NCBI RefSeq assembly: GCF_035083965.1
Contig: NC_089738.1
Coordinates: 5,913,398 to 5,977,397 of the forward strand
Source: Branchiostoma lanceolatum
Taxonomy: Eukaryota > Chordata > Leptocardii > Amphioxiformes > Branchiostomatidae
DNA: 64,000 bases
Direction of reading: 5' to 3'
Part shown: positions 1 through 64,000 of the stretch, piece by piece
How the letters are laid out: the number at the start of each line of letters is the position of its first letter
Position numbering within the stretch: position 1 is the stretch's first letter
Notes under the pieces: model-generated
Database searches by the model: none
Seen by the model: only the letters and a program-made list of their open reading frames with translations
Told to the model about the DNA's origin: nothing
Translations under genes and position numbers: made by a program

Positions 1-44
1 CCTTTTGATAGTGCTGATGTCCACCCGGGAACACAGACTCCTGG

Positions 45-262
45 GTAACAACAACACAATGACTTTTAATCACAGCTGTCAATCACAACTGTCAATCACA
101 AGTGTCAATCACAAGTGTCAATCACAAGTGTCAATAACAATGACTCAATCACAATGACTCAATGACAAGTGTCAATCACTACTGTCAATCACAACTGTCA
201 ATCACATACAACTGTCAAACACAATGACTCAATCACAACTGTCAATCACAACTGTCAATTAC
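45..262. repeat. 13-bp minisatellite (TGTCAATCACAAC)n
   Basis: The stretch is built from about 15 imperfect copies of the 13-mer TGTCAATCACAAC with variants (AAG/AAC ends, an interspersed CAATGACTCAATCA variant). It has no coding potential. It lies beyond the last visible exon of the DUF229 gene, probably in its next intron or 3' region. From 263 to 644 I see only AT-rich non-coding sequence. Confidence 0.85.
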
Positions 263-644
263 AACAGGAAACTGATATTATATCCAGCTCTTATATATCC
301 AGCTGTAATTCTAGTAATATAATTTAAAGGTGAAGGGATGAATGGCTTTTTACGATTTACAGTATGGGCGAAAAATTTTTCTTTGAAAGTGGACGAAAAT
401 TAGTGCACGCCTGGATGTCATCCATACAATCAAATCAACATGCATAGCCTTATTGAAATACTTACTAATAGGAGTTTTGACATTGCCTAGGGAATTTATC
501 AAATTGTTCTTTCTCGCCCTGATTATGTACTTGGTAGAGCATTTAACCTGTATAAACATATTCTAATGAACTATACTATGTAGGATTTATTAAGTACTCA
601 TGCAAGTGCTTATATTATATTGAAAGACAAAACAGAGTCCTAAC

Positions 645-3600
645 CTATAGGGTAAAGTCTGCTCATTAATGAAGTCCACCACAGCTTTGCTGGCATGGAC
701 CACATGGTCTTGGCCGGTGTCTAACTCCTCCCACTCCATACATGTGCACCAATGGGTGTCAATCCCTGCTTCCGTACACGTCATATTCTCCGGGATCTCC
801 CGAAATAAACTGTGTCCTCTATATGGGTACTCACTCCCTGCCTTGTAGTTCAGTATGTCTAACAAAGTGCTGTGGATGTTGAAAGGAGTGGTCAGCTTAG
901 CTGCATTGCTTTTTAGATTTTGCGCAATTTCTGGGTATTTTTTCTGAAACTCGGCGGGTAACGTTATCGACATAAACGGTAGTCTCTCCTCGAGCCTCCC
1001 TTGGAATGTTGAGCGAATTTTTCCGTACCGGGCGCCATGGTCGCCGAATAAGACAAGCATGGTGTCTTTTAAGTAACCCTCTCTGTTTAGAGACTGCAGG
1101 AACTGTAACATACTGTCGTCTGCATAAGCAAGGGGGTTAATGTCGCCATGGCTTAAGTCGCTGAAAAATCCAAAACTAAACCTCCTCAAGTCTTTATACT
1201 TCTCCTGAAAGTCCTTCATGTAATCGAGCATGACGTCGTGTTTGGGTTTTGAACCGAGGCACCGTCCGTTGGATAACTCGGAATAACTGACTTCCAGCCA
1301 AAAGGGTCTCATGTAGTGGTCGGTGGGCTGTTTGTCGAACCCGTTTAGCCGTAGGTTGAACACGCTCATCGTGGGTTGATCCTCCGCGAAGAGGGTTGCG
1401 TAGCCGTTTTTCTTGAATTCCTTCCACACTAAGGGATAAACATCCACGGAGTGCGAAATGTCTTGGTTTTTACGCACTTCCGGTAGCTCCATTTCTGTCT
1501 TTCCCGTCAGCATGGGAATCAGCGCGGCCGTCGTGGCGTCACCGATGATATTGTACCCGGTCAGTACAACGCTGTCGAGAATTTCGGTCATGTATTTATA
1601 AGTCTTCGGAAGTTTCCGGATGAAGTTCAGCCTAGACGTGGAGTCGAACCCAAACATAAGAACGTTCAACCCGAGAGCTGTCTCCGTCAAAGGTTTCTGT
1701 TTCGCGTCGTCGAAGACTGTTGGCTTAGGATGGATATGTGAAAATAACATTTCATAGGCCACATCTCTTAAAGATGTGTAATCGTAATCGTCATAGTCAT
1801 GATAGTTATAACGACGATACTTTATGGCATAATCATCATCTTCTTCATCTTCCTCTTCTGCATCATCTTCATCTAAAACAGGCCTTTCTAGAAGATTTCT
1901 GAGTATCTTAGAATTTGTCTCATTGTCTGGATTTTCTCCAAACAGAGTATCGTTAGACGCTTCAGTTACGTTTTTGGTAGTGCCCGCGTCGGGTACGTTA
2001 TAGAGGTAACCGTCCGTGTAGTCGTGATGGCGCGGGTTTTCTCCACATGTGATCTCAAAGAAATCTGCAGACAAAAGACATTAAACATGGTTTTAATGCA
2101 TTCAAGTTTAGGGTGATTTGATTTCAAAGTATTAGGAGAAAATGTTCAGGTGGTTTTGAGTTTGCGATAGGGCTATTCAATGTAGTTACATACTGCTGCA
2201 GTAATGGAACACCGGCACCTTCACTGACAGCCAGTCTGAAACCTGACTTACTATGGCTGGCAACCTGGAAAGGATGCTACAGACAGGCAGAAGTCACTTT
2301 GCTTTCCCTTGCCAAACTGTTGTCTAATGTAGCATTAATGCCAGAAATACATACGCAGCATTGATGCTTGGTTAGTGCACACTGCCATGGTAATTTTATG
2401 GTAATTATGGCTGTCCAAATACCAGTCCCTCAATGTCCTAGCAGCCATGCCTTGGACCAAGGCTTGAACCAATTAGTTGGCATCTTTCCAGCATTAGTAC
2501 TTTCTGCCACGGCCTTTAGTCATGCTTGACCTATACATTAGCATCCTGCAGCAACTGGGGTTTTTGGCAAGTGTGGACTGTAGTTAGGGGGCAGAGGGTT
2601 AATTTGGTGTGACCACCCCCACTGGCACAAGCCAGGGGAAAGGGTTTCCACTTCCCCTTCAGTCCAAGAAGACTGGGTGATAAATGATGATTAATGGACA
2701 GGGGTGTATGCTGGCATTAATGCTCTGTTCCAAAGGGAGCAGAGGGAATCCAGCATCTCTTAATGAATACATGTATGCACTCAATGTTCGCAGCCTCTTA
2801 ATCACAACAGGTGCCTCCAACACATCATAACTCTGTAACGTTACATACATGTAGTGCTTAGCCAAGGGGTGGTGGGTAGAAGACATAACAAAAACTTTCA
2901 CAGTGGTTTTGAGTTCATGGTGAAGCAATTACAGCAAAAGCTGACAACATAAAACCACCGGGAATTTTTTTTTTCATTTGGAGTAACTTGCTAGCCTGAT
3001 TTAAATGCGCTTATAGCATCCGCCCGGTCAGCCCCTAGAAAGGGGCATAAAACCGTTTGTGTTAAACAGACTATAACATGATCTGCATTGAGCTTTAGTT
3101 ATTCACCTTAGTGTTCAGTCATTCGGCCTTTAATAAGTGCTTACCCTATAGCTTAGCATAGGCCGCACATGTAGTGTCCTTACCTGTGTCAATGTTGAAG
3201 TCCAGCACTGTTTTAGTGGATTCGGTGATGTTGATGATTTGCTCGTGATCAAAATGTGTGTAGTCCTCGTCTCGTCGGTAAAGGGAGCGGAATATGCAGA
3301 TGAACTCCTATAATGCAATTTGGACATTTAAGAAAAATGAAAAGATCATTGTTACTAGAGTATTGTATGAAAACAAAATGCAAGGTAGAGTAATCTGAAC
3401 CTATCACAAAATTAAAGTACTAGTAAGTAACTTGAATGTTAAAGTTGGAAATTGAAATTGTATAATAATGTACTTAATCTACAAATTTATGTACATGTAG
3501 TAGGAGTCAAAAAGACATGGAATATTCAGATACTTTGAGATGCTTAATAATATATATTTTTGGTCTCCTCATGTGTCTACATGTAGCTAGGACTTATACT

Positions 3601-4758
3601 AAGTTATAGACAGGGTGTCCAATTTTCATGCTATTCTAGTGTCTGGTATGAGGAAAAAACAACAGTTACAGTGTGTGAGGGGGGAACATGTACATGACTT
3701 TTGTGTATGTATTTACGATGCAAACAGGGTATCCTCTGGGCACCCCGCCTGCTAAGGAGGCCTGATTCCAGTGTTCTCACCAGGATTTTTTCACAGCGTA
3801 GGGGTCAGGTCCGGAAGGCCAACTTTGCACGGCGCAAGTCACTCACGGAGTGCCAAAGCCATGATAACGTAAAGTTAACGGTTGGAAGTCTGGCATCTTC
3901 CCGCACAAAATTTTGAAATCCATAACCAAATAAAACACTTTTTACTGCATTTTGAGGGATAAATTTTGTGAAGTCACAGCCTCATTCTTAAGCCAAATAA
4001 GAACTTTCTATAAGATTTCTGAAGGTTCTACCCAGAAAGAAACGCCCCTTTGCTCATTGAAACACAGAATCAGGGTCCAGATCACAGCATCGGGGGTCCA
4101 GATCACAGCATCAGGGGCCCCTATGCTGAAAAGGCCTGAGGAGAACAAGGAATTTCTTTTGTTTTCTAAGTGTAGTGCATCCAGAAGACGTCCTGACGCC
4201 TCACTAGCTAATAGCCTGATGTACAAAGAACATCATACTCACATCAAAATCCTTCATCATCTCCTTAAGAACATCCAGGTCGATCTTAATGACCTCGTTC
4301 TGGAAGTGGATCAGCTCTGGATGCTCTTCCCGACACTTAAGAGGGTCAACATCATGAAACCAGTGTTCAATCTCCGGTGTGTAAAGTTCAAGTTCAGGTC
4401 GTCTACAGCCTGAGCGCTTAGAGTCCTCTTTCCCTCTCTGTCCCTCCATACTGGGTCTCTCCCCTTGGCGTTTTCTTAACAACAACTTCTTGAGAAATCC
4501 TTCGTGTCCCTTCTTGAAGACATCCTCGGTGGTGGTGGTTATTGCACGAGTGACTTGTCTGATGTCGAATCTGTTGCGAAATGTCACCACGGGCTTGACT
4601 GGCGTACTCTCCCGTAGCGATGGGTAGATGGCGTAGACAGTTAGTGCAACAATAGCCAGGAACGCGACGAATGGAGTCATGCCGTACTGTCCGATTTTGC
4701 GCCGCATCTTTATACGTGCTTTGTGCAGCACTCTGTACAGCAAACCCTGGGATGACAT
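645..4758 (-). CDS. DUF229 family alkaline-phosphatase-fold type II membrane protein (3' end outside window)
   Basis: Three coding exons on the minus strand: 4243-4758 (172 codons), 3184-3307, and 645-2064. Junctions: GATTTTGAT|GTGAGT; TTATAG|GAG..GACACAG|GTAAGG; TCTGCAG|ATTTC. All are in frame, and about 686 residues are visible. Residues ~27-46 form a hydrophobic signal anchor after a basic N-terminus, so a Golgi/ER type II orientation is likely. The large exon carries the hallmark 'LMFGFDSTSRLNF' (metal-binding Asp plus Ser/Thr nucleophile region) and 'LFGDHGARYG' (metal-binding DHG) of DUF229 proteins, which belong to the sulfatase/alkaline-phosphatase superfamily. The substrate is unknown. 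An unusual acidic/Tyr-rich insert (DEDDAEEEDEEDDD, then Y/D-rich) lies before the catalytic domain. The last visible exon probably ends at CTATAG|GTTAGG (donor 644); the open frame to 590 is read-through into the intron. The C-terminal exon(s) lie left of the window. Family call sure; enzyme activity inferred. Confidence 0.88.
3600..4219 (-). repeat. family B dispersed repeat in DUF229 intron 1 (interrupted by MITE A)
   Basis: Read on the minus strand it starts CAGGCTATTAGCTAGTGAGGCGTC, continues with the family's CTTCTGGATGCAC block, is interrupted by MITE A, and ends in the TCCTCATACCAGACACT block. It starts 24 nt after the 5' splice site of exon 1 and is in sense with the gene. Confidence 0.75.
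3769..4149. mobile_element. MITE family A, copy 1 (TIR CAGTGTTCTC), nested in family B repeat
   Basis: About 380 bp that aligns along its length with 32291-32679. The ends are imperfect inverted repeats (CAGTGTTCTCACCAGGATT... / ...AAAGGCCTGAGGAGAACA). Internally it carries short direct repeats of GGTCCAGATCACAGCAT. No ORF is shared between the copies, so it is non-autonomous. It interrupts a minus-oriented family B element (flanks 3600-3768 and 4150-4219) in intron 1 of the DUF229 gene. Confidence 0.75.
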
Positions 4759-4870
4759 TGCGAAAAAAAGAATAAGATGTCATATAGACACAAAGTACAT
4801 CTTAAAGCTACTCCTGACTTGTGACTTCCTAAAATCTAATTGAATAAACTGAAACATGGGTAATTTCTAG

Positions 4871-6118
4871 GTAGTGTGCATAGTCTAGTGGTTCAGTCCA
4901 ATGCCTCTGGAGGCCGTGAGTTTGATTATGCATGGCTGTGTCGCTCACCCGACATGCATGCTACCGAAAAGCTTTAAGGGTTGCAGTCCTTAAGACTGAC
5001 ATTAATCTGTATCTGTATCTATATAGCCGGTATAACCGCCATCAGGCGTAACACACCAGCTTCGCAGGCACGCGGCGCGGCAGCAGCTGGTCATATTACA
5101 CCGAACGGTCTGTTACACCTAGTCTTTGCATATCTGACTGCAACCGTTCTTTAAAGCTACTTAGTGATGAAGCTCCTACAGTACTTGATGACAACGAGTT
5201 CCATTCTACTATGGTTCTCGGGAAATACGAATTTTTGAACACGTCAATCCTTGGCTGATAACTCTGGTACTTAAAAGCATGACTATTTCTGGTCCTCTTC
5301 TGAGCTGGCATTAGATACTTATCAGTCGGTACGTCCACAAGTTTATTAGTCATCTTGTACATCATGCAAAGTCTGGACATTGTTCTCCTGTCCTCAAGTG
5401 ACATCCATTGCAGGTCTGCTTTCATTTTTGTTACACTGGCGCCCCTTTCATAGTTGTTCGTGCAGAATCTGGCAGCTTGGTTCTGCACCCTCTCGAGTTT
5501 ATCTATATCCTTCTTTGTGTATGGATCCCAAACTGTTGCAGCATATTCAAGGTTTGGTCTTACTAGAGACGTGTATGCAAGTGATTTTACCTTTGCTGGG
5601 CATGCCCACAAATTACGCTTGATCACTCCCAATGTCTGTTTAGCCTTAGTTGTTACTTTGTTGATATGGGTGTTCCACTTTAGCCCCGTTGTTAATGTAA
5701 CGCCTAGGTACGGGTGGCTCTTTGCTGTTGCTAGAGCCTGTCCACAGAACTGGTAGGTGGTTACAATTGGGTTTCGTTTGTTTGTTATATGCATGATGTA
5801 ACATTTTTCCGGATTAAACTGCATTAGCCATCTGCTTTGCCATTCTTCGAGTGTGTTCAAATCTTCTTGCAAAAGCTGTGAATCACTCTGTGTGGACAAC
5901 TCTATATATAACAGGCAGTCATCGGCAAATAACCTAACATTAAGCCGTGGTCCACTGTTCATTTACTAGTTGAAAAGAGCTAGCCTAAGGGGAATTTTGC
6001 TGGTACAATGAACCTGTAAAAAATGTACATAGCGTCTGTCTTCTCTGTCACAACCGGTGTAAGAATAGCTATTCAGTGAGCTAAACTGGATTGATATCAC
6101 CTTGAATTCACTTTCTAA
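4871..6118 (+). mobile_element. tRNA-derived SINE (family A) copy 1, split by a LINE insertion
   Basis: 4871-5005 and 5937-6118 together match SINE copy 2 (23874-24182). The head carries tRNA-like A-box and degraded B-box sequences (TAGTCTAGTGGTTC...; GAGTTTGATTA), followed by the family body (GTGTCGCTCACCC... ATGAACCTGTAAA ... GAGCTAAACTGG). The interruption is LINE 5006-5936, flanked by ACATTAA on both sides. Confidence 0.8.
5006..5936 (-). mobile_element. 5'-truncated non-LTR retrotransposon (CR1/Jockey-like RT C-terminus), nested in SINE
   Basis: The minus-strand ORF (to 5096) begins at the reverse-transcriptase catalytic motif 'LFADDCLLY'. It continues with 'YLGVTL', 'WNTHI', 'PNLEYAATVWDPY', 'KLERVQNQAARF' and the 'SYFPRTIVEWNSL' tail, which is the usual C-terminal region of Jockey/CR1-type elements. 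The endonuclease and N-terminal RT are missing, as expected of 5' truncation during target-primed reverse transcription. The 3' end is a short GATACA-repeat tail near 5010-5025. A 7-bp duplication ACATTAA (4999-5005 and 5937-5943) flanks it. The first residues of the ORF (MNSGP...) are SINE-derived. A second copy of the same family lies at 62565-63096. Confidence 0.85.
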
Positions 6119-6468
6119 AGGTGACTGTCTGTCATCAGTAAAATAGATTTTTAACCATGTTTTCGGCTCTGATAATAGAACCAGAGATTTCTATTCTATT
6201 TTCTATCCTGTTGTGATGTGGCCTTTAAGTTTAATGGCTTTCAGTGGCATCTTGCCAAAACATCCATTTTCCATGAGTGAAAATTACAAAGTGCTAAATG
6301 TCCATTTTAGTCAGTGACATTGTCAAACCATCAGCGGCCATTTTACAAATCACCATATAGCATGTTATTTAAAAAAAAAAAGTTATCATGGTCCTTTTAT
6401 CTCCTACAGAATTTTGAACGTGACTTAAGCTTATCAATAATGCAGCATAATGATATAATGTTACATAA

Positions 6469-6855
6469 CAGGGCTCGACATTCATTTTTGGCACCTAACC
6501 AAAAAAAATAGGTGCACAGAAAGAATTTTAGGTGCACCACTAAATAAATTGAATGTCAGCTAAACATAATCACAATGAAAGTTAACGCTCTTAAGAACTA
6601 CAATCTTTGATTCTATAGCTAACTTCAAAATTTCAAACAAGTACATATATATCAAATAAAGTACAACATTAGAGGTTAAATTGCTTTTTCTGATACATTT
6701 CAAGAATATTCTGTTTACTAAGTGTGCAATTACCTTTGCCCTAATAGCCTACAAAAATATCTAGGTGCGCTGCTGCACCCAGTCAAAAATTAGGTGCACA
6801 GCTCCAATTTTGGGTGCACACAGGTGCACATGCACCTGAAGTATTTCGAGCCCTG
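6469..6855. mobile_element. MITE with CAGGGCTCGA / TTTCGAGCCCTG termini (hAT-like)
   Basis: The terminal inverted repeats are CAGGGCTCGACAT... and ...TATTTCGAGCCCTG. The interior carries repeated AGGTGCAC motifs near both ends (subterminal repeats). There is no ORF. CAGGG-type ends are typical of hAT elements. I could not identify a clean 8-bp target duplication. Confidence 0.6.
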
Positions 6856-8424
6856 CATAATGATATGTTACAGACAGGTTGTTGAATGGGACCAATGGAG
6901 TATATTCAACAGAAAAGACATACAAAATACCATTAAAAGATGATTTTTGGAGATAAATTATACCATATATCCTTCTCCTTGCTGCCTAACCCCAAAACCA
7001 AGGCCACACCAATTTTATTTGTTGCTTCTCTAATTTTTTCAGGAAAAAATTGGAAGCGACAGGGTGAAAAAAAAAAAAAATTTTCTTGCAAATAGTCTGG
7101 GGTGAAGATAAGGGTTTACATGACATAAAGAATAAGAGGATTATTCAAATTTCAGCTTTGTATGGCTCATTTTATGCAATGAACCCCTTTCTTTGATCTA
7201 CATGTAGTACTATAATTTCCGTAACAAAATTACCTTTTGCTATGTAATGTATGAATTGATATTGTGAAATAGTTGTAATAAATGAAAAATTATAACTTAT
7301 GATAACATATGACCACACTTTTCAGGTATGTGCAGGCCTTTATAATCAATTTTGGTGACTATTGAGATTTACAACTGAACAAATAGTAAAATCCGGGGTT
7401 AATTTGTGAATGGGAATAGTGACCCAATTTTCTTTTCTTTTTCAAAATATGGGAAAAACAGGACAGGCTATTCCAAGAAGCAACAAATTAAATTGGCGTG
7501 ACTTAGTAGAGAATTCACTGCTAAATGGCTACAACAGTGTGCTAAAGGATAATAGGTCACTACATGCAAGGTCCTCTAATTGGCCTGACCTAGTTCACTA
7601 TTTTCTCCCGGATCTAAACCCTTGAGAATGAAAATTTCATCAAAGCCAAGAGCACTGTTATGCTAGATTCGTTACCTGGCTGCACTTGGCACACTTAGTT
7701 TTGCAACCCATTAATAATTTAATGCAAAAGGTGTTGAAGTAACGACATAAAAAGGTTTGAAACCTGGGCTGCCTCCAGGACCCGTCCTTCCGTCCCAGGA
7801 TGGAAATTTGCTTGTTGGGACGGAAAGGAATTAAACCCTGTCCGCCCAAAAAAATATCAATTACATGACCTAAAACTGATAAAAATGTATTTTTGCAAGC
7901 TTAGAATGGCAGATTCAACACTGAAAATAAAAAAACATGGGCTCCCAAACAATGAGTGGGACGGGAAAAAAATTCAAAGCAGGAGACAGCTCTGTTTGAC
8001 ACACAAAGGCCACGTACCATGTTGTTACGGCATCAGTAAAAGGTTCCGCCCATGATCTAGTTAGACGGATGGCCTGGACTGGTCTCAGCTAGCAGACTCG
8101 CAAAACCTGCTTTAACGATGTAACATGAGAAAAGAGAACCCTGTAACTGTTAGAGTCAAACCACTGGGTAAAGATTTGTTTACAATTAGGCCACAGCAAG
8201 TAAATTCTATGGATGACGTCCTCTGCAGACTTTATTGCAAAGGGCAAAAAAACCCACGATGGGTAAAACAAAACAAAATGGCTTCATTTTCCAAATACGA
8301 CACTATAAACGTTGTAACAAGAATTGAAGTGACAAAACATGGTAATACATTGGCAAAGTGACACTAGTATGGTAGACTACTTGGCAACTACGCCCAAGGA
8401 TTTATAACCACATTGATGTAGCAT

Positions 8425-8635
8425 CCTTCGAAGACTTCCTGGAACGGCGGCGTAATTATATTTGGGGGAGGGGTGGTTACGCGATTTCTTACACGGGCCA
8501 AGGTTCTCTAATGTCAGCAAGGGAATTTTGCCGCCAAGGGAGTTATGTCACCGAAGGACGTAAGAAATCGTGTAACCCCCCCCCCTCCCCCAAATATATA
8601 CGCCGCCGTTCCAGGAAGTCTGCGAAGGAGGCTAC
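8425..8635. repeat. Large inverted repeat (foldback), arms ~75 bp
   Basis: The left arm (…GACTTCCTGGAACGGCGGCGTA…TTTGGGGGAGGGG…TTACGCGATTTCTTAC) is complementary to the right arm (GTAAGAAATCGTGTAACC…CCCCAAATATATACGCCGCCGTTCCAGGAAGTC). The spacer is about 60 bp. Outside it, 8187-8240 and 8905-8950 (GGCCACAGCAAGTAAAT / ATTTACTTGCTTTGGCC) are also mutually inverted, so the hairpin sits inside a larger decayed palindrome. Confidence 0.75.
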
Positions 8636-9304
8636 CATTGGTGTCACTTTTATTAGGGAGGTTAAAATAACTTTCAAATAAATTCTAATTAACCTCCTTC
8701 GGGACCTTGCTTTTACAACTAGTTTTACTTCAGAAGTCTATAACTATGTACAGTCATGGCTATCTCACTAGTGTCACTTCTACAAGTACAATCAAGGCTA
8801 CAGCACAACATATTTTCTCAGTTAGTACATTCTCGTCGCATTGACTATCTGACCGCAGGGAAAAATTTCTTCTTTTTTTCCCCAAAGTCTGGTGAGAATT
8901 AATGAGCGTGCTGATGTCATCCGTAAGATTTACTTGCTTTGGCCTTACCGGGTATATGTGGGTGTACATGTAGTTATATGATAAAGAAAGTGTCACGTTC
9001 AGTCAAATCAAATCAAATCAAATTACTGTTATTAAAAACACATGTTATGCATAAAGAGGAGGAGCCAGTATAATACGTTGTCTGTGAAGACAAAAACAAA
9101 CAAACAACAACAGATGACGTTGCAAGAGAAATCTGTTAGGATTTGCCACATACATTTTTTTTAGTTCAAAAACATTTTAATATTATAGAAAATCATAATT
9201 TTATCAGGTCCTTCTTCAAAACACACACCCACTTTAACGTGAACAAAATACAGTAAGACTAATTAATTCTAAGTAATCTTTAAGATATTAAAAAGTATTC
9301 TTAC

Positions 9305-9430
9305 CTTGCAAAGATGGTCTACATGACTAGATAAGTTGGGTAGACTTTGCAGAGTGGCTGGACCAGTTTGTGCAGTTCCGGTATGTGGCGTCTGGCTTAT
9401 GTTTTGGTTGTTGGGGTTATTAGGGTTCAT
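9305..9430 (-). CDS. Candidate first coding exon of an unrecognised gene
   Basis: The minus-strand ATG at 9430 opens 42 codons (MNPNNPNNQNISQTPHTG... ending LSSHVDHLCK) that stop exactly at a strong donor, TGCAAG|GTAAGA. The peptide is Asn/Pro/Gln/Thr-rich and low complexity, then becomes more ordered. It lies 469 bp from the BRCC3 start codon in divergent orientation, which favours a real gene using a shared promoter. I could not find its next exon in 4759-9300, which is transposon-rich. The composition recalls N-termini of small nuclear subunits such as Mediator proteins, but I do not recognise a family. It could also be a chance ORF. Confidence 0.4.
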
Positions 9431-9899
9431 CAAGCTAACCGATTTCATAAATAGGGGTGTTTAAAAATTTTAAAGTACAGATACAAGTAACCATATTTTA
9501 TATTATAGATAGATATATTTGAATGAACGATAATAAATACACTTTAATAATGTATTTTCATTAGAATTGTTGGAAGTTTTGCCTTTAACAATGAACAATT
9601 TACTTGAAAATATTCCCCTGCAGAAAAGTATAAACGTCCACCACAGCTACACACACAAAATATTACTGTATTTTATGATTTCATATAATATTGCGACATC
9701 AAAGTATCAAAAACTTCAATAAAATGATGCTGAATATTATTTTCGTCAAATAAGTCGAAACTTGATTCAAAATTTTATAGTGTCAAACTGAGAAGCACTC
9801 AGGTTCGTTTCTCTGCGGTCTATATTGTGGAAACCGGAAAAAAAAGCGGCACTCGTTTTTATAATTTTACTGTACCTGGCAAAAATTATTATCAACGCC
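9431..9899. promoter_or_regulatory. Probable divergent promoter (BRCC3 / unknown minus gene)
   Basis: A 469-bp gap separates two outward-facing start codons. It is mostly AT-rich, with an ETS-like ACCGGAA at 9832-9838 close to the BRCC3 ATG. No TATA box is evident at a useful distance. The assignment rests on geometry. Confidence 0.4.
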
Positions 9900-12800
9900 A
9901 TGTCAGTATCGTCCGTTCACCTGGCAGCCGATGCCTACATGGTGTGTTTAACTCACGCTCTGTCCACAGAGAGGGAAGAGGTCATGGGACTTTGTATAGG
10001 AGAGGTAAGTGATCATGAAAATCAAATCCTTTTTTCAGCACCCCCCTCCCCATATTCATTTAGACAGGGACCTTGATTTTAGATAGAGCACTAGTATGAT
10101 TAAGTTTTTGATAGAACCTCAGTGATTAGAGCAGGGAAATCATACTATATAATGTCCTTGATTAGAGTAAGGATCCTTAAATTTGACACGTACAATCGAT
10201 TGACAATTATTTGTTATCAAATATATTCAAACCGAGGCGACGTGTGATTTGTTTTGATCTGATTTTAAGATTTTTATTGATTTAAAGAAAACTCTGGCAG
10301 CACAAACGGCTGAATTGTAATTTTTACAGTGAAGTTTGAAATAAGTGAAGTTAGATGTAGTATACACTTAAAGCTTGCCATAAAAACGTAAGCGTACTAA
10401 TGTATATTGTCAAGTTTGTATATAGTATATACAGCATGATGTTAATATTCTGTAGGAGAGGGACGGTCCAAACGGACTTTCAAATGCAACAGACGGTCCA
10501 AACGGACTTTCAAATGCAACAGATGGTTAAGCCATACAAAACTGTCCCTTTTAAACGCATTTACCTACATTTCAAACCTCAAATCTTTATCACCAATGCA
10601 AAGCTGGATTTGTCAGGTTTGTTTAGGTAAAAAAAAAAAAATGATGCAATGTTGACCAAAGAGGACAAAAGAGACTTGCAACTACATGTATATAGTATAA
10701 TAGAGTTGGATACAAGGCTGTATACCATATGCACAGAGCCTTCTTGCAATTGGTAAGTGCTGATGTTACCCCTCTTATGCTGTGTTTCCAGCGACTAACA
10801 CCGACGCAGGATCGACCAGGAATCCAAAGTGCGGGAACAGACGACTTTATTTACAACTTGTTATTCTGATGTTATCCAACTGCCCAGCACGCATGCGCGC
10901 GTGCTGGGACCATACCATTCTTACACAGGGGTGTTTCTACATCGCTACACACGCCCCCTCTAAAATGAAATGGCGTCCCGACATTATTGTTATACAGGGC
11001 AAATAACTGCCACGAACGATAGATGTGCTTCATACCGTATTTCTTCTAATAAAGTGCACACTTTTTTTTTTAACTTTCAACATTCAAGATGAGGCTTCAG
11101 GTAATGTTACAACTACTGTTAAAGCTCCAATCTTTATAATAAACAGAACATGTACTTTTTGAAGGATAACTCTGCATTATTACTATCACAACCATGGATA
11201 ATATTGGCTATTCTACATGGTGTTAACTCTTTCTTCTCTTCCACATTTGGCACATTATACTCAAAGTACTGTCTACTTCCAAGTCGTTACTCGGTGCTCT
11301 CTTCTTCGAACATATGTTTTGGTAATATCAGGGGTCTACTTGACCGCTCGGTTGTAACGTGGCTAACAGATACAGTATGTAGCTCGATACACAGATAATA
11401 TAGTCTATTCAATGTCCTAATAGTGTTCAGCGGTTAATCCATATCTCTGTGGCGTGCAGCAGGTAATCCATATAAAGTTCTGAGTCCAATGACCTGGTAC
11501 CATTCAGCAGGTAATCCATGTAACGTTCTGAGTTCAGCAGGTAATCCATATAAAGTTCTGCAGTCAGCAGGTAATCCACATTAAGTTCTGCGGTCAGCAG
11601 GTAATCCATGCAAAGTTCTGAGTTCAGCAGGTAATCCTGGTAAAGTTCTGGGTTCAGCAGGTAATCCTGGTAAAGTTCTGAGTTCAGCAGGAAATCCATA
11701 TACAGTTCTGAGTCCAGCAGGTAATCCATACACAGTTCTGACTTCAGCCGGTAATCCACCTTCCCTTCTAGCTGGGCGCGCACATCTGAAATAGAACTAC
11801 TGGAATCAACACCATGCAATGAGGACATGCCTGGTACCACTGTCCAGGTTGCCCTGGTGCCGTATTCGGGGGCCATGTCGCGGCATTACCCGCATCCACC
11901 GCATTCATGGTTGGTACCCTCACGTAACTGGGTTGTCCACCCGCATCATATGTGAGAGTAGGGGGGGGTCGTCTCATTCGCCTTGGCCTGTCTTCTCGGC
12001 CTGGTTCACCTCTGACCCTGACGGGTACGGGTTCTTCCTCTTCCTCACTGTCGCTGTGTTCATCTTGGACAGGATCTGCATCGGAATACTGAGGGGTGTC
12101 TCTTTCTGTACTCCCCCTCTCCTTGGGTTCTGTCTCGCTGTCACTACTGTGTTCCTCTCTGAAGGGATCTGCATCAGAATACTGGGTGTCTCTGTCTGTA
12201 CTCCCCCTCTCCTTAGGTTCTGTCTCGCTGTCGCTGTCACTACTGTGTTCCTCTTGGAAGGGATCTGCATCAGGATGCTGTGGGGTGTCTCTTTCTGTAC
12301 TACCCCTATCCTTCTCTCCCTCCGAGACAACAGGTGTTTTCTTGGCCTGTTCTGCTGGTGGAGTCTCTAGTCAGGCAGTATATTACATGGTAGGAGCATG
12401 TTCCTATGGAGGACTTTAGACTTCCCTCTTCCACATTCAGGGCTGACCTTGTAGACTGGGAGACCCTGCCCCATTCTCTTAATCACTGTATACACACTTT
12501 CTTCCCAATAAGATCTAAGCTTTCCCGGACCACCCCGATCACTCACATTCCGCACCAGGACGCGATCGCCTTCTGTCAGGCCCGAGCCATGTATTTTTCG
12601 GTCATAATACTTCTTCCCCTTTTCACCAGCTTTTTCAGCATGTTTGGTGGCTAGGCCATAGGCCTCCTCCATTCCCTGTTTCCACCTCTTCACGTATTCA
12701 GGGTAGGTCTGGGTTGCATCATCTGGTTCTTGTATTCCAAACAAGAGGTCTACAGGCAATCTTGGGTGACGCCCATAGAGGAGATGGAACGGGGAATAGC

Positions 12801-15800
12801 CAGTACTCTCGTTCTTCGTGCAGTTGTAGGCATGGACAACTTTGTTTAGTGAGTCTTTCCACCTCGACTTTTGGTGATCAGGAAGTGAGCGTAACATGGC
12901 CAGTAATGTCCTGTTGAATCGTTCAACTTGTCCATTTCCCTGGGGATGGTAGGGCGACGTTCTGGAATGTGCAACTCCGCTCAACTTTTCCAACCACTGA
13001 AAGAGTTTGTTTTCAAACTCACCCCCTTGGTCATGATGCAGCTTCAGAGGGTAACCAAATCGTGGAATGAAGTCGTTGAAGATCTTCTCTGCAGCCGTTT
13101 TTCCTGACTTGTTCTTGGTGGCGTAAGCCTGTGCAAATCTGGTGAAGTGATCGACGACCACCAGAATGTATTCAAAGCCTCCTTTGCTCTTCTCAAGGTG
13201 TACATAGTCAATCGAGATCATCTCAAATGGAGCTGTTGTTTTGATTGTCGTGAGGGGCGCCCTCGTTGGTATGTTAGGTCTTCTCTGTTTGATGCATGGA
13301 CACTTGGTGGTTACATAGTCAATGATATCCCTCTGCATCTTGGGCCAGTAGAACCTGTGTCTGGCTAAGTCCACAACCCTCTCTGCACCCAGGTGTCCCA
13401 TGTTCTCGTGGAGTTCGCGGTACACCAAACTTCTTAGACTGGCTGGCATCACTAATTGTGATTTAGTACCCGCTCGCCGGTGCAGGATCCCGTCGGAGTC
13501 TATGGGCAAGCGATTCCACTGACGGAGTAGTGTTCTAACATCAGGCGATTCTCCCCTAGTGTTCCTCGGATACTCGCCTCCTGATTCTTTCAGTTCTATT
13601 AGTCTGCCTATGGCTTGGTCAAGGCGTTGTGCTTCACTGATTGTGTCTTTACTGAGGGGATCGATGGTCGGGTTACCGTCTTCCATCGGTAAACTATCTG
13701 TGTTGATAGTTACTGCACTGATCCAGGTGGCGTCCCCTCGATCTGATGCTCGCATGGACTGCAGGGTGGCATCAATCACCTCGCTAGTACTGATGTCTTC
13801 AGTGCACGATGTCATGAATTCTTCAGCATCTACTGGTACTCTTGACAGCACATCTGCATCCGCATTGGCTTTCCCAGGTCGATACTTGATATTGAAGTTG
13901 AAGTCAGCTAACTCAGCGACCCAGCGATGGCCAGTTGCATTTAACTTTGCGGTGCTGAGCACATATGTGAGGGGGTTATTGTCTGTGTAGACTTCAAAGG
14001 AGGGCGCATAGTACAGGTAGTCCCGGAACTTCTCTGTAATTGCCCATTTCAGGGCCAGGAACTCTAACTTTCCGGAATGGAGATGGTAGTTCTTCTCAGA
14101 TTGTGATAATGTCCTTGACCCATACGCAATCACACGTAGCTTGCCTTGACGATGCTGGTATAATACCGCACCCAGCCCCTGTGCAGATGCATCCGTGTGC
14201 AGGACAAATGGGCTCTCAAAGTCAGGGTATGCCATTACTGGTGGGCTGGTCAGTTGTGCTGTTAGCTGACAGAGTATTCCTTGGTGTTCTTCGGTCCACT
14301 TGATAGGCTGGTTTGGGACACAGTTTGACAGCAGGTCATACAGTGGCTTGGCTGTTTGACTGAAGTTCTTAATGTATGTCCGATAGTACCCTAGGAATCC
14401 CAGCAGTCTCCGAACTTCCCCTACTGTGGTAGGTGTCTTCTTCTTTAGGGTATTTACTGCTGCAGTTTCCTCTGGATCCATAGTGTACCCTTCTGCTGTC
14501 ACTAATTTGCCCACATACCTGACTTGGCGCCTGAACATGATACACTTCTTGGGCTTCAATTTGCAACCGTGCTCCTGAAGGCGACGCAACACTTTTCTGT
14601 TCCTCTCCACATGAGATTCGAATGTGTCACTATGAACTATGGTGTCGTCCATGTAGGGTTCGCAGATTTCATGGCTGAGGCCCTCTAATACTTCTTCCAT
14701 CTGTCGCTGATATGCAGGGGGTCCATTTTTCAAGCCGAAGGGGATACGAACGCATTCGTAGAGGCCATATGGGGTGACAAATGCCGTGAACTGGCGACTC
14801 TCTTCGTCCATGTACCCTTGGTGGTATGCTTTCCCCTGGTCTAGAACTGAGAACCAGGTGCTTCCTTTCAGGCGGTTTAAGATGTCTTGAATTCTGGGCA
14901 GAGGTTGCCGGTCCGACACAGTCTTCTCATTCAGGGCTCTGTAGTCGATACACAATCTCATACCACCATCTTTCTTGCGAACACATACCATCGGTGAAGA
15001 GTATGGTGACCGTGACTTAGTGATCCACCCTTGATTGATCAGATCCTCTATGTACTCTTTTACCTCTTTGTACAGTGGTGCTGGAATTGATACATAGTTC
15101 TTCTGCACTGGTTCTTGGTCGGTCAATTTTAGGTTCAGCTTGAGTCCCTCCATGTTACCAATGTCTGAATCGTCCTTTGAGAACGCCCCGCACTCTTCTC
15201 GCAGCATCTGCTTCGCTACTTTTCTCTGTTCATCATTTAGATGAGATAAGTCAACTGGTGGATCCCAGCAATCATCTGGTGCATCGCTTTCCATCTGCGC
15301 AGTGTTTACTTGAACTGGGGTTGTCGGTTGCTTCGCTTCTTCAGCTACCTTCCTCAGCTCGACCGGCACCATAGACCTGATTAGCTCCATCTGGCCCAAC
15401 ACTGTCCTCGCAGGTAAGTGAACATCATATTGGTTGCCGTTACTCACTGGCACTTTGATTATACCAGTTGAACTGACTGATGTTAGCACTGATTCCAACT
15501 CCAGGCCAGTGGGCCAACTACCACCTTCCTGTGGCTCGAACAATACAGTCTGTTTCTCCTCCACTGAACCAGTGGGGAGTCTACACCTCACTTGGACAGT
15601 GGTTCCTCCAGGGATGCGGACTCTCTTTCTGCCAACTCTAACATTCAGTGGAATAGCATTGCTGAAATCCTCAATCATGGTAACGAGCGCTTCTGCTTCT
15701 CGGGGTTTCACTGGTATCGCCTTCGAGAGTAGGGCTACTCCTGAGTGGTCAGCCTTCCGGCATTCGTTCTGGATTTCCTCGATTACATTATATCCAATGA

Positions 15801-16170
15801 TTGGGTGTTCCTGCTTGCTGTCTGGGGTTATGAGAAAGGGTACTATCAACTCTGGTGTACTGTCTTCACCAACAAGCCTGAACTTGACCTCGATCCAACC
15901 GCTGTATGGTATTTCGGTACCATTTGCCGCTTTCAAGCTAAGGTCTGTTCCTCCCACTATTTCTCCCACTGACTTAACTGTCACCTCTGGAAGATGTATT
16001 CTTCTCCAATCCTCAGACATGATGCTGACTTGTGCCCCAGTGTCCCATAATGCTTGTGCAGGTACCCTTTCAAGTTGACACGATACTAAACACTTGTTTC
16101 CCACCAACCTTGTTATTCTTCTCTGTTGCTTTGGTGTCAAATGTGATGCAGCCATTGTGTTAATTTGAAG

Positions 16171-16217
<47 letters not shown>

Positions 16218-19200
16218 CCCTCCTTCCTTGCTGTCTGTGGGACTGTGGACTGTCCAGGGCAGCCCCTAGTCCCTTGGGGGTGCCCTTGGGTCGTTTCCCT
16301 GGGTGCGGCTTTGGTGGCATTCTCTGGCGAAGTGGTTACTGCCACCACACTTGAAACAGTGGTCACATCTTTCCCTCCGTTGCTCCCAGCAAATTTGACA
16401 CACTGGCCTCCTTGGTGGTGCCACTACTGTGTTAGCATTGATCCTTGCACTGCCAGCACTCCTCTTTTTCTCCTCCCTCTCCTGCTTCACTGCCACTGCC
16501 CTACCAATCCTCTCAAGGAGTTCCATATCACTAGTACTGGTGCTGTCACAGCTGTCACGGTCCAGATATGGCTGCAGATAGATGCGAATGTTGTCGTCTC
16601 TAAGTCCTGTTGACACTGCGCGTAGAAACGTTGCCTGTACCATCCTAACATCGTATAACTCTTCTTCGGAGGCTTCGGTTACCCTGTCCCTCAACCCCAT
16701 CATCCGCATCAGGAAGCCCTGGGGGGACTCATCTACTGCTTGGGTTCCCATGCTCAACTTCCTATACAGGTCAGTAGCTGTCTCTTCTAAGCAGTATGCT
16801 TTGATCGCTCGCTCGACCATTGGTAAGTCAGGATGTGCCTTACCTTCCAGATATGTTTTCACTTCCTGCAGGCCCCCTTTATCCGGTATCGCCTTGATCA
16901 CTGCATCAACCACTTCCTCCTCTGAGTATCCCTGCCGCAGTCCACTCTTTATCTGGTAGGTCAGGGAACGGAAACTGAGCTGGCCCACCTGACCAGTTAT
17001 CTTAAACTCTTTCCTACTGAAAGGTGCAGCTGGCTTGCCCTTGCCCTGGTCCTCTCCTACTTTCCAAAGGCTCTTCTTCACAGACTTCTCCTTCTCCTCT
17101 GTCTTCCATGGTGATTTCGGCACTGTGTTGTTCCTCTCTTCCGGTGTCTCCACCTCCAATTTGGCCATCCTGTCTCCCAGCCGCTCCATTTCTGTGTAAC
17201 ACCCGTTGACAACGTGCGTTAGGTGGGTAGTGGCGTCCACCAACTTCTGCATGGACAACTCGGCCTCAGGCTCTTCCTTCTTGACCACCGTTGGCGTTCG
17301 GACAGCAGCTGGGGTGAATGGGCCACTCAGCGGTGGTAACTCTGGGTCCGACCAACTCCTAGACCTGCGGTGGCGTTCACTTTTAATTCCCCTATCTGCC
17401 ATGCTTGCCCTGTTTACATGCAATTGCCCATGGGCTGCTAACGATATGGTCCTAAGTTGGCACGGTGTCCTTCAATCACTTCCTTCTAATGCCGCTCTAC
17501 GATCGCCCTCCCCACGACACGGGCGCCGCCATCTTTCTTGTTGACGATATGGTAAAATGACCTCTCACCTTCTGCCTGCGTCACTTTTTGGCGGGAAAAC
17601 TCGATTTCCCGCTCTTTCTCGGTTTCTGTCAGACGTCCGCCCACATTTACTGTCAGAGTTCCGAGGTCGCAATCGCTCCGTCTTCTGTACAAATCCTGGA
17701 ATTATTGATCTCGGTAGAACCTCCAAATTGTTACCCCTCTTATGCTGTGTTTCCAGCGACTAACACCGACGCAGGATCGACCAGGAATCCAAAGTGCGGG
17801 AACAGACGACTTTATTTACAACTTGTTATTCTGATGTTATCCAACTGCCCAGCACGCATGCGCGCGTGCTGGGACCATACCATTCTTACACAGGGGTGTT
17901 TCTACATCGCTACACTGACAGTAATTATTTTAATACATTGTGCAAATTGTGTGACTGTACTGTTGTAGTACTGCTATCAAGCTATATTTAATCACCTGTA
18001 ACTGTTCTCCCCAGGTGGATCCCAGCAGGACTGTACACATCTCAGCCGTCATCATGCTCCGACGGTCGGACAAGAGAAAGGACCGCGTGGAGATCTCCCC
18101 CGAGCAGCTGTCCGCAGCGTCCACAGAGGCAGAGCGTCTGGCGGTACAGCTGAACCGACCAATGAGAGTCGTCGGCTGGTACCATTCACATCCACATATC
18201 ACTGTTTGGCCATCGCACGTTGGTGAGTTTGGAAAGAGCCAACCATAAGCCGGTATTAAACAGTAACAGAAAAGTCATAAAGTTATCAAGTTGAACAAAG
18301 TTGTAATTGTTTATATATATATATATAACTGTGGCGTTGTGGTGGCTTGAATTAATTGCAGGGTGTTTGGCCCAGCACCCAGAGCTCCTGAGTTCGAATC
18401 CTGGGTCCCCTGACTTGTCCCTTTGACGCTGTGCCCTTGGGAAATGCACTTAACATTAATTTCATCACTTCACTCAGGTGAAAATGAGTACATGTACCTA
18501 GCTTTGATTAGGGATGTCCCTCAGATAGGATGTTAAATGGAAGTCTCTTGTTTGAGGAGAGCCAAACCTCGATGTAAAAGAACCCACCACACTTGAAATG
18601 AGTAGGGGACTCCTTCCCGGTGTGAACGGATCAAATAAATCTGTCCGGATATGCAGCTTGTACTCTTCAGTACAAACCTGATTGTGTTATGCCATGGGGT
18701 GGTTTACCGGGTATGCAATACAAACAAAACAAACAAACAAACTAACAAATCTGACTGTTGTTGTTTTCTTCCCTTCGTCTGTAGATGTACAGACACAACA
18801 GTCCTACCAGTTCATGGACGACTGTTTTGTTGGGCTCATCTTTGCTGTCTTCAATGAGGACAAGGCCACAAAAGTATGTAATATCCACTTTAACTTTACT
18901 TAGTAAGTTTTCTAATCATGATGTAATCGAATACCAGTAATACAACAAAAAAGAATGCAACATCGCAATTTTCCCTATTTGTTTTCAATGGAAGTTTGTA
19001 CAACAATATTGGGGCGGTATCTTTCTGAAGCTACGTGTACTGTATATGAATGGCATGTTTTTCCCATCCAAATCTGTATTGAAAAGCTCTTGCCATTATG
19101 CCTCTGTCCACTTTGAATCATTATAAAGCCTTAGTAGTTATACTTATAGGTGCCACATTGCCATACCACAATCATTGCTCAATGACCTGCAGTGGACCCT

Positions 19201-21220
19201 TCTCTCTGAAAGGAGGAGGAACGCCCGCCTCACCTTTTTCTATAAGCTAGTCAATAACTACATCAATATTAATACAGATAGTCTACTGAAACCAGCTCAG
19301 GGGCGCACCCGGGGAAGCCACACGCTCAAATTTCAACCACTTTACGCCCGAACAGACTCCTACAAATATTCATACTTCCCCCGCACCATCCCCGAGTGGA
19401 ACGCCCTGCCTGGCGCGGTTGTTACGGCTCCCACCGTTGAGTCTTTCCGCGCCAGGCTGGAGGCCTGCCCGCCTTAGCCTGGGACCCCCTCCCCCCCTAC
19501 TTTGCCCCTAGCGGGGTTATTTGGGGGTAACCGAAGTTGAAGTTGTACTCAAGTTCATTGTACCTGTTCCCAACCCCTTTTACAGAGACACCAGGTACAG
19601 GTGACTTGTTTCCAGTCTATCAACCAGAGTCCAGAAGGAGAACCTCCCATGTATGTGCTTTATTTACCTTCAGTATACGTCCTACTAAGTTAACCATTGA
19701 TTACAAATGGTTATGGGGCATTAGTTTGAGGCAAGAACGTGAAGTATTCATCTGAACTGTATAGAATAAGATGCTGTTAGTTATTTGGTTGCGCACTGTT
19801 TCATTAGTTTGCTGTTTTTCTACCTTAGATTAGCCTGTGTTTACACAAGCTCTCGCTGGCAGAGGTCAATAACCCCCCTCCCCGCCACTAGGGCACGATA
19901 ACCGTCAGACTGGCCCCTAGGAGCGCAATTTAGTCAGGCTAATGTTAGATGTATTTCACATTTTGAAACAACATATACATTTATTTGCTAAAGAAAATTC
20001 TACAAAGCATTTCAGATACATACTAGTATATAGCTGAAACGAATTGAATACAATGTATGATGTGTCAATATGTAAAAATAGCTCAGAATTTATAACTACT
20101 TATCCAACTGACATCATGTTTATCATCATGTTTGTTTGTTTGTTTGTTGTGTTGTGCAGGTATGAGAGAATAGAGATCCCTCTTCACATCTTACCGCAGG
20201 ACACCATGAGTCGGCCGTGTCTGGAGTCACTGGTGGAGCTGCCCCAGATCTTCTCTCAGGAGGAACAGGAGGCATACAGCAGAACATTAGGGTAAACAGT
20301 CCTAAATCATCCATTAACAATCAGGCTATTAGCTAGCAGGGCGTCAGGGCGTCTTCTGGACGCCCTACAGTAAGAAACCAAGAAATTGGATGCCCTCCTT
20401 TTGTAGGGGAAACCCAGAGGACGCCCTGTTTCCCTGGTAATTACATACACGTGTTTCCCACACATACACTGGTCACTGTTGTTTTTTCCTCATACCAGAC
20501 GCTGTGCAAATAATGAATTGGAATATATCGTAAAATGTGATAGATCTGATGTTTGAGTTTCTAATCTTCAAATCATTTATTCATCTATCTATTAATCTTT
20601 AGGGTGGCCCCTTCAGTTAACTAAGGAACTGATTAAACCATAAGTACACTCTACACATGTTAGTTTCAATGTTAGAAGTGTGGAATTCTAATTTCAGCTA
20701 CATCTGAGTTACTTTAATATGTTGTTTGCTTGCTTGCTTGTGTTACAGAATCCGTTGTTTTAAAAAAAAGCTTAAGCTTCTGTGCTGAATCCTTATACTG
20801 TAATCCTTGTTTTTTTCACTGTAACTTTATGTTTACTGTTTTCACAGTCACCTCTGTACTGTGAACTTATCATTACCATAAAAAAAACTGTTGTTATCAT
20901 GTATCATTCCTTGACTTGGCGCCACCGTGAAGTTAAAGTTCAGTGAAAGTACCCATTTTCCTTACACCGTGAAAGTTAAGATAAAGTGAATTACAGTACA
21001 TTTTCTTTACAGGGAAGGCCTGGACCTCACCACCTGTATTCATAATGGTACAGTCTACATGCAGTCCCTCAGCCACCTGATGGAGGTGCTTAGTGGGTCT
21101 CTAGTGCAGACACTAGAGAACAGGGTACAGTATAACAAGAACAAGGTAAAAAGATTGAAGGAAGAGAAAGAACAGCTGGAGAAAGATATACAGGAATTTC
21201 ATCAGAAGAGCCAAAAATGA
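9900..21220 (+). CDS. BRCC3: BRCC3/BRCC36, Lys63-specific JAMM deubiquitinase
   Basis: Six exons, 268 residues: 9900-10004, 18015-18222, 18785-18873, 19586-19650, 20160-20291, 21013-21220. All junctions are GT-AG and in frame. The start is set by homology ([24 protein letters not shown], aligning with the animal BRCC36 N-terminus). It is a zinc metalloprotease of the MPN+/JAMM class that cleaves K63-linked ubiquitin in the nuclear BRCA1-A and cytoplasmic BRISC complexes. Active-site residues are all present: Glu35 (GLCIGE), His92-Ser93-His94, Ser102 and Asp105, in the exact H-S-H-x7-S-x2-D spacing. The Asp105 codon is split by intron 2. Exon 6 encodes the C-terminal coiled coil ([22 protein letters not shown]) used to pair with Abraxas-type partners. 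Intron 1 (8.0 kb) hosts a complete Gypsy element in antisense. The family call is certain; the complexes are inferred from the family. Confidence 0.95.
10463..10523. repeat. Tandem duplication of a 30-bp unit (x2)
   Basis: ACGGTCCAAACGGACTTTCA plus AATGCAACAG occurs twice back-to-back without mismatch in BRCC3 intron 1, just upstream of the Gypsy insertion. Confidence 0.8.
10764..10949 (-). repeat. 3' LTR of the Gypsy element (186 bp)
   Basis: It begins TG and ends CA, and is identical to 17729-17914. On the minus strand it is preceded by the purine tract at about 10950-10962 (polypurine tract for plus-strand priming). Confidence 0.93.
11426..11770 (-). repeat. 30-bp minisatellite inside the Gypsy element
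   Basis: About 11 copies of a 30-bp unit (plus strand GTTCTGAGTTCAGCAGGTAA then TCCATATAAA). As 30 is a multiple of three, one minus-strand frame (11427-11876) stays open and reads as a 10-residue repeat (LLNSELYMDY). It lies between the pol region and the 3' LTR. Whether it is translated is unknown; the strict periodicity alone can explain the open frame. Confidence 0.85.
11768..12370 (-). CDS. Gypsy pol C-terminal extension / third frame, in -1 frame of the pol stop
   Basis: After the pol stop (12367-12369) the -1 frame is open for about 200 codons down to a TAG at 11768-11770. It encodes an acidic region with three near-repeats (GSTERDTPQ.. [12 protein letters not shown] / DSETEPKER), then an Arg/Pro segment '[13 protein letters not shown]', then a Pro-rich tail. 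RRPPP-LTYD-like tails commonly end Gypsy integrase polyproteins. The segment is therefore probably a C-terminal piece of pol separated by a one-base shift, or a separately expressed product. No good internal start is obvious before Met at 11977. Confidence 0.6.
12367..16320 (-). CDS. pol: Gypsy pol polyprotein (protease, RT, RNase H, integrase)
   Basis: A 1317-codon open frame. Domains in order: a Gln-rich run (~36-50, encoded by a GTT/CAA microsatellite at 16163-16216), aspartic protease with '[11 protein letters not shown]' (~92), reverse transcriptase with 'YMDD' at residue ~556 (14644-14655), RNase H with '[11 protein letters not shown]', and integrase with an N-terminal His/Cys zinc region (~970). 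The integrase catalytic triad is D ('ISIDYVHL'), D ('HDQGGEF', ~1098) and E ('GQVERFNR', ~1130). The C-terminal RNA/DNA-binding part ends 'NILPD'. It overlaps gag by 55 nt in the -1 frame, so it is most likely made as Gag-Pol through frameshifting, not from its own ATG. No stop or frameshift interrupts it. Confidence 0.95.
16163..16216. repeat. (TTG)n microsatellite encoding poly-Gln at the pol N-terminus
   Basis: About 18 uninterrupted GTT/TTG trinucleotides. On the minus strand they are CAA codons, giving a poly-Gln run just after the frameshift overlap. Confidence 0.9.
16266..17423 (-). CDS. gag: Gypsy gag (capsid/nucleocapsid)
   Basis: A 385-codon frame ending in a CCHC zinc knuckle '[14 protein letters not shown]' (C-x2-C-x4-H-x4-C), characteristic of retroelement nucleocapsid. 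Upstream, a capsid-like helical region (around '[18 protein letters not shown]') follows a basic/Ser-rich N-terminus. The true start may be the second Met (17402). The last codons overlap pol. The leader between the primer-binding site and gag is about 280 nt. Confidence 0.9.
16293..16299 (-). promoter_or_regulatory. -1 ribosomal frameshift slippery heptamer (GGGAAAC) in gag-pol overlap
   Basis: On the minus strand the heptamer is phased G GGA AAC in the gag frame. This is the X XXY YYZ arrangement needed for -1 slippage. Shifting here enters the pol frame at '[10 protein letters not shown]', past which pol is open. I did not fold the downstream RNA for a pseudoknot. Confidence 0.8.
17708..17725 (-). 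other. Primer-binding site complementary to tRNA-Gln 3' end
   Basis: Three bases inside the 5' LTR, the minus strand reads TGGAGGTTCTACCGAGAT. This is complementary over 18 nt to the 3' end of animal tRNA-Gln (…ATCTCGGTAGAACCT plus CCA), which I match from memory of that tRNA. The match stops after 18 nt, as is usual for a PBS. Confidence 0.82.
17729..17914 (-). repeat. 5' LTR of the Gypsy element (186 bp)
   Basis: Identical to 10764-10949, TG...CA ends, followed by the CTGA target duplication at 17915-17918. It should contain the element's promoter. Confidence 0.93.
18332..18750 (+). mobile_element. tRNA-derived SINE family C, copy 1 (full length)
   Basis: The head has a B-box-like GAGTTCGAATCCTGG (18393-18407). 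The body (CCCTTGGGAAATGCACTT... CCTCGATGTAAAAGAACCC... AATAAATCTGTCCGGATATGC) is shared with 27612-27950 and 35446-35760. The tail is (AAAC)n. It lies in BRCC3 intron 2. A (TA)n run at 18312-18327 precedes it. Confidence 0.8.
19143..19545 (+). mobile_element. 5'-truncated LINE, RT C-terminal tail and 3' UTR
   Basis: The frame 19175-19480 encodes '[20 protein letters not shown] ...[15 protein letters not shown]...ARLEACPP', the C-terminal tail of a Jockey/CR1-type element. It is related to, but distinct from, the 5006-5936 family. The stop is followed by a short 3' UTR ending near GAAGTTGAAGTTGTACT. In sense with BRCC3, intron 3. Confidence 0.8.
19832..19941. mobile_element. Short MITE (TAGCCTG...CAGGCTA), copy 1
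   Basis: About 110 bp with inverted ends (TTAGCCTGTGTTTACACAAGC… / …GGAGCGCAATTTAGTCAGGCTAA). A second copy in inverse orientation is at 49375-49477. BRCC3 intron 4. Confidence 0.65.
20322..20560 (+). repeat. Family B dispersed repeat in BRCC3 intron 5
   Basis: It starts CAGGCTATTAGCTAGCAGGG 30 nt after the exon 5 donor. It then has the GGGCGTCTTCTGGACGCCCTA hairpin, the GATGCCCTCCTTTTGTAGGGG block, and TTTTTCCTCATACCAGACGCTG. Sense orientation. Confidence 0.8.
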
Positions 21221-21297
21221 GAACCTTATATAGGAGTATATGTACATAACCAACAACACTCTAAATCCAGAAAGACCTCTAAATCTGGAAAACTTAA

Positions 21298-21790
21298 AGG
21301 CACCCAGAGCGTTTTATGAGGCTTGAAAGCTGGAAATATTCTAGTTGCTGTAATCTTTATGAAATTGACATTTAATACCACTGTTTACCTCATTTGCGTG
21401 CAGATTTCTTATCAAAAGTGCTCAAAAGCGGCACAAAAATAAGCTACAAGGTGATCTTTTAGTTTCACGTGCCTACTAGTGTAAATAGACCGGTACCATA
21501 GCCCCGCCCACGTCTGTCAAAACGTAAAAATGCAAAATCAAAACATAAAAATGCAAATATTTGACAAACTTGCAGTCACTCTCTCATTGGTCGAACCGCT
21601 AATTGTGACAGACAGTCAGGATCAGTCTATTAGGGCTTGGATTTTCTATCAGTTCTCACCACACAACGGCATCGTATCTTTGCTCCTTTAATGTCGATAT
21701 GTGTTATTGAAACTTACTATGTGTAGGAATGACTAGAAATTTGAGTTTTTTTATTCAAGTTTCAAGCCACATAAAATGCTCTGGATGCCT
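21298..21790. mobile_element. TTAA-flanked MITE family D, copy 1 (493 bp)
   Basis: The ends AGGCACCCAGAGCGTTTTAT / ...AAATGCTCTGGATGCCT are inverted repeats, each abutting TTAA (21294-21297, 21791-21794). It is about 90% alike by eye to 45628-46119, also TTAA-flanked. TTAA targets are characteristic of piggyBac and Kolobok groups. There is no transposase, so it is non-autonomous. It lies in the BRCC3 3' UTR/downstream region. Confidence 0.82.
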
Positions 21791-22368
21791 TTAAGTTTTT
21801 TCTAAAATTATGTATCTATGACTATGTATACAAGTATGACGAAACAAAGGGTTCATAATATCTACTAGGTAACAATTAGATGTCAACAGGGAACTTCAGC
21901 CAGAATTCTGGGAACATCAGTCAGATTTTGGGCAAATTATATCATAATTAGAATAAAAATCAGTTGATATTAGTCTATCAGAATGATGATAATGTTATTG
22001 GCTTCACAAAAAGGGTTTAAGTTTTCCGAATTTAAAATGTCTTTCCAGATTAAGACTTTTGCCTATTACATGTATAGAGCCTCAATTTAGGACAAGATAC
22101 ATTATATTTATTGTATTGTTGCATGTAAAATGAAAATATCCTACCTATGTAAAATGTAGTAGTAGATGTTGTTGACCAAAGTTGGTGCTATATGCATTTG
22201 AATATATAATAAATTATGTAATGAAACACACATTGGCTATGTTTTATGGACCATTAATTTACAATGCATCAAATGTTCGAAAAAACAATTCAACTTTGTC
22301 ATTTTGATACACAACATTTTATGAATTACAAAATAATGAAATACCTTCTCTGCTTTGCAGTGATGTAC

Positions 22369-22374
22369 AATAAA
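22369..22374 (+). terminator. Putative BRCC3 polyadenylation signal AATAAA
   Basis: This is a canonical hexamer about 1.15 kb after the BRCC3 stop, followed by GT/T-rich sequence. An earlier AATAAA-like signal may also be used; the choice is inferred. Confidence 0.4.
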
Positions 22375-22587
22375 GTGATGTATAGTCTATAATGTAGACT
22401 GATTTCCAATTTTTTTCCTGTGTTTCTGTGAATGGCTTTTTGATTATGATGGGAATTGTCATTGAATGGATACATGTATATCTAGCTTTAATTATAAGAA
22501 GGAATAATTGTTACAGTAGATGAGTATACTTGTCAATAACAGTCTTGTTATTCCAACCAAGTGTTATATGTAGTTATTTTGACTTTA

Positions 22588-22817
22588 GGCCACACCATTT
22601 TAATTTCTTGGTTAACGGAATTTAAAAAAAGATGCTAGATTGGAAAATCAACGGGAAAACAGAATCTAAGAGGAAAGTTTGTACTTTCGTGCACACAGTT
22701 TCAGGGAGTGAACAGGGTCAGGTGCAAGTTTTCACCCCAGCCCTCTGTTTTCATGATTTTTTTATGCTAAAATTAAAATGAAAAATCTGTTAACCAAGAA
22801 ATTACATTGGTGTGGCC
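22588..22817. mobile_element. MITE with GGCCACACC termini and TTA target duplication (PIF/Harbinger-like)
   Basis: 230 bp with ~30-bp inverted ends (GGCCACACCATTTTAATTTC... / ...GAAATTACATTGGTGTGGCC). TTA is duplicated at 22585-22587 and 22818-22820. A 3-bp TWA duplication is typical of PIF/Harbinger. No ORF. It lies in the BRCC3-COMMD2 convergent intergenic region. Confidence 0.78.
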
Positions 22818-23257
22818 TTATACTAAAAGAAATATAGGTGAGACAATGGTTTGTACATTGAATATGCCATTTTATTATCAAACAATTAAATATACCAGTA
22901 TCATCTGTAAAATATCATTGTCACAGAGTAGTTTATGGCAAGCATTGACATCTATTTTCTCAAATCATAAGTCATTGGAATATTGGAACAACTGCTAGTA
23001 ACTTGGAAAAGTTATGGTGTAATCAAAACAATAAACTGACCAATCTATATCACACTATAGGACTCCTGAATCTGTAAACAAATGTAATATCTTCTAATAA
23101 ACACAAATCAAGAGCTAACATTCAATGAACATTCAATGAACAATTTGAACAATCACTGGTTATTTTTATGTCTTTATTGAGGGTTTAACTTTGTGACATC
23201 AAGCCTCAAGAGTACACATTTGTGCACCTGAAATTTAACACTGATCACATTAACAGT

Positions 23258-23636
23258 CACCCTTCTGAACAGGCCCGATATCGCTTGGTATAAACGTTAC
23301 CTCCCATAGCGGCCCTGCCCTTTCAAGCCTGTAAAATCGCTTCTGGCGACGTCACCACCAAAGCAGCTTTCAGCCAATCAAGGTGTTGGCCTAAAGTCAT
23401 CTAGAGCAAAAGCGCAAAGGACACTGGGATGCCATCAACCAATCAAGTTACGTCTTACATCGCTACTTTGGGTTCAGAGTAAAGATAACGGCTGTTTGTG
23501 CCAAATAAGGCTAGCTCATGAATTATTCATGAGCAACTGTCAATAATGTCACCAGAAGCGATTTTACAGGCCTGAAAGGGCAGGGCCACTATGGGAGGTA
23601 ATGAACTGAGCGATATCGGGCCTGTTCGGGAGGGTG
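23258..23636. mobile_element. Long-TIR MITE with 9-bp target duplication (Mutator-like)
   Basis: 379 bp, flanked by ATTAACAGT on both sides (23249-23257, 23637-23645). The terminal inverted repeats exceed 90 bp (CACCCTTCTGAACAGGCCCG...GCCCTTTCAAGCCTGTAAAA and its complement). Long TIRs plus a 9-bp TSD are the pattern of Mutator-like elements. No transposase is present. It ends about 40 bp from the COMMD2 stop codon, inside its 3' UTR. Confidence 0.85.
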
Positions 23637-23676
23637 ATTAACAGTAAGCTTTTTAATTAATGCTTGAGTCACAGAC

Positions 23677-26600
23677 TTATTTTATGTTCCTGACGATCCG
23701 TCTACAGTGTGTGGACTTCATCTCCGCCAGGGCGCCCTCTAGCACCTGCGTCATGTGCAGCAGGTTCACGGGGTCAGTCTGCAGCACCTGGACATCCTTC
23801 TCACCTGTAGCAGCAAAAAAACATCTATTGGATTACTACATTACAAGCACTTGTTTTTATTGTATGGTACCTGGTAGCGTGCGTAGTTTGGAAGCGTGCG
23901 TAGTCCAGTGGTTAGCAATCTTGCCTCTGGAACTAGAAGCCCCGGGTTCGATCCCAGCTGTGTCGCTCACCCAACATGCACGCTACTGGAAAGGGTCGCA
24001 GTCCTTAGGACGGGACGTTTAGCCATGGTCCACTGTTCATTGTGCTTGTCAAAAAGAGCTAGGCCAATTTCCCCAGTACAATGAACCTGTAAATACGTCT
24101 GTCTTCTCCGTCATGACCAGTGGAAGATTAGCTCATCTGTTCATTGAGTTCATTTGAGCTAAACTGGTTCGAGATCACTTTCCTTTCCTGGTAAGATACT
24201 GTAAATGCCTTTAAGTTTGCGGGGATTTAATTTCGCAGTAGGGAGGGAATGGAGTACATTTAATTCACAATGGAAACAAGGGGGGAGGTTTGTAGATGAC
24301 AGAACAATTTCACACAGTAGTTTGTGGTGAAGAGGATACATAAAAAACCGTGAACATTAAACCACCGCAAAAATTTCAGCATTTACGGTAGGCTCAGCTA
24401 CCTTGAGTGATCAAAACGAGATTGGCAAAGAAGGTAGAACTAAGGGAGGGAGGGGGTGTAGAGTCCAGAATTTCATGGCCATTGGTTTGCTAAAATCTCC
24501 CTACTTGTACCACCATGAGAGCTTTCCAGCATAAAAATAGGTTATCCTCTAGCTCACATCATTACACTGTGTGTCCAAATACCAGTCTCATAGTCCTTCT
24601 ATAGTAACAGCTTCTTTCTAAGGACTGAAATGAGGCTCTCTCCCTGGCAAGTATTTTCCTCTCAAATACAACCGACAAGCCTTCAAATCCAGCACTTACC
24701 GTCATCTCCTAGCATAGTAACAAAATATGCCATCAATTTAGCTCAGTGTCCAGAATTGGCCTCTAAATGGCTTTGCAATTTTGTTTCAGGAAAGAGTGTA
24801 TTCTCCTTCTGAATTAGCTACATATGTCTAATTTACCTGAGTCTTGGGTGTGCAGTTTCATCATAAGCCTGGGAGTGACCTGATGTCTTAGAGTCCTGCT
24901 GGCAACCTGGAACAACAGAGAATACAAAATTTCCTGTACTGTATTATTTTCAATAGAAACGCATGAAAAATAAGTACAGGAAGTGAACACGACACCTCCA
25001 TAACAGGCAGCTGGCACCCTGGGCTTGGGGACCTTCAAAGTACATATATATGGTGCAGACAAGTTAACTTGTTCAACCTGCAATAGACAGACGATAGATT
25101 TTCTTCAGCTATGCTGAACATTTATTATGATGCATACCTGTCCTTGGTGCTGAAAACAACTTCTTGAGGAGGACCAATATTTCATAGAACACAATATGTA
25201 AGGCTATTAAACACAGTTTCTTGAACTGAATTATGCTCTTATCAATAAGTGTGTTGGGTTTTTAATGTACTCTTCTCAAGGAACCTCCAGGTTTACATCC
25301 CATGCAAGATGCTAGATAGTACTCATTTGCCTTTGAGTCAAGTGAAGTACATTTCCCAAGGGCACGACTTTTGCACCTGCTAGGGACTTGTACCAAGGAA
25401 CTTTAGACTCTGAGTCTAAATGACAAGGTTACCATGTCATTTCTTCCTTAGTGTCAGACTTTTATCTGGCTAATGGGGGGGGGGCAGGCTTCCCCAATGG
25501 GTTGTATGGATTATATTACGCGGTATCTTTGCATGTCAATCAATTTACAGCAATGTTCAAGTGTCTCACAATGTTATGTACAAAAAACAACAGTGGAAGT
25601 CAGGGGGGTGGGTATGTAATTACCAAGGAAACAGGATGCACGTCCTCTGGGTGTCCCCTGCAAAAGGAGGGCATCTAATTTCTTTCTTTTTTTAGTGTAG
25701 GGCGTCTAGAAGACGCCCTGACGCCCTGCTAGCTAATAGCCTGCTTACCGTGACCTCCAGCCTCCACTCTAGATTGCCGTAGTGAGGGAGGTCCATGCTC
25801 ACCTCTGACAATATGGTCCTGATCTCCGTCCTGTTGTCTAAGTACACTTAGTGTAGGGCGTCTAGAAGACGCCCTGCTAGCTAATAGCCTGCTTACCGTG
25901 ACCTCCAGCCTCCACTCCAGGTTGTGGTAGTGAGGGAGGTCCATGCCCATTTCTGACAGGATGGTCCTGACCTCCGTCCTGTTGTCTAAGTACACTTAGT
26001 GTAGGGCGTCTAGAAGACGTCCTGACGCCTTGCTAGCTAATAGCCTGCTTACCGTGACCTCTAGCCTCCACTCCAGGTTGTGGTAGTGAGGGAGGTCCAT
26101 GCTCATCTCTGACAGGCTACTCATTTGTTTACTTAGTGTAGGGCGTCCAGAAGACGCACTGACGCATTGCTAGCTAATAGCCTGCTTACCGTGACCTCCA
26201 GCCTCCACTCCAGGTTGTGGTAGTGAGGGAGGTCCATGCTCATCTCTGACAGGATGGTCCTGATCTCTGTCCTGTTGTCTAAGTACACTTAGTGTAGGGC
26301 GTCTAGAAGACTCCCTGACGGCCTGCTAGCTAATAGCCTGCTTACCGTGACCTCCAGCCTCCACTCCAGGTTGTGGTAGTGAGGGAGGTCCATGCTCATC
26401 TCTGACAGGATTGTCCTTATCTCCGTCCTGTTGTCTAAGTACAGCTGCAGCAGCAGGGAACGGAGTTCCTCACTGAACCCCAGAGTCATGATGGAGTCCT
26501 GGAAGTCTATCTCTGAAATCTGGGAGGGGGGGGGGGGGTTGGGTGAGGGGGGGGGGGGAATAGAGATGAAAAGAACATATAGAGTATCATATAAAAAAAG

Positions 26601-28540
26601 ATAAAGCAGGCATCTTTAATTGTGGTAAAGCATGATGCTTTTTCAAGTAGCTAGTGGTAGTGCAATGTGGCTTCGCTATGGCTCGCGTTTTGGACCAAGC
26701 ACACCGGGTCACCCCTACTCTTCTCGATAAGTGTGCTGGGTTCATTAATGTGCAGAGGTTTGACGCTTGAGGCTTATGCCTAAAGCTCTCTCATACACGG
26801 GGCCGCTGGCTTTACGTCACCATCCGAAAGGACAAAGAGTATTACACTTAGTTCAAATGCAATGTGAAAGTATATGCAGATTGCTGTAAAATACTCATTG
26901 AAAAGAAAGTTGTGATTCTCCATTGCAGAGGAAACTGGCTGTGTCCTTTTAAGTCACTGTTTACTTATTACATTTTTCCTAGGCCTGTAATAAGAAAATT
27001 TGGTCATCTGCAAATACTCTGATTTTAGTGTGCTTGAATAACAGTATGTATGTAAGAATAATATGTACTTACCATGTACCTAGCTGCTTAATATGTATCA
27101 AAGTGAGAACACCATGTACTTACCATGTACCTAGCTGCTTAGTATGTGAGTAAGAACACCATGTACTTACCATGTACCTAGCTGCTTAGTATGTAAGTAA
27201 GAACACCATGTGTACTTACCATGTACCTAGCTGCCTCTGTGAGTAAGAACACCATGTGTACTTACCATGTACCTAGCTGCCTCTGTAAGTAAGAACATCA
27301 GTCCCTCCACTCCATGCTGTACTGTTTCTGATGCAACTGCAAGTTTTTCTACAATGACAGAAGAAAAATGATTTCAAAGAATTGATACGGAAGATTATTA
27401 CAGATACTCCATCTATTTTACATCACCGATTGGCAAGTTTTATGCTGAAGCTCTGAAATATTCCATTTTAAACACACAGAGAGACAGTTATGAACATTAC
27501 TAATAGCATTACCTTTTTATCTTATATCCCTGCATCTTCTTAGAATTTTTTCATCTCTACTGACATATATCATACAAATGAAACAATCTTGTCTTGCATT
27601 ACGCAATTAGAACATCACTTGTCCTGTTGACGTTGTGCCCTTGGGAAAGGCACTTTATGCAAATTTCCTGACTTCACCAAGGTGAAAATGAGTACCTAGC
27701 TTCGGCTACGGACATCCCTTGAATAGGACATTGAATAGAGGCCCGTTGTTTGAGAAGATCCACACTTCAAGCATGTAAAAGAACCCACCACACTAATATC
27801 CAAAAGAGTAGGGGTCCTTCCCGGTGTGTGTGGACCAAATAAATCTGTCTGGATATGCAGCTAGTACAAGTTGTTCAGTACAAACCTGGTGTGTTACACC
27901 ATGATGCAGTTTACCAGATAAGCAAAAAACAAACAAACAAACAAACAGATTGCTTACGTGCTGCTGACTGGTAGAGTTTAGGATTAGGTCCGGACCTGAT
28001 GAACTCCATGGCTATTCTACAGAATTCACTGACAACTGCAACAACAAGAACAAATACAAAATCGTTGTGAATAGACAAAAATTATCGAAGAGCATACAAA
28101 AAAGGTACACAATAGTTTTGAAATATCGGCATGGCTATTGACAAGAACATTCTGTCATTAGTGCAAGAGAATCCTTATAGACAGGATCATCCTGTCAATA
28201 GTGCAAAAAATCTTATTGACAGGATCATCCAGCCAATAGTGCAAAAAATCTTAGTGACAGGAATATCCTGTCAATAGTGCAAAACTTCTTATTGACAGGA
28301 ACATCAAGCGAATAGTCTCGGGCAAGAGGTATACAACGGTCTTGAAACCTTTGAGGTACAGTCCTGTATTATAATTTCTTCTTTCTTTTTGAGGCTACCG
28401 CCTTCTTACTCTTACTAGTCTTAGGTTAGAGCAAAAGTTTGAACAACAAATTTACAAGGCAAGCAACACGTACCTTCCACATCGACTTCATTCAAGAAGC
28501 CTAGATGCTCCTTGTGTTCGTCTGCTAACACTAGAAGCAT
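23677..28540 (-). CDS. COMMD2: COMM domain-containing protein 2
   Basis: Six minus-strand exons: 28474-28540, 27958-28035, 27266-27348, 26346-26519, 24837-24906, 23677-23804. Total 600 nt, 199 residues, which as I recall is the human COMMD2 length, with all junctions GT-AG and in frame. The start MLLVLADEHKEHLGFL aligns with the known N-terminus, so the longer open frame upstream (to 28615) is not used. The helical N-terminal domain (VSEFCRIAMEFIRSGPNPK) precedes the C-terminal COMM domain, which includes 'YHNLEWRLEV' and ends 'HCRRIVRNIK'. COMMD proteins form a ring in the Commander/CCC complex for endosomal cargo recycling. Oddities: the ends of exons 3 and 4 with their donors are tandemly multiplied in the following introns (separate entries), and the exon 4 acceptor uses an almost pure poly-C tract. 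Confidence 0.95.
23874..24182 (+). mobile_element. tRNA-derived SINE family A, copy 2 (full length)
   Basis: The promoter boxes are well preserved: TAGTCCAGTGGTTAGCAATC (A-box region) and GGGTTCGATCCCAG (B box). The family body then runs to GAGCTAAACTGGTTCGAGATC. It is not a tRNA gene: no cloverleaf closes around the boxes. COMMD2 intron 5, antisense. Confidence 0.85.
25230..25440 (-). mobile_element. SINE family C fragment (minus)
   Basis: The reverse complement shows the family C body (AAGGGCACGAC/CCCTTGGGAAATG, GAGTACTATCT..., CCCAACACACTT), but degraded. COMMD2 intron 4. Confidence 0.5.
25441..25743 (-). repeat. Family B dispersed repeat in COMMD2 intron 4
   Basis: Minus strand from 25743: GCAGGCTATTAGCTAGCAGG, the GCGTCTTCTAGACGCCCTACA hairpin, GATGCCCTCCTTTTGCAGGG, TGTTGTTTTTTGTACATAAC, and on to AACCCATTGGGGAAGCC. 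It is the one full copy. Its first ~55 bp are repeated within the array 25743-26345. Confidence 0.8.
25743..26445 (-). repeat. Tandem array: COMMD2 exon 4 end + donor + family B start, five units of ~150 bp
   Basis: The 3' ~97 nt of exon 4 (from TACTTAGACAACAGG), its donor (CACG|GTAAGC) and ~55 bp of the adjoining family B element are repeated four more times downstream. Exon-like segments lie at 26190-26286, 26052-26117 (shortened), 25897-25992 and 25749-25845, with donors at 26189, 26051, 25896 and 25748. The copies lack an acceptor, so they are not complete exons. Each is still translatable (…RTILSEMGMDLPHYHNLEWRLEV). Units differ by only a few bases. Confidence 0.9.
26521..26560. repeat. 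G-run cluster (plus) / poly-C polypyrimidine tract of COMMD2 exon 4 acceptor
   Basis: Plus strand: GGGAGGGGGGGGGGGG TT GGGTGAGGGGGGGGGG. On the transcribed (minus-sense) RNA this is an almost pure C tract leading into CCCTCCCAG|ATTTC. The DNA has several G-runs suited to quadruplex formation. Confidence 0.8.
26695..26830 (-). mobile_element. SINE family C fragment (minus)
   Basis: Its reverse complement matches the middle of family C (AACCTCTGCACATTAATGAA..CCCAGCACACTT...AGTAGGGG). Degraded; COMMD2 intron 3. Confidence 0.45.
27062..27290 (-). repeat. Tandem array: COMMD2 exon 3 end + donor, five units of 46-51 bp
   Basis: The minus-strand unit TTCTTACTTACAGAGGCAGC + TAGGTACATG|GTAAGTACAC (last ~35 nt of exon 3 plus donor) occurs five times. 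Intact CATG|GTAAGTA donors have their first G at 27265 (functional), 27219, 27170, 27123 and 27072. In the copies the exon reading frame meets a stop within about 13 codons (…GGCAGCTAG), so use of a distal donor would truncate COMMD2. Confidence 0.9.
27612..27950 (+). mobile_element. SINE family C, copy 2
   Basis: The body matches copies 1 and 3. It ends in (AAAC)n at 27927-27947, only ~8 nt from the COMMD2 exon 2 donor (27957). Antisense to COMMD2. Confidence 0.8.
28136..28318. repeat. ~40-46-bp minisatellite in COMMD2 intron 1
   Basis: About 4.5 copies of a unit around CTTATTGACAGGATCATCCT GTCAATAGTGCAAAAAAT. The core GACAGGAT..ATCCTGTC is itself palindromic. Confidence 0.8.
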
Positions 28541-29812
28541 GGTTGGAAGTCTACTCGCCACGAATTCAACGAAAACCTCACAAAAATCTTCGACCAAAAC
28601 CAGCAACTCCCCCAAAGATGAACCCGGAAGTCCTGTGACCTACAAGTGCCGGTTTACGGCAACAGTTTACGACAACTGGCCGATGCCACTGAAATCAAGA
28701 TAGTGGTTACATGATGGTATTGTATATAAGATTAGAACCTTTTGAATAGCAATATATATTACTATTATGTTATAGATATGAATCTAAAAGAACAGAGTAC
28801 CGTATACTACTTTATTTTGATAAATAGTAATATTAGTAATATTTTATTTTAAGCACCCCTTTTTGAAAAGTGTAGTCCTCCTGTATTGTTTTCCGACATC
28901 TGGCTGATACCACTAAAATCAAGGTATTGGGTATATTATAAAATTATTTTTAACATAAAAACCCTTTTTTGATACAATTAACCAGCTATAAATATAAGAA
29001 TGATACAATATTTATAAATTTAAAAGAATTATATGCCATATAATCCTTCATTATGATAAATAGTCATATTTAAAGCACCCCTTTCCGTAAAGTGTAGTCC
29101 TCTTATATTGTTTTCCCATGGTTCATAGCGTATTTGGAGGGAGGTCCGAGTTCGAAATGCACAGAGACGTAAGTTTTGGTAGATTTCCTCGCTTAAAATG
29201 TTATTTTTCACACCTTTAAGATGAATGTGTAGAATCTAGGATTTTGTCATATTTATTGAAGACTGTTTAGAATAGATTCGAGTTGAGGAGCTGTTGTGAA
29301 ACCGCTGTTTTAAGGCAGACTCGTGTCTTCGGTAGAGCACAGTTTAAAAAGTTTTAGTTCTTTCTTATCATGTTGATCAAGAGTAGCGTCCTTGAAAACA
29401 AAAGAAAAGGCGGACGCGACAACTTTGTAACACCTGTTATCGGATTATGGCACTTAACCTCCATTAAAATCCGCCAGGTTACATAAATCCACCACTTTGA
29501 AAAACAGTGGGTTTGAGAGATCTCTAATGCAGCACCCCCATGTATGCGCAGTTTTAGATATACAAAAGTGCATTATACCAAGGAGGTTTTATTATACTTG
29601 GGAACGTTGGGGCAGAGATCTGTTTGGACGTATCTTTTCAGGGTGGCAGAATTACGTTAGTAGATGTGTTAGATGTACAGCATTTCAGATAAAGTAAAGG
29701 AAAAGTCGGAAGCATTGTACTTATTTGTAGATAAATATTTCAGCCACATTTTCCTTTGACTTTTTTACAGGTGTCAGTGGTTTTGTGAACGGTGATCGTA
29801 GAGACGCAAATT
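28541..29812. promoter_or_regulatory. Divergent promoter region between COMMD2 and CEP63
   Basis: The 1.27 kb between two outward-facing start codons should contain both transcription starts. An acceptor-like TTTTTTTACAG at 29760-29770 suggests CEP63 has a non-coding first exon upstream. Two related AT-rich stretches (28740-28920, 28980-29110), each with AAAGTGTAGTCCTC followed by CC(T)G/ATTGTTTTCC, form a local duplication. I see no coding exon. Confidence 0.45.
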
Positions 29813-32800
29813 ATGGACCACAGGGCAGTTTTACAGGGACTGGAGAGGCAGATGGGAACAACGTAAGTGTTTTAGACAAAATTGTCAAAAAGCTGCAAAG
29901 GTCGTACTGAAGCACTCACCTATTAATATTAAATATAGAATATAAAACTTGACACTGAATTTCAGGCCTCAGGCTAGTTATCAAGACCTATCAAATACAT
30001 GGTATTCATGTAAGAAATTGGCTGTCAAAAGTCACCTAAGTTTAGTCCATGAAAAACTTACACGGCAGGGGTGTCTGACCTCTAAAGTGTCAATTTAGAG
30101 AAAAACACTTTAGAGCAACTTGTGCCCCGATGTAAAAGATGTAGAAAAAACTTGTGCAGTGCAGTGTTTTTAATGTATTATTTCTACTCCACTGTACTCT
30201 AACATTGTAGGCTGCCCAGTACAGTCACCTCCTGTCTGATTTTCCAAGTGTCTGTACTCTGTAGGCTGCCCAGTACAGGCACCTCCTGCCTTATATTTCA
30301 TGTGCCTGTTCTCTGTAGGCTGCCCAGTACAGTCACCTCCTGTCTAATATTCCATGTGTCTGTACTCTGTAGGCTGCCCAGTACAGTCACCTCCTGTCTA
30401 ATACTATAAATGTCTGTACTCTGTAGGCCGCCCAGTACAGTCACCTCCTGTCTGATATCCCATGTGCCTGTTCTTTTTTTTTTTTTTTTTTTTTTTTTAT
30501 TCAACATAAGTACAAATATACATGACAAACAATAAACTAAGCGTGCCTTTTAACGAGATAACAAAATACTAATATACTGAACCAAGAATAACAAACTTAA
30601 AGTGTAACAGTTGACAGAACATGAAAAACAATAAGAATCTAATCCGTACATAAAGTTCCCCACTTACCCCGATGCTTCTCCAGCTTCTCTCTCCGAGATG
30701 CAATAAGAAACTCTGTTTTCTGATAGAAAGATACTAGTTTTTTGAAAGATCGCAAATGTAAACATTTAAAGCGCCTGGACCGAAAAATAAAGACTTTGCC
30801 CAGTAAAATGATTATATTTCTTAAAGGAGATGTATTTAAGGACAGTTCACCAAAAATAACCATAAAAGACGTTAAATCTAAAGTCAGACCGATTTCATGA
30901 GTAAGCCAATTTTCCACTTCAATCCAAAAAGCAATGACATGAACACACTCCCAGAAGACATGTACATATGTTTCCTCATCATTATTGCAAAAAGAGCAGG
31001 AGTTTGACTCAGTCAAATTCCAGGTTCGAAGAATTTTATTGCAGGGTAAAAACTTATAAATTAAACGGTATTGAAAGTACCTCAAACTTGGGTCAATAGT
31101 AGCTTTAATGATATTTGTAAAGACCATTTTCCAAGGCACATGAGTATCAAAATAGTCAAACCAAGATAATCTAATTTTGTGCGCCACAGTAATTTGATTA
31201 TTAGATACAAGAAAATAATTATACACGGCTTTGTTTATCTTAACATTTTTTAACCAAGCGTAGTTCTTTTGAAATATCATGCATACTAAATTCTTTGTAT
31301 GTTCCCTGCTAAGTAAATTCTTCCATTTCGACGGAATGGCGGATATGATCTGCTGATAACGTAGTTGGTCACAAATATTCGTATACATTAAACAGAATTC
31401 ATGGTACGACATCAGAAGGCCGTCATTAGATAATAAGTCATTAACAAAGATTATATTTCTATTCAACATAGCAGTAAAGAAAATAGGTTTATTATCAATA
31501 ACAATATTTGAATTATTCCAGAGTATTTGTCGTCTAACACCACCTGGCGACGTGGGTTCCAAATGTTGAAATTCGTACCAGGCATCAAGAACTTGAGATA
31601 GAAATGTTGTAAGATTTAGAGATGTGACGGAGAGCAGATGAAAAAAGGGTAGTAAACTCAAACGGAGGCGGGGGTGAGAATTTATGGACCGCGAAACAAA
31701 CCACTCAGGATGAAAATACAATTTTGGCACCCACGACGCTTTCATTGTTTTATCATATATTCGCAAATTTTTCAAATTTAACCCCCCATTTTCAACCGAG
31801 TTATACAAGACTTTACGTGCAACTCTTTCAGGGCCATCGTTCCAAATGAAGGAAAAAATTTTCTTCTCACACCTTTTGAAAAACAAGTCATCCGGCGATG
31901 GCAAAACTTGAAATAAATTAGTAAACTGGGAAACCACCAGAGAATTAACAACGGTAATTTTACCATATAATGATAGGGATTTACCTTTCCAAGGGCGCAG
32001 TACGGTATCCAACCCTTCTATTCGGGGCTCAATATTTACATTGACAATACTATTCATGTCGATAGGTATGTGCCTGTTCTCTGTAGGCTGCCCAGTACAG
32101 TCACCTCCTGTCAGTCGGAGCTGCAGGAGCTGATGAGACAGATAGACATCATGGTGAACAGTAAGAAGGCGGAGTGGGAGAGAGAGCTGCAGGCCGTGCA
32201 GGTGAAACTGGACGTCAGGGACAAGGAAGTACTGATGCAGAGGGCTACACTGGAGGCCAAGCACCAGGAGGTAAGAGAATATACAAGTTACAGTGTTCTC
32301 ACCAGAATTTTTTCACAGCATAGGGGTCAGGTACCATGGGTACAGAAGGCTAACTTTAGCGGTGCAAGTCACGCGTGGAGTGCTGAAGACATGACCAGAG
32401 TAGGGAGTCTGGCATATGTTCCCCCGGAAAATTTGTAAATTCATAACCCAATGAGACATTATTTCATGCATTTTGAGGGATAAATTCCTCTGTCACAGCC
32501 TCATTCTAAAGCCAAATATGAACTTTTTATAAGATTTATGAAGGGTCACAAGGTTTGTCCCAGAAAGAAACACCCTATGCTGGTTGAAACACAGCATAGG
32601 GGTCCAGATCACAGCATAGGGGGTCCAAATCACAGCATAGGGGGCCCCTATATGCTGAAAAGGCCTGGCGAGAACACTGAGTTACAACCCCACCCTCAAC
32701 AGGAAAGGAGGCTAGGCCTACTACCACCCAATACACACTTGGAAAAATTTCTGGACGTACAAATGACGTCACCTTTTTTCCTGGGTGCAAAACGGCCTTG

Positions 32801-35800
32801 CGCGTCATACAACAGGCATTTTTATGGACATATGTTACATCCAGGATGAACGTACGATGAAGTTGTACTGGCCATAAAAATGCCTGTCATAAGACGCGTG
32901 GGGGCAATTCACACCCAGGAAGATAGGCGACGTACGTCAAAGATGTGAACACACATCATTAGCTCCTGTACTCGTACAACAGGACCGTTTGACCTTTTTC
33001 AAAAACATTAAGTAGCTTGAGTAAATATATTTTGGATGTCTAACCTTCATCTTATACCAGGAGGTACTGTGTGGTTACTAGCATTACTGGCTTGCCTGTT
33101 CTGTTTTACACAATGTTCATGGAGGCAGCCATCTTGGTCACCTGATGCAGCTCAACCAATCAACACCAAGTGGGCTGGGTTGAAAAACTATGGTGTAAAG
33201 AAAACCAGTGTCAGCTGTGTCAGAAACAGTGTACAAAACAGTACAAAGTGTGCATTGTTTCTGTTGTTCAGAAATTAATTCTTCACATTATTTTCCAGAT
33301 AGGGAATTTGCGGCAGCAGTTGGAGGGTTTTGAGAGAGCCCAGCGGGACCTTGTGGCTCAATATGAACAGCAAGTATCAGGGCTGAGAAATGAGGTGAGA
33401 CAATAGAATCCAGGCTCTTAGCTAGCAGGGCGTCAGGGTGTCTTCTGGATGCCAAACACTAAGAAAACAAAGGAATTAAATGCCCTCCTTTACAGGACAC
33501 CCAGACTGGCCAGAGGACACCCTGTTGCCCTGGTACTGTAATTAAAGACACACACACACTGCAACTGTTATTTTTTCCCCATACCAGACACAGGGAGAGC
33601 TTTGAAATTGATTGACATGCGAAGCTACCAGGTAAATTTTAAATCCATAGAGCCCATGGGGAAGTCTACCACCCACCACCCCCCCAATTTCCGGATGCCC
33701 TGTCTTACTAGTACTGTCTATAACTCCGGATGCAACTTAGCTGAAAGGCTGATAAAAACAGTTTGTAAATGAGCCTTATGAACATACAAGACTGCTGGCT
33801 TTAACAAGAGGAGTTACTGTCACTGTGTAAAAGTCACAATAATACATAAACGATTAATTTTCTTCTTGCATTCTTTTACAAGATAGTCTACCAATTGCAG
33901 CTACCATAAGAGACAGATGCTGCAAACGATGGTGTTGTTTTTTTTCTCACTGAAGTTCTCCCTTCTTGATACAGCTGACAAACCTAAAGACTAAGTATGA
34001 GAAGCTGCAGAGGCACCAACTGAAAAGATCATCAGGGTCCAGTGTGGAGAAGGACAGACTGTCTGCAGAACTGAAGGACAGTAGGACGGAGATAGAGGCA
34101 CTAAGAGGCAAAGTAGAGGTAACTTCTTCTTTGTTCTTGAAGCCACATACTTCAACTTGCTGAAGATTCTGTAGCCTATATTGACCGTGTATATGGTTTG
34201 ATCCACTACTTTTGTCAAGGAGGGACAAACCATAGCAACTCTATGTAAGAAGTGTCTTGAAGTCACCTTACACTACTGAGTCAGTGAGTGTTCATCATTG
34301 AATTCCGATGACAGATAAAAAGTGAATTCAAAGTAATATCGATCCTGGGACCAGTTTAGCTCACTGAAGAACTATCCTTCCACAAGTCGTGACAGAGAAG
34401 ACAGATGCTATGTACAGTACTAACTTACAGGTTCATTTTACCGGGGAAATTCCCCTACATGTAGCTCTTTTCGACAAGCACAATGAACAGTAGACCATGG
34501 CTTCCGTCCTGAGGACTACAACCCTTTCTGGTGGTTGGCATATATGGTGAGCAACACAGCCGGGATCAAACTCACGGCTTCTAGTTCCAGAGGCAAGGTC
34601 GCTAAACACTGGACTATGCACGCTACCTACAGATACATGTACTAAGTATTGTAACCGACAGTGAATCATGTTTTGTACCCTTGTAGGATTATCGTGGACG
34701 TGGTAAGGACTGGGACAGCCAGCGTAGGTCACTCCAAGGTCAGATTCAGAGTCTGGAGGCTCAGAGGAAGACTCTGGCAGAGAAGTGTGAACACATGCAG
34801 GTGGGTACTAATAGAAACATCAGGCTATTAGCTAGCAGGGTGTTAAGGCGTCTTTTGCACGCCCTACGCTAAGAAGACAAAGAAATTAGACACCCTTCTT
34901 TTTGCAGGGGATTCTCAGAGGCTGCAATGTTTCCCTCATGCACATATGACCGTGTTCCCTCACATACACCGGACAGTTATTTTTTCCTCATACCAGACAC
35001 TGGGACGGCATATAAATTGATTGACATTCAAGGTCACCAGCTCAAGTAATTGTTAATCCGTAGAGCCCATTGAAGAATTCTTCCCTCCTCAATTTTTTCG
35101 ATACTCTAAAAATCTGAGCTAAAATCTGCATAAGAAACTATTATCACTGGTCTATATTATTTGTCTTGCAGTGATTATCATTAAAATATGTATTTTCACG
35201 AATCACAGTTTCTTGTAATTCACATTTGTTGCCATAGCAACAGAGTCTTAGTTACCAGTCGCAGCTGAACAAGCGGCGGCAGATGCTGGAGAGTGTGGAG
35301 TCGACCCACCAGGTGCAGCTGGCGCAGGTGGGCGAACAGCTGGAGAGGGCACGTGATGACATCAACATGCAGGATGAGACCATAGAGAGACTCAAGGTCA
35401 GTCCTCAGCTTTTCTGCATCTTTTTATTCTTGGAAAGGAAACCCTGAAGTTGTGCCCTTGGGAAAGGCACTTTACACAAATTTCCTCACTTCACTCAGGA
35501 GAAAATGAGTACCTAGCTTCAGTTAGGGACGTCCCTCAGCATAGCACGTTAAATGGGGATCCCAAATTGTTTGAGGAGAGCCACACCTCGAGCACATCAA
35601 AGAACCCACCACACTTATTGAAAAGATTAGGGGTCCATCCCTGTATGCATGGATCAAATAAATCTGTCCAAATATGGGGCTTGTAGTCTTTTGTACAAAC
35701 CTGGTGTGTTACGCCATAACGCAGTTTACCGGGAAGGGTATACGATACATACAAACAAATGGAAAATTCATGGAAAATCCTGACTGAATATCTTTTGGCA

Positions 35801-38800
35801 GATCATAGACTTCCATGGTTTTGTTTGGTTCTCTTTGTTGATATTATTTTACTCACAAATACTTTATAATTTCATATTGTGAAGGAAGCCCTTATATTTA
35901 AGATCTAACTTCATTTTGATTCCCCCCAACCCTGTACCTTTTAGTCTGAGCTGGATGATACCATCTCTTCTAAAGACCAACTCCTAGGGGAGAATGAACA
36001 GTTGAGAGAAGAGCTAAGGAAAGCAACGAGGGACAACAGGGTTTGTGCCTATTTATTGTCTTTATTAGTGCTTGAAAATTATACGTGATCTTTAGAGACA
36101 TATAGAATACAACACGGGGTATTCCATATCACCCGAGGTACCAGAGTTTGATAGCAAGGCCAAGGGAGTTTGGCGGTAGGAAACCTAGTTATGTTCTTTG
36201 AATAAAGATACCGACAAGTTGAAAACAGTTTATGTTTTTGTCATTGAATAAGTTCAGAAAAACACATTGTTAATTTTTTCAAATTTGTCAGGTACAGGTA
36301 CAGGTCCGGACCTGTACCTAAACCTCTGTACTGGTACCTGTACCTGATGTTACGTTTAGGTACGCAGCACTACTGTCTACAGTAACCACCTGTCTACTAT
36401 GACCATTTTCTTTAAGTCCCTTTAGTGGTCAGTGTAGACAGGAAATTTTCAAACTTGTTGCCTCACAACAGAGGCTGGAGGACGAGGTGAAGAGGCTAAA
36501 TCTGGAGCTGCAGTCCCGAGACGACCTGATCCAGGCTGCTGAACGGGACCAGAAGAACCACAGTAAGGACCTGTCCCGCCTGGAGGAGTCACTACACATG
36601 AAGGACAAGCTTATCAGGTACAGTTTACAGCACTACACAGTCATGTCACTACACATGTCACTACAGGTGCCACTACACATGTCACTACACATGTCACTTC
36701 ACATGTCACTACACATGAAGGACAAGCTCATCAGGTACAGCTTACACCGCTACACATGTCACTACACCTGTCACAACACATGTCTCTACACATGAAGGAC
36801 AAGCTTATCAAGTACAGTTTACAGCACTACACATGTCACTACACATGTCACTACACATGAAGGACAAACTTATCAGGTAGAGATTACAGTACTACATATG
36901 TCACTACGCAGTCACTACACATTACACTACACATGAAGGACAGGCTTATCAGGGAACAGTATACAGCACTGCACATGTCACTACACAAGTCACTACTCAT
37001 GTCACTACACATTAGTCAATACACATCTCACTACACATGTCACGACATGTCACTACACATCTCACTACACATGAAGAACAAGATCATCAGGTACAGTTTA
37101 CAGCTCTCTACACATGTCACAACGCACGAAAGACAAGTACGTGTTGAAGTTGACCATTCAATATATTCTCTGCTCTTCTTTCACTGTAGATCACTAGAGG
37201 ATGCTACTAGGAAAGAGGAGGCCGCTGAACTCAACCAACTCAGGGAGGAGCTCAGTAGCTGTAGGTCAGAAGCCAGGTACAGAAATATGTCCATTCTTGT
37301 CTTTGGCGTCTGGAGTATCAACAAAATTAACTGTGCAACTGTTGTTGTTTTTTTCAGCAAATACTGCAAGCAGCTTTTGAATGTTGTATCAAAATCAACA
37401 CAACAACCAAACATTTATAAGCTACATCACAGGTCAATATCAAGAAAAGTGTTGTTTTTTCAGGTTACAGTCAATGGTGTTATATACATGTAGGACAAAG
37501 CAATATTTTAGGGGAGGTTCACACTAGTGCATATATTCAAAGAGTTTCCATATTAGAGTCTAACATGTTTTAAGTTCAGGTAAAGTTTGCAGAGAAGAAC
37601 TTGTTTTTCACTTTGACCCATCGCTGTGTAGCCTGGTTATCGAACCGAAAAAAACGACTTCTTCGGCCACAAGCTTAACCTAAGACAAAAAATATTAAAC
37701 GTAATTCATGCAGACTTGAATATATACACTCTTGTAAACCCCCTTAAGTTCTCAGTAGCCTCGTTTTCATCACAAATGCTGTATATCCAGTAGTTGCTGT
37801 TGGAGAAATAGAAGCAATAGAGGGGTCACAAACTGTGCACGGGGGTAATGTTTGGTCATGCCCATATTTTGAAGACCATTCAATGCATTCCATCCCATGT
37901 TCCTGTGTGTTCCTGTCCTCAGAGCCTGCAGGAAAAATGAACAGAGACTCCGAGAGGAGGTTGACAGGTTACAAGCTAGGTACAGTCGTCATGGAGACAA
38001 CGTCATGCATGAAACTCTCTCTGCACATAGTTTCAAAAGCATGCATAATCACATGATTATTAATAATCACCCAATCCTAATCTGCATGACAAATTTCTTC
38101 AAATTAGATGTAAATTTTAGTGTTAGCCTTAGTGACAATCTTTTTTTGTTCAACTGTCAATGATTTAGTTTAGCCTGAAAATCTCTCTGCACATAGATTC
38201 AAAAGCATGCATAATCACATGATAATCACCCAATCCTTGGGTTTATAGGAAAAGCTGGGCTGTCTAGCTGGCCTGTCTACCCTGTGCTGTCTACCCTTTT
38301 TGACAGCCCAGGGTAGACAGGCCGGGTAGATGGCCCAGCTTTTTCCGTAAACCCCCCAATCCTTCTACATGACAAATTCCAATCAAATTAGATTTAGGTG
38401 TTAGCCTTGATGACAATGATTTTGTCCAACTGTCAATGATTTAATTAATAGCAGTTTAGTGCACCTATCAGTTGAACTAATTCTGGTTCCTTAATTCCCA
38501 AATGTCAATTAATCAAAATCGTTGCTGTTAGTGTGGTTAGTGTTCTGATGTGCACCTACCAGATCTAGAGATGTGGAAGTTAGGCCATGTTGATTTGATT
38601 ATGAATGACATCCGCACATGCATCAATTTCCATCCCTTTCCCAAAAAAACTTTCGCCCATACTGTAAATCTTACAAACCAGGTGCAAAATGACCAACTCT
38701 ACACATGTCAAAAATATATGCCATAAATTGCCGAAAAGTATTTCAGAAAACGGTACTAATTTCGTAGAATGCCAAAGTCGATTCCAATGTCAAAGAAGAA

Positions 38801-41800
38801 GATGTGAAAGAATAAAAATGAAGAATATCTATATTGTTGCACAGTGTACCATTCGTCAGTCATTTGTTCAACCTTCCTGACCACTTAGATCTCTCTTCTC
38901 GATTGCATGTTTGCATCGGTTTTTGCGGTTCCAAGATCTAGATAATGTCATTCATATAATGTAAATGAACATGGCCTTAAGGTGAAAGATGCAGTAACAC
39001 AGTGCAGTACTGACTCTGCCCCCCTCCCCGTGTAGTCTCCAGTCCTCTCAGACGGAGGTGGCTCACCTGAACACAGAGCTGACAGGGAGGATACAGGAGA
39101 TCCGCAGACTGGAGGGGACAGTGGTGAGGGAACTACAGACTGAGCTGGACAAGGTTGGTGTAATGATGTATCTTCTCCTAACTACTAGGTTGCAAAAACA
39201 ATATTTTTATACTCTATACAAATGAGCCAGAACGGGCAATACATTTGGCCTTAATGCTAGAATTCTATATGTACCAAATTCCAATATGTCCAAAAGTCTA
39301 GTAGTTACTGTTAGTACATTGAGATGAAAAAAATTCTTTATATCTGATTGGACTACAAATGTAGGTTGATATACATGTACTGTGATCACTTTGATTGGTC
39401 CTATACGTCTGTATTTGTATATTACTTGAATGTGTTAAAATTTGTTCTTTCCCTGATTGTATTTTTTAATGTTTGTGCCCAGGGATATCTGAAAAACAGA
39501 TCCGTAAATCCGAGATATACTCTGGTTAGATAAATGAATTGAAATCTCCAAACTTTTGCAGTAGTTTTATTTTTGTGGTGACCTACACAAGGATTCATGA
39601 CACCACAAATGTATGCATTTCCAATGTGTTACAATTGTTAGAAATGTGTATGCAAAATTGTTTGACACAGCGGAAATCTCTTTTTCCCTCATTCTAGTGT
39701 TTACCATAGATAAAATAAAGAAGTTTTCATTTATTTTAGTCTCAGGGCAGGTTAGTTCAGGAGGAACAGTCGCACACATCGGAGGTGGAGGGGATGAGAG
39801 CAGAGCTGTCCAACCTGACGGCCGACCTCCACCAGCGAGATGTGTCCATCGCCGAGCTGAGCGAGAAGTCGTCCCACATGGAGCGACAGCTGAGAGACAC
39901 CAGCGACAGGCTGGACAGGAAGGGTGCAGAGCTACAGGTAACGCTACGGTCCCAATTGTGCCATTGCCCGTAGGGGATGTAGTTCGGGCCGGGCCCTGAA
40001 GCCACAAATTTGTCCCGGTGGACCGCCGTCTACTAGAGGGGTACCTCCCGGTGTTGGCTCGATTAGCTCACAGCTTTTATTTGTTACCGGGTCCCGCATT
40101 GATTTTAAGTCTGGGCTGAAATGATTCAGGATTCTGTCAAAAAAAGTCTGGCAGCCGCAGGGTATCCCATGAGGCCATGTAGAGGTGCCAAAAAATAGGC
40201 CGTCAACTACCTGGTGTGCCCCTTTATCTAATTGGGACCGAAGCGTTAGTAGGCAATAGTATTGTATCCGGACTTCCTCGAGTGAACCTTACACACTCAT
40301 GTCACATCTTCAGAAAGGACTCAAGCCAACACTCAGACGTGTTTCACGTATGGTGCAACAGCTGATCATGAGAGACACCAGCAACAGACTGGACAGGAAG
40401 GGTGCAGAAATACAGGCCAGGCTTTTAGCTAAGATTTATGGAACCCAATGGGATCTATATGGACTTACCCTTATGAGATCTTCCTGGGGGCTTTGGATAG
40501 CATGGGCTTCAGCACCATGGCCACACCACAGCTGTGGTAGCTAAATGCTAGATGAGAACAATGTCATAAAAAAACATTTGGGTGTTAATTCTCATGCCAA
40601 TTTCAACACCAGATACATGTACATGTAGCTTTGCATGTCCCAGTGTCTGGCATATGAAAAAAACACTCTAACTGTTGTAGTGTGGGGGGGGGGGACACAA
40701 TCATGTAAATGCAATTACAAGGGAAACAGTCCAATGGCATCCTCTGTAAAATGAGGGTGTCTAATTTCCTAGTTTTCTTAGACACTAAGTGTAGCAGACT
40801 CCCTGCTATCTAATAGACTGACAACAGGTTCTAGCCTGGTATCAGGTATTTTGCAGCTCTAGTTCGAAGGAAAGAAATCATCGATAAGCAGACCAGCAGG
40901 CTGGATACCAACCTCATAGTTGTCATCTTCAGTACAAATGAACTATCCCAAAAATGTCCATCTGTATCCCTTACTATTATAGATTATATGTTTTGCACTT
41001 ATGCAGCATTTTTTTTCTTTATAACTAAAGGCTGTCAATATACCAAACCCATAGACCAAACCACCTCAGTTGAAACATTATGTGGAATGTAAAAAGAAAA
41101 AAAATTGAAGTGCAAATATCTTTAATGACTGCAGCTGCCCTTTGATTTAACAAAACCTCCTTGGTTTAACTGGTAATTTAGATGGACATCTATAGCTAGG
41201 ATCTCTCTATTGTATTGCATTCATCATGAGTAAGTTGCGAGATTGAAAGAGATGTGAGTCTTAACTGTATTTGCTGGCTGTGTTCATCAGGTGACCATGG
41301 CCCAGCTGGAAGCTCTCCGACTGGAGAATCGCCACCTCAGGGAGTTAACACAGGACGACCAGAGATCAGCATCCAAGGTGGGGAAGATATATGTTGGTTT
41401 ATTGGTCAGAAATAACGGTGCAATGGCAACCAGTGCTGAATTGTTGCAGGGTTTACAATCACAGAATATACAACAGATACATATTTGCTCCACGCTTTCA
41501 CTTTGTGGAACTGTCGCAAGGGTCTGGGCGGCTGGCATTCGGCGCCAGCAGGTGACCTCAATACGACCTTCCCCAACCGAAGTCAGGTACCCATTCACAC
41601 CTGGGCGAAGTGAGGAAAGTCGTGTAAAGTGCCTTTCCCAAGGGCACAACATCGGGCCTAGAAGTGGTTTCGACCCCTGGACCTCTGCTATTTAATACAT
41701 CATTTCACATTACTGTAAGTCTTGATAGATGCAGTTATTTTATATTCACAGTTTTCACAGAACATTACACTCACTGTAAATATTTGTTCAGTAGTGATTT

Positions 41801-44800
41801 CTGTATGCCCACTCGAAAAACTTTTAACACTGCAATCACCCTCTTTTCCTCCCTACCATGTAATAAAGTCCACAGATTAACTTTAACAAATTTATATACT
41901 GTATTAGGTAATTGCAATTTTTGATTTCTCCCTTTTTTATTCTTTTTCCTCAGGACTTGAGACAGGCAGAAGTGAAGATCACTGAGTTACAGGGAAGTTA
42001 TTCTGCCTCCGTGGCAAAACTCGAGGTACAAGCATTTTCTTAAGCCTAAAGTTGTGTGATCACAAATTGTTTATTCCCTGCTTATTCAATTATCCTGATA
42101 AGCTTAGCAACAAGCTGAAGATACCAAAAAATTGAAACTCTGCTGCAGTACCAAGGTCACATACCAGGGGGCCCAAAATCGACCTTGACTTTCTATTAAA
42201 TTAATTAGAATTTGTTTGTCTGAAAGATAGTACAGTCCAACCTGACATAAGCAACCACGAGGACTGAGCAACAGTGGTTGCTGAGGACAGATGGTTGCTC
42301 TCGACAAGTTAGTAGTTTGGCCAAAAAAGACCATTACATTTGAATGATATATATACACCTTGGGTCCCAGGAAATATCATTAAGCTCCTTTTTATCTGCC
42401 TGGCAAAGACAAATAAGGTCTCATTCCTGAGTTTCTCCGTGTGTAGACTCCCAAAGAGTCCGTGCCCAAATATACAAACGGCTGCATGAACGTGTGTTTA
42501 TATCGGTGTAAAATTCCCATTTAGCCAGCCCGACTGATCTCAAGCGTCAAACTGATGAAAGCTTGTGTGTAACGGAAGAAATAAACAGGTGAAGTGTGGC
42601 AGCTGCGCGCGAGGTCGGACGTCCACAGCCCGACATGGTTGGTAATGTGGTCGAGCGCTTTCAGCTGGAAAGTGCCTATTTTGGGGGTGTAGCTAAGTGT
42701 AGTTTGTTATTGCCATAAAAAGGTATTGTATGCCAACTGGTAATTGGCAATTTTTTTCACATGATCTAGGGTAAAGGTGCTCAACAGAGAATGAATGACC
42801 TTGGTGCATTTCCTATAGCTTCATTACGAACACACCCATGTAAAACATGTTTTATAACATTTAAGCCTATGGGGCGAAAAAACTCATGAATGAGACCTTC
42901 AAGAAATAATGTATTGTTTCTATCGTTTTTATCTTAATTATTGTCACCAGATGCTTTAAATATACAAACAATTTATAAACTAGAAAGGCAACATTTGCGA
43001 GCAAATACAGCATGTTTAGCCATACTCCTCGCCATGCAAAAAATAGACTGTCCCAAAATAACAATGAACCCTTCTAAAATATTTCCACTAAAGAAATGGA
43101 TCACCCCAGTCCAAAATTGAGTTTAAAAACAATTAAGTCTCTCCATACAGGGATGGAGTCTTGCAGTAGCACCTCAACACAATATGGACCAGTCCAAAAC
43201 CATGTCCACTTAAACAAATACACTTCTGCTAACAAATGGACTTTTTCATTATCACTCCAGCTCAAAATTGAAATGAATAATTAAAGAATCCTCCCCTTGC
43301 AAAAATTGGATATTCCGTGCCATCTACCTGTTAACTAGACCAGTCGAAAAATATCCGCCCAAAATTACACTCTTGCGCATAATCAACCTAGTTCAAAATT
43401 GAATAAAAAAAGATTAACCCCAGGGAAGAATGAAGTTTTCCATAGTACAGTCAAACCTGTATTAGCGGTCACCTTTGCATAGCGGCCACCTGCCCATAGT
43501 GGTCACTTTTTGTCGGTCCCTTGGATTTTTCCCATTGACATAAGCATTAAGAATTAGGCTATAGCGGTCACCTGGCCAACGCGGTCGCGGCCACTCGATT
43601 TTCGGTCCCGCGGGTCTGGAAACACTGCCGATAACGGTCACGGCGCATGGTCGCCGCAAGATTCGGGAGCCTTCTTTCAAATCCCCGCAGAAAAAAAATG
43701 TCATTATAGCTACAGTGTTACCCATGAAAATGTTGTACATGGTTTTATTTTGCTCCTGGTGTTGGTTTTGAATTTCCAAAACCGCCAAGACGCCGGAAAT
43801 TTGAGACAAACAGAGCCTCTTGGTGCGCGGTCCTAGCGGGACGTTTTGTTTACTTGGGTTACTTCACTAGTAGTACCATGGGGGAGCAGTTTGTTAAAAA
43901 AAAGACAGATACCTTTTATCCTCTAAAAAAAGGTTATAAAGTCATCCATTCTTTGTATATTCTGTTCTCTTTATTCAAAGAACTTCTTTGACGAAATGAA
44001 TTTACATTTTGTACTATTTAATGTAGAGTAAAATCATAACTCACACATTGCAGCTGCACCCACATTACAGTAGACTATCCCAATGACCCTATGACCTCTC
44101 ATCTTGCAGCTGTTGTTTTTTCTCCCGGCAAGGAATCCGACCCAAACAGGCTGATTTTACCGTGAAATTCCGCAATTATTTGCTGATAAATGATATCGCC
44201 GCGCAATTGAAAATGACACGGTTGTCTTTGGCAACATTTTGGTCGCATGTGCTCCGGATTGGGGGCGGATCGATGGATCGACTTGGACTAAATTTGCTTG
44301 TGGAAAAATCCGGACCTACCGAAAGCAGTCATCTTGAGCCGATGGTCGTCTTGTGGAAGTGGTCGGTAGACCAAGTTTGACTGTACATGTACGTGAATAA
44401 ATGTTTCTCAGTGGGTACAGAAAACATGTGCCACTTATTGCTCGTAATCAATCAACCGTTTCTATAGAGCGGCCACCTGTCCATAGCGGTCGATTTTGGC
44501 CAGTCCCTTGAGTGACCGCTATAGGCAGGTTTGACTGTAAACATAATGATATATATGAAGATTTGACAGGAGAGGAAGGAAATAACCAAAAACAACATAT
44601 TTCAGCAATAGTATGGGTGAAATATAAAAATGTGACACCCCTATGTTTGAATGCATGATTCAATAGTATACATTTTTGGTTGAAAATAACAAAACGAAAA
44701 AAATGTTTATTTCAAAAATCGTTTTGAAAGGCTGTATGCCAAACATTTGAATGAGGGCCTGTGTACATGATGAAGGCAGACATATGCCAAATTTCACATC

Positions 44801-47800
44801 ATTTTGGTTTAATACATAGGAACAGTTTACTGGAGATGTGTATCTTTGTTAAAAAAGAAGTGAACAAAGCCATGCAAGCACATTCCCATACCACATTTGG
44901 TATGAATATTAGCACACCTGCGCCAGTAATGCAAGATAAATAGATTAACTCAATTGGTCAGGCTCACAGGCCAGGTGCACTTGGGGTCACTGACCTTTAG
45001 GTCATATGGTCAGGCTCACAGACCAGGTGCACTTGGGGTCACTGACCTTTAGGTCATATGAGGAAAATACCCAATGTTCTCCCCAAAATACCCTGCAAAA
45101 TCGTATTTTGAAGTGATATATGCCAAAATTGTGAATGGGGTTCTTTGAATATTTGTTCAATGTACCCCCATAGCAAATTTCAGGTCATTTTGATGTATTT
45201 CCAGAGCACAGGAGGCCAAAATGTACGTTTTTGGTCAGAAAAACCTCAATAAAATCACTTTCAAGGTCAATATCGGAACAATTTAAAAAGGGTGTATGGG
45301 TATTTGCCTAAACTACCTTTGTACCAAATTTCAGGTCATTTGGTCAAAAAATGACAGAGATGAATCGATTTGAAGATTTGACAGGAGAAGAAGAAGAAAC
45401 ATGAGTAAAAACAATATGTTGAGCCATACTAGGTATGGCTAAACATAACAAAACTTTCAGTCTGAATTAACAATATGGTGGGTAAAATGAGGTAAACAAT
45501 TCGATAACACCAACACACATACAGGGCAACAATCAAGAATTAACCATTAAACTGACAACCCAAATGTTGTTTAACCAGACTTGCAGACTTACATTGTATG
45601 CAAAAGTAGCAAATTTGTATTGGTTAAAGGCATCCAGGGCATTTTATGAGGCTTGAAAACTGGAAATATTCTAGTTGCTGTAATCTTTATGAAATTGACA
45701 TTTAATGCTACTGTTTACCACATTTGCGTGTGGATTTCTTATCGAAAGTGCTCAAAAGCGGCACAAAAATAAGCTACATGGTGATCTTTTAGTTTCACAC
45801 ACCTAGGGTAAATAGACCGATACTATAGCCCGCCCCCCTCCATCACAACAGAGAAAAGCAAAATTAGAAATGCAATATTTGACGAACATGCAGTCACTCT
45901 CTCATTGGTCAAACCACTAGTGATGGACAGTCAGGATCAGTCTATTAGGGCTTTCTATCAGTTCTCCCTACACAACGACATCGTATTTTGCTCCTAGGAT
46001 CCTTCAAGGTCGATATGTAATGGGATGGTGTTATTGAAACTTACTATGTGTAGGAATGACTAGAAATTTGAGTTTTTTTTAATTCAAGTTTCAAGGCTCA
46101 TAAAATGCTCTGGGTGCCTTTAAAGGGTTAGGCAGTAGGGAAAAGGTTGATTTTATTCTGAGCTGTCGACCCTTTGTTTGTCTGTGCTGGTAGGAGGAAA
46201 ACCTGCGTCTACGTGAGGACGTGTCCGCCATGCGAGACCAGCTGGAGCTGAGCGAACAGACCAATCAGGAGAAGTACAGCGCCGCGCTCCGTCAGACACA
46301 GCGCGCCATCACGGATCTCAGGAGTAAAGAGGACAGGTCGGCGGTTTTCTCCATGTTGAAGTTTACATGTACTAAAAGTTATTAACTCTTTTTGCAGCAT
46401 ACAATGTATATGCCTTAATTCTTAGTGTTGTCTGTGCACTGTATATATTCTTATCAAGTCTCTTAGTACTGTACCTGTAGGAATGGAATTAATCGCCTTT
46501 GGTGGCAAATTCCATGGTTATGAGGGTCATTATAGACTTTATTATTTTTTGTTATTAGTAGTACTAATAGTACCACAGCTGTTGGTTGCATATGCATTTT
46601 CCATAGCAAAATGTCTGCAACAGTGCCATGACCATAACAATGGCCACCAAAAGTAATGAGTTTCTCAACAGTAGACTCAGTATGGTTTTGGTTAGTAAAC
46701 TAAAAGTGATGAGATACACGATGTAACTTTGACATTCCCAACTACTGTTATTATTCTGTCTGCAGTCTTGTTTAAATTGTTTTACTTCATGAATCTGCCC
46801 GTATGTAGCAATTGGCTTATTCCTACCTACAGCTTATGACATTTGAACAGTTGGTACCATTAGATACAGCAGCTGCAATTATCAACTTAAAGTTACAATT
46901 CACTTCTTCTTACATTCATTTTCACTTACAGTTTGTAAAAAATTAATCTGAAATTCTATTCTGTTGAAGACCTGTTCACGGTGCATTTCGTATTGTTTTT
47001 TGTACTGCCTGCAGAAGAGTCCGTAGCATACAAGAGGAGAGTGACAGGAAGTTGAGGGCCCTGCAGGATAAACTGGACAACACGATAGGTCGATATGAGC
47101 AGGAGTTGGACGGTGGTCGGAGGAGGAGGGGTGGGTCGCAGTCAGACTCCGTCGTCAGCTTCAGAGGTAAGTCCAAAAGATCAAAAGTTTTACTTTCGTA
47201 TGAAGGTTCATCTTTGACGATAACTGTAATTGAGATTTAAAAATTTTCACGCTAATTTAGTACACAAAGTAAATGACTTAACGACAAGCTTTCAACCAGT
47301 GCTCTGGTCCTTCTCAAGTTCATTTGACCGGAAGTCACATGACCTGAGCAGAAGTGTGCCAGGCAGTCTGTATCGGCCCCCGTCTCTGTTGAGGAAGGTC
47401 AATGGGCCATAATGTAGACTGCCTCTTTCATTCCTTTAAGGACATAATCCTGATCATATTCTATCTATTTTGACATTGACAATGTCAGCATTCCACCTAC
47501 TAGTGCTACTAACGCAAGACAAATATTGAACCAAATTTCAGGCGCTGACGGCACTCACACAGCGAGCCCCATGGAACACATTTGGGCGACTCCCACTCGC
47601 AAGGACAGTCAGGGACGAGAGTCGCCTTACATATCAGGGATGGAGGTAGCCATTTTGGTTACCTTGACGTTTAAGTTTAAGATGTGCTTCTACACGAATC
47701 TTAGGATCTTTCATGGTTCATTCACTCGTTCAGTCATTGAGCTACAGTTTAAGGTAAAGTTTAACCTCCTTGCTGTAACAAACCAAATGCCTGGCCATCT

Positions 47801-48250
47801 AACCTGATTTCTGCCTGGTCATCAGTAGGTACAGTATTTGGTTTTATTGTATCTCTAGCCTATAAGTTGACATGTTATTTTTCATTGAGTGAAAAGCACT
47901 ATTTGACCTGACCCTACATTGTACATGTACTAATAATAGTCTTGTTTATAATTTCATTGTTTTTTTGTTGTAAATTTTAATCTACTGCATGTAACATATC
48001 AAGTCCCAATGATAGGATCTCATTAATTCATGATCAGTTGGATATTTTATTCCAAAGAATTGATTTTCATTAAACTATTCCCTTCCAGAGCCCAGGTCCG
48101 TCCAGACCAGAGTCCAGAGCTTCTGTGGCAGCTAGATTCCTTGCAGAAGAGGAGAAACACGGACTTGAACTGGAGCGAAAACTTGACTCACATATAACAG
48201 AGTTTAAAGACGCTGCAGATAGAACCATTAAGAAATACTCAGCAAGATGA
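29813..48250 (+). CDS. CEP63: CEP63/DEUP1 orthologue, centrosomal coiled-coil protein
   Basis: Eighteen coding exons: 29813-29862, 32087-32270, 33299-33394, 33975-34118, 34687-34800, 35244-35396, 35945-36040, 36472-36617, 37190-37276, 37923-37979, 39036-39153, 39740-39937, 41291-41377, 41954-42025, 46194-46336, 47015-47166, 47542-47645, 48089-48250. Frame is kept throughout (720 residues, close to vertebrate CEP63). The N-terminal hallmark 'TSCQSELQELMRQIDIMV' and C-terminal 'AARFLAEEEKHGLELERKLDSHI' identify the CEP63/DEUP1 family. Between them lies near-continuous heptad coiled coil (exons 2-15), then a Ser-rich linker (exons 16-17). CEP63 sits at the proximal mother centriole and recruits CEP152, hence PLK4, for duplication; DEUP1 is the vertebrate deuterosome paralogue. 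As a pre-duplication gene it is co-orthologous to both. Exon 15 has a weak donor (GTCGGC). The exon 2 acceptor and exon 8 donor are tandemly multiplied. Confidence 0.93.
30190..30474 (+). repeat. Tandem array: CEP63 exon 2 acceptor + exon start, 54-bp units
   Basis: The unit TCTCTGTAG|GCTGCCCAGT + ACAGTCACCTCCTGTC... is repeated with exon-like starts at 30211, 30265, 30319, 30373 and 30427, exactly 54 bp apart. The sixth unit holds the real acceptor (exon start 32087), displaced by a LINE. Removing the LINE and one 13-bp target duplication puts it at 30481, again 54 bp on. The copies carry acceptors but no following donor. Confidence 0.92.
30475..32067 (-). mobile_element. 5'-truncated L1/Tx1-type LINE in CEP63 intron 1
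   Basis: A minus-strand ORF (about 32055 to 30639) encodes the C-terminal part of ORF2: 'WKGKSLSLYGKITVVNSLV' (post-RT region), 'FIWNDGPERVARKVLYN', 'GGLNLKNL', and a Cys-rich 'CSFCNNDEETYVHVFWEC' followed by a basic tail. This layout is typical of the L1/Tx1 clade. A 23-nt poly(A) tail (T-run 30475-30498) and the 13-bp duplication ATGTGCCTGTTCT (30462-30474, 32068-32080) bound it. The frame has no stops, so the copy is young. EN and RT catalytic domains are missing. The part of the open frame beyond 32067 is chance antisense of CEP63 exon 2. Confidence 0.9.
32291..32679. mobile_element. MITE family A, copy 2
   Basis: The termini CAGTGTTCTCACCAG... / ...GGCCTGGCGAGAACACTG are inverted repeats, with AGTTA on both outer sides (32286-32290, 32680-32684), a likely 5-bp target duplication. 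It starts about 20 nt after the CEP63 exon 2 donor. Confidence 0.8.
33411..33690 (+). repeat. Family B dispersed repeat in CEP63 intron 3
   Basis: It starts CAGGCTCTTAGCTAGCAGGG 16 nt after the exon 3 donor; the family blocks then follow in order to AGAGCCCATGGGG. Sense. Confidence 0.8.
34318..34626 (-). mobile_element. tRNA-derived SINE family A, copy 3
   Basis: The reverse complement shows GTAGCGTGCATAGTCCAGTG, GAGTTTGATCCCGGC (B box, 34561-34575) and the full family body. CEP63 intron 4, antisense, 60 bp before exon 5. Confidence 0.82.
34821..35085 (+). repeat. Family B dispersed repeat in CEP63 intron 5
   Basis: It starts CAGGCTATTAGCTAGCAGGG 20 nt after the exon 5 donor. It contains the TCTTTTGCACGCCCTACG hairpin, TTCTTTTTGCAGGGG, TTTTTTCCTCATACCAGACACT and AGAGCCCATTG. 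Sense. Confidence 0.8.
35446..35760 (+). mobile_element. SINE family C, copy 3
   Basis: Family body (GTGCCCTTGGGAAAGGCACT ... CATCAAAGAACCCACCACAC ... CAAATAAATCTGTCC) and ACAAACAAA tail. It lacks the tRNA-like head. CEP63 intron 6, 50 bp after the donor. Confidence 0.75.
36590..37110 (+). repeat. Tandem array: CEP63 exon 8 end + donor, with 12-bp CACTACACATGT repeats
   Basis: The end of exon 8 (CTACACATGAAGGACAAGCT + TATCAG|GTACAG) recurs at donors 36735, 36812, 36877, ~36952 and 37091 downstream of the functional donor (36618). Between copies the 12-mer CATGTCACTACA is amplified. Two of the copied donors are damaged (ATCAA|GTACAG; AG|GGAACAG); the rest retain GT. The spacing is irregular (65-139 bp). 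Confidence 0.85.
38250..38345. repeat. Inverted repeat in CEP63 intron 10
   Basis: GGAAAAGCTGGGCTGTCTAG..CTGGCCTGTCTACCC pairs with GGGTAGACAGGCCGGGTAGA..GGCCCAGCTTTTTCC, with a short loop. Probably a foldback element. Confidence 0.7.
40352..40428 (+). pseudogene. Degenerate partial copy of CEP63 exon 12 end
   Basis: ATGAGAGACACCAGCAACAG + ACTGGACAGGAAGGGTGCAG + AAATACAG closely matches the last ~60 nt of exon 12 (39880-39937). The donor equivalent is GCCAGG, so it has no GT. It lies 430 bp after the true exon and directly abuts a reverse-oriented family B element. Confidence 0.75.
40427..40830 (-). repeat. Family B dispersed repeat, antisense in CEP63 intron 12
   Basis: The minus strand starts near 40828 (…CAGTCTATTAGATAGCAGGG), carries the GCCATTGGACTGTTTCCCTTG and TTTTTTTCATATGCCAGACAC blocks, and ends TCTTAGCTAAAAGCCTGG at 40427. 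The two ends are inverted (CAGGCTATTAGCTA / CCAGGCTTTTAGCTA), suggesting a DNA-transposon MITE. The only copy here not in sense with its host gene. Confidence 0.7.
41525..41695 (-). mobile_element. SINE family C fragment (minus)
   Basis: The reverse complement shows the tRNA-like head (GTCCAGGGGTCGAAACC) and CCCTTGGGAAAGGCACTTTA..CCTCACTTCGCCCAGG. CEP63 intron 13. Confidence 0.65.
43446..44385. mobile_element. ~940-bp TA-flanked DNA transposon remnant (TACAGTCAAACCTG termini)
   Basis: Inverted ends TACAGTCAAACCTGTATTAG / CCAAGTTTGACTGTA, beginning and ending at TA, with subterminal AGCGGTCACC/GGCCACC repeats. A further CAGGTTTGACTGTA end at 44526-44539 and TACAGTCCAACCTG near 42232 show relatives nearby. 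TA targets with ACAGT ends suggest Tc1/mariner, but no transposase is readable. CEP63 intron 14. Confidence 0.6.
44959..45061. repeat. Direct tandem duplication (~52 bp x2)
   Basis: GGTCAGGCTCACAGGCCAGG TGCACTTGGGGTCACTGACC TTTAGGTCATAT occurs twice in succession with one substitution (CAGGCCAGG/CAGACCAGG). CEP63 intron 14. Confidence 0.85.
45628..46119. mobile_element. TTAA-flanked MITE family D, copy 2 (492 bp)
   Basis: Same ends as 21298-21790 (AGGCATCCAGGGC.../...CTCTGGGTGCCT) and TTAA on each side (45624-45627, 46120-46123). CEP63 intron 14, 70 bp before exon 15. Confidence 0.82.
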
Positions 48251-48736
48251 TAAAAATATACCTGTCTGCAAAATATACATTTGGTCTTTCAAAACAACAT
48301 GTATTGATCTATTGGAGGTTTTATTTGGAGATCAGCACAACTTATGTAACTTATACATGTACCAAAATTTGCTTAGAGGGAGATATTTTTTACTGTATCC
48401 AATACCATTCATCTTTCATGACTGTATATACTTATATTTTTCATGAATATGAAGAATATGATTTGAGGTGTACAATACATCGTATATCAGTATTATATGC
48501 GTGTTAAACTGATGAAAAGGTTGTTTGCTACATGTATGTTTTTTTAGCAATGTCTATATAAGACGTAACCGATAATATTTACCTAATTTCAGACTGGCAG
48601 TTGTTCGATCAAAGTTAGGTTTTATTGTATTTGCTAACATCGATGTCATTTTAATTTCTCTTTAAGATTGTGTGATCTTATTGATATATAGTTTGTGTTG
48701 TGACTGAATCTGAGCGATCTTATTCATTGACAGAAT

Positions 48737-48742
48737 ATTAAA
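48737..48742 (+). terminator. Putative CEP63 polyadenylation signal ATTAAA
   Basis: A common variant hexamer ~490 nt after the CEP63 stop, followed by TTTGTGTGG-type GU-rich sequence. Confidence 0.4.
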
Positions 48743-48844
48743 CATTGTACGGACCTACATTTTGTGTGGTGATGATTTTGGTGTTACATTGTTGCCTAAT
48801 GAAAGAATTGCACTGTTTTCATTAATTGTTCGCTACTGTGTCAG

Positions 48845-49180
48845 CACAAAACAGTGCTTTAGAGTATAACTCCCACAAATACGGGCCAATGCAGGTAAAA
48901 ATTTCTCAGAAGTTGTAAGACATGTACACAAACATGACGTGCTTGAGACTTCTAGAGACTTTATCGTCATTTCTCGCGACATCAGTTCCCGTTTTCAGCT
49001 GTTTCACACGCTGATAGCACGCAAGACAACACTCAGGTAAGATGTACAGAATGATTGTTGCGCCAAGATGTTTAGAAATGGCGAGAGTAGAGAATTCGTT
49101 GACATCACATAACGGACTGTCCCAGTTGGGGGCCCAGTACAGTCTGCATTTTTCACGCGTCAACAGAGGAAGGGTCCGTT
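48845..49180 (-). pseudogene. Possible class A GPCR fragment
   Basis: The minus frame 49163-48906 has 'CRLYW', a hydrophobic 'LGATIILYILPECCLACYQRV' with the Pro and Tyr spacing of a TM5, a polar loop, then 'KHVMFVYMSYNF'. After a TGA the same frame resumes 'EIFTCIGPYLWELYSKALFC', resembling TM6. The pattern fits a decayed rhodopsin-type receptor fragment. The identification rests only on motif shape and could be fortuitous. Confidence 0.3.
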
Positions 49181-49337
49181 AGGTGATGGTAGATCTCTCA
49201 CAATCATTGCATTGAGGGGCTCATCGTGAGAATAGATCGGATAGCCAGACTAGCAGTACTACTTAGTTAGCAACGGCTGGGTGTGATAATTTCAAGACAA
49301 AGCGATGCGAGTAGCATCGATATAGAACGGAGCTCCC

Positions 49338-49551
49338 CTATTCTCAAAGCAGAGGTTTTGGTCGGGTGGGGTAGTAGCCTAACGAATCGCGCTCCTAGTG
49401 GCCAGCCGGTCTGTAACCGCCATCCCCTAGCTGGGGGTCAGTAACCTCCGGCTGAGAGCTTGTGTAAACACAGGCTAGGTGGGGTACTAGTAGTAGTGGC
49501 CGGCGTTTTTTACGTTGGCCTCCCGACCAAAACCTCTGCTTAGAGAATAGA
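49338..49551. mobile_element. Foldback element (TTCTCAAAGCAGAGG termini) with nested TAGCCT MITE (49375-49477)
   Basis: The outer inverted repeats are CTATTCTCAAAGCAGAGGTT..TTGGTCGGG and CCCGACCAAAACCTCTGCTT..AGAGAATAG. Inside, the 103-bp TAGCCT...CAGGCTA MITE is flanked by near-duplicate GGTGGGGTA, showing it inserted second. Confidence 0.75.
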
Positions 49552-50493
49552 GTTCTCCCCCGGTGGCCACAGAAGTATGGTGCATGGTGACCCTCACATC
49601 TGTTTTATATCATCGCCTGCTTACTCTCCAAGTAGAGGTATGGTTCTGGTTGGGTTTTTTACGTGTTTTTAGGCGTTTTTGTCTGGCCTTCTACTTCGTC
49701 ATGTTTTTTTTGTCTCCCAAAATAAAGAAAATTAAAAAAAAAGGAACACGATGACAAAATAGAAAGCACGACAAAAACGCCTGAAAACATGTCAAAAACC
49801 AGCCGGAACTACATCTGTACACATCTGCTTGAAGAGACTACGCCTGTTAATGTAGGGAATGCGATATTGGGGACTTTTTTGCACATTTTTGTTCCATGCA
49901 TTGAAACATCACACAAAGGCATTCGGATTTAACTTTTCGTCCAAACTGCTAATCTAATTCTAAAAATTTATAGAAATTTTATTCAAATCTTAAAAACTGT
50001 GATTTTAGCTCCATGGTTTTCATGTTTCACTTTTCTTATATATGTCTGTTACTTTTGATTTGATCACCTTTATTTGTCCTCCCACCTGTTTCTGCTGTAT
50101 AATTCATTTACCAGTCACAGTCACTATTTCATAACAACAATTGTATTCATTAATTTTTCGAATGACAGGTTCACCCTACGTCGAAAGCTGTAGCTTTGTC
50201 ATAGCCTGTGTAGCCATTGTTATGGGTTCTCGCAATATAATTTGAAAGTGAAGTTGTGCCAACTTTTGACTTGTGAAATATCCTCTCGTCTTACTAGTAT
50301 TGTAGTGTACATCTATTTACTTTAGAATTGTAACTTATTGATCCTTTCTACCGTCACGATTATGTATCCTGTAAGAGTTCACAAGCGAAGATTATTTATC
50401 TGCAAGCATACGGCATATCTTTGTTATGATTAGTCCTTCTAGAAACAGTCATTTTAGATTTTAACTAATTTTGTTATTACTGCAGAAGCTGCT

Positions 50494-52245
50494 ATGGCAA
50501 CAGTTGAAATTCACCCCGAGAACACCAACGCAGGTCAGGAAGAGAAGGTTGCAAGGAGATCTGCAACACGTGAGGAGTGCAGCGAACAGTTTGGAAGTCA
50601 GTCTGCTTTGAAGATACACATGCGCACTCACACAGGAGAAAAACCCTACAGTTGTGAGGAGTGCAATAGGCAGTTCAGTCGATTGGATCATCTGAAAAGT
50701 CACACAGGGGACTGGGAGAAACCATTTTTGTGTGGAGAGTGCAGCAAGCAGTTTGGGAGTCGTAGTGCTCTGAAGATCCACATGCACACTCACACCGGGG
50801 AGAGGCCTTACGAGTGTGCGGAGTGCAGTAGGAAGTTCAGTCGACTACTAGTAGGTCATCTGAAGATCCATATACTGACTCACACAGGAGAGAGACCCTT
50901 TTTGTGTGGAGAGTGCAGCAAGCAGTTTAGGAGTCATGGTGCTCTGAAGATCCACATGCGCACTCACACCGGGGAGAAACCCTACGAGTGTGGAGAGTGT
51001 AGCAAGAAATTCAGCCGACTGGATAACCTAAAGACTCACATGCAGACTCACACAGAGGAAAAGCCCTTTTTGTGTGGAGAGTGCAGCAAACGGTTTAGAA
51101 GTCATGATGCTCTGAAGAAGCACATGCGTGCCCACACTGGGGAGAAACCCTACGAGTGTGGGGAGTGTAGCAAGAAATACAGCCGACTGGGTAGCCTACA
51201 GACCCATATGCCGACTCACACGGGGGAGAAACCCTTTATGTGTGGAGAGTGCAGCAAGCGGTTCAGTCAACTGTGTAATCTAAAGATCCACATGCGTGCT
51301 CACACAGGTGAGAAACCCTACACGTGTTGGGAGTGCAGCAGGCAGTTCAGTCAAACGGGTAGTCTAAAGAACCATATGCAGATTCACACAGAGGTGAAAC
51401 CCTTTATGTGCGGAGAGTGCAGCAAGCGGTTTAGCCATCTAGTTAGTCTGAAGAGACATATGCGTATCCAAACTGGTGAGAAACCCTACAGCTGCAAACT
51501 TTGCAGCAAGCAGTTTAGTCATCTGCTAAGCTTGAAGGCCCACATGCGTACCCACACGGGGGAGAAACCCTTTACTTGTAAGGAGTGCAGCATGCAGTTC
51601 AGAGATTTTCGTGATTTGCAGAAACACATCCGTACCCACACAGGAGAGAAACCTTATATGTGTGGTGAGTGTGGCAAGCAGTTCAGTCAGGTGGGTCATC
51701 TTAAGAGACACACGCTTACTCACACCAGAGAGAAACCCTACAAGTGTGAGGAGTGCAGTGAGCAGTTTAATAGGAAGGATACCCTCAACCTTCACATGCG
51801 GAAGCACACAGGGGAGAAACCTTTGAAGTGTGAGGCGTGCAGCAGTCAGTTTTGTACAAAAGGAAGTCTGAAAGCACACATGCGCACCCACACAGGGGAG
51901 AAACCCTACATGTGTGAGGAGTGCGGTAGGCAATTCAGCCGCCTGTCTCATCTAAAGGACCACATACGGACGCACACAGGTGAGAAACCCTACAAGTGTG
52001 AGGATTGTAGCAAGCAGTTTAGTCAGTTGGGTTATTTGAAGAAACACATGCGGACTCACACAGGTGAGAAACCCTACAAGTGTGAGGAGTGCAGCAAGCA
52101 GTTCAGTCAACCGGGTCATCTGAAGGACCACATGCGAACACATACAGGTGAAAAACCCTACAAGTGTGAGAAGTGCAGCAAGCAGTTCAGCCAGCGGGGT
52201 ACTTTGAAGAATCACATGCGCACTCACACTGTTGAGAAATCCTAA
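50494..52245 (+). CDS. C2H2 zinc-finger protein, 20 finger units
   Basis: An intronless 583-residue coding exon with an acceptor 8 nt upstream of the ATG. After ~25 residues it is entirely tandem C2H2 fingers of the C-x2-C-x12-H-x3-H type joined by TGEKP linkers, i.e. a nuclear DNA-binding protein, probably a transcription factor. I count 20 units. Unit 1 lacks its first Cys (TREECSEQF), unit 2 is shortened at the linker (SHTGDWEKP, no second His), unit 4 has a two-residue insertion, and unit 11 has Gln for the last His (HMRIQT). No KRAB, BTB or ZAD domain is visible. Units in the first half show an alternating two-finger pattern (FLCGECSK / YECGECSK), a sign of pairwise duplication. Such arrays belong to large, fast-evolving families and I cannot name an orthologue. 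Confidence 0.93.
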   Translation: MATVEIHPENTNAGQEEKVARRSATREECSEQFGSQSALKIHMRTHTGEKPYSCEECNRQFSRLDHLKSHTGDWEKPFLCGECSKQFGSRSALKIHMHTHTGERPYECAECSRKFSRLLVGHLKIHILTHTGERPFLCGECSKQFRSHGALKIHMRTHTGEKPYECGECSKKFSRLDNLKTHMQTHTEEKPFLCGECSKRFRSHDALKKHMRAHTGEKPYECGECSKKYSRLGSLQTHMPTHTGEKPFMCGECSKRFSQLCNLKIHMRAHTGEKPYTCWECSRQFSQTGSLKNHMQIHTEVKPFMCGECSKRFSHLVSLKRHMRIQTGEKPYSCKLCSKQFSHLLSLKAHMRTHTGEKPFTCKECSMQFRDFRDLQKHIRTHTGEKPYMCGECGKQFSQVGHLKRHTLTHTREKPYKCEECSEQFNRKDTLNLHMRKHTGEKPLKCEACSSQFCTKGSLKAHMRTHTGEKPYMCEECGRQFSRLSHLKDHIRTHTGEKPYKCEDCSKQFSQLGYLKKHMRTHTGEKPYKCEECSKQFSQPGHLKDHMRTHTGEKPYKCEKCSKQFSQRGTLKNHMRTHTVEKS

Positions 52246-52974
52246 ATTTATCTTTCACACTTGGGGGTCATATAAAGGTTAACATTAAAAGTCATCCGTC
52301 ATAATTCTTTCAACAGAAATCAACACTTGACGATGTGTAGCCGCTTGTTACCTCCACCTGTGATAGTGTGTGTTATTGTGTATAAAGGAAACAGACTTAC
52401 CCAAGATGTAACAAAAATGTTTTTAAGTTTGCACGTAACTAGTTAGGTAGGCACAAACGTTCTTGAGTTATTAGTTTTGCTCGTTCTTAGTCCAAAGTTT
52501 AGTCTCATTGTCGGCGTTTGGTTCAAAGTGAACCGATTTCTATGTTACTCTTACTTAGTTGAAGCGTTCTCACTTCTAAGGTAGTTTATTCCTCGAAGAA
52601 TTAATTACACAGTACCACCCCATCCTTTACTACGAGTGTAGCAAATTACGTGTAATTCATAAACTCGTAGTAATTTTGTTAGGTAATATGTTGATGAAAT
52701 AGAAAGCAGTCGTTTCGTTCTGAAATTGTATGCACGCCATTTCGTTACCCTGGCGGTATTTTTTTGTTGTTTAGTGGTTAGACTGTGGTTTAAGACCTAT
52801 ATACGTGTATATACTTTTACTTGTTATAGAAATGTCAGGGATTGAACGCTGGGTCATATATATACAAGACCAACCTGTACTGGCATGTTAGCATAAATAG
52901 ATTCCATTTTTATGTGTTACATTTGAAGGTTGTGAAATATCATCACCTTGTTTGTACCAATCGATGTTTAACAA

Positions 52975-52980
52975 AATAAA
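52975..52980 (+). terminator. Putative polyadenylation signal of the zinc-finger gene
   Basis: AATAAA about 730 nt after the stop, in an AT-rich 3' UTR. Confidence 0.45.
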
Positions 52981-53104
52981 GTATTCTCGTAAAACTGTAG
53001 CGACTCGTGTCTATAAAGAATCAGGGAATTTCTTCAATTCCCCCGAGCAGCCACTGTAGACATGTATCAAAAATTAACGGAGGGAAATAAAAACTACAGA
53101 CTGA

Positions 53105-53540
53105 GTTGTGTGGATCCTAATAATTACCTTCGTCAAGAAGGTTATGCATAGGGTAGCGTTTGTGTGTATGTATGTATGCATGTAGAAGACCAGAATAACT
53201 CAAGAACGCCTTGATGGATTGTCTTGATATTTGGTATGTTGGTAGGTCTTGGTGAGACCTAAAAATGATTAGATTTTGGGCCCCCTAGCGGCTTGTTACG
53301 GTACTGCAGCGGAACTTCCTTTTTTGATATCTCATGTTCTGGACATGCTATGGAACTGATTTTTGAGTAAGTGGTATAGATTTGGGCCCCCTGCCGGATT
53401 TTTCTGGAACTGCAGAAGCAGGTTTTGCTTTAGACTGTGAAAGGGAATAGTTCAAGAAGGGCTTGATGGATGGTCATGCTTTTTGGTAAGTGGATAGCTT
53501 TAGTGATGATTTGCATGATTAGGTGCTTATTATGCAATTC
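53105..53540 (+). repeat. Dispersed repeat family E, copy 1
   Basis: ACCTTCGTCAAGAAGGTTAT (hairpin CCTTCG..AAGG), then AACTCAAGAACGCCTTGATG GATTGTCTTGATATTTGGTA TG and GCCCCCTAGCGGCTTGTTAC; matches 61018-61350. Confidence 0.7.
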
Positions 53541-54311
53541 ATGAGGAAAGTTTATACATCAGCCAAATTCCATGATAGGACTCTCAAATATGTGACAAAT
53601 GTAACTGAGGAAGAGAGAAATATTATTGACTTTGTGAAGACAGTAAGCTATAGGTGGGATGTTGTCTTGTAATATCGCATACCAATTATGCTTTAACGGT
53701 TCTAAACTTTGAACTAAGCAGCGACCAATAGATGTCACGAGCATTGAGGGGTGATGTGATTGGCTAGAATACGTAGAGACGCCTCATTGGTTTAGAGCGT
53801 CGATGACGTCAGTCAAGACAAGTAGCCCGCTTGCGTCTTAATTCAGTCCAAGGCGGGCTGAGCGCAGTGAGACCAGCAAGAGACCAACGAGAGACTAATA
53901 ACAAGGACAGACGGCATCTGTGATGGTTGGATACAATGCTTGTAACAATTGTTTGTGTGTGTGTGTGTGTGTGTGTAAACATGTCTTTGTTGTAATCTGT
54001 ACTTCTTTTTGGGCAAAATTGTATCATAAGAAAGGACTAGTTCCTTGGTTACCAGTTAACGTTCGAAACGTGCGGATTAAACTAGACGTCTCCTCCTTTT
54101 ATGGGACACGAGGCAATATCCAATCATTTACTTTTAACGGAAAAGGCCTCTCGTTTAAGACATTAAACTGAGATTGTAAACTGCAGGTGGAACTACCCAA
54201 GGCATGTATTCCCTATACGTATGACCCACTTCCATCATCGTGACTATTTTGGGCTTAAATGAGGTGGGCTAAGCACAATAAAAAAGGCCAGTTGTTAATT
54301 AAGGGTTAATG

Positions 54312-54424
54312 ACTCACCCCGAGGTGTATATGGTCTCATAACGCCTGGCCATCGCGAACGAGGTAGTTTTATGAGGTGGTTATAGCACATGGCCAGGCGT
54401 TATGACACCATATACATCGAGGAA
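54312..54424. repeat. Foldback inverted repeat (~38-bp arms)
   Basis: CCGAGGTGTATATGGTCTCATAACGCCTGGCCAT-like left arm pairs with ATGGCCAGGCGTTATGACAC CATATACATCGAGG on the right, with a ~45-bp loop. Confidence 0.75.
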
Positions 54425-55817
54425 TAGGGGGGTCATTAACGTTATTATCATATAGCCTATCCAAACTGACCCATATAGGAGTACACAATTTCTGTATGAC
54501 GCATAGATCCCTTATACTATTAAGAACGCATGTCAGAATTTACATTTATCCATTTTGAAAACCAGAATGTCCACAGATGATATTCAATAACATCGCAATC
54601 TTGGGATGTCAAATCTCTTTCAAATCTATTATCATCATTCCTCCCTGCTGGGTGTCCTTCTGGTTGGTCAATGCTGTGGGCGGCTCCACAGGAACATACA
54701 ACAAGACAAGTTTTTCTCAGCCCCCCTGGCATTCTTTGTGTAACCTGACTTTTGTCAGGCCTTGTCATGCAGGTACATTGTGAAATAACTCCGCCCCCTC
54801 TGGACTTTAGAACTTCTTTAATGAAAGAATTGCACTATTTTCATGTTCGTGACTGTTTAAGCGGACAATAATGCCCTGATGGGGAAGGGACATTTTTCAC
54901 TATCTATGACTGACAATACTGACCACGCAGTATACTACTGTATGCATATATCCATATTATGCCTTGTTGAGCTATGTCAATATCAGAAACACACACATGT
55001 ACACGATGTCATACAGGCACACACTCACACGTACTTACTTAGGAATATATAAAGAGCAAGGACAGGGCAACAGCAAGAAAGCTGAAAGCAAACAAGTAAA
55101 ATATTGAATCCTTTTATTCAATTTCAATGTATACAGTCACACGTTTTGGCATCAAACATTAATTTTGTAACAGTTACATGTATCACTTTTCCAAAATGCA
55201 CATAATACCTTAGAAATATAAACTGTTGTTATTATAAACTGTATAATAATTCACAATAATGCAGGAATGTTATTTTCTGTATTTAAAGTAGGGGACACTA
55301 CTATCTGATACATGGTATATTATTAATATCAAGTAAAATACATTTTATACAAGTTAGTCTTTCTTCAACTGCACACATCATGTCAGAATGCCCATGAACG
55401 TTTGGAATATTATTACATGTCTGGCTTTGTAATTAGTCAATTTCACATCATATTGCAGACTAATACTTTTTTATAGACACATTTACAAAAGTAGACACAT
55501 AATACATGTAGGGTTGCACAGAAAATGATTTTGAAGTGAAACTTAAAATTGACACATCTAGCCTTTGGGAACCAGACTGGATATCGGGCCATCAGCCGAT
55601 ACCTTCGTTGGTCCAAGTCAGTAAAGCTCGCCTTTCTAAACTAGCACTACGTGACAGCTGTTTAGCCTACTCATTCAGGCTGCAAATCCCCCAAAGCACT
55701 AATTAGATCGACGGGCTCATTGCCTTGGATCTTCGTAGAAACTGGCCGTCGGTCACATATTCAGTCTGGCTCCTAGGGCATTTGTTTGGGGATTGATTTT
55801 TCCTAAGATGTTTTGTT

Positions 55818-58800
55818 TCAGAATCTTCGACTGTCTTTCCAGGCAGACAAGGCCCTTTTGAGGGAGTCCATGGTGTCATCTGTGGTGGTCCCAGGTTTCT
55901 GTTGAGATGTCCCTCCTGGTTCAGATCTGGAGTCTGTTTTTTCCAGTCCTGAATGAAGATGAAAAAAACACAATTTCAACTAAATTAAATGTTAATGTTA
56001 GTACTAGGTTGCCTCAAAATATTCAGACATCATACATATATAAAAAGCCGTACAATTTTTTCATCACATTTTCTTTTCATATATATTATGACAAGAGCTT
56101 TTGATGAAAATTAGATGACCAGTCTGTGCTAAGAAAGGAGATTTTATTTTCCATGTCTGTATAGAAATTGTAAACAAGTCACTTTTTCTTTCAATCTGAA
56201 TCCTTTAAGTGCCTTTCACTGATCAGGTGGTACAGTGTATGCATGTCTGTATTTACCCCCAGAACAAAAGCAACAGAAAAGCAAGTACATTGTACACAAG
56301 TTTGCAAGACAATGGGAAATAAACGTAACGAAATCTTTGCACAGCTGTACTGACCCATAAATATTTCCCCGTAAATTTTCACACCCCTCTCCTACAGTTT
56401 GTCCTACTTTATCTCTAATTTTCAGAAATTCTACTGCTTTTTCCCTGGACAGCCATTTAAGAATTCTGATGGAGATAACCTGACCTGTATGAGCGGGTCC
56501 TCTTGCTTCTGCCTGTTCACCACTGTTCTGACTGGACTCCAAACTAACAGACCACTCGTGATGCTCAAACGACATCAGGGATGGACTCTGGTCGTCGCTG
56601 TGTTCTATTTCTTCCTGCAGGGTATCCATGTCTCCTATCCTCCCCTCTACTAAAGATGAGCCACTGTCCTCCCTTTTCTGTCCCTCCTCAAGCAGTGTGT
56701 CATCCTTCTCATCACCGATAGGACCTTCTATCAGGGTGGACTCCACTAGTGTGAGATCGGACTCTTCGAGTATGCCCCTTTCCTCCTGAAAAAGATGCGT
56801 AAAACAGTTGGTTCAGACATTTAGACCTTCTTTTCTGTGTTATAAATATGAAAATTGAAAAATTAAAATATGATCTTTGAATACATTAGTGTTGGAAGAA
56901 AGTTATTCGAAAGGTGGCCTGACACAGTGACAGAAATATTAAAAATCTTCAAACCTGTCACTCATAGAAAAATTTATATTGGAACATTTCCTTAAAAAAA
57001 GATCCACTTTTTTTTCTTGTTTCTTCTTATAGACAGGAAAAAATTCTCAAAAATAGAAAACTTTCTGGGTTAAAGAAAACTACTTTGTGCAAGAGTTAAG
57101 AATTTCTCACAATTTTTTCCTACAAAATTTGTCTTCAAGCAAGAAAATTCAAGAAAGGTGAGAAAATAATCATATATTTTCTTAAACTTGACAAGAACAA
57201 TAATCATGAAGTCAATAAAAACAAGAAATCTAGACTTGAATTTCTGGAAATTCTTGTTGGTTGAAAACTTATTGAGAAATAGTTTCTTAACTTAAGAGAA
57301 TTACGAAAGTTGTCCTTGTTATGTGAATTTCCATGGACACAATTAGACCACTAAGTCTTCTTTAATTTTTCTTTCTTACTCATTCTTGAAATTCTTAATA
57401 TAAGAAAATTTGTCCATGAGTTTAGAAATACAAGAAAACTAGAAAAGCAAGAAAATCTATTTTTGGTAGTGAAGTTGTATCTATCAAATATGTGTTCTCT
57501 CAGACCTTTGGCAGAGCAGGCCCAAAATCTTCTCTCTCCAGGTGTGAAAGAGCGCCCTCTAGCAGAATCTCCCTCTCCCTGCGATGGCGGTCCCTCATTG
57601 CTTGAACGTCATCGTGTAGCTGCTGCGAGGAAACAACTCCACTCTGCAAACTTCCTGGTGTCTGCACGGTCTTCAGGGGTGAAGAGGTCATGACGTTTGA
57701 CCCTTGACCTCTACCCCAAGAGGTCAAACCCTGGAACCTTTGCCCTTTGACAGGTGACCCCCTGATGGAGGAAAAGTCACTCAGATGGGTGGAATCCAGA
57801 GTGGCGTTACTGGATGGTTTTAAAGGCATGAAGCTGCCAGGAGACGAAAACTGGTCTACCTGTGGCTTTTCAACTTGCACATGGTCGTGAAGGGATTCTA
57901 ACGTAGGGTCAAGTGCAGGTTTTAGGGGTTGGAAGTCGTCTGAGGCAGAACTGAAAGAGTTCAGACTTCGCTGTGTGAGGACTGGGCCTCCCTGGTCACT
58001 ACCCACGGAAGACATCACTGATGAAGCACTAGAAAAATCCTCAGACTGAATTCCTTTGGCTCCCTTAGATGTTTCAACACTATCCTCCAGCCTTCCTTGA
58101 AGTGGGGCAAAACTGTTTTCTTGTAAGGACAGTGGTTTAACAGAGTACTGGGGAAAGTTCGGGTTCCCAATATCTGAAATGTCCAACCCCTCACTAGACA
58201 ACGAGACAGCGTCTATCGTCGGGAAGTAGTTCTGGGTTGCCAACGTGGAGAACAAGCTTCTTGATTGGTCGATTCTGGCCTGAGACATGGTCCTTGGTTG
58301 GCTTGCCAGCGGTGAAAACACTGTACTAAGCGGTTGCGTGGCTGTAGACCGTGAATTTGACGGCACGGACAACTTGTCATCGATGAGTTGAGACAGCCGT
58401 TGGGCCAGATCGCTGTACTTTGTTCCCTCCATTGAAAGAGTTGGCTGTGACGATGGCACTGGTGCTGAACTGGTCGAGAGGCTCACAGTCGCTGGTTGGC
58501 TTGTGGTTGTCACGGGCGTCATTTGTTGTACTGGTTGTCTAACCGAGCTGTAACCAAGAATCCCTCTCCCTACATCTGCTGCAAAGCTTGGCACACTTCC
58601 GGGTTGTCCTGTTGCTAGGGGGACACTTGGATAGTCAAGTGTTGATGAAGTGACAGCACTAGATACTGCTGGTCGCACAGTCGTTGCTGGTACGATTGTT
58701 TCAATCCCGCTTGCTGTTGCCAGAGCACCAAGGGTGGAGGAGATGTTTTGAGGGGTTGCCCGGGAAACGTTGTCCGTTGCCATGGTGATGATGCCGCGTG

Positions 58801-61800
58801 GCTGGGTGGCCTCGGGAGGAGATAGGAGCAGGTCGTGCCACGTCCTCCTCTGGCTCTGGGTCAGGGAACCGTCAAGGTCAAGGCTCATGGATCCAAGGTC
58901 ATCCTGATGGGCAGACCTGTGGGTGATTTGATGACATAAGTGAACTTTGACCTTCTGCATGCCAAGGTACATGTAGCTGTTTGGCACCAAATTTGTTTTG
59001 CTTATGGGATTGGGCAACAGGGAGAAGGTTAATGGTGCTCCCTAACACATCAATACCTTAGATTTGTTTATCTTATACATGTACAAGAACAGAGTTATTA
59101 CAACATTTTTTCTTTTAGCTGGAAAGGGCAAGACTAAAAGAATAGAGAACTTTTAGAACAGGATGTCAGAACTTTAGCACAGCATACGTGAGGACAAGAC
59201 TTTAATACAGCAAGCAAATTTACTGCTCCTATTACTGAGTCCTATGTATCTGAATTGCATTATTGTGAATCTTCATGTTTAGGAATAATAACCTCATTGT
59301 ATCATCCAGTTCCTGAGCCAGAGCCATACTTCTGGCCACTCTTTCACTCCCAGGAGTGTCCACCTCCTGTATGGTACTCAGCTCGTGGGTGGGGCCGTCT
59401 CGGAAGTAATGAACCTAGAAAACATAAAAGGAGTTACAATTGTACAAGACACCTTACTAGTAAGTTTAAACATAGTTTTAATGTTACAGATAAGCTGTGC
59501 TAGACAACAGCTTATTTGTCTTAAATAATTGTGTCAAAGAGAACTTGTTCAACAAGATTCCAAATTAATGAATCTACAAAATGCATTTGTCACATATAAA
59601 ATCTTCACAAACACAATCTATTTTATTTTAGATTTCTTTAAATCAATTTAAGCTATTCTGATCTTTACAATAATACAATATAGAGTATACAATAGATTCA
59701 CAAAAAGCTATGTATCAAATTGGATCTCACCCAGCCAGACTTTTAGCTAGGATTTGTAGAGTTGGCATCCAAATGTGGATGAACAATTAAGTGCTTATGA
59801 TATGCTAATCAATTTACATGCTGTCCAAGCAGTTATGACGAAAAGGACAACAGCGGCAGTGTGTGTGTAGGAACACATTGCACATGCATGTATGTAATTA
59901 GGGAAACAGGAAATCCTCTGGCTGTCCCCTACAAAAGGAGGGCATCTACATTTTGTAATTTCTTTGTTTTCTTAGTGGTATACTTTTGAGGGCATCCCGA
60001 AGACACCCTGCGATCAAACCCACCTGTCTTGACCAGGCTGGAGGTGGTTTAGGTGGAAGAGCAGCTTTACGGACGGGTTCCCCTATCAGGTCTTTCTCTG
60101 TACTGGGAACTTCTGCTTCAAGAAACTCTGGCAACACTTCTCTCTCATACCCCTCTTTTGGCACAGTATTGCTGTCCTCTTCAACAGACGTAGAAGCTTC
60201 ATGTTGGGCCTGCTAAATTTTGAACAGCAAAGATAAAATCATAATTATACAGTTATTAGGGATGCTGATTATCTAAACCCACGTTCAGGTTCAGATCCAA
60301 ATCCAGAGGTTTAGATTCAGGTCCGGACCTAATAAGTCCGAACCTAAACTCATGGCATATTTGAATAATGTTATAACGGCTTTAATGATGATAAAGCGAG
60401 CAACTTGGCTACATTAAGTTCAAGACTCCTTAACAGAGACTACTATCAAAGACAGTCGTCATAACTGCAAATTGAAATAAACTCAAACTTGTCTGGTTTA
60501 TTCACTGACACAACAGTGCAAGTGATCCCAGTAAGTAATGTAAGGTAGTGTAGTCGTCACACTAGTCAAGTTTTAACAAGGTTGGAAACCAATGTCAGAT
60601 TTTTGCATTTGTCTTTTGGTGCAGTTTATAGGGATGTGAACTTAAACTCACATTCAGGTTCAGGTCCGGATTCGTTTTTATGAGTTTGGATTCGGTTCAG
60701 TGTTCAGCCATCTTTGCTCTAAGTACCATCAAATTTTAAGACTGGGTGAAAGTCTTAAAACAAAAATGTACTGGGAAAAGAATGATTCCAGATTTCAGCT
60801 TAACTCACAGTAGTTTTTCATCACAGCTTAATTGTACGTTCACCTGTTGCAAGATGTACAGCTGTTGCTGTTCCTCCAGCTGTCTTTGCTGTTCCTGCAT
60901 CTGCTGTTCAAGCCACTGCTGCCTCATTCTCATCTCTTCCTCCTGTTTTCTCTGATGAGCTAGGATTTCCTACAAAAAAGGTGTAAAGGTTTACGCCTGT
61001 GTCCACTGAATCTACTTGTTACCTTCGCCAAGAAGGTTATGTTTTCAGGAGCGTGTGTCTGTCTGTGTGTGATAACTTGAGAAAGCCTGGATGGATTGTC
61101 CTGATATTTGGTATGAAGGTAGGTCTTTACGAGACCTTGGAATGATTAGAATTTGGATCCCCTAGCGGTTTATTATGGTACTGCAGTGGATCATCTGGTT
61201 TTGACATCTATTATTCTGATTGAAAGGTAGATTAGCTCTTGGGAAGGAGAATGAGTTGTGAAGAGTATGGCCTCCAAGCGGCTCTTTTGGAACTGCAGGG
61301 ACCAATTTTTTTTTTCAAACTTTGAAGGGGTTGACGGATCATCACGATTAGTGGCGATTTTGTACAGAGCTTACATTACTAGTTAACAGCCTCAACATGT
61401 AACATTTTATTACACTAAAAAACGCTGCATAAGACCATCTAATGGTTAGTTTGATCAACTTGCACAAGGGCATGCATTTGTACCTTTAGTTAACAGTTCA
61501 AGTTTACTCTTAAGAATAAGAGACTTTCAATTATTTAATATTTTATAAATGAGAGCATGAGCACACTTACTTCCTTCTGTCTCCTAACCATCTCCTGTTG
61601 TCTGATCAACTCTTCCTTTCTTCTCTGGATGTCCTCGAGTTCACGAGCTTTCTGAACAGTTAATAGTGAGCCTGGCACCCCTGTACTTGATGGCACTGTT
61701 GACATCCCTGGCTGTAGTGGAGTTCTCCCTTCAGTCCTCACCCCTGAATCCACCAACTGTATAAGAACACATGACACATGTATTGGACTACTAATTGTGA

Positions 61801-63554
61801 TCTAATAATATATACATTGTAAACTATGTTGTACTGTAACAGTTGGACTCTTCTACATGTACATTTTTGTATGATGTTTTTTTCAGACAGAGTGACAGTC
61901 CTGTACACTGTAACAATAACACTTTCAATTGTAGCTTTTTTGCTTAGACTAAAATTACAGGATGATGACAGCCTGGGGAACCCACATCTCATATCAGCCA
62001 TACGGTGATTCACACCATTCACCCGGACGGGAGATCTGGCACATCCCCGTCTTGTATGACAGCCAACGAAAGTTGTGTGTCACCCCGTAAGGGGCGGTAT
62101 AACCCCGACGGTGCTTAAGTGCGTTGACTGATGATGATGACAGTATAGAGCTTGTGGATGCAAATTTGTAGTCTTTTCACTTCTCCTGTACATGTGCTCT
62201 TCAAATTTGAAACTTCAACTAAAGCCAGATGTATGACTCTGTTGTATCAAATCATGATATCAACTTTTGTCAATGTATATCTTCTTGATTTACTTTAAAG
62301 CTGCTGGTAATACAAAATGAAGTTTTATTTGGTTGCACTAAGAAAGCTAGTTACCTGAGGTTGTCTTATGGCTGAGGCTTGGGCTGGCTCTTTGTGCAAC
62401 CTGCTCTGTGGCACTCCCATAGAACTTGTCCAAGGTTGCAGTTTGGGCACAACGACGTCCCTGTTGGCTGCAGGTATCTGTGCTGGCCTGCCTGGCTGCC
62501 TCTGACTGTGCTGTTCCAGTCTCTCCTGTACCTGTTAATTAAAAGTAAGACCAAACCTTAGAATATGCTGCAATAGTATGGGATCCATATACAAAGAAGG
62601 AAAAAGATAAAATGGAGAGGGTGCAGAACCATTAGCTGACAGATTTTTCACGGACAACTATGAGTGCTAGCACCACCAAAATGAAAACAGATCTGCAGTG
62701 GATGTCACTCGAAGACAGAAGGAAAATGTCCAGACTATGCATGATCTACAAAATTACTTTAACTGGTACTTTAACTACTAAGTCACCTAATACCAGCCCA
62801 GAAAAGAACAAGAATAGCCATGCCTTCAAGTAGTTAGAACTATCAACTTAGATTGATGGGTTAAAAAAAAAAATTGTGTTTTCCTAGAACTATCGTAGAG
62901 TTGAAGCTGTTACCATCATGCAAGTACTGTAGGGGGATCCTGACCAGATAGCTTCAAACAATGCATGCAGTTAGATGTGCAAAGGCTAGGTGTAACAGGC
63001 CGTTCAGTGTAATATAACCAGCTGGTGCTGCCGCACCACGTGCCTGCAAAGCTGGTGTGTTACTCTGAAAGGCAGTTATACCGGCTATAAAGATACAGAC
63101 TACGTATATCATATACAAGTACCTTCTTCACAGACTCCTGTCTGGCACGGTACTGCTCTAACAGCTTTTTCTGATGACGCCGAATGGTGATGAGCTCATC
63201 ATCTATTGATGGAGGCCGTGGACCAATCACCGACTGTCTTTCTTCTGGGATGGCAGGCTGTCGACCAACCGTATGCTTTGTTTCATCTACACTTGCAGTA
63301 GGGTGACCAATGGCAGCTTCAGTACTGATGGGCACCTGACCAATGGCAAACGGTCTTGCATCTTCTTTCTGACCGATGAAGGCTGGTCTTTCGGTCTCCT
63401 GCTGCTGGAGAAGGTTATGCTCGAGGAACTGTTGGCGCTGATCGTGGGCAGCACGCTCCTGTTCCAGCTGTTCCAGCAGCTGTCTCCTCTGCTGTTCCAG
63501 CTGCTGCATGAGGTTAAGCTGTTCCTGCTTCTGGTGCTCAAGGTCAGCCATCAT
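55818..63554 (-). CDS. CEP295: CEP295 (centriole elongation/conversion protein), middle and C-terminal part
   Basis: Nine minus-strand exons, frame kept: 63123-63554, 62355-62531, 61571-61756, 60844-60969, 60024-60212, 59293-59414, 57506-58916 (470 codons), 56485-56785, 55818-55948. 1024 residues are visible; upstream exons lie beyond 64000. The first visible exons are Gln/Glu/Arg-rich coiled coil (DLEHQKQEQLNLMQQLEQ; ELEDIQRRKEELIRQQEMV). Landmarks of CEP295: 'IDDELITIRRHQKKLLEQYR', 'ELSTIQEVDTP', and 'GILEESDLTLVE'. The long exon is Ser/Thr/Pro-rich and disordered. CEP295 acts on procentriole walls and is needed for centriole-to-centrosome conversion. The C-terminus here is short (LKRALSAWKDSRRF), and I do not see the ALMS motif that ends the human protein; a further alternative exon could carry it. 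The 57506 and 59293 donors (GTCTGA, GTTATT) are weak, so those ends are less sure. Confidence 0.85.
59735..60012 (-). repeat. Family B dispersed repeat in CEP295 intron
   Basis: Minus strand: GCAGGGTGTCTTCGGGATGC CCTC about 12 nt after the 60024 donor, then GATGCCCTCCTTTTGTAGGG, CATTTGGATGCC, ending CTAGCTAAAAGTCTGGCTGG near 59735, which gives the 3' end of the family. Sense with CEP295. Confidence 0.78.
61018..61350 (+). repeat. Dispersed repeat family E, copy 2
   Basis: ACCTTCGCCAAGAAGGTTAT, GGATGGATTGTCCTGATATT TGGTATG and CCCCTAGCGGTTTATTATGG match 53105-53540. CEP295 intron. Confidence 0.7.
62565..63096 (+). mobile_element. Decayed 5'-truncated LINE, same family as 5006-5936
   Basis: The plus strand decodes to broken pieces of the same RT tail (AAAGAAGGAAAAAGATAAAA TGGAGAGGGTGCAGAAC for K-KD..MERVQN; GATCTGCAGTGGATGTCACT CGAAGACAG for DLQWMSLEDR) with internal stops and deletions. 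The 3' UTR (AGCTGGTGCTGCCGCACCAC GTGCCTGC ... ACCGGCTATAAAGATACAGA) is the complement of 5015-5100. It ends ~27 nt from a CEP295 donor (63122). Confidence 0.82.
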
Positions 63555-63927
63555 CTGATAGATGCAAGTTCAAAGAAAAAAACTTTAAATAACTAAAAGT
63601 GAAACAAGATTTACCTGTACAATTCTGGGAATTCTTACAAAACGGGCGTATAATATACTGATAGGCTTGCCCCTGAGGCGTCTCCAAAAATGTACACAAT
63701 GTTCAAAATTACATGCCTTTTCATCAGAGATATATTTCGCATATTATTAAGGAATTGTTGCATGCTCTTGAGCCATGCTAGCACTAAAAAAAAATTACGG
63801 CTCATATATGGTGGCAAATGTTCATTTCCAGAATGAATGGCACTTTGGCACACAAATCTGTGTGTGTTTTTGGCACACTTTTGACAGAATATAATTTGCC
63901 AAAGAGGCTCGGTGGGCATCACTCCAC

Positions 63928-64000
63928 TGTCAAGTTAGGAAAGTCGTGTGAAGTGCCTTTCCCAAGGGCACAACGCCGGGCTATGAAGAGTATCTATAGG
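63928..64000 (-). mobile_element. SINE family C fragment at window edge
   Basis: AGGAAAGTCGTGTGAAGTGC CTTTCCCAAGGGCACAAC is the reverse complement of the family C body; it continues past the window. Confidence 0.55.

Follow-up and report, generated by a model that had tools for sequence, protein, structure and literature searches.

Four minisatellites over exon edges in the amphioxus genes COMMD2 and CEP63, and a dispersed element that mostly begins close to splice donors

Introduction

Why should minisatellites sit on splice junctions, and how do genes bear them? Both questions are raised by the 64-kb window analysed here, a whole stretch of 64,000 nucleotides of Branchiostoma lanceolatum DNA in which two neighbouring genes carry four tandem arrays of five or six copies each, the unit being an exon edge together with its splice signal. 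Arrays of this kind, termed mirages, have been known gene by gene since 2002, and the genomic mechanism behind them is called unclear (PMC3087553). An earlier note on this DNA referred to a report of mirages at the amphioxus Adh locus, which proves right, and its idea of a genome-wide phenomenon is borne out as far as more than one locus goes, by later papers that extend mirages to globins, PGBD5, troponin C and other genes (PMC3087553, PMC3902484).

Results

COMMD2 lies on the minus strand (23677..28540) in six coding exons (28540-28474, 28035-27958, 27348-27266, 26519-26346, 24906-24837 and 23804-23677), whose 199-aa product aligns end to end and without gaps to human COMMD2. CEP63 occupies the plus strand (29813..48250) in 18 coding exons, giving a 720-aa model that is 100% identical to B. 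lanceolatum CEP63 over the aligned residues. The database B. lanceolatum protein carries two extra residues (QQ) at the exon 6 acceptor, and exon 6 therefore probably starts 6 nt earlier, at 35238. Three records, two of B. lanceolatum and one of B. floridae x japonicum, share the CEP63 exon 1/2 and exon 8/9 joints, a B. belcheri COMMD2 sequence shares those of COMMD2, and these protein records display the joint expected from the exon-proximal site.

TRF recovers all four arrays (25692-26443, 27042-27302, 30206-30471 and 36642-37120), and the exon models place the functional site in the exon-proximal copy of each; together with the copy counts this upholds the earlier note's central observation that exon edge and splice signal are copied as one. 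Its further claim, that the copies always lie on the intron side, is correct as to position and yields no extra clue, because any other arrangement would add copies to the mRNA. The COMMD2 exon 3 donor array (27059..27295, minus strand; units of 46, 46, 47, 47 and 51 bp) has its functional GT starting at 27265 and four decoys at 27219, 27170, 27123 and 27072. The exon 4 donor array of the same gene (25692..26443, minus strand; units of 156, 156, 137, 148 and 155 bp) has its functional GT at 26345 and four decoys at 26189, 26052, 25896 and 25748, and its unit is composed of 98 bp of exon, GTAAG and approximately the first 53 bp of a transposon-like dispersed element, F1; the exon part is shorter in one decoy and the F1 part lacks 8 bp in one.

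The CEP63 exon 2 acceptor array (30184..30474, plus strand; unit 54 bp) contains five decoy exon starts (30211, 30265, 30319, 30373 and 30427), followed by a later LINE-like insertion (30475..32067, minus strand) with a poly(T) left end and a zf-RVT domain on the minus strand, beyond which stands the functional unit (32068..32112, plus strand; exon 2 start 32087). The insertion is flanked by a 13-bp repeat, ATGTGCCTGTTCT, at 30462-30474 and 32068-32080. In the CEP63 exon 8 donor array (36588..37126, plus strand) the functional exon end at 36617 is followed by five decoy ends at 36734, 36811, 36876, 36952 (GT lost) and 37090, with TRF periods of 65-142 and a nested 12-bp period of CACTACACATGT repeats. 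A fifth junction case is CEP63 exon 12, whose 3' edge (39891-39938) has a single decayed second copy 478 bp downstream (40369..40416, plus strand) with GT changed to GC. Similar short words, which might mark microhomology at the founding breakpoints, also occur in the exon and the distal intron at COMMD2 exon 3 and CEP63 exon 8, and a decayed last unit would look alike.

Amphioxus is highly heterozygous (PMC9673378) and a published draft is reported to have seemingly misassembled one globin mirage (PMC3087553), either of which might lead one to suspect repeats collapsed or expanded in assembly. However, point changes and indels set the units apart, one array contains the LINE-like insertion with its flanking repeat, and one published B. 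lanceolatum assembly, not necessarily that of this window, is described as having 146x PacBio coverage (PMC9673378); we regard an artefact as extremely improbable.

The decoy splice sites that the earlier note took the arrays to supply do exist, and their sequences are mostly intact, 17 of 18 keeping GT or AG. Scored with a home-made PWM, 12 of the 18 equal or exceed their functional site, namely all eight in COMMD2, d1, d3 and d5 of CEP63 exon 8, and the CEP63 exon 2 decoy at 30319. The functional acceptor of CEP63 exon 2 scores 9.0 and the four remaining decoys there 7.4-7.7, and d2 and d4 of CEP63 exon 8 score weakly. Exon-derived parts of the decoys diverge by 2-9% from the functional copy, and their indels and one dead donor are expected because the copies are non-coding.

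Two patterns hint that more than neutral decay is at work. Unique decoy changes lean marginally to third codon positions (14/28, P 0.05), and columns near the splice site are less variable than elsewhere (within ±8 bp, 11 where 26 are expected, P 0.043; within ±12 bp, P 0.10); both patterns are marginal and could stem from the functional exon having been copied at different times. For the codon-position and exon/intron variability tests we dropped the COMMD2 exon 3 decoy of highest divergence, masked the aberrant 5' stretch in one decoy of COMMD2 exon 4 and aligned one CEP63 exon 8 row by hand, while the 2-9% divergence and the near-site column test retain the rows left out or masked elsewhere. 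Were the decoys kept by selection as splicing regulators, the preservation of GT or AG would be in line with it, as would the CEP63 exon 2 array, in which 3/26 exon-derived columns vary against 11/27 intron-derived ones (P 0.028). The other three arrays, though, show no significant difference (P 0.24-0.60), the direction being reversed at COMMD2 exon 4, and in the amphioxus cases already published splicing is reported to be undisturbed (PMC3087553). Tests of selection on the decoys are thus mixed and marginal, and a regulatory role seems to us highly improbable.

The reading we favour, with a probability of about 0.72, is that mirages are ordinary tandem duplications over an exon edge, tolerated through splicing of the copy that bounds the exon interior. 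A tandem duplication across an exon/intron edge would found the minisatellite, the array would presumably grow by slippage or unequal exchange, and splicing would pick the copy bounding the exon interior (the first donor or the last acceptor), a use in RNA that we infer. Because the spliced copy bounds the exon interior, the extra edges would be intronic and the protein unchanged; the functional copy, under purifying selection, would anchor the array, and the decoys would be neutral. The earlier suggestion that selection retains only arrays leaving one outermost functional site fits this toleration and leaves unexplained why the arrays are enriched at junctions.

Among intronic arrays outside the LTR retroelement, with units of at least 30 bp and at least 4 copies, four of five lie on junctions against 0.56 expected (P 4.7e-4), the null being array placements that spare exons in this one 64-kb window, which was picked for its arrays, so that neither this nor the following enrichment P values come from a blind test. 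Counting the retroelement's 30-bp array too gives 4/6 (P 7.3e-4), and a threshold of at least 2 copies gives 4/7 (P 1.4e-3), or 4/9 with both retroelement arrays (P 5.1e-3). Exon-sparing placement alone puts 7-20% of arrays of the four sizes on a junction, so the expectation that minisatellites should not favour boundaries is only partly borne out, although 4/5 still stands above that level and the tandem-duplication account does not by itself explain it. By a per-site measure, on the other hand, 5/76 junctions lie in a local duplication against 141/1500 random intronic points (124-156 across five score thresholds), with no junction enrichment. The five junction cases account for 167 of the 384 duplicated scan points, the retroelement for 61, F1 pairs for 34 and other places for 122.

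Replication slippage coupled to splicing or R-loops, another suggestion of the earlier note, would account for arrays that lie on splice signals, donors in three cases out of four. Against this, the units of the junction arrays end some 14-100 bp away from the splice site, and DNA hairpins at the array junctions are no stronger (ranks 38, 41, 49 and 70 of 76 in fold z-scores over ±35 bp); we consider such coupling very unlikely. Hairpin-driven slippage was rejected on the same ranks, with exon 12 at rank 73.

F1, the element represented in the COMMD2 exon 4 unit, is approximately 300 bp long, and a profile search finds seven insertions in the window, six of which begin in sense between +6 and +31 from a donor. 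The longest copy in COMMD2 intron 4 (25428..25743, minus strand) adjoins the last decoy, and its initial ~53 bp recur at +6 of the functional donor and of the other decoys. Further copies begin at +17 of CEP63 intron 3 (33411..33722, plus strand), at +21 of CEP63 intron 5 (34821..35137, plus strand), at +31 of intron 5 of BRCC36 (20322..20637, plus strand), whose gene model is in frame, at +25 in the first intron of a DUF229 sulfatase-like gene (3593..4218, minus strand, with another repeat inside at ~3766-4147), and, with a truncated 5' end, at about +12 in the fifth intron of an unnamed coiled-coil-like gene (59718..60012, minus strand). The model of this last gene is open for 1024 residues, in-frame stops being confined to its last exon. 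The seventh copy is antisense in CEP63 intron 12 (40418..40820, minus strand; profile match 40820-40489, left end by eye), directly behind the decayed copy of the exon 12 edge. Of the marks of a MITE-like DNA transposon, inverted ends of ~16 bp can be seen by eye in several copies and were not returned by a majority consensus or by the intron inverted-repeat scan, and no consistent target site duplication is present at the copy ends inspected.

Under a rival explanation exon edges, chiefly the first tens of intron bases, may be hotspots of insertion and breakage (e.g. nucleosome-poor linker), where inverted-repeat elements and tandem duplications alike would collect and where repair would found mirages. 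Besides the six sense insertions, the F1 piece within the COMMD2 exon 4 unit would fit such a hotspot, as would the decayed exon 12 copy next to the seventh F1 copy and another inverted-repeat element that adjoins the functional donor of exon 12, and for introners a lower predicted nucleosome occupancy is reported near their 5' splice sites (PMC9860276). The P value for the F1 donor proximity is 3e-11 when insertion is taken as uniform and rises to 1e-3 when tolerance is confined to 55 bp of each intron, but three of the seven copies were noticed through their nearness to donors, and for three of the six F1-bearing donors the gene model has no external full-length match. Of the four copies found afterwards three are donor-adjacent (P 8e-6, 3e-4 or 0.04 depending on the null). 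Moreover, no element is seen in the unit of three of the five junction duplications, one array sits at an acceptor, other dispersed repeats are not all donor-proximal, and of the 18 other pairs found by an inverted-repeat scan of 37 introns, which missed the ends of F1, only 2 begin 31 bp or less from a donor. We judge the hotspot explanation unlikely. The wider proposal, that the first ~30 bp of amphioxus introns are a landing hotspot for F1 in sense and that breakage and repair there found mirages, one process supplying raw material for new exons and introns, we hold to be decidedly unlikely.

Discussion

That a single 64-kb window has four mirages, the odds being ~5e-4 against the exon-sparing null, suggests that the phenomenon may be common, and mirages may be countable in present long-read amphioxus genomes. 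They have been proposed as a source of new introns, and the donor-proximal F1 is a concrete, testable suspect; if the wider proposal were true, transposon landing and splice-junction minisatellites would be two faces of one process.

F1 resembles introners in being repeated and linked to intron ends, introners often being reported with inverted repeats (PMC9860276). It differs in that its ends do not coincide with intron ends, as it begins 6-31 bp inside the intron and the profile match stops at least 100 bp before the acceptor. The main text of PMC9860276 does not mention Branchiostoma, lancelet, cephalochordate, tunicate or chordate, and a literature search for introners in amphioxus and MITEs at Branchiostoma splice sites or introns, at the level of titles and abstract starts, gave nothing on point.

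For the arrays themselves the closest counterparts are amphioxus genes already described. Lancelet PGBD5 is reported to carry imperfect tandem repeats of 60 and 108 bp over 5' and 3' splice sites, their copy number varying between assemblies (PMC3902484), whereas here all copies are skipped in the database proteins. Globin mirages are described with units of 150-160 bp in BflGb6 (6 units in one haplotype, 3 in another) and 157 bp in BflGb9, which run across exon-intron boundaries at both kinds of edge, 5' and 3', with AG/GT kept in many copies, and RT-PCR is reported to suggest regular splicing (PMC3087553). The present arrays likewise copy exon edges of both kinds and mostly keep GT/AG. All four combine a unit holding exon edge and splice signal with a cephalochordate host gene, and since such arrays are in print for Adh3, globins, PGBD5 and troponin C they are new cases of published amphioxus mirages. 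Compared with the Adh3 mirages, for which units of 10-72 bp with length and somatic instability are reported (Canestro et al. 2002, cited in PMC3087553), they lie in other genes, four arrays in two neighbours, and include a piece of a dispersed element in one unit.

Results

An earlier note had proposed that four tandem arrays in two neighbouring genes of the window each copy an exon edge together with its splice signal. All four were reported by TRF, and decoys (extra intron-side copies of the edge and signal) were identified at each, and as far as sequence can tell the arrays are real, not an artefact. Read on the coding strand, exon 3 of COMMD2 ends ...GGTACATG/GTAAGTAC (the slash marks the splice junction) and its array repeats the stretch TTCTTACTTACAGAGGCAGCTAGGTACATG/GTAAGTACACATGG, giving four decoys. 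COMMD2 exon 4 ends ...GAGGTCACG/GTAAGC, with 58 bp of intron and 98 bp of exon repeated in four decoys of 137-156 bp. CEP63 exon 2 is preceded by CTCTGTAG and begins GCTGCCCAG; its acceptor array has five decoys at 54-bp spacing, split from the functional, exon-proximal copy by a LINE-like minus-strand insertion (zf-RVT, poly(T), 13-bp flanking repeat), which the array therefore predates. CEP63 exon 8 ends CTTATCAG/GTACAG and has five decoys plus a nested 12-bp repeat. That copies sit intron-side is borne out, though this is forced, because any other placement would put them in the mRNA. A sensitive scan covering all junctions of five gene models (38 introns, 76 junctions) gave one further case, the CEP63 exon 12 edge, with a single decayed copy 478 bp away.

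The predicted COMMD2 protein, 199 aa from six exons, gives an end-to-end alignment with its human counterpart in PDB (E 1.5e-83) and has 93% identity to that of B. belcheri. Predicted CEP63 (18 exons, 720 aa) matches Pfam CEP63 (E 3e-71); where it aligns with a 722-aa B. lanceolatum protein, 100% of residues are identical, and a second record from this species is 99% identical. The 722-aa protein differs only in two residues, QQ, found at the exon 6 acceptor, so exon 6 probably begins 6 nt earlier than in our model. By these matches the window belongs to B. lanceolatum or to a very close relative.

Placement at junctions was compared with a null in which arrays with the span and unit length observed were set at each site of the 38 introns that kept exon overlap below one unit; the five larger arrays then touch a junction in 4.2-20% of placements, varying with size. 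Four of the five intronic arrays with a unit of at least 30 bp and at least four copies lie at junctions, where 0.56 are expected (P 4.7e-4), or 4/7 if two arrays of about 2 copies are added (P 1.4e-3); these counts omit two arrays that belong to an LTR retroelement within BRCC36 intron 1, and with them the figures become 4/6 (P 7.3e-4) and 4/9 (P 5.1e-3), and none of the P values is from a blind test, since the window was selected for its arrays. The exception among the larger arrays, of 38 bp and 4.4 copies, lies off junctions in COMMD2 intron 1 (28136-28305). Junctions show no excess of local duplication of any kind (5/76, versus 141/1500 random intronic points), in part because the arrays themselves occupy much intron: the 384 points found duplicated in a 10-bp scan comprise 167 from the five junction cases, 61 from the retroelement, 34 from pairs of F1, a dispersed element, and 122 elsewhere. 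A 13-bp tandem array (68-265) ends about 27 bp before the intron 3 acceptor of the DUF229 sulfatase-like gene and does not contain it.

The suggestion that the arrays supply decoy splice sites holds at the level of sequence, GT or AG being retained in 17/18 decoys. Scored with a home-made PWM, 12/18 equal or exceed the functional site, namely 8/8 in COMMD2, 3/5 at CEP63 exon 8 (7.1, 7.3 and 7.1 versus 7.1, the other two being weak at 3.4 and 1.6) and 1/5 at CEP63 exon 2 (9.0, the other four 7.4-7.7, versus 9.0). By pairwise difference the exon-derived parts are less variable than the intron-derived in three of the four arrays and more variable in that of COMMD2 exon 4. Variable columns are fewer in the exon-derived part of the CEP63 exon 2 array (3/26 versus 11/27, P 0.028), with no significant difference in the other three (P 0.24-0.60). 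Unique changes that separate decoys from the functional copy fall 9/5/14 at codon positions 1/2/3 (third position P 0.05, some rows omitted), and columns adjacent to the splice site are less variable (P 0.043 at ±8 bp, 0.10 at ±12 bp). Such hints could reflect selection on the decoys; copies made from the functional exon on separate occasions would account for them no less well.

In the COMMD2 exon 4 unit, exon is fused to the first ~53 bp of F1. This element is about 300 bp long, and inverted ends (CAGGCTATTAGCTAGC...) were recognised by eye in several copies. A profile search found seven F1 insertions in the window, six of which begin +6 to +31 inside a donor, all in host-gene sense: COMMD2 intron 4 (25428-25743, +6), CEP63 introns 3 (33411-33722, +17) and 5 (34821-35137, +21), BRCC36 intron 5 (20322-20637, +31), DUF229 gene intron 1 (3593-4218, +25) and intron 5 of an unnamed coiled-coil-like gene (59718-60012, about +12). 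The seventh (40418-40820) is antisense and lies directly next to the decayed edge copy from CEP63 exon 12. For three of the six, the donor comes from a gene model of our own: BRCC36, which is in frame throughout and whose pieces match Pfam JAB and BRCC36_C; the DUF229 gene, which is in frame and has a Pfam match on its large exon; and the coiled-coil-like gene, which is open for 1024 residues and gave no Pfam result. The probability of such clustering, a statistic from a small number of copies in one window, was calculated under three nulls: uniform insertion along introns (3e-11), ancestral introns of ~300 bp (4e-8) and insertion tolerated in no more than 55 bp of each intron (1e-3). Of the four copies detected later than the initial three, 3/4 are donor-adjacent (P 8e-6, 3e-4 and 0.04 under the same nulls). 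Donor proximity is not seen for other inverted-repeat pairs, 2/18 beginning within 31 bp of a donor in 37 introns scanned.

Another inverted-repeat element (39939-40249, end TAACGCTACGG) adjoins the functional CEP63 exon 12 donor at the start of intron 12. This donor is G/TAACG, with TAACG within the element end, so the transposon end seems to provide most of the 5' splice site.

Further repeats were observed. One with inverted ends (32288-32680) begins about +18 to +20 of CEP63 intron 2, and a relative (3766-4147) is nested in the F1 copy of the DUF229 gene. The BRCC36 retroelement (10764-17915) has 187-bp direct repeats, 100% identical, minus-strand reverse transcriptase, RNase H and integrase domains, and 30-bp and 96-bp tandem arrays of its own. 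A MITE-like pair of ~500 bp with inverted ends (21294-21794 and 45624-46123) is 84% identical, and two long imperfect palindromes (8418-8635 and 38239-38354) are 75% and 79% self-complementary.

Discussion

A genome-wide count would be worthwhile both for the enrichment of arrays at junctions and for the donor-proximal element. The exact phrase 'mirage minisatellite' was not found in a full-text literature search, and a broader search found the word 'mirages', among the matches listed, in PMC3087553 and PMC3902484 only. The phenomenon is already known: PMC3087553 uses 'mirages' for such structures and cites Adh3 (2002), confirming the amphioxus Adh report mentioned in the earlier note, together with other loci. 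The same paper shows globin mirages with haplotype differences, regards the genomic mechanism as unclear and suggests that mirages may seed new introns. PMC3902484 adds PGBD5 and mentions troponin C. To these the COMMD2 and CEP63 loci add, as far as the literature searches go, new examples.
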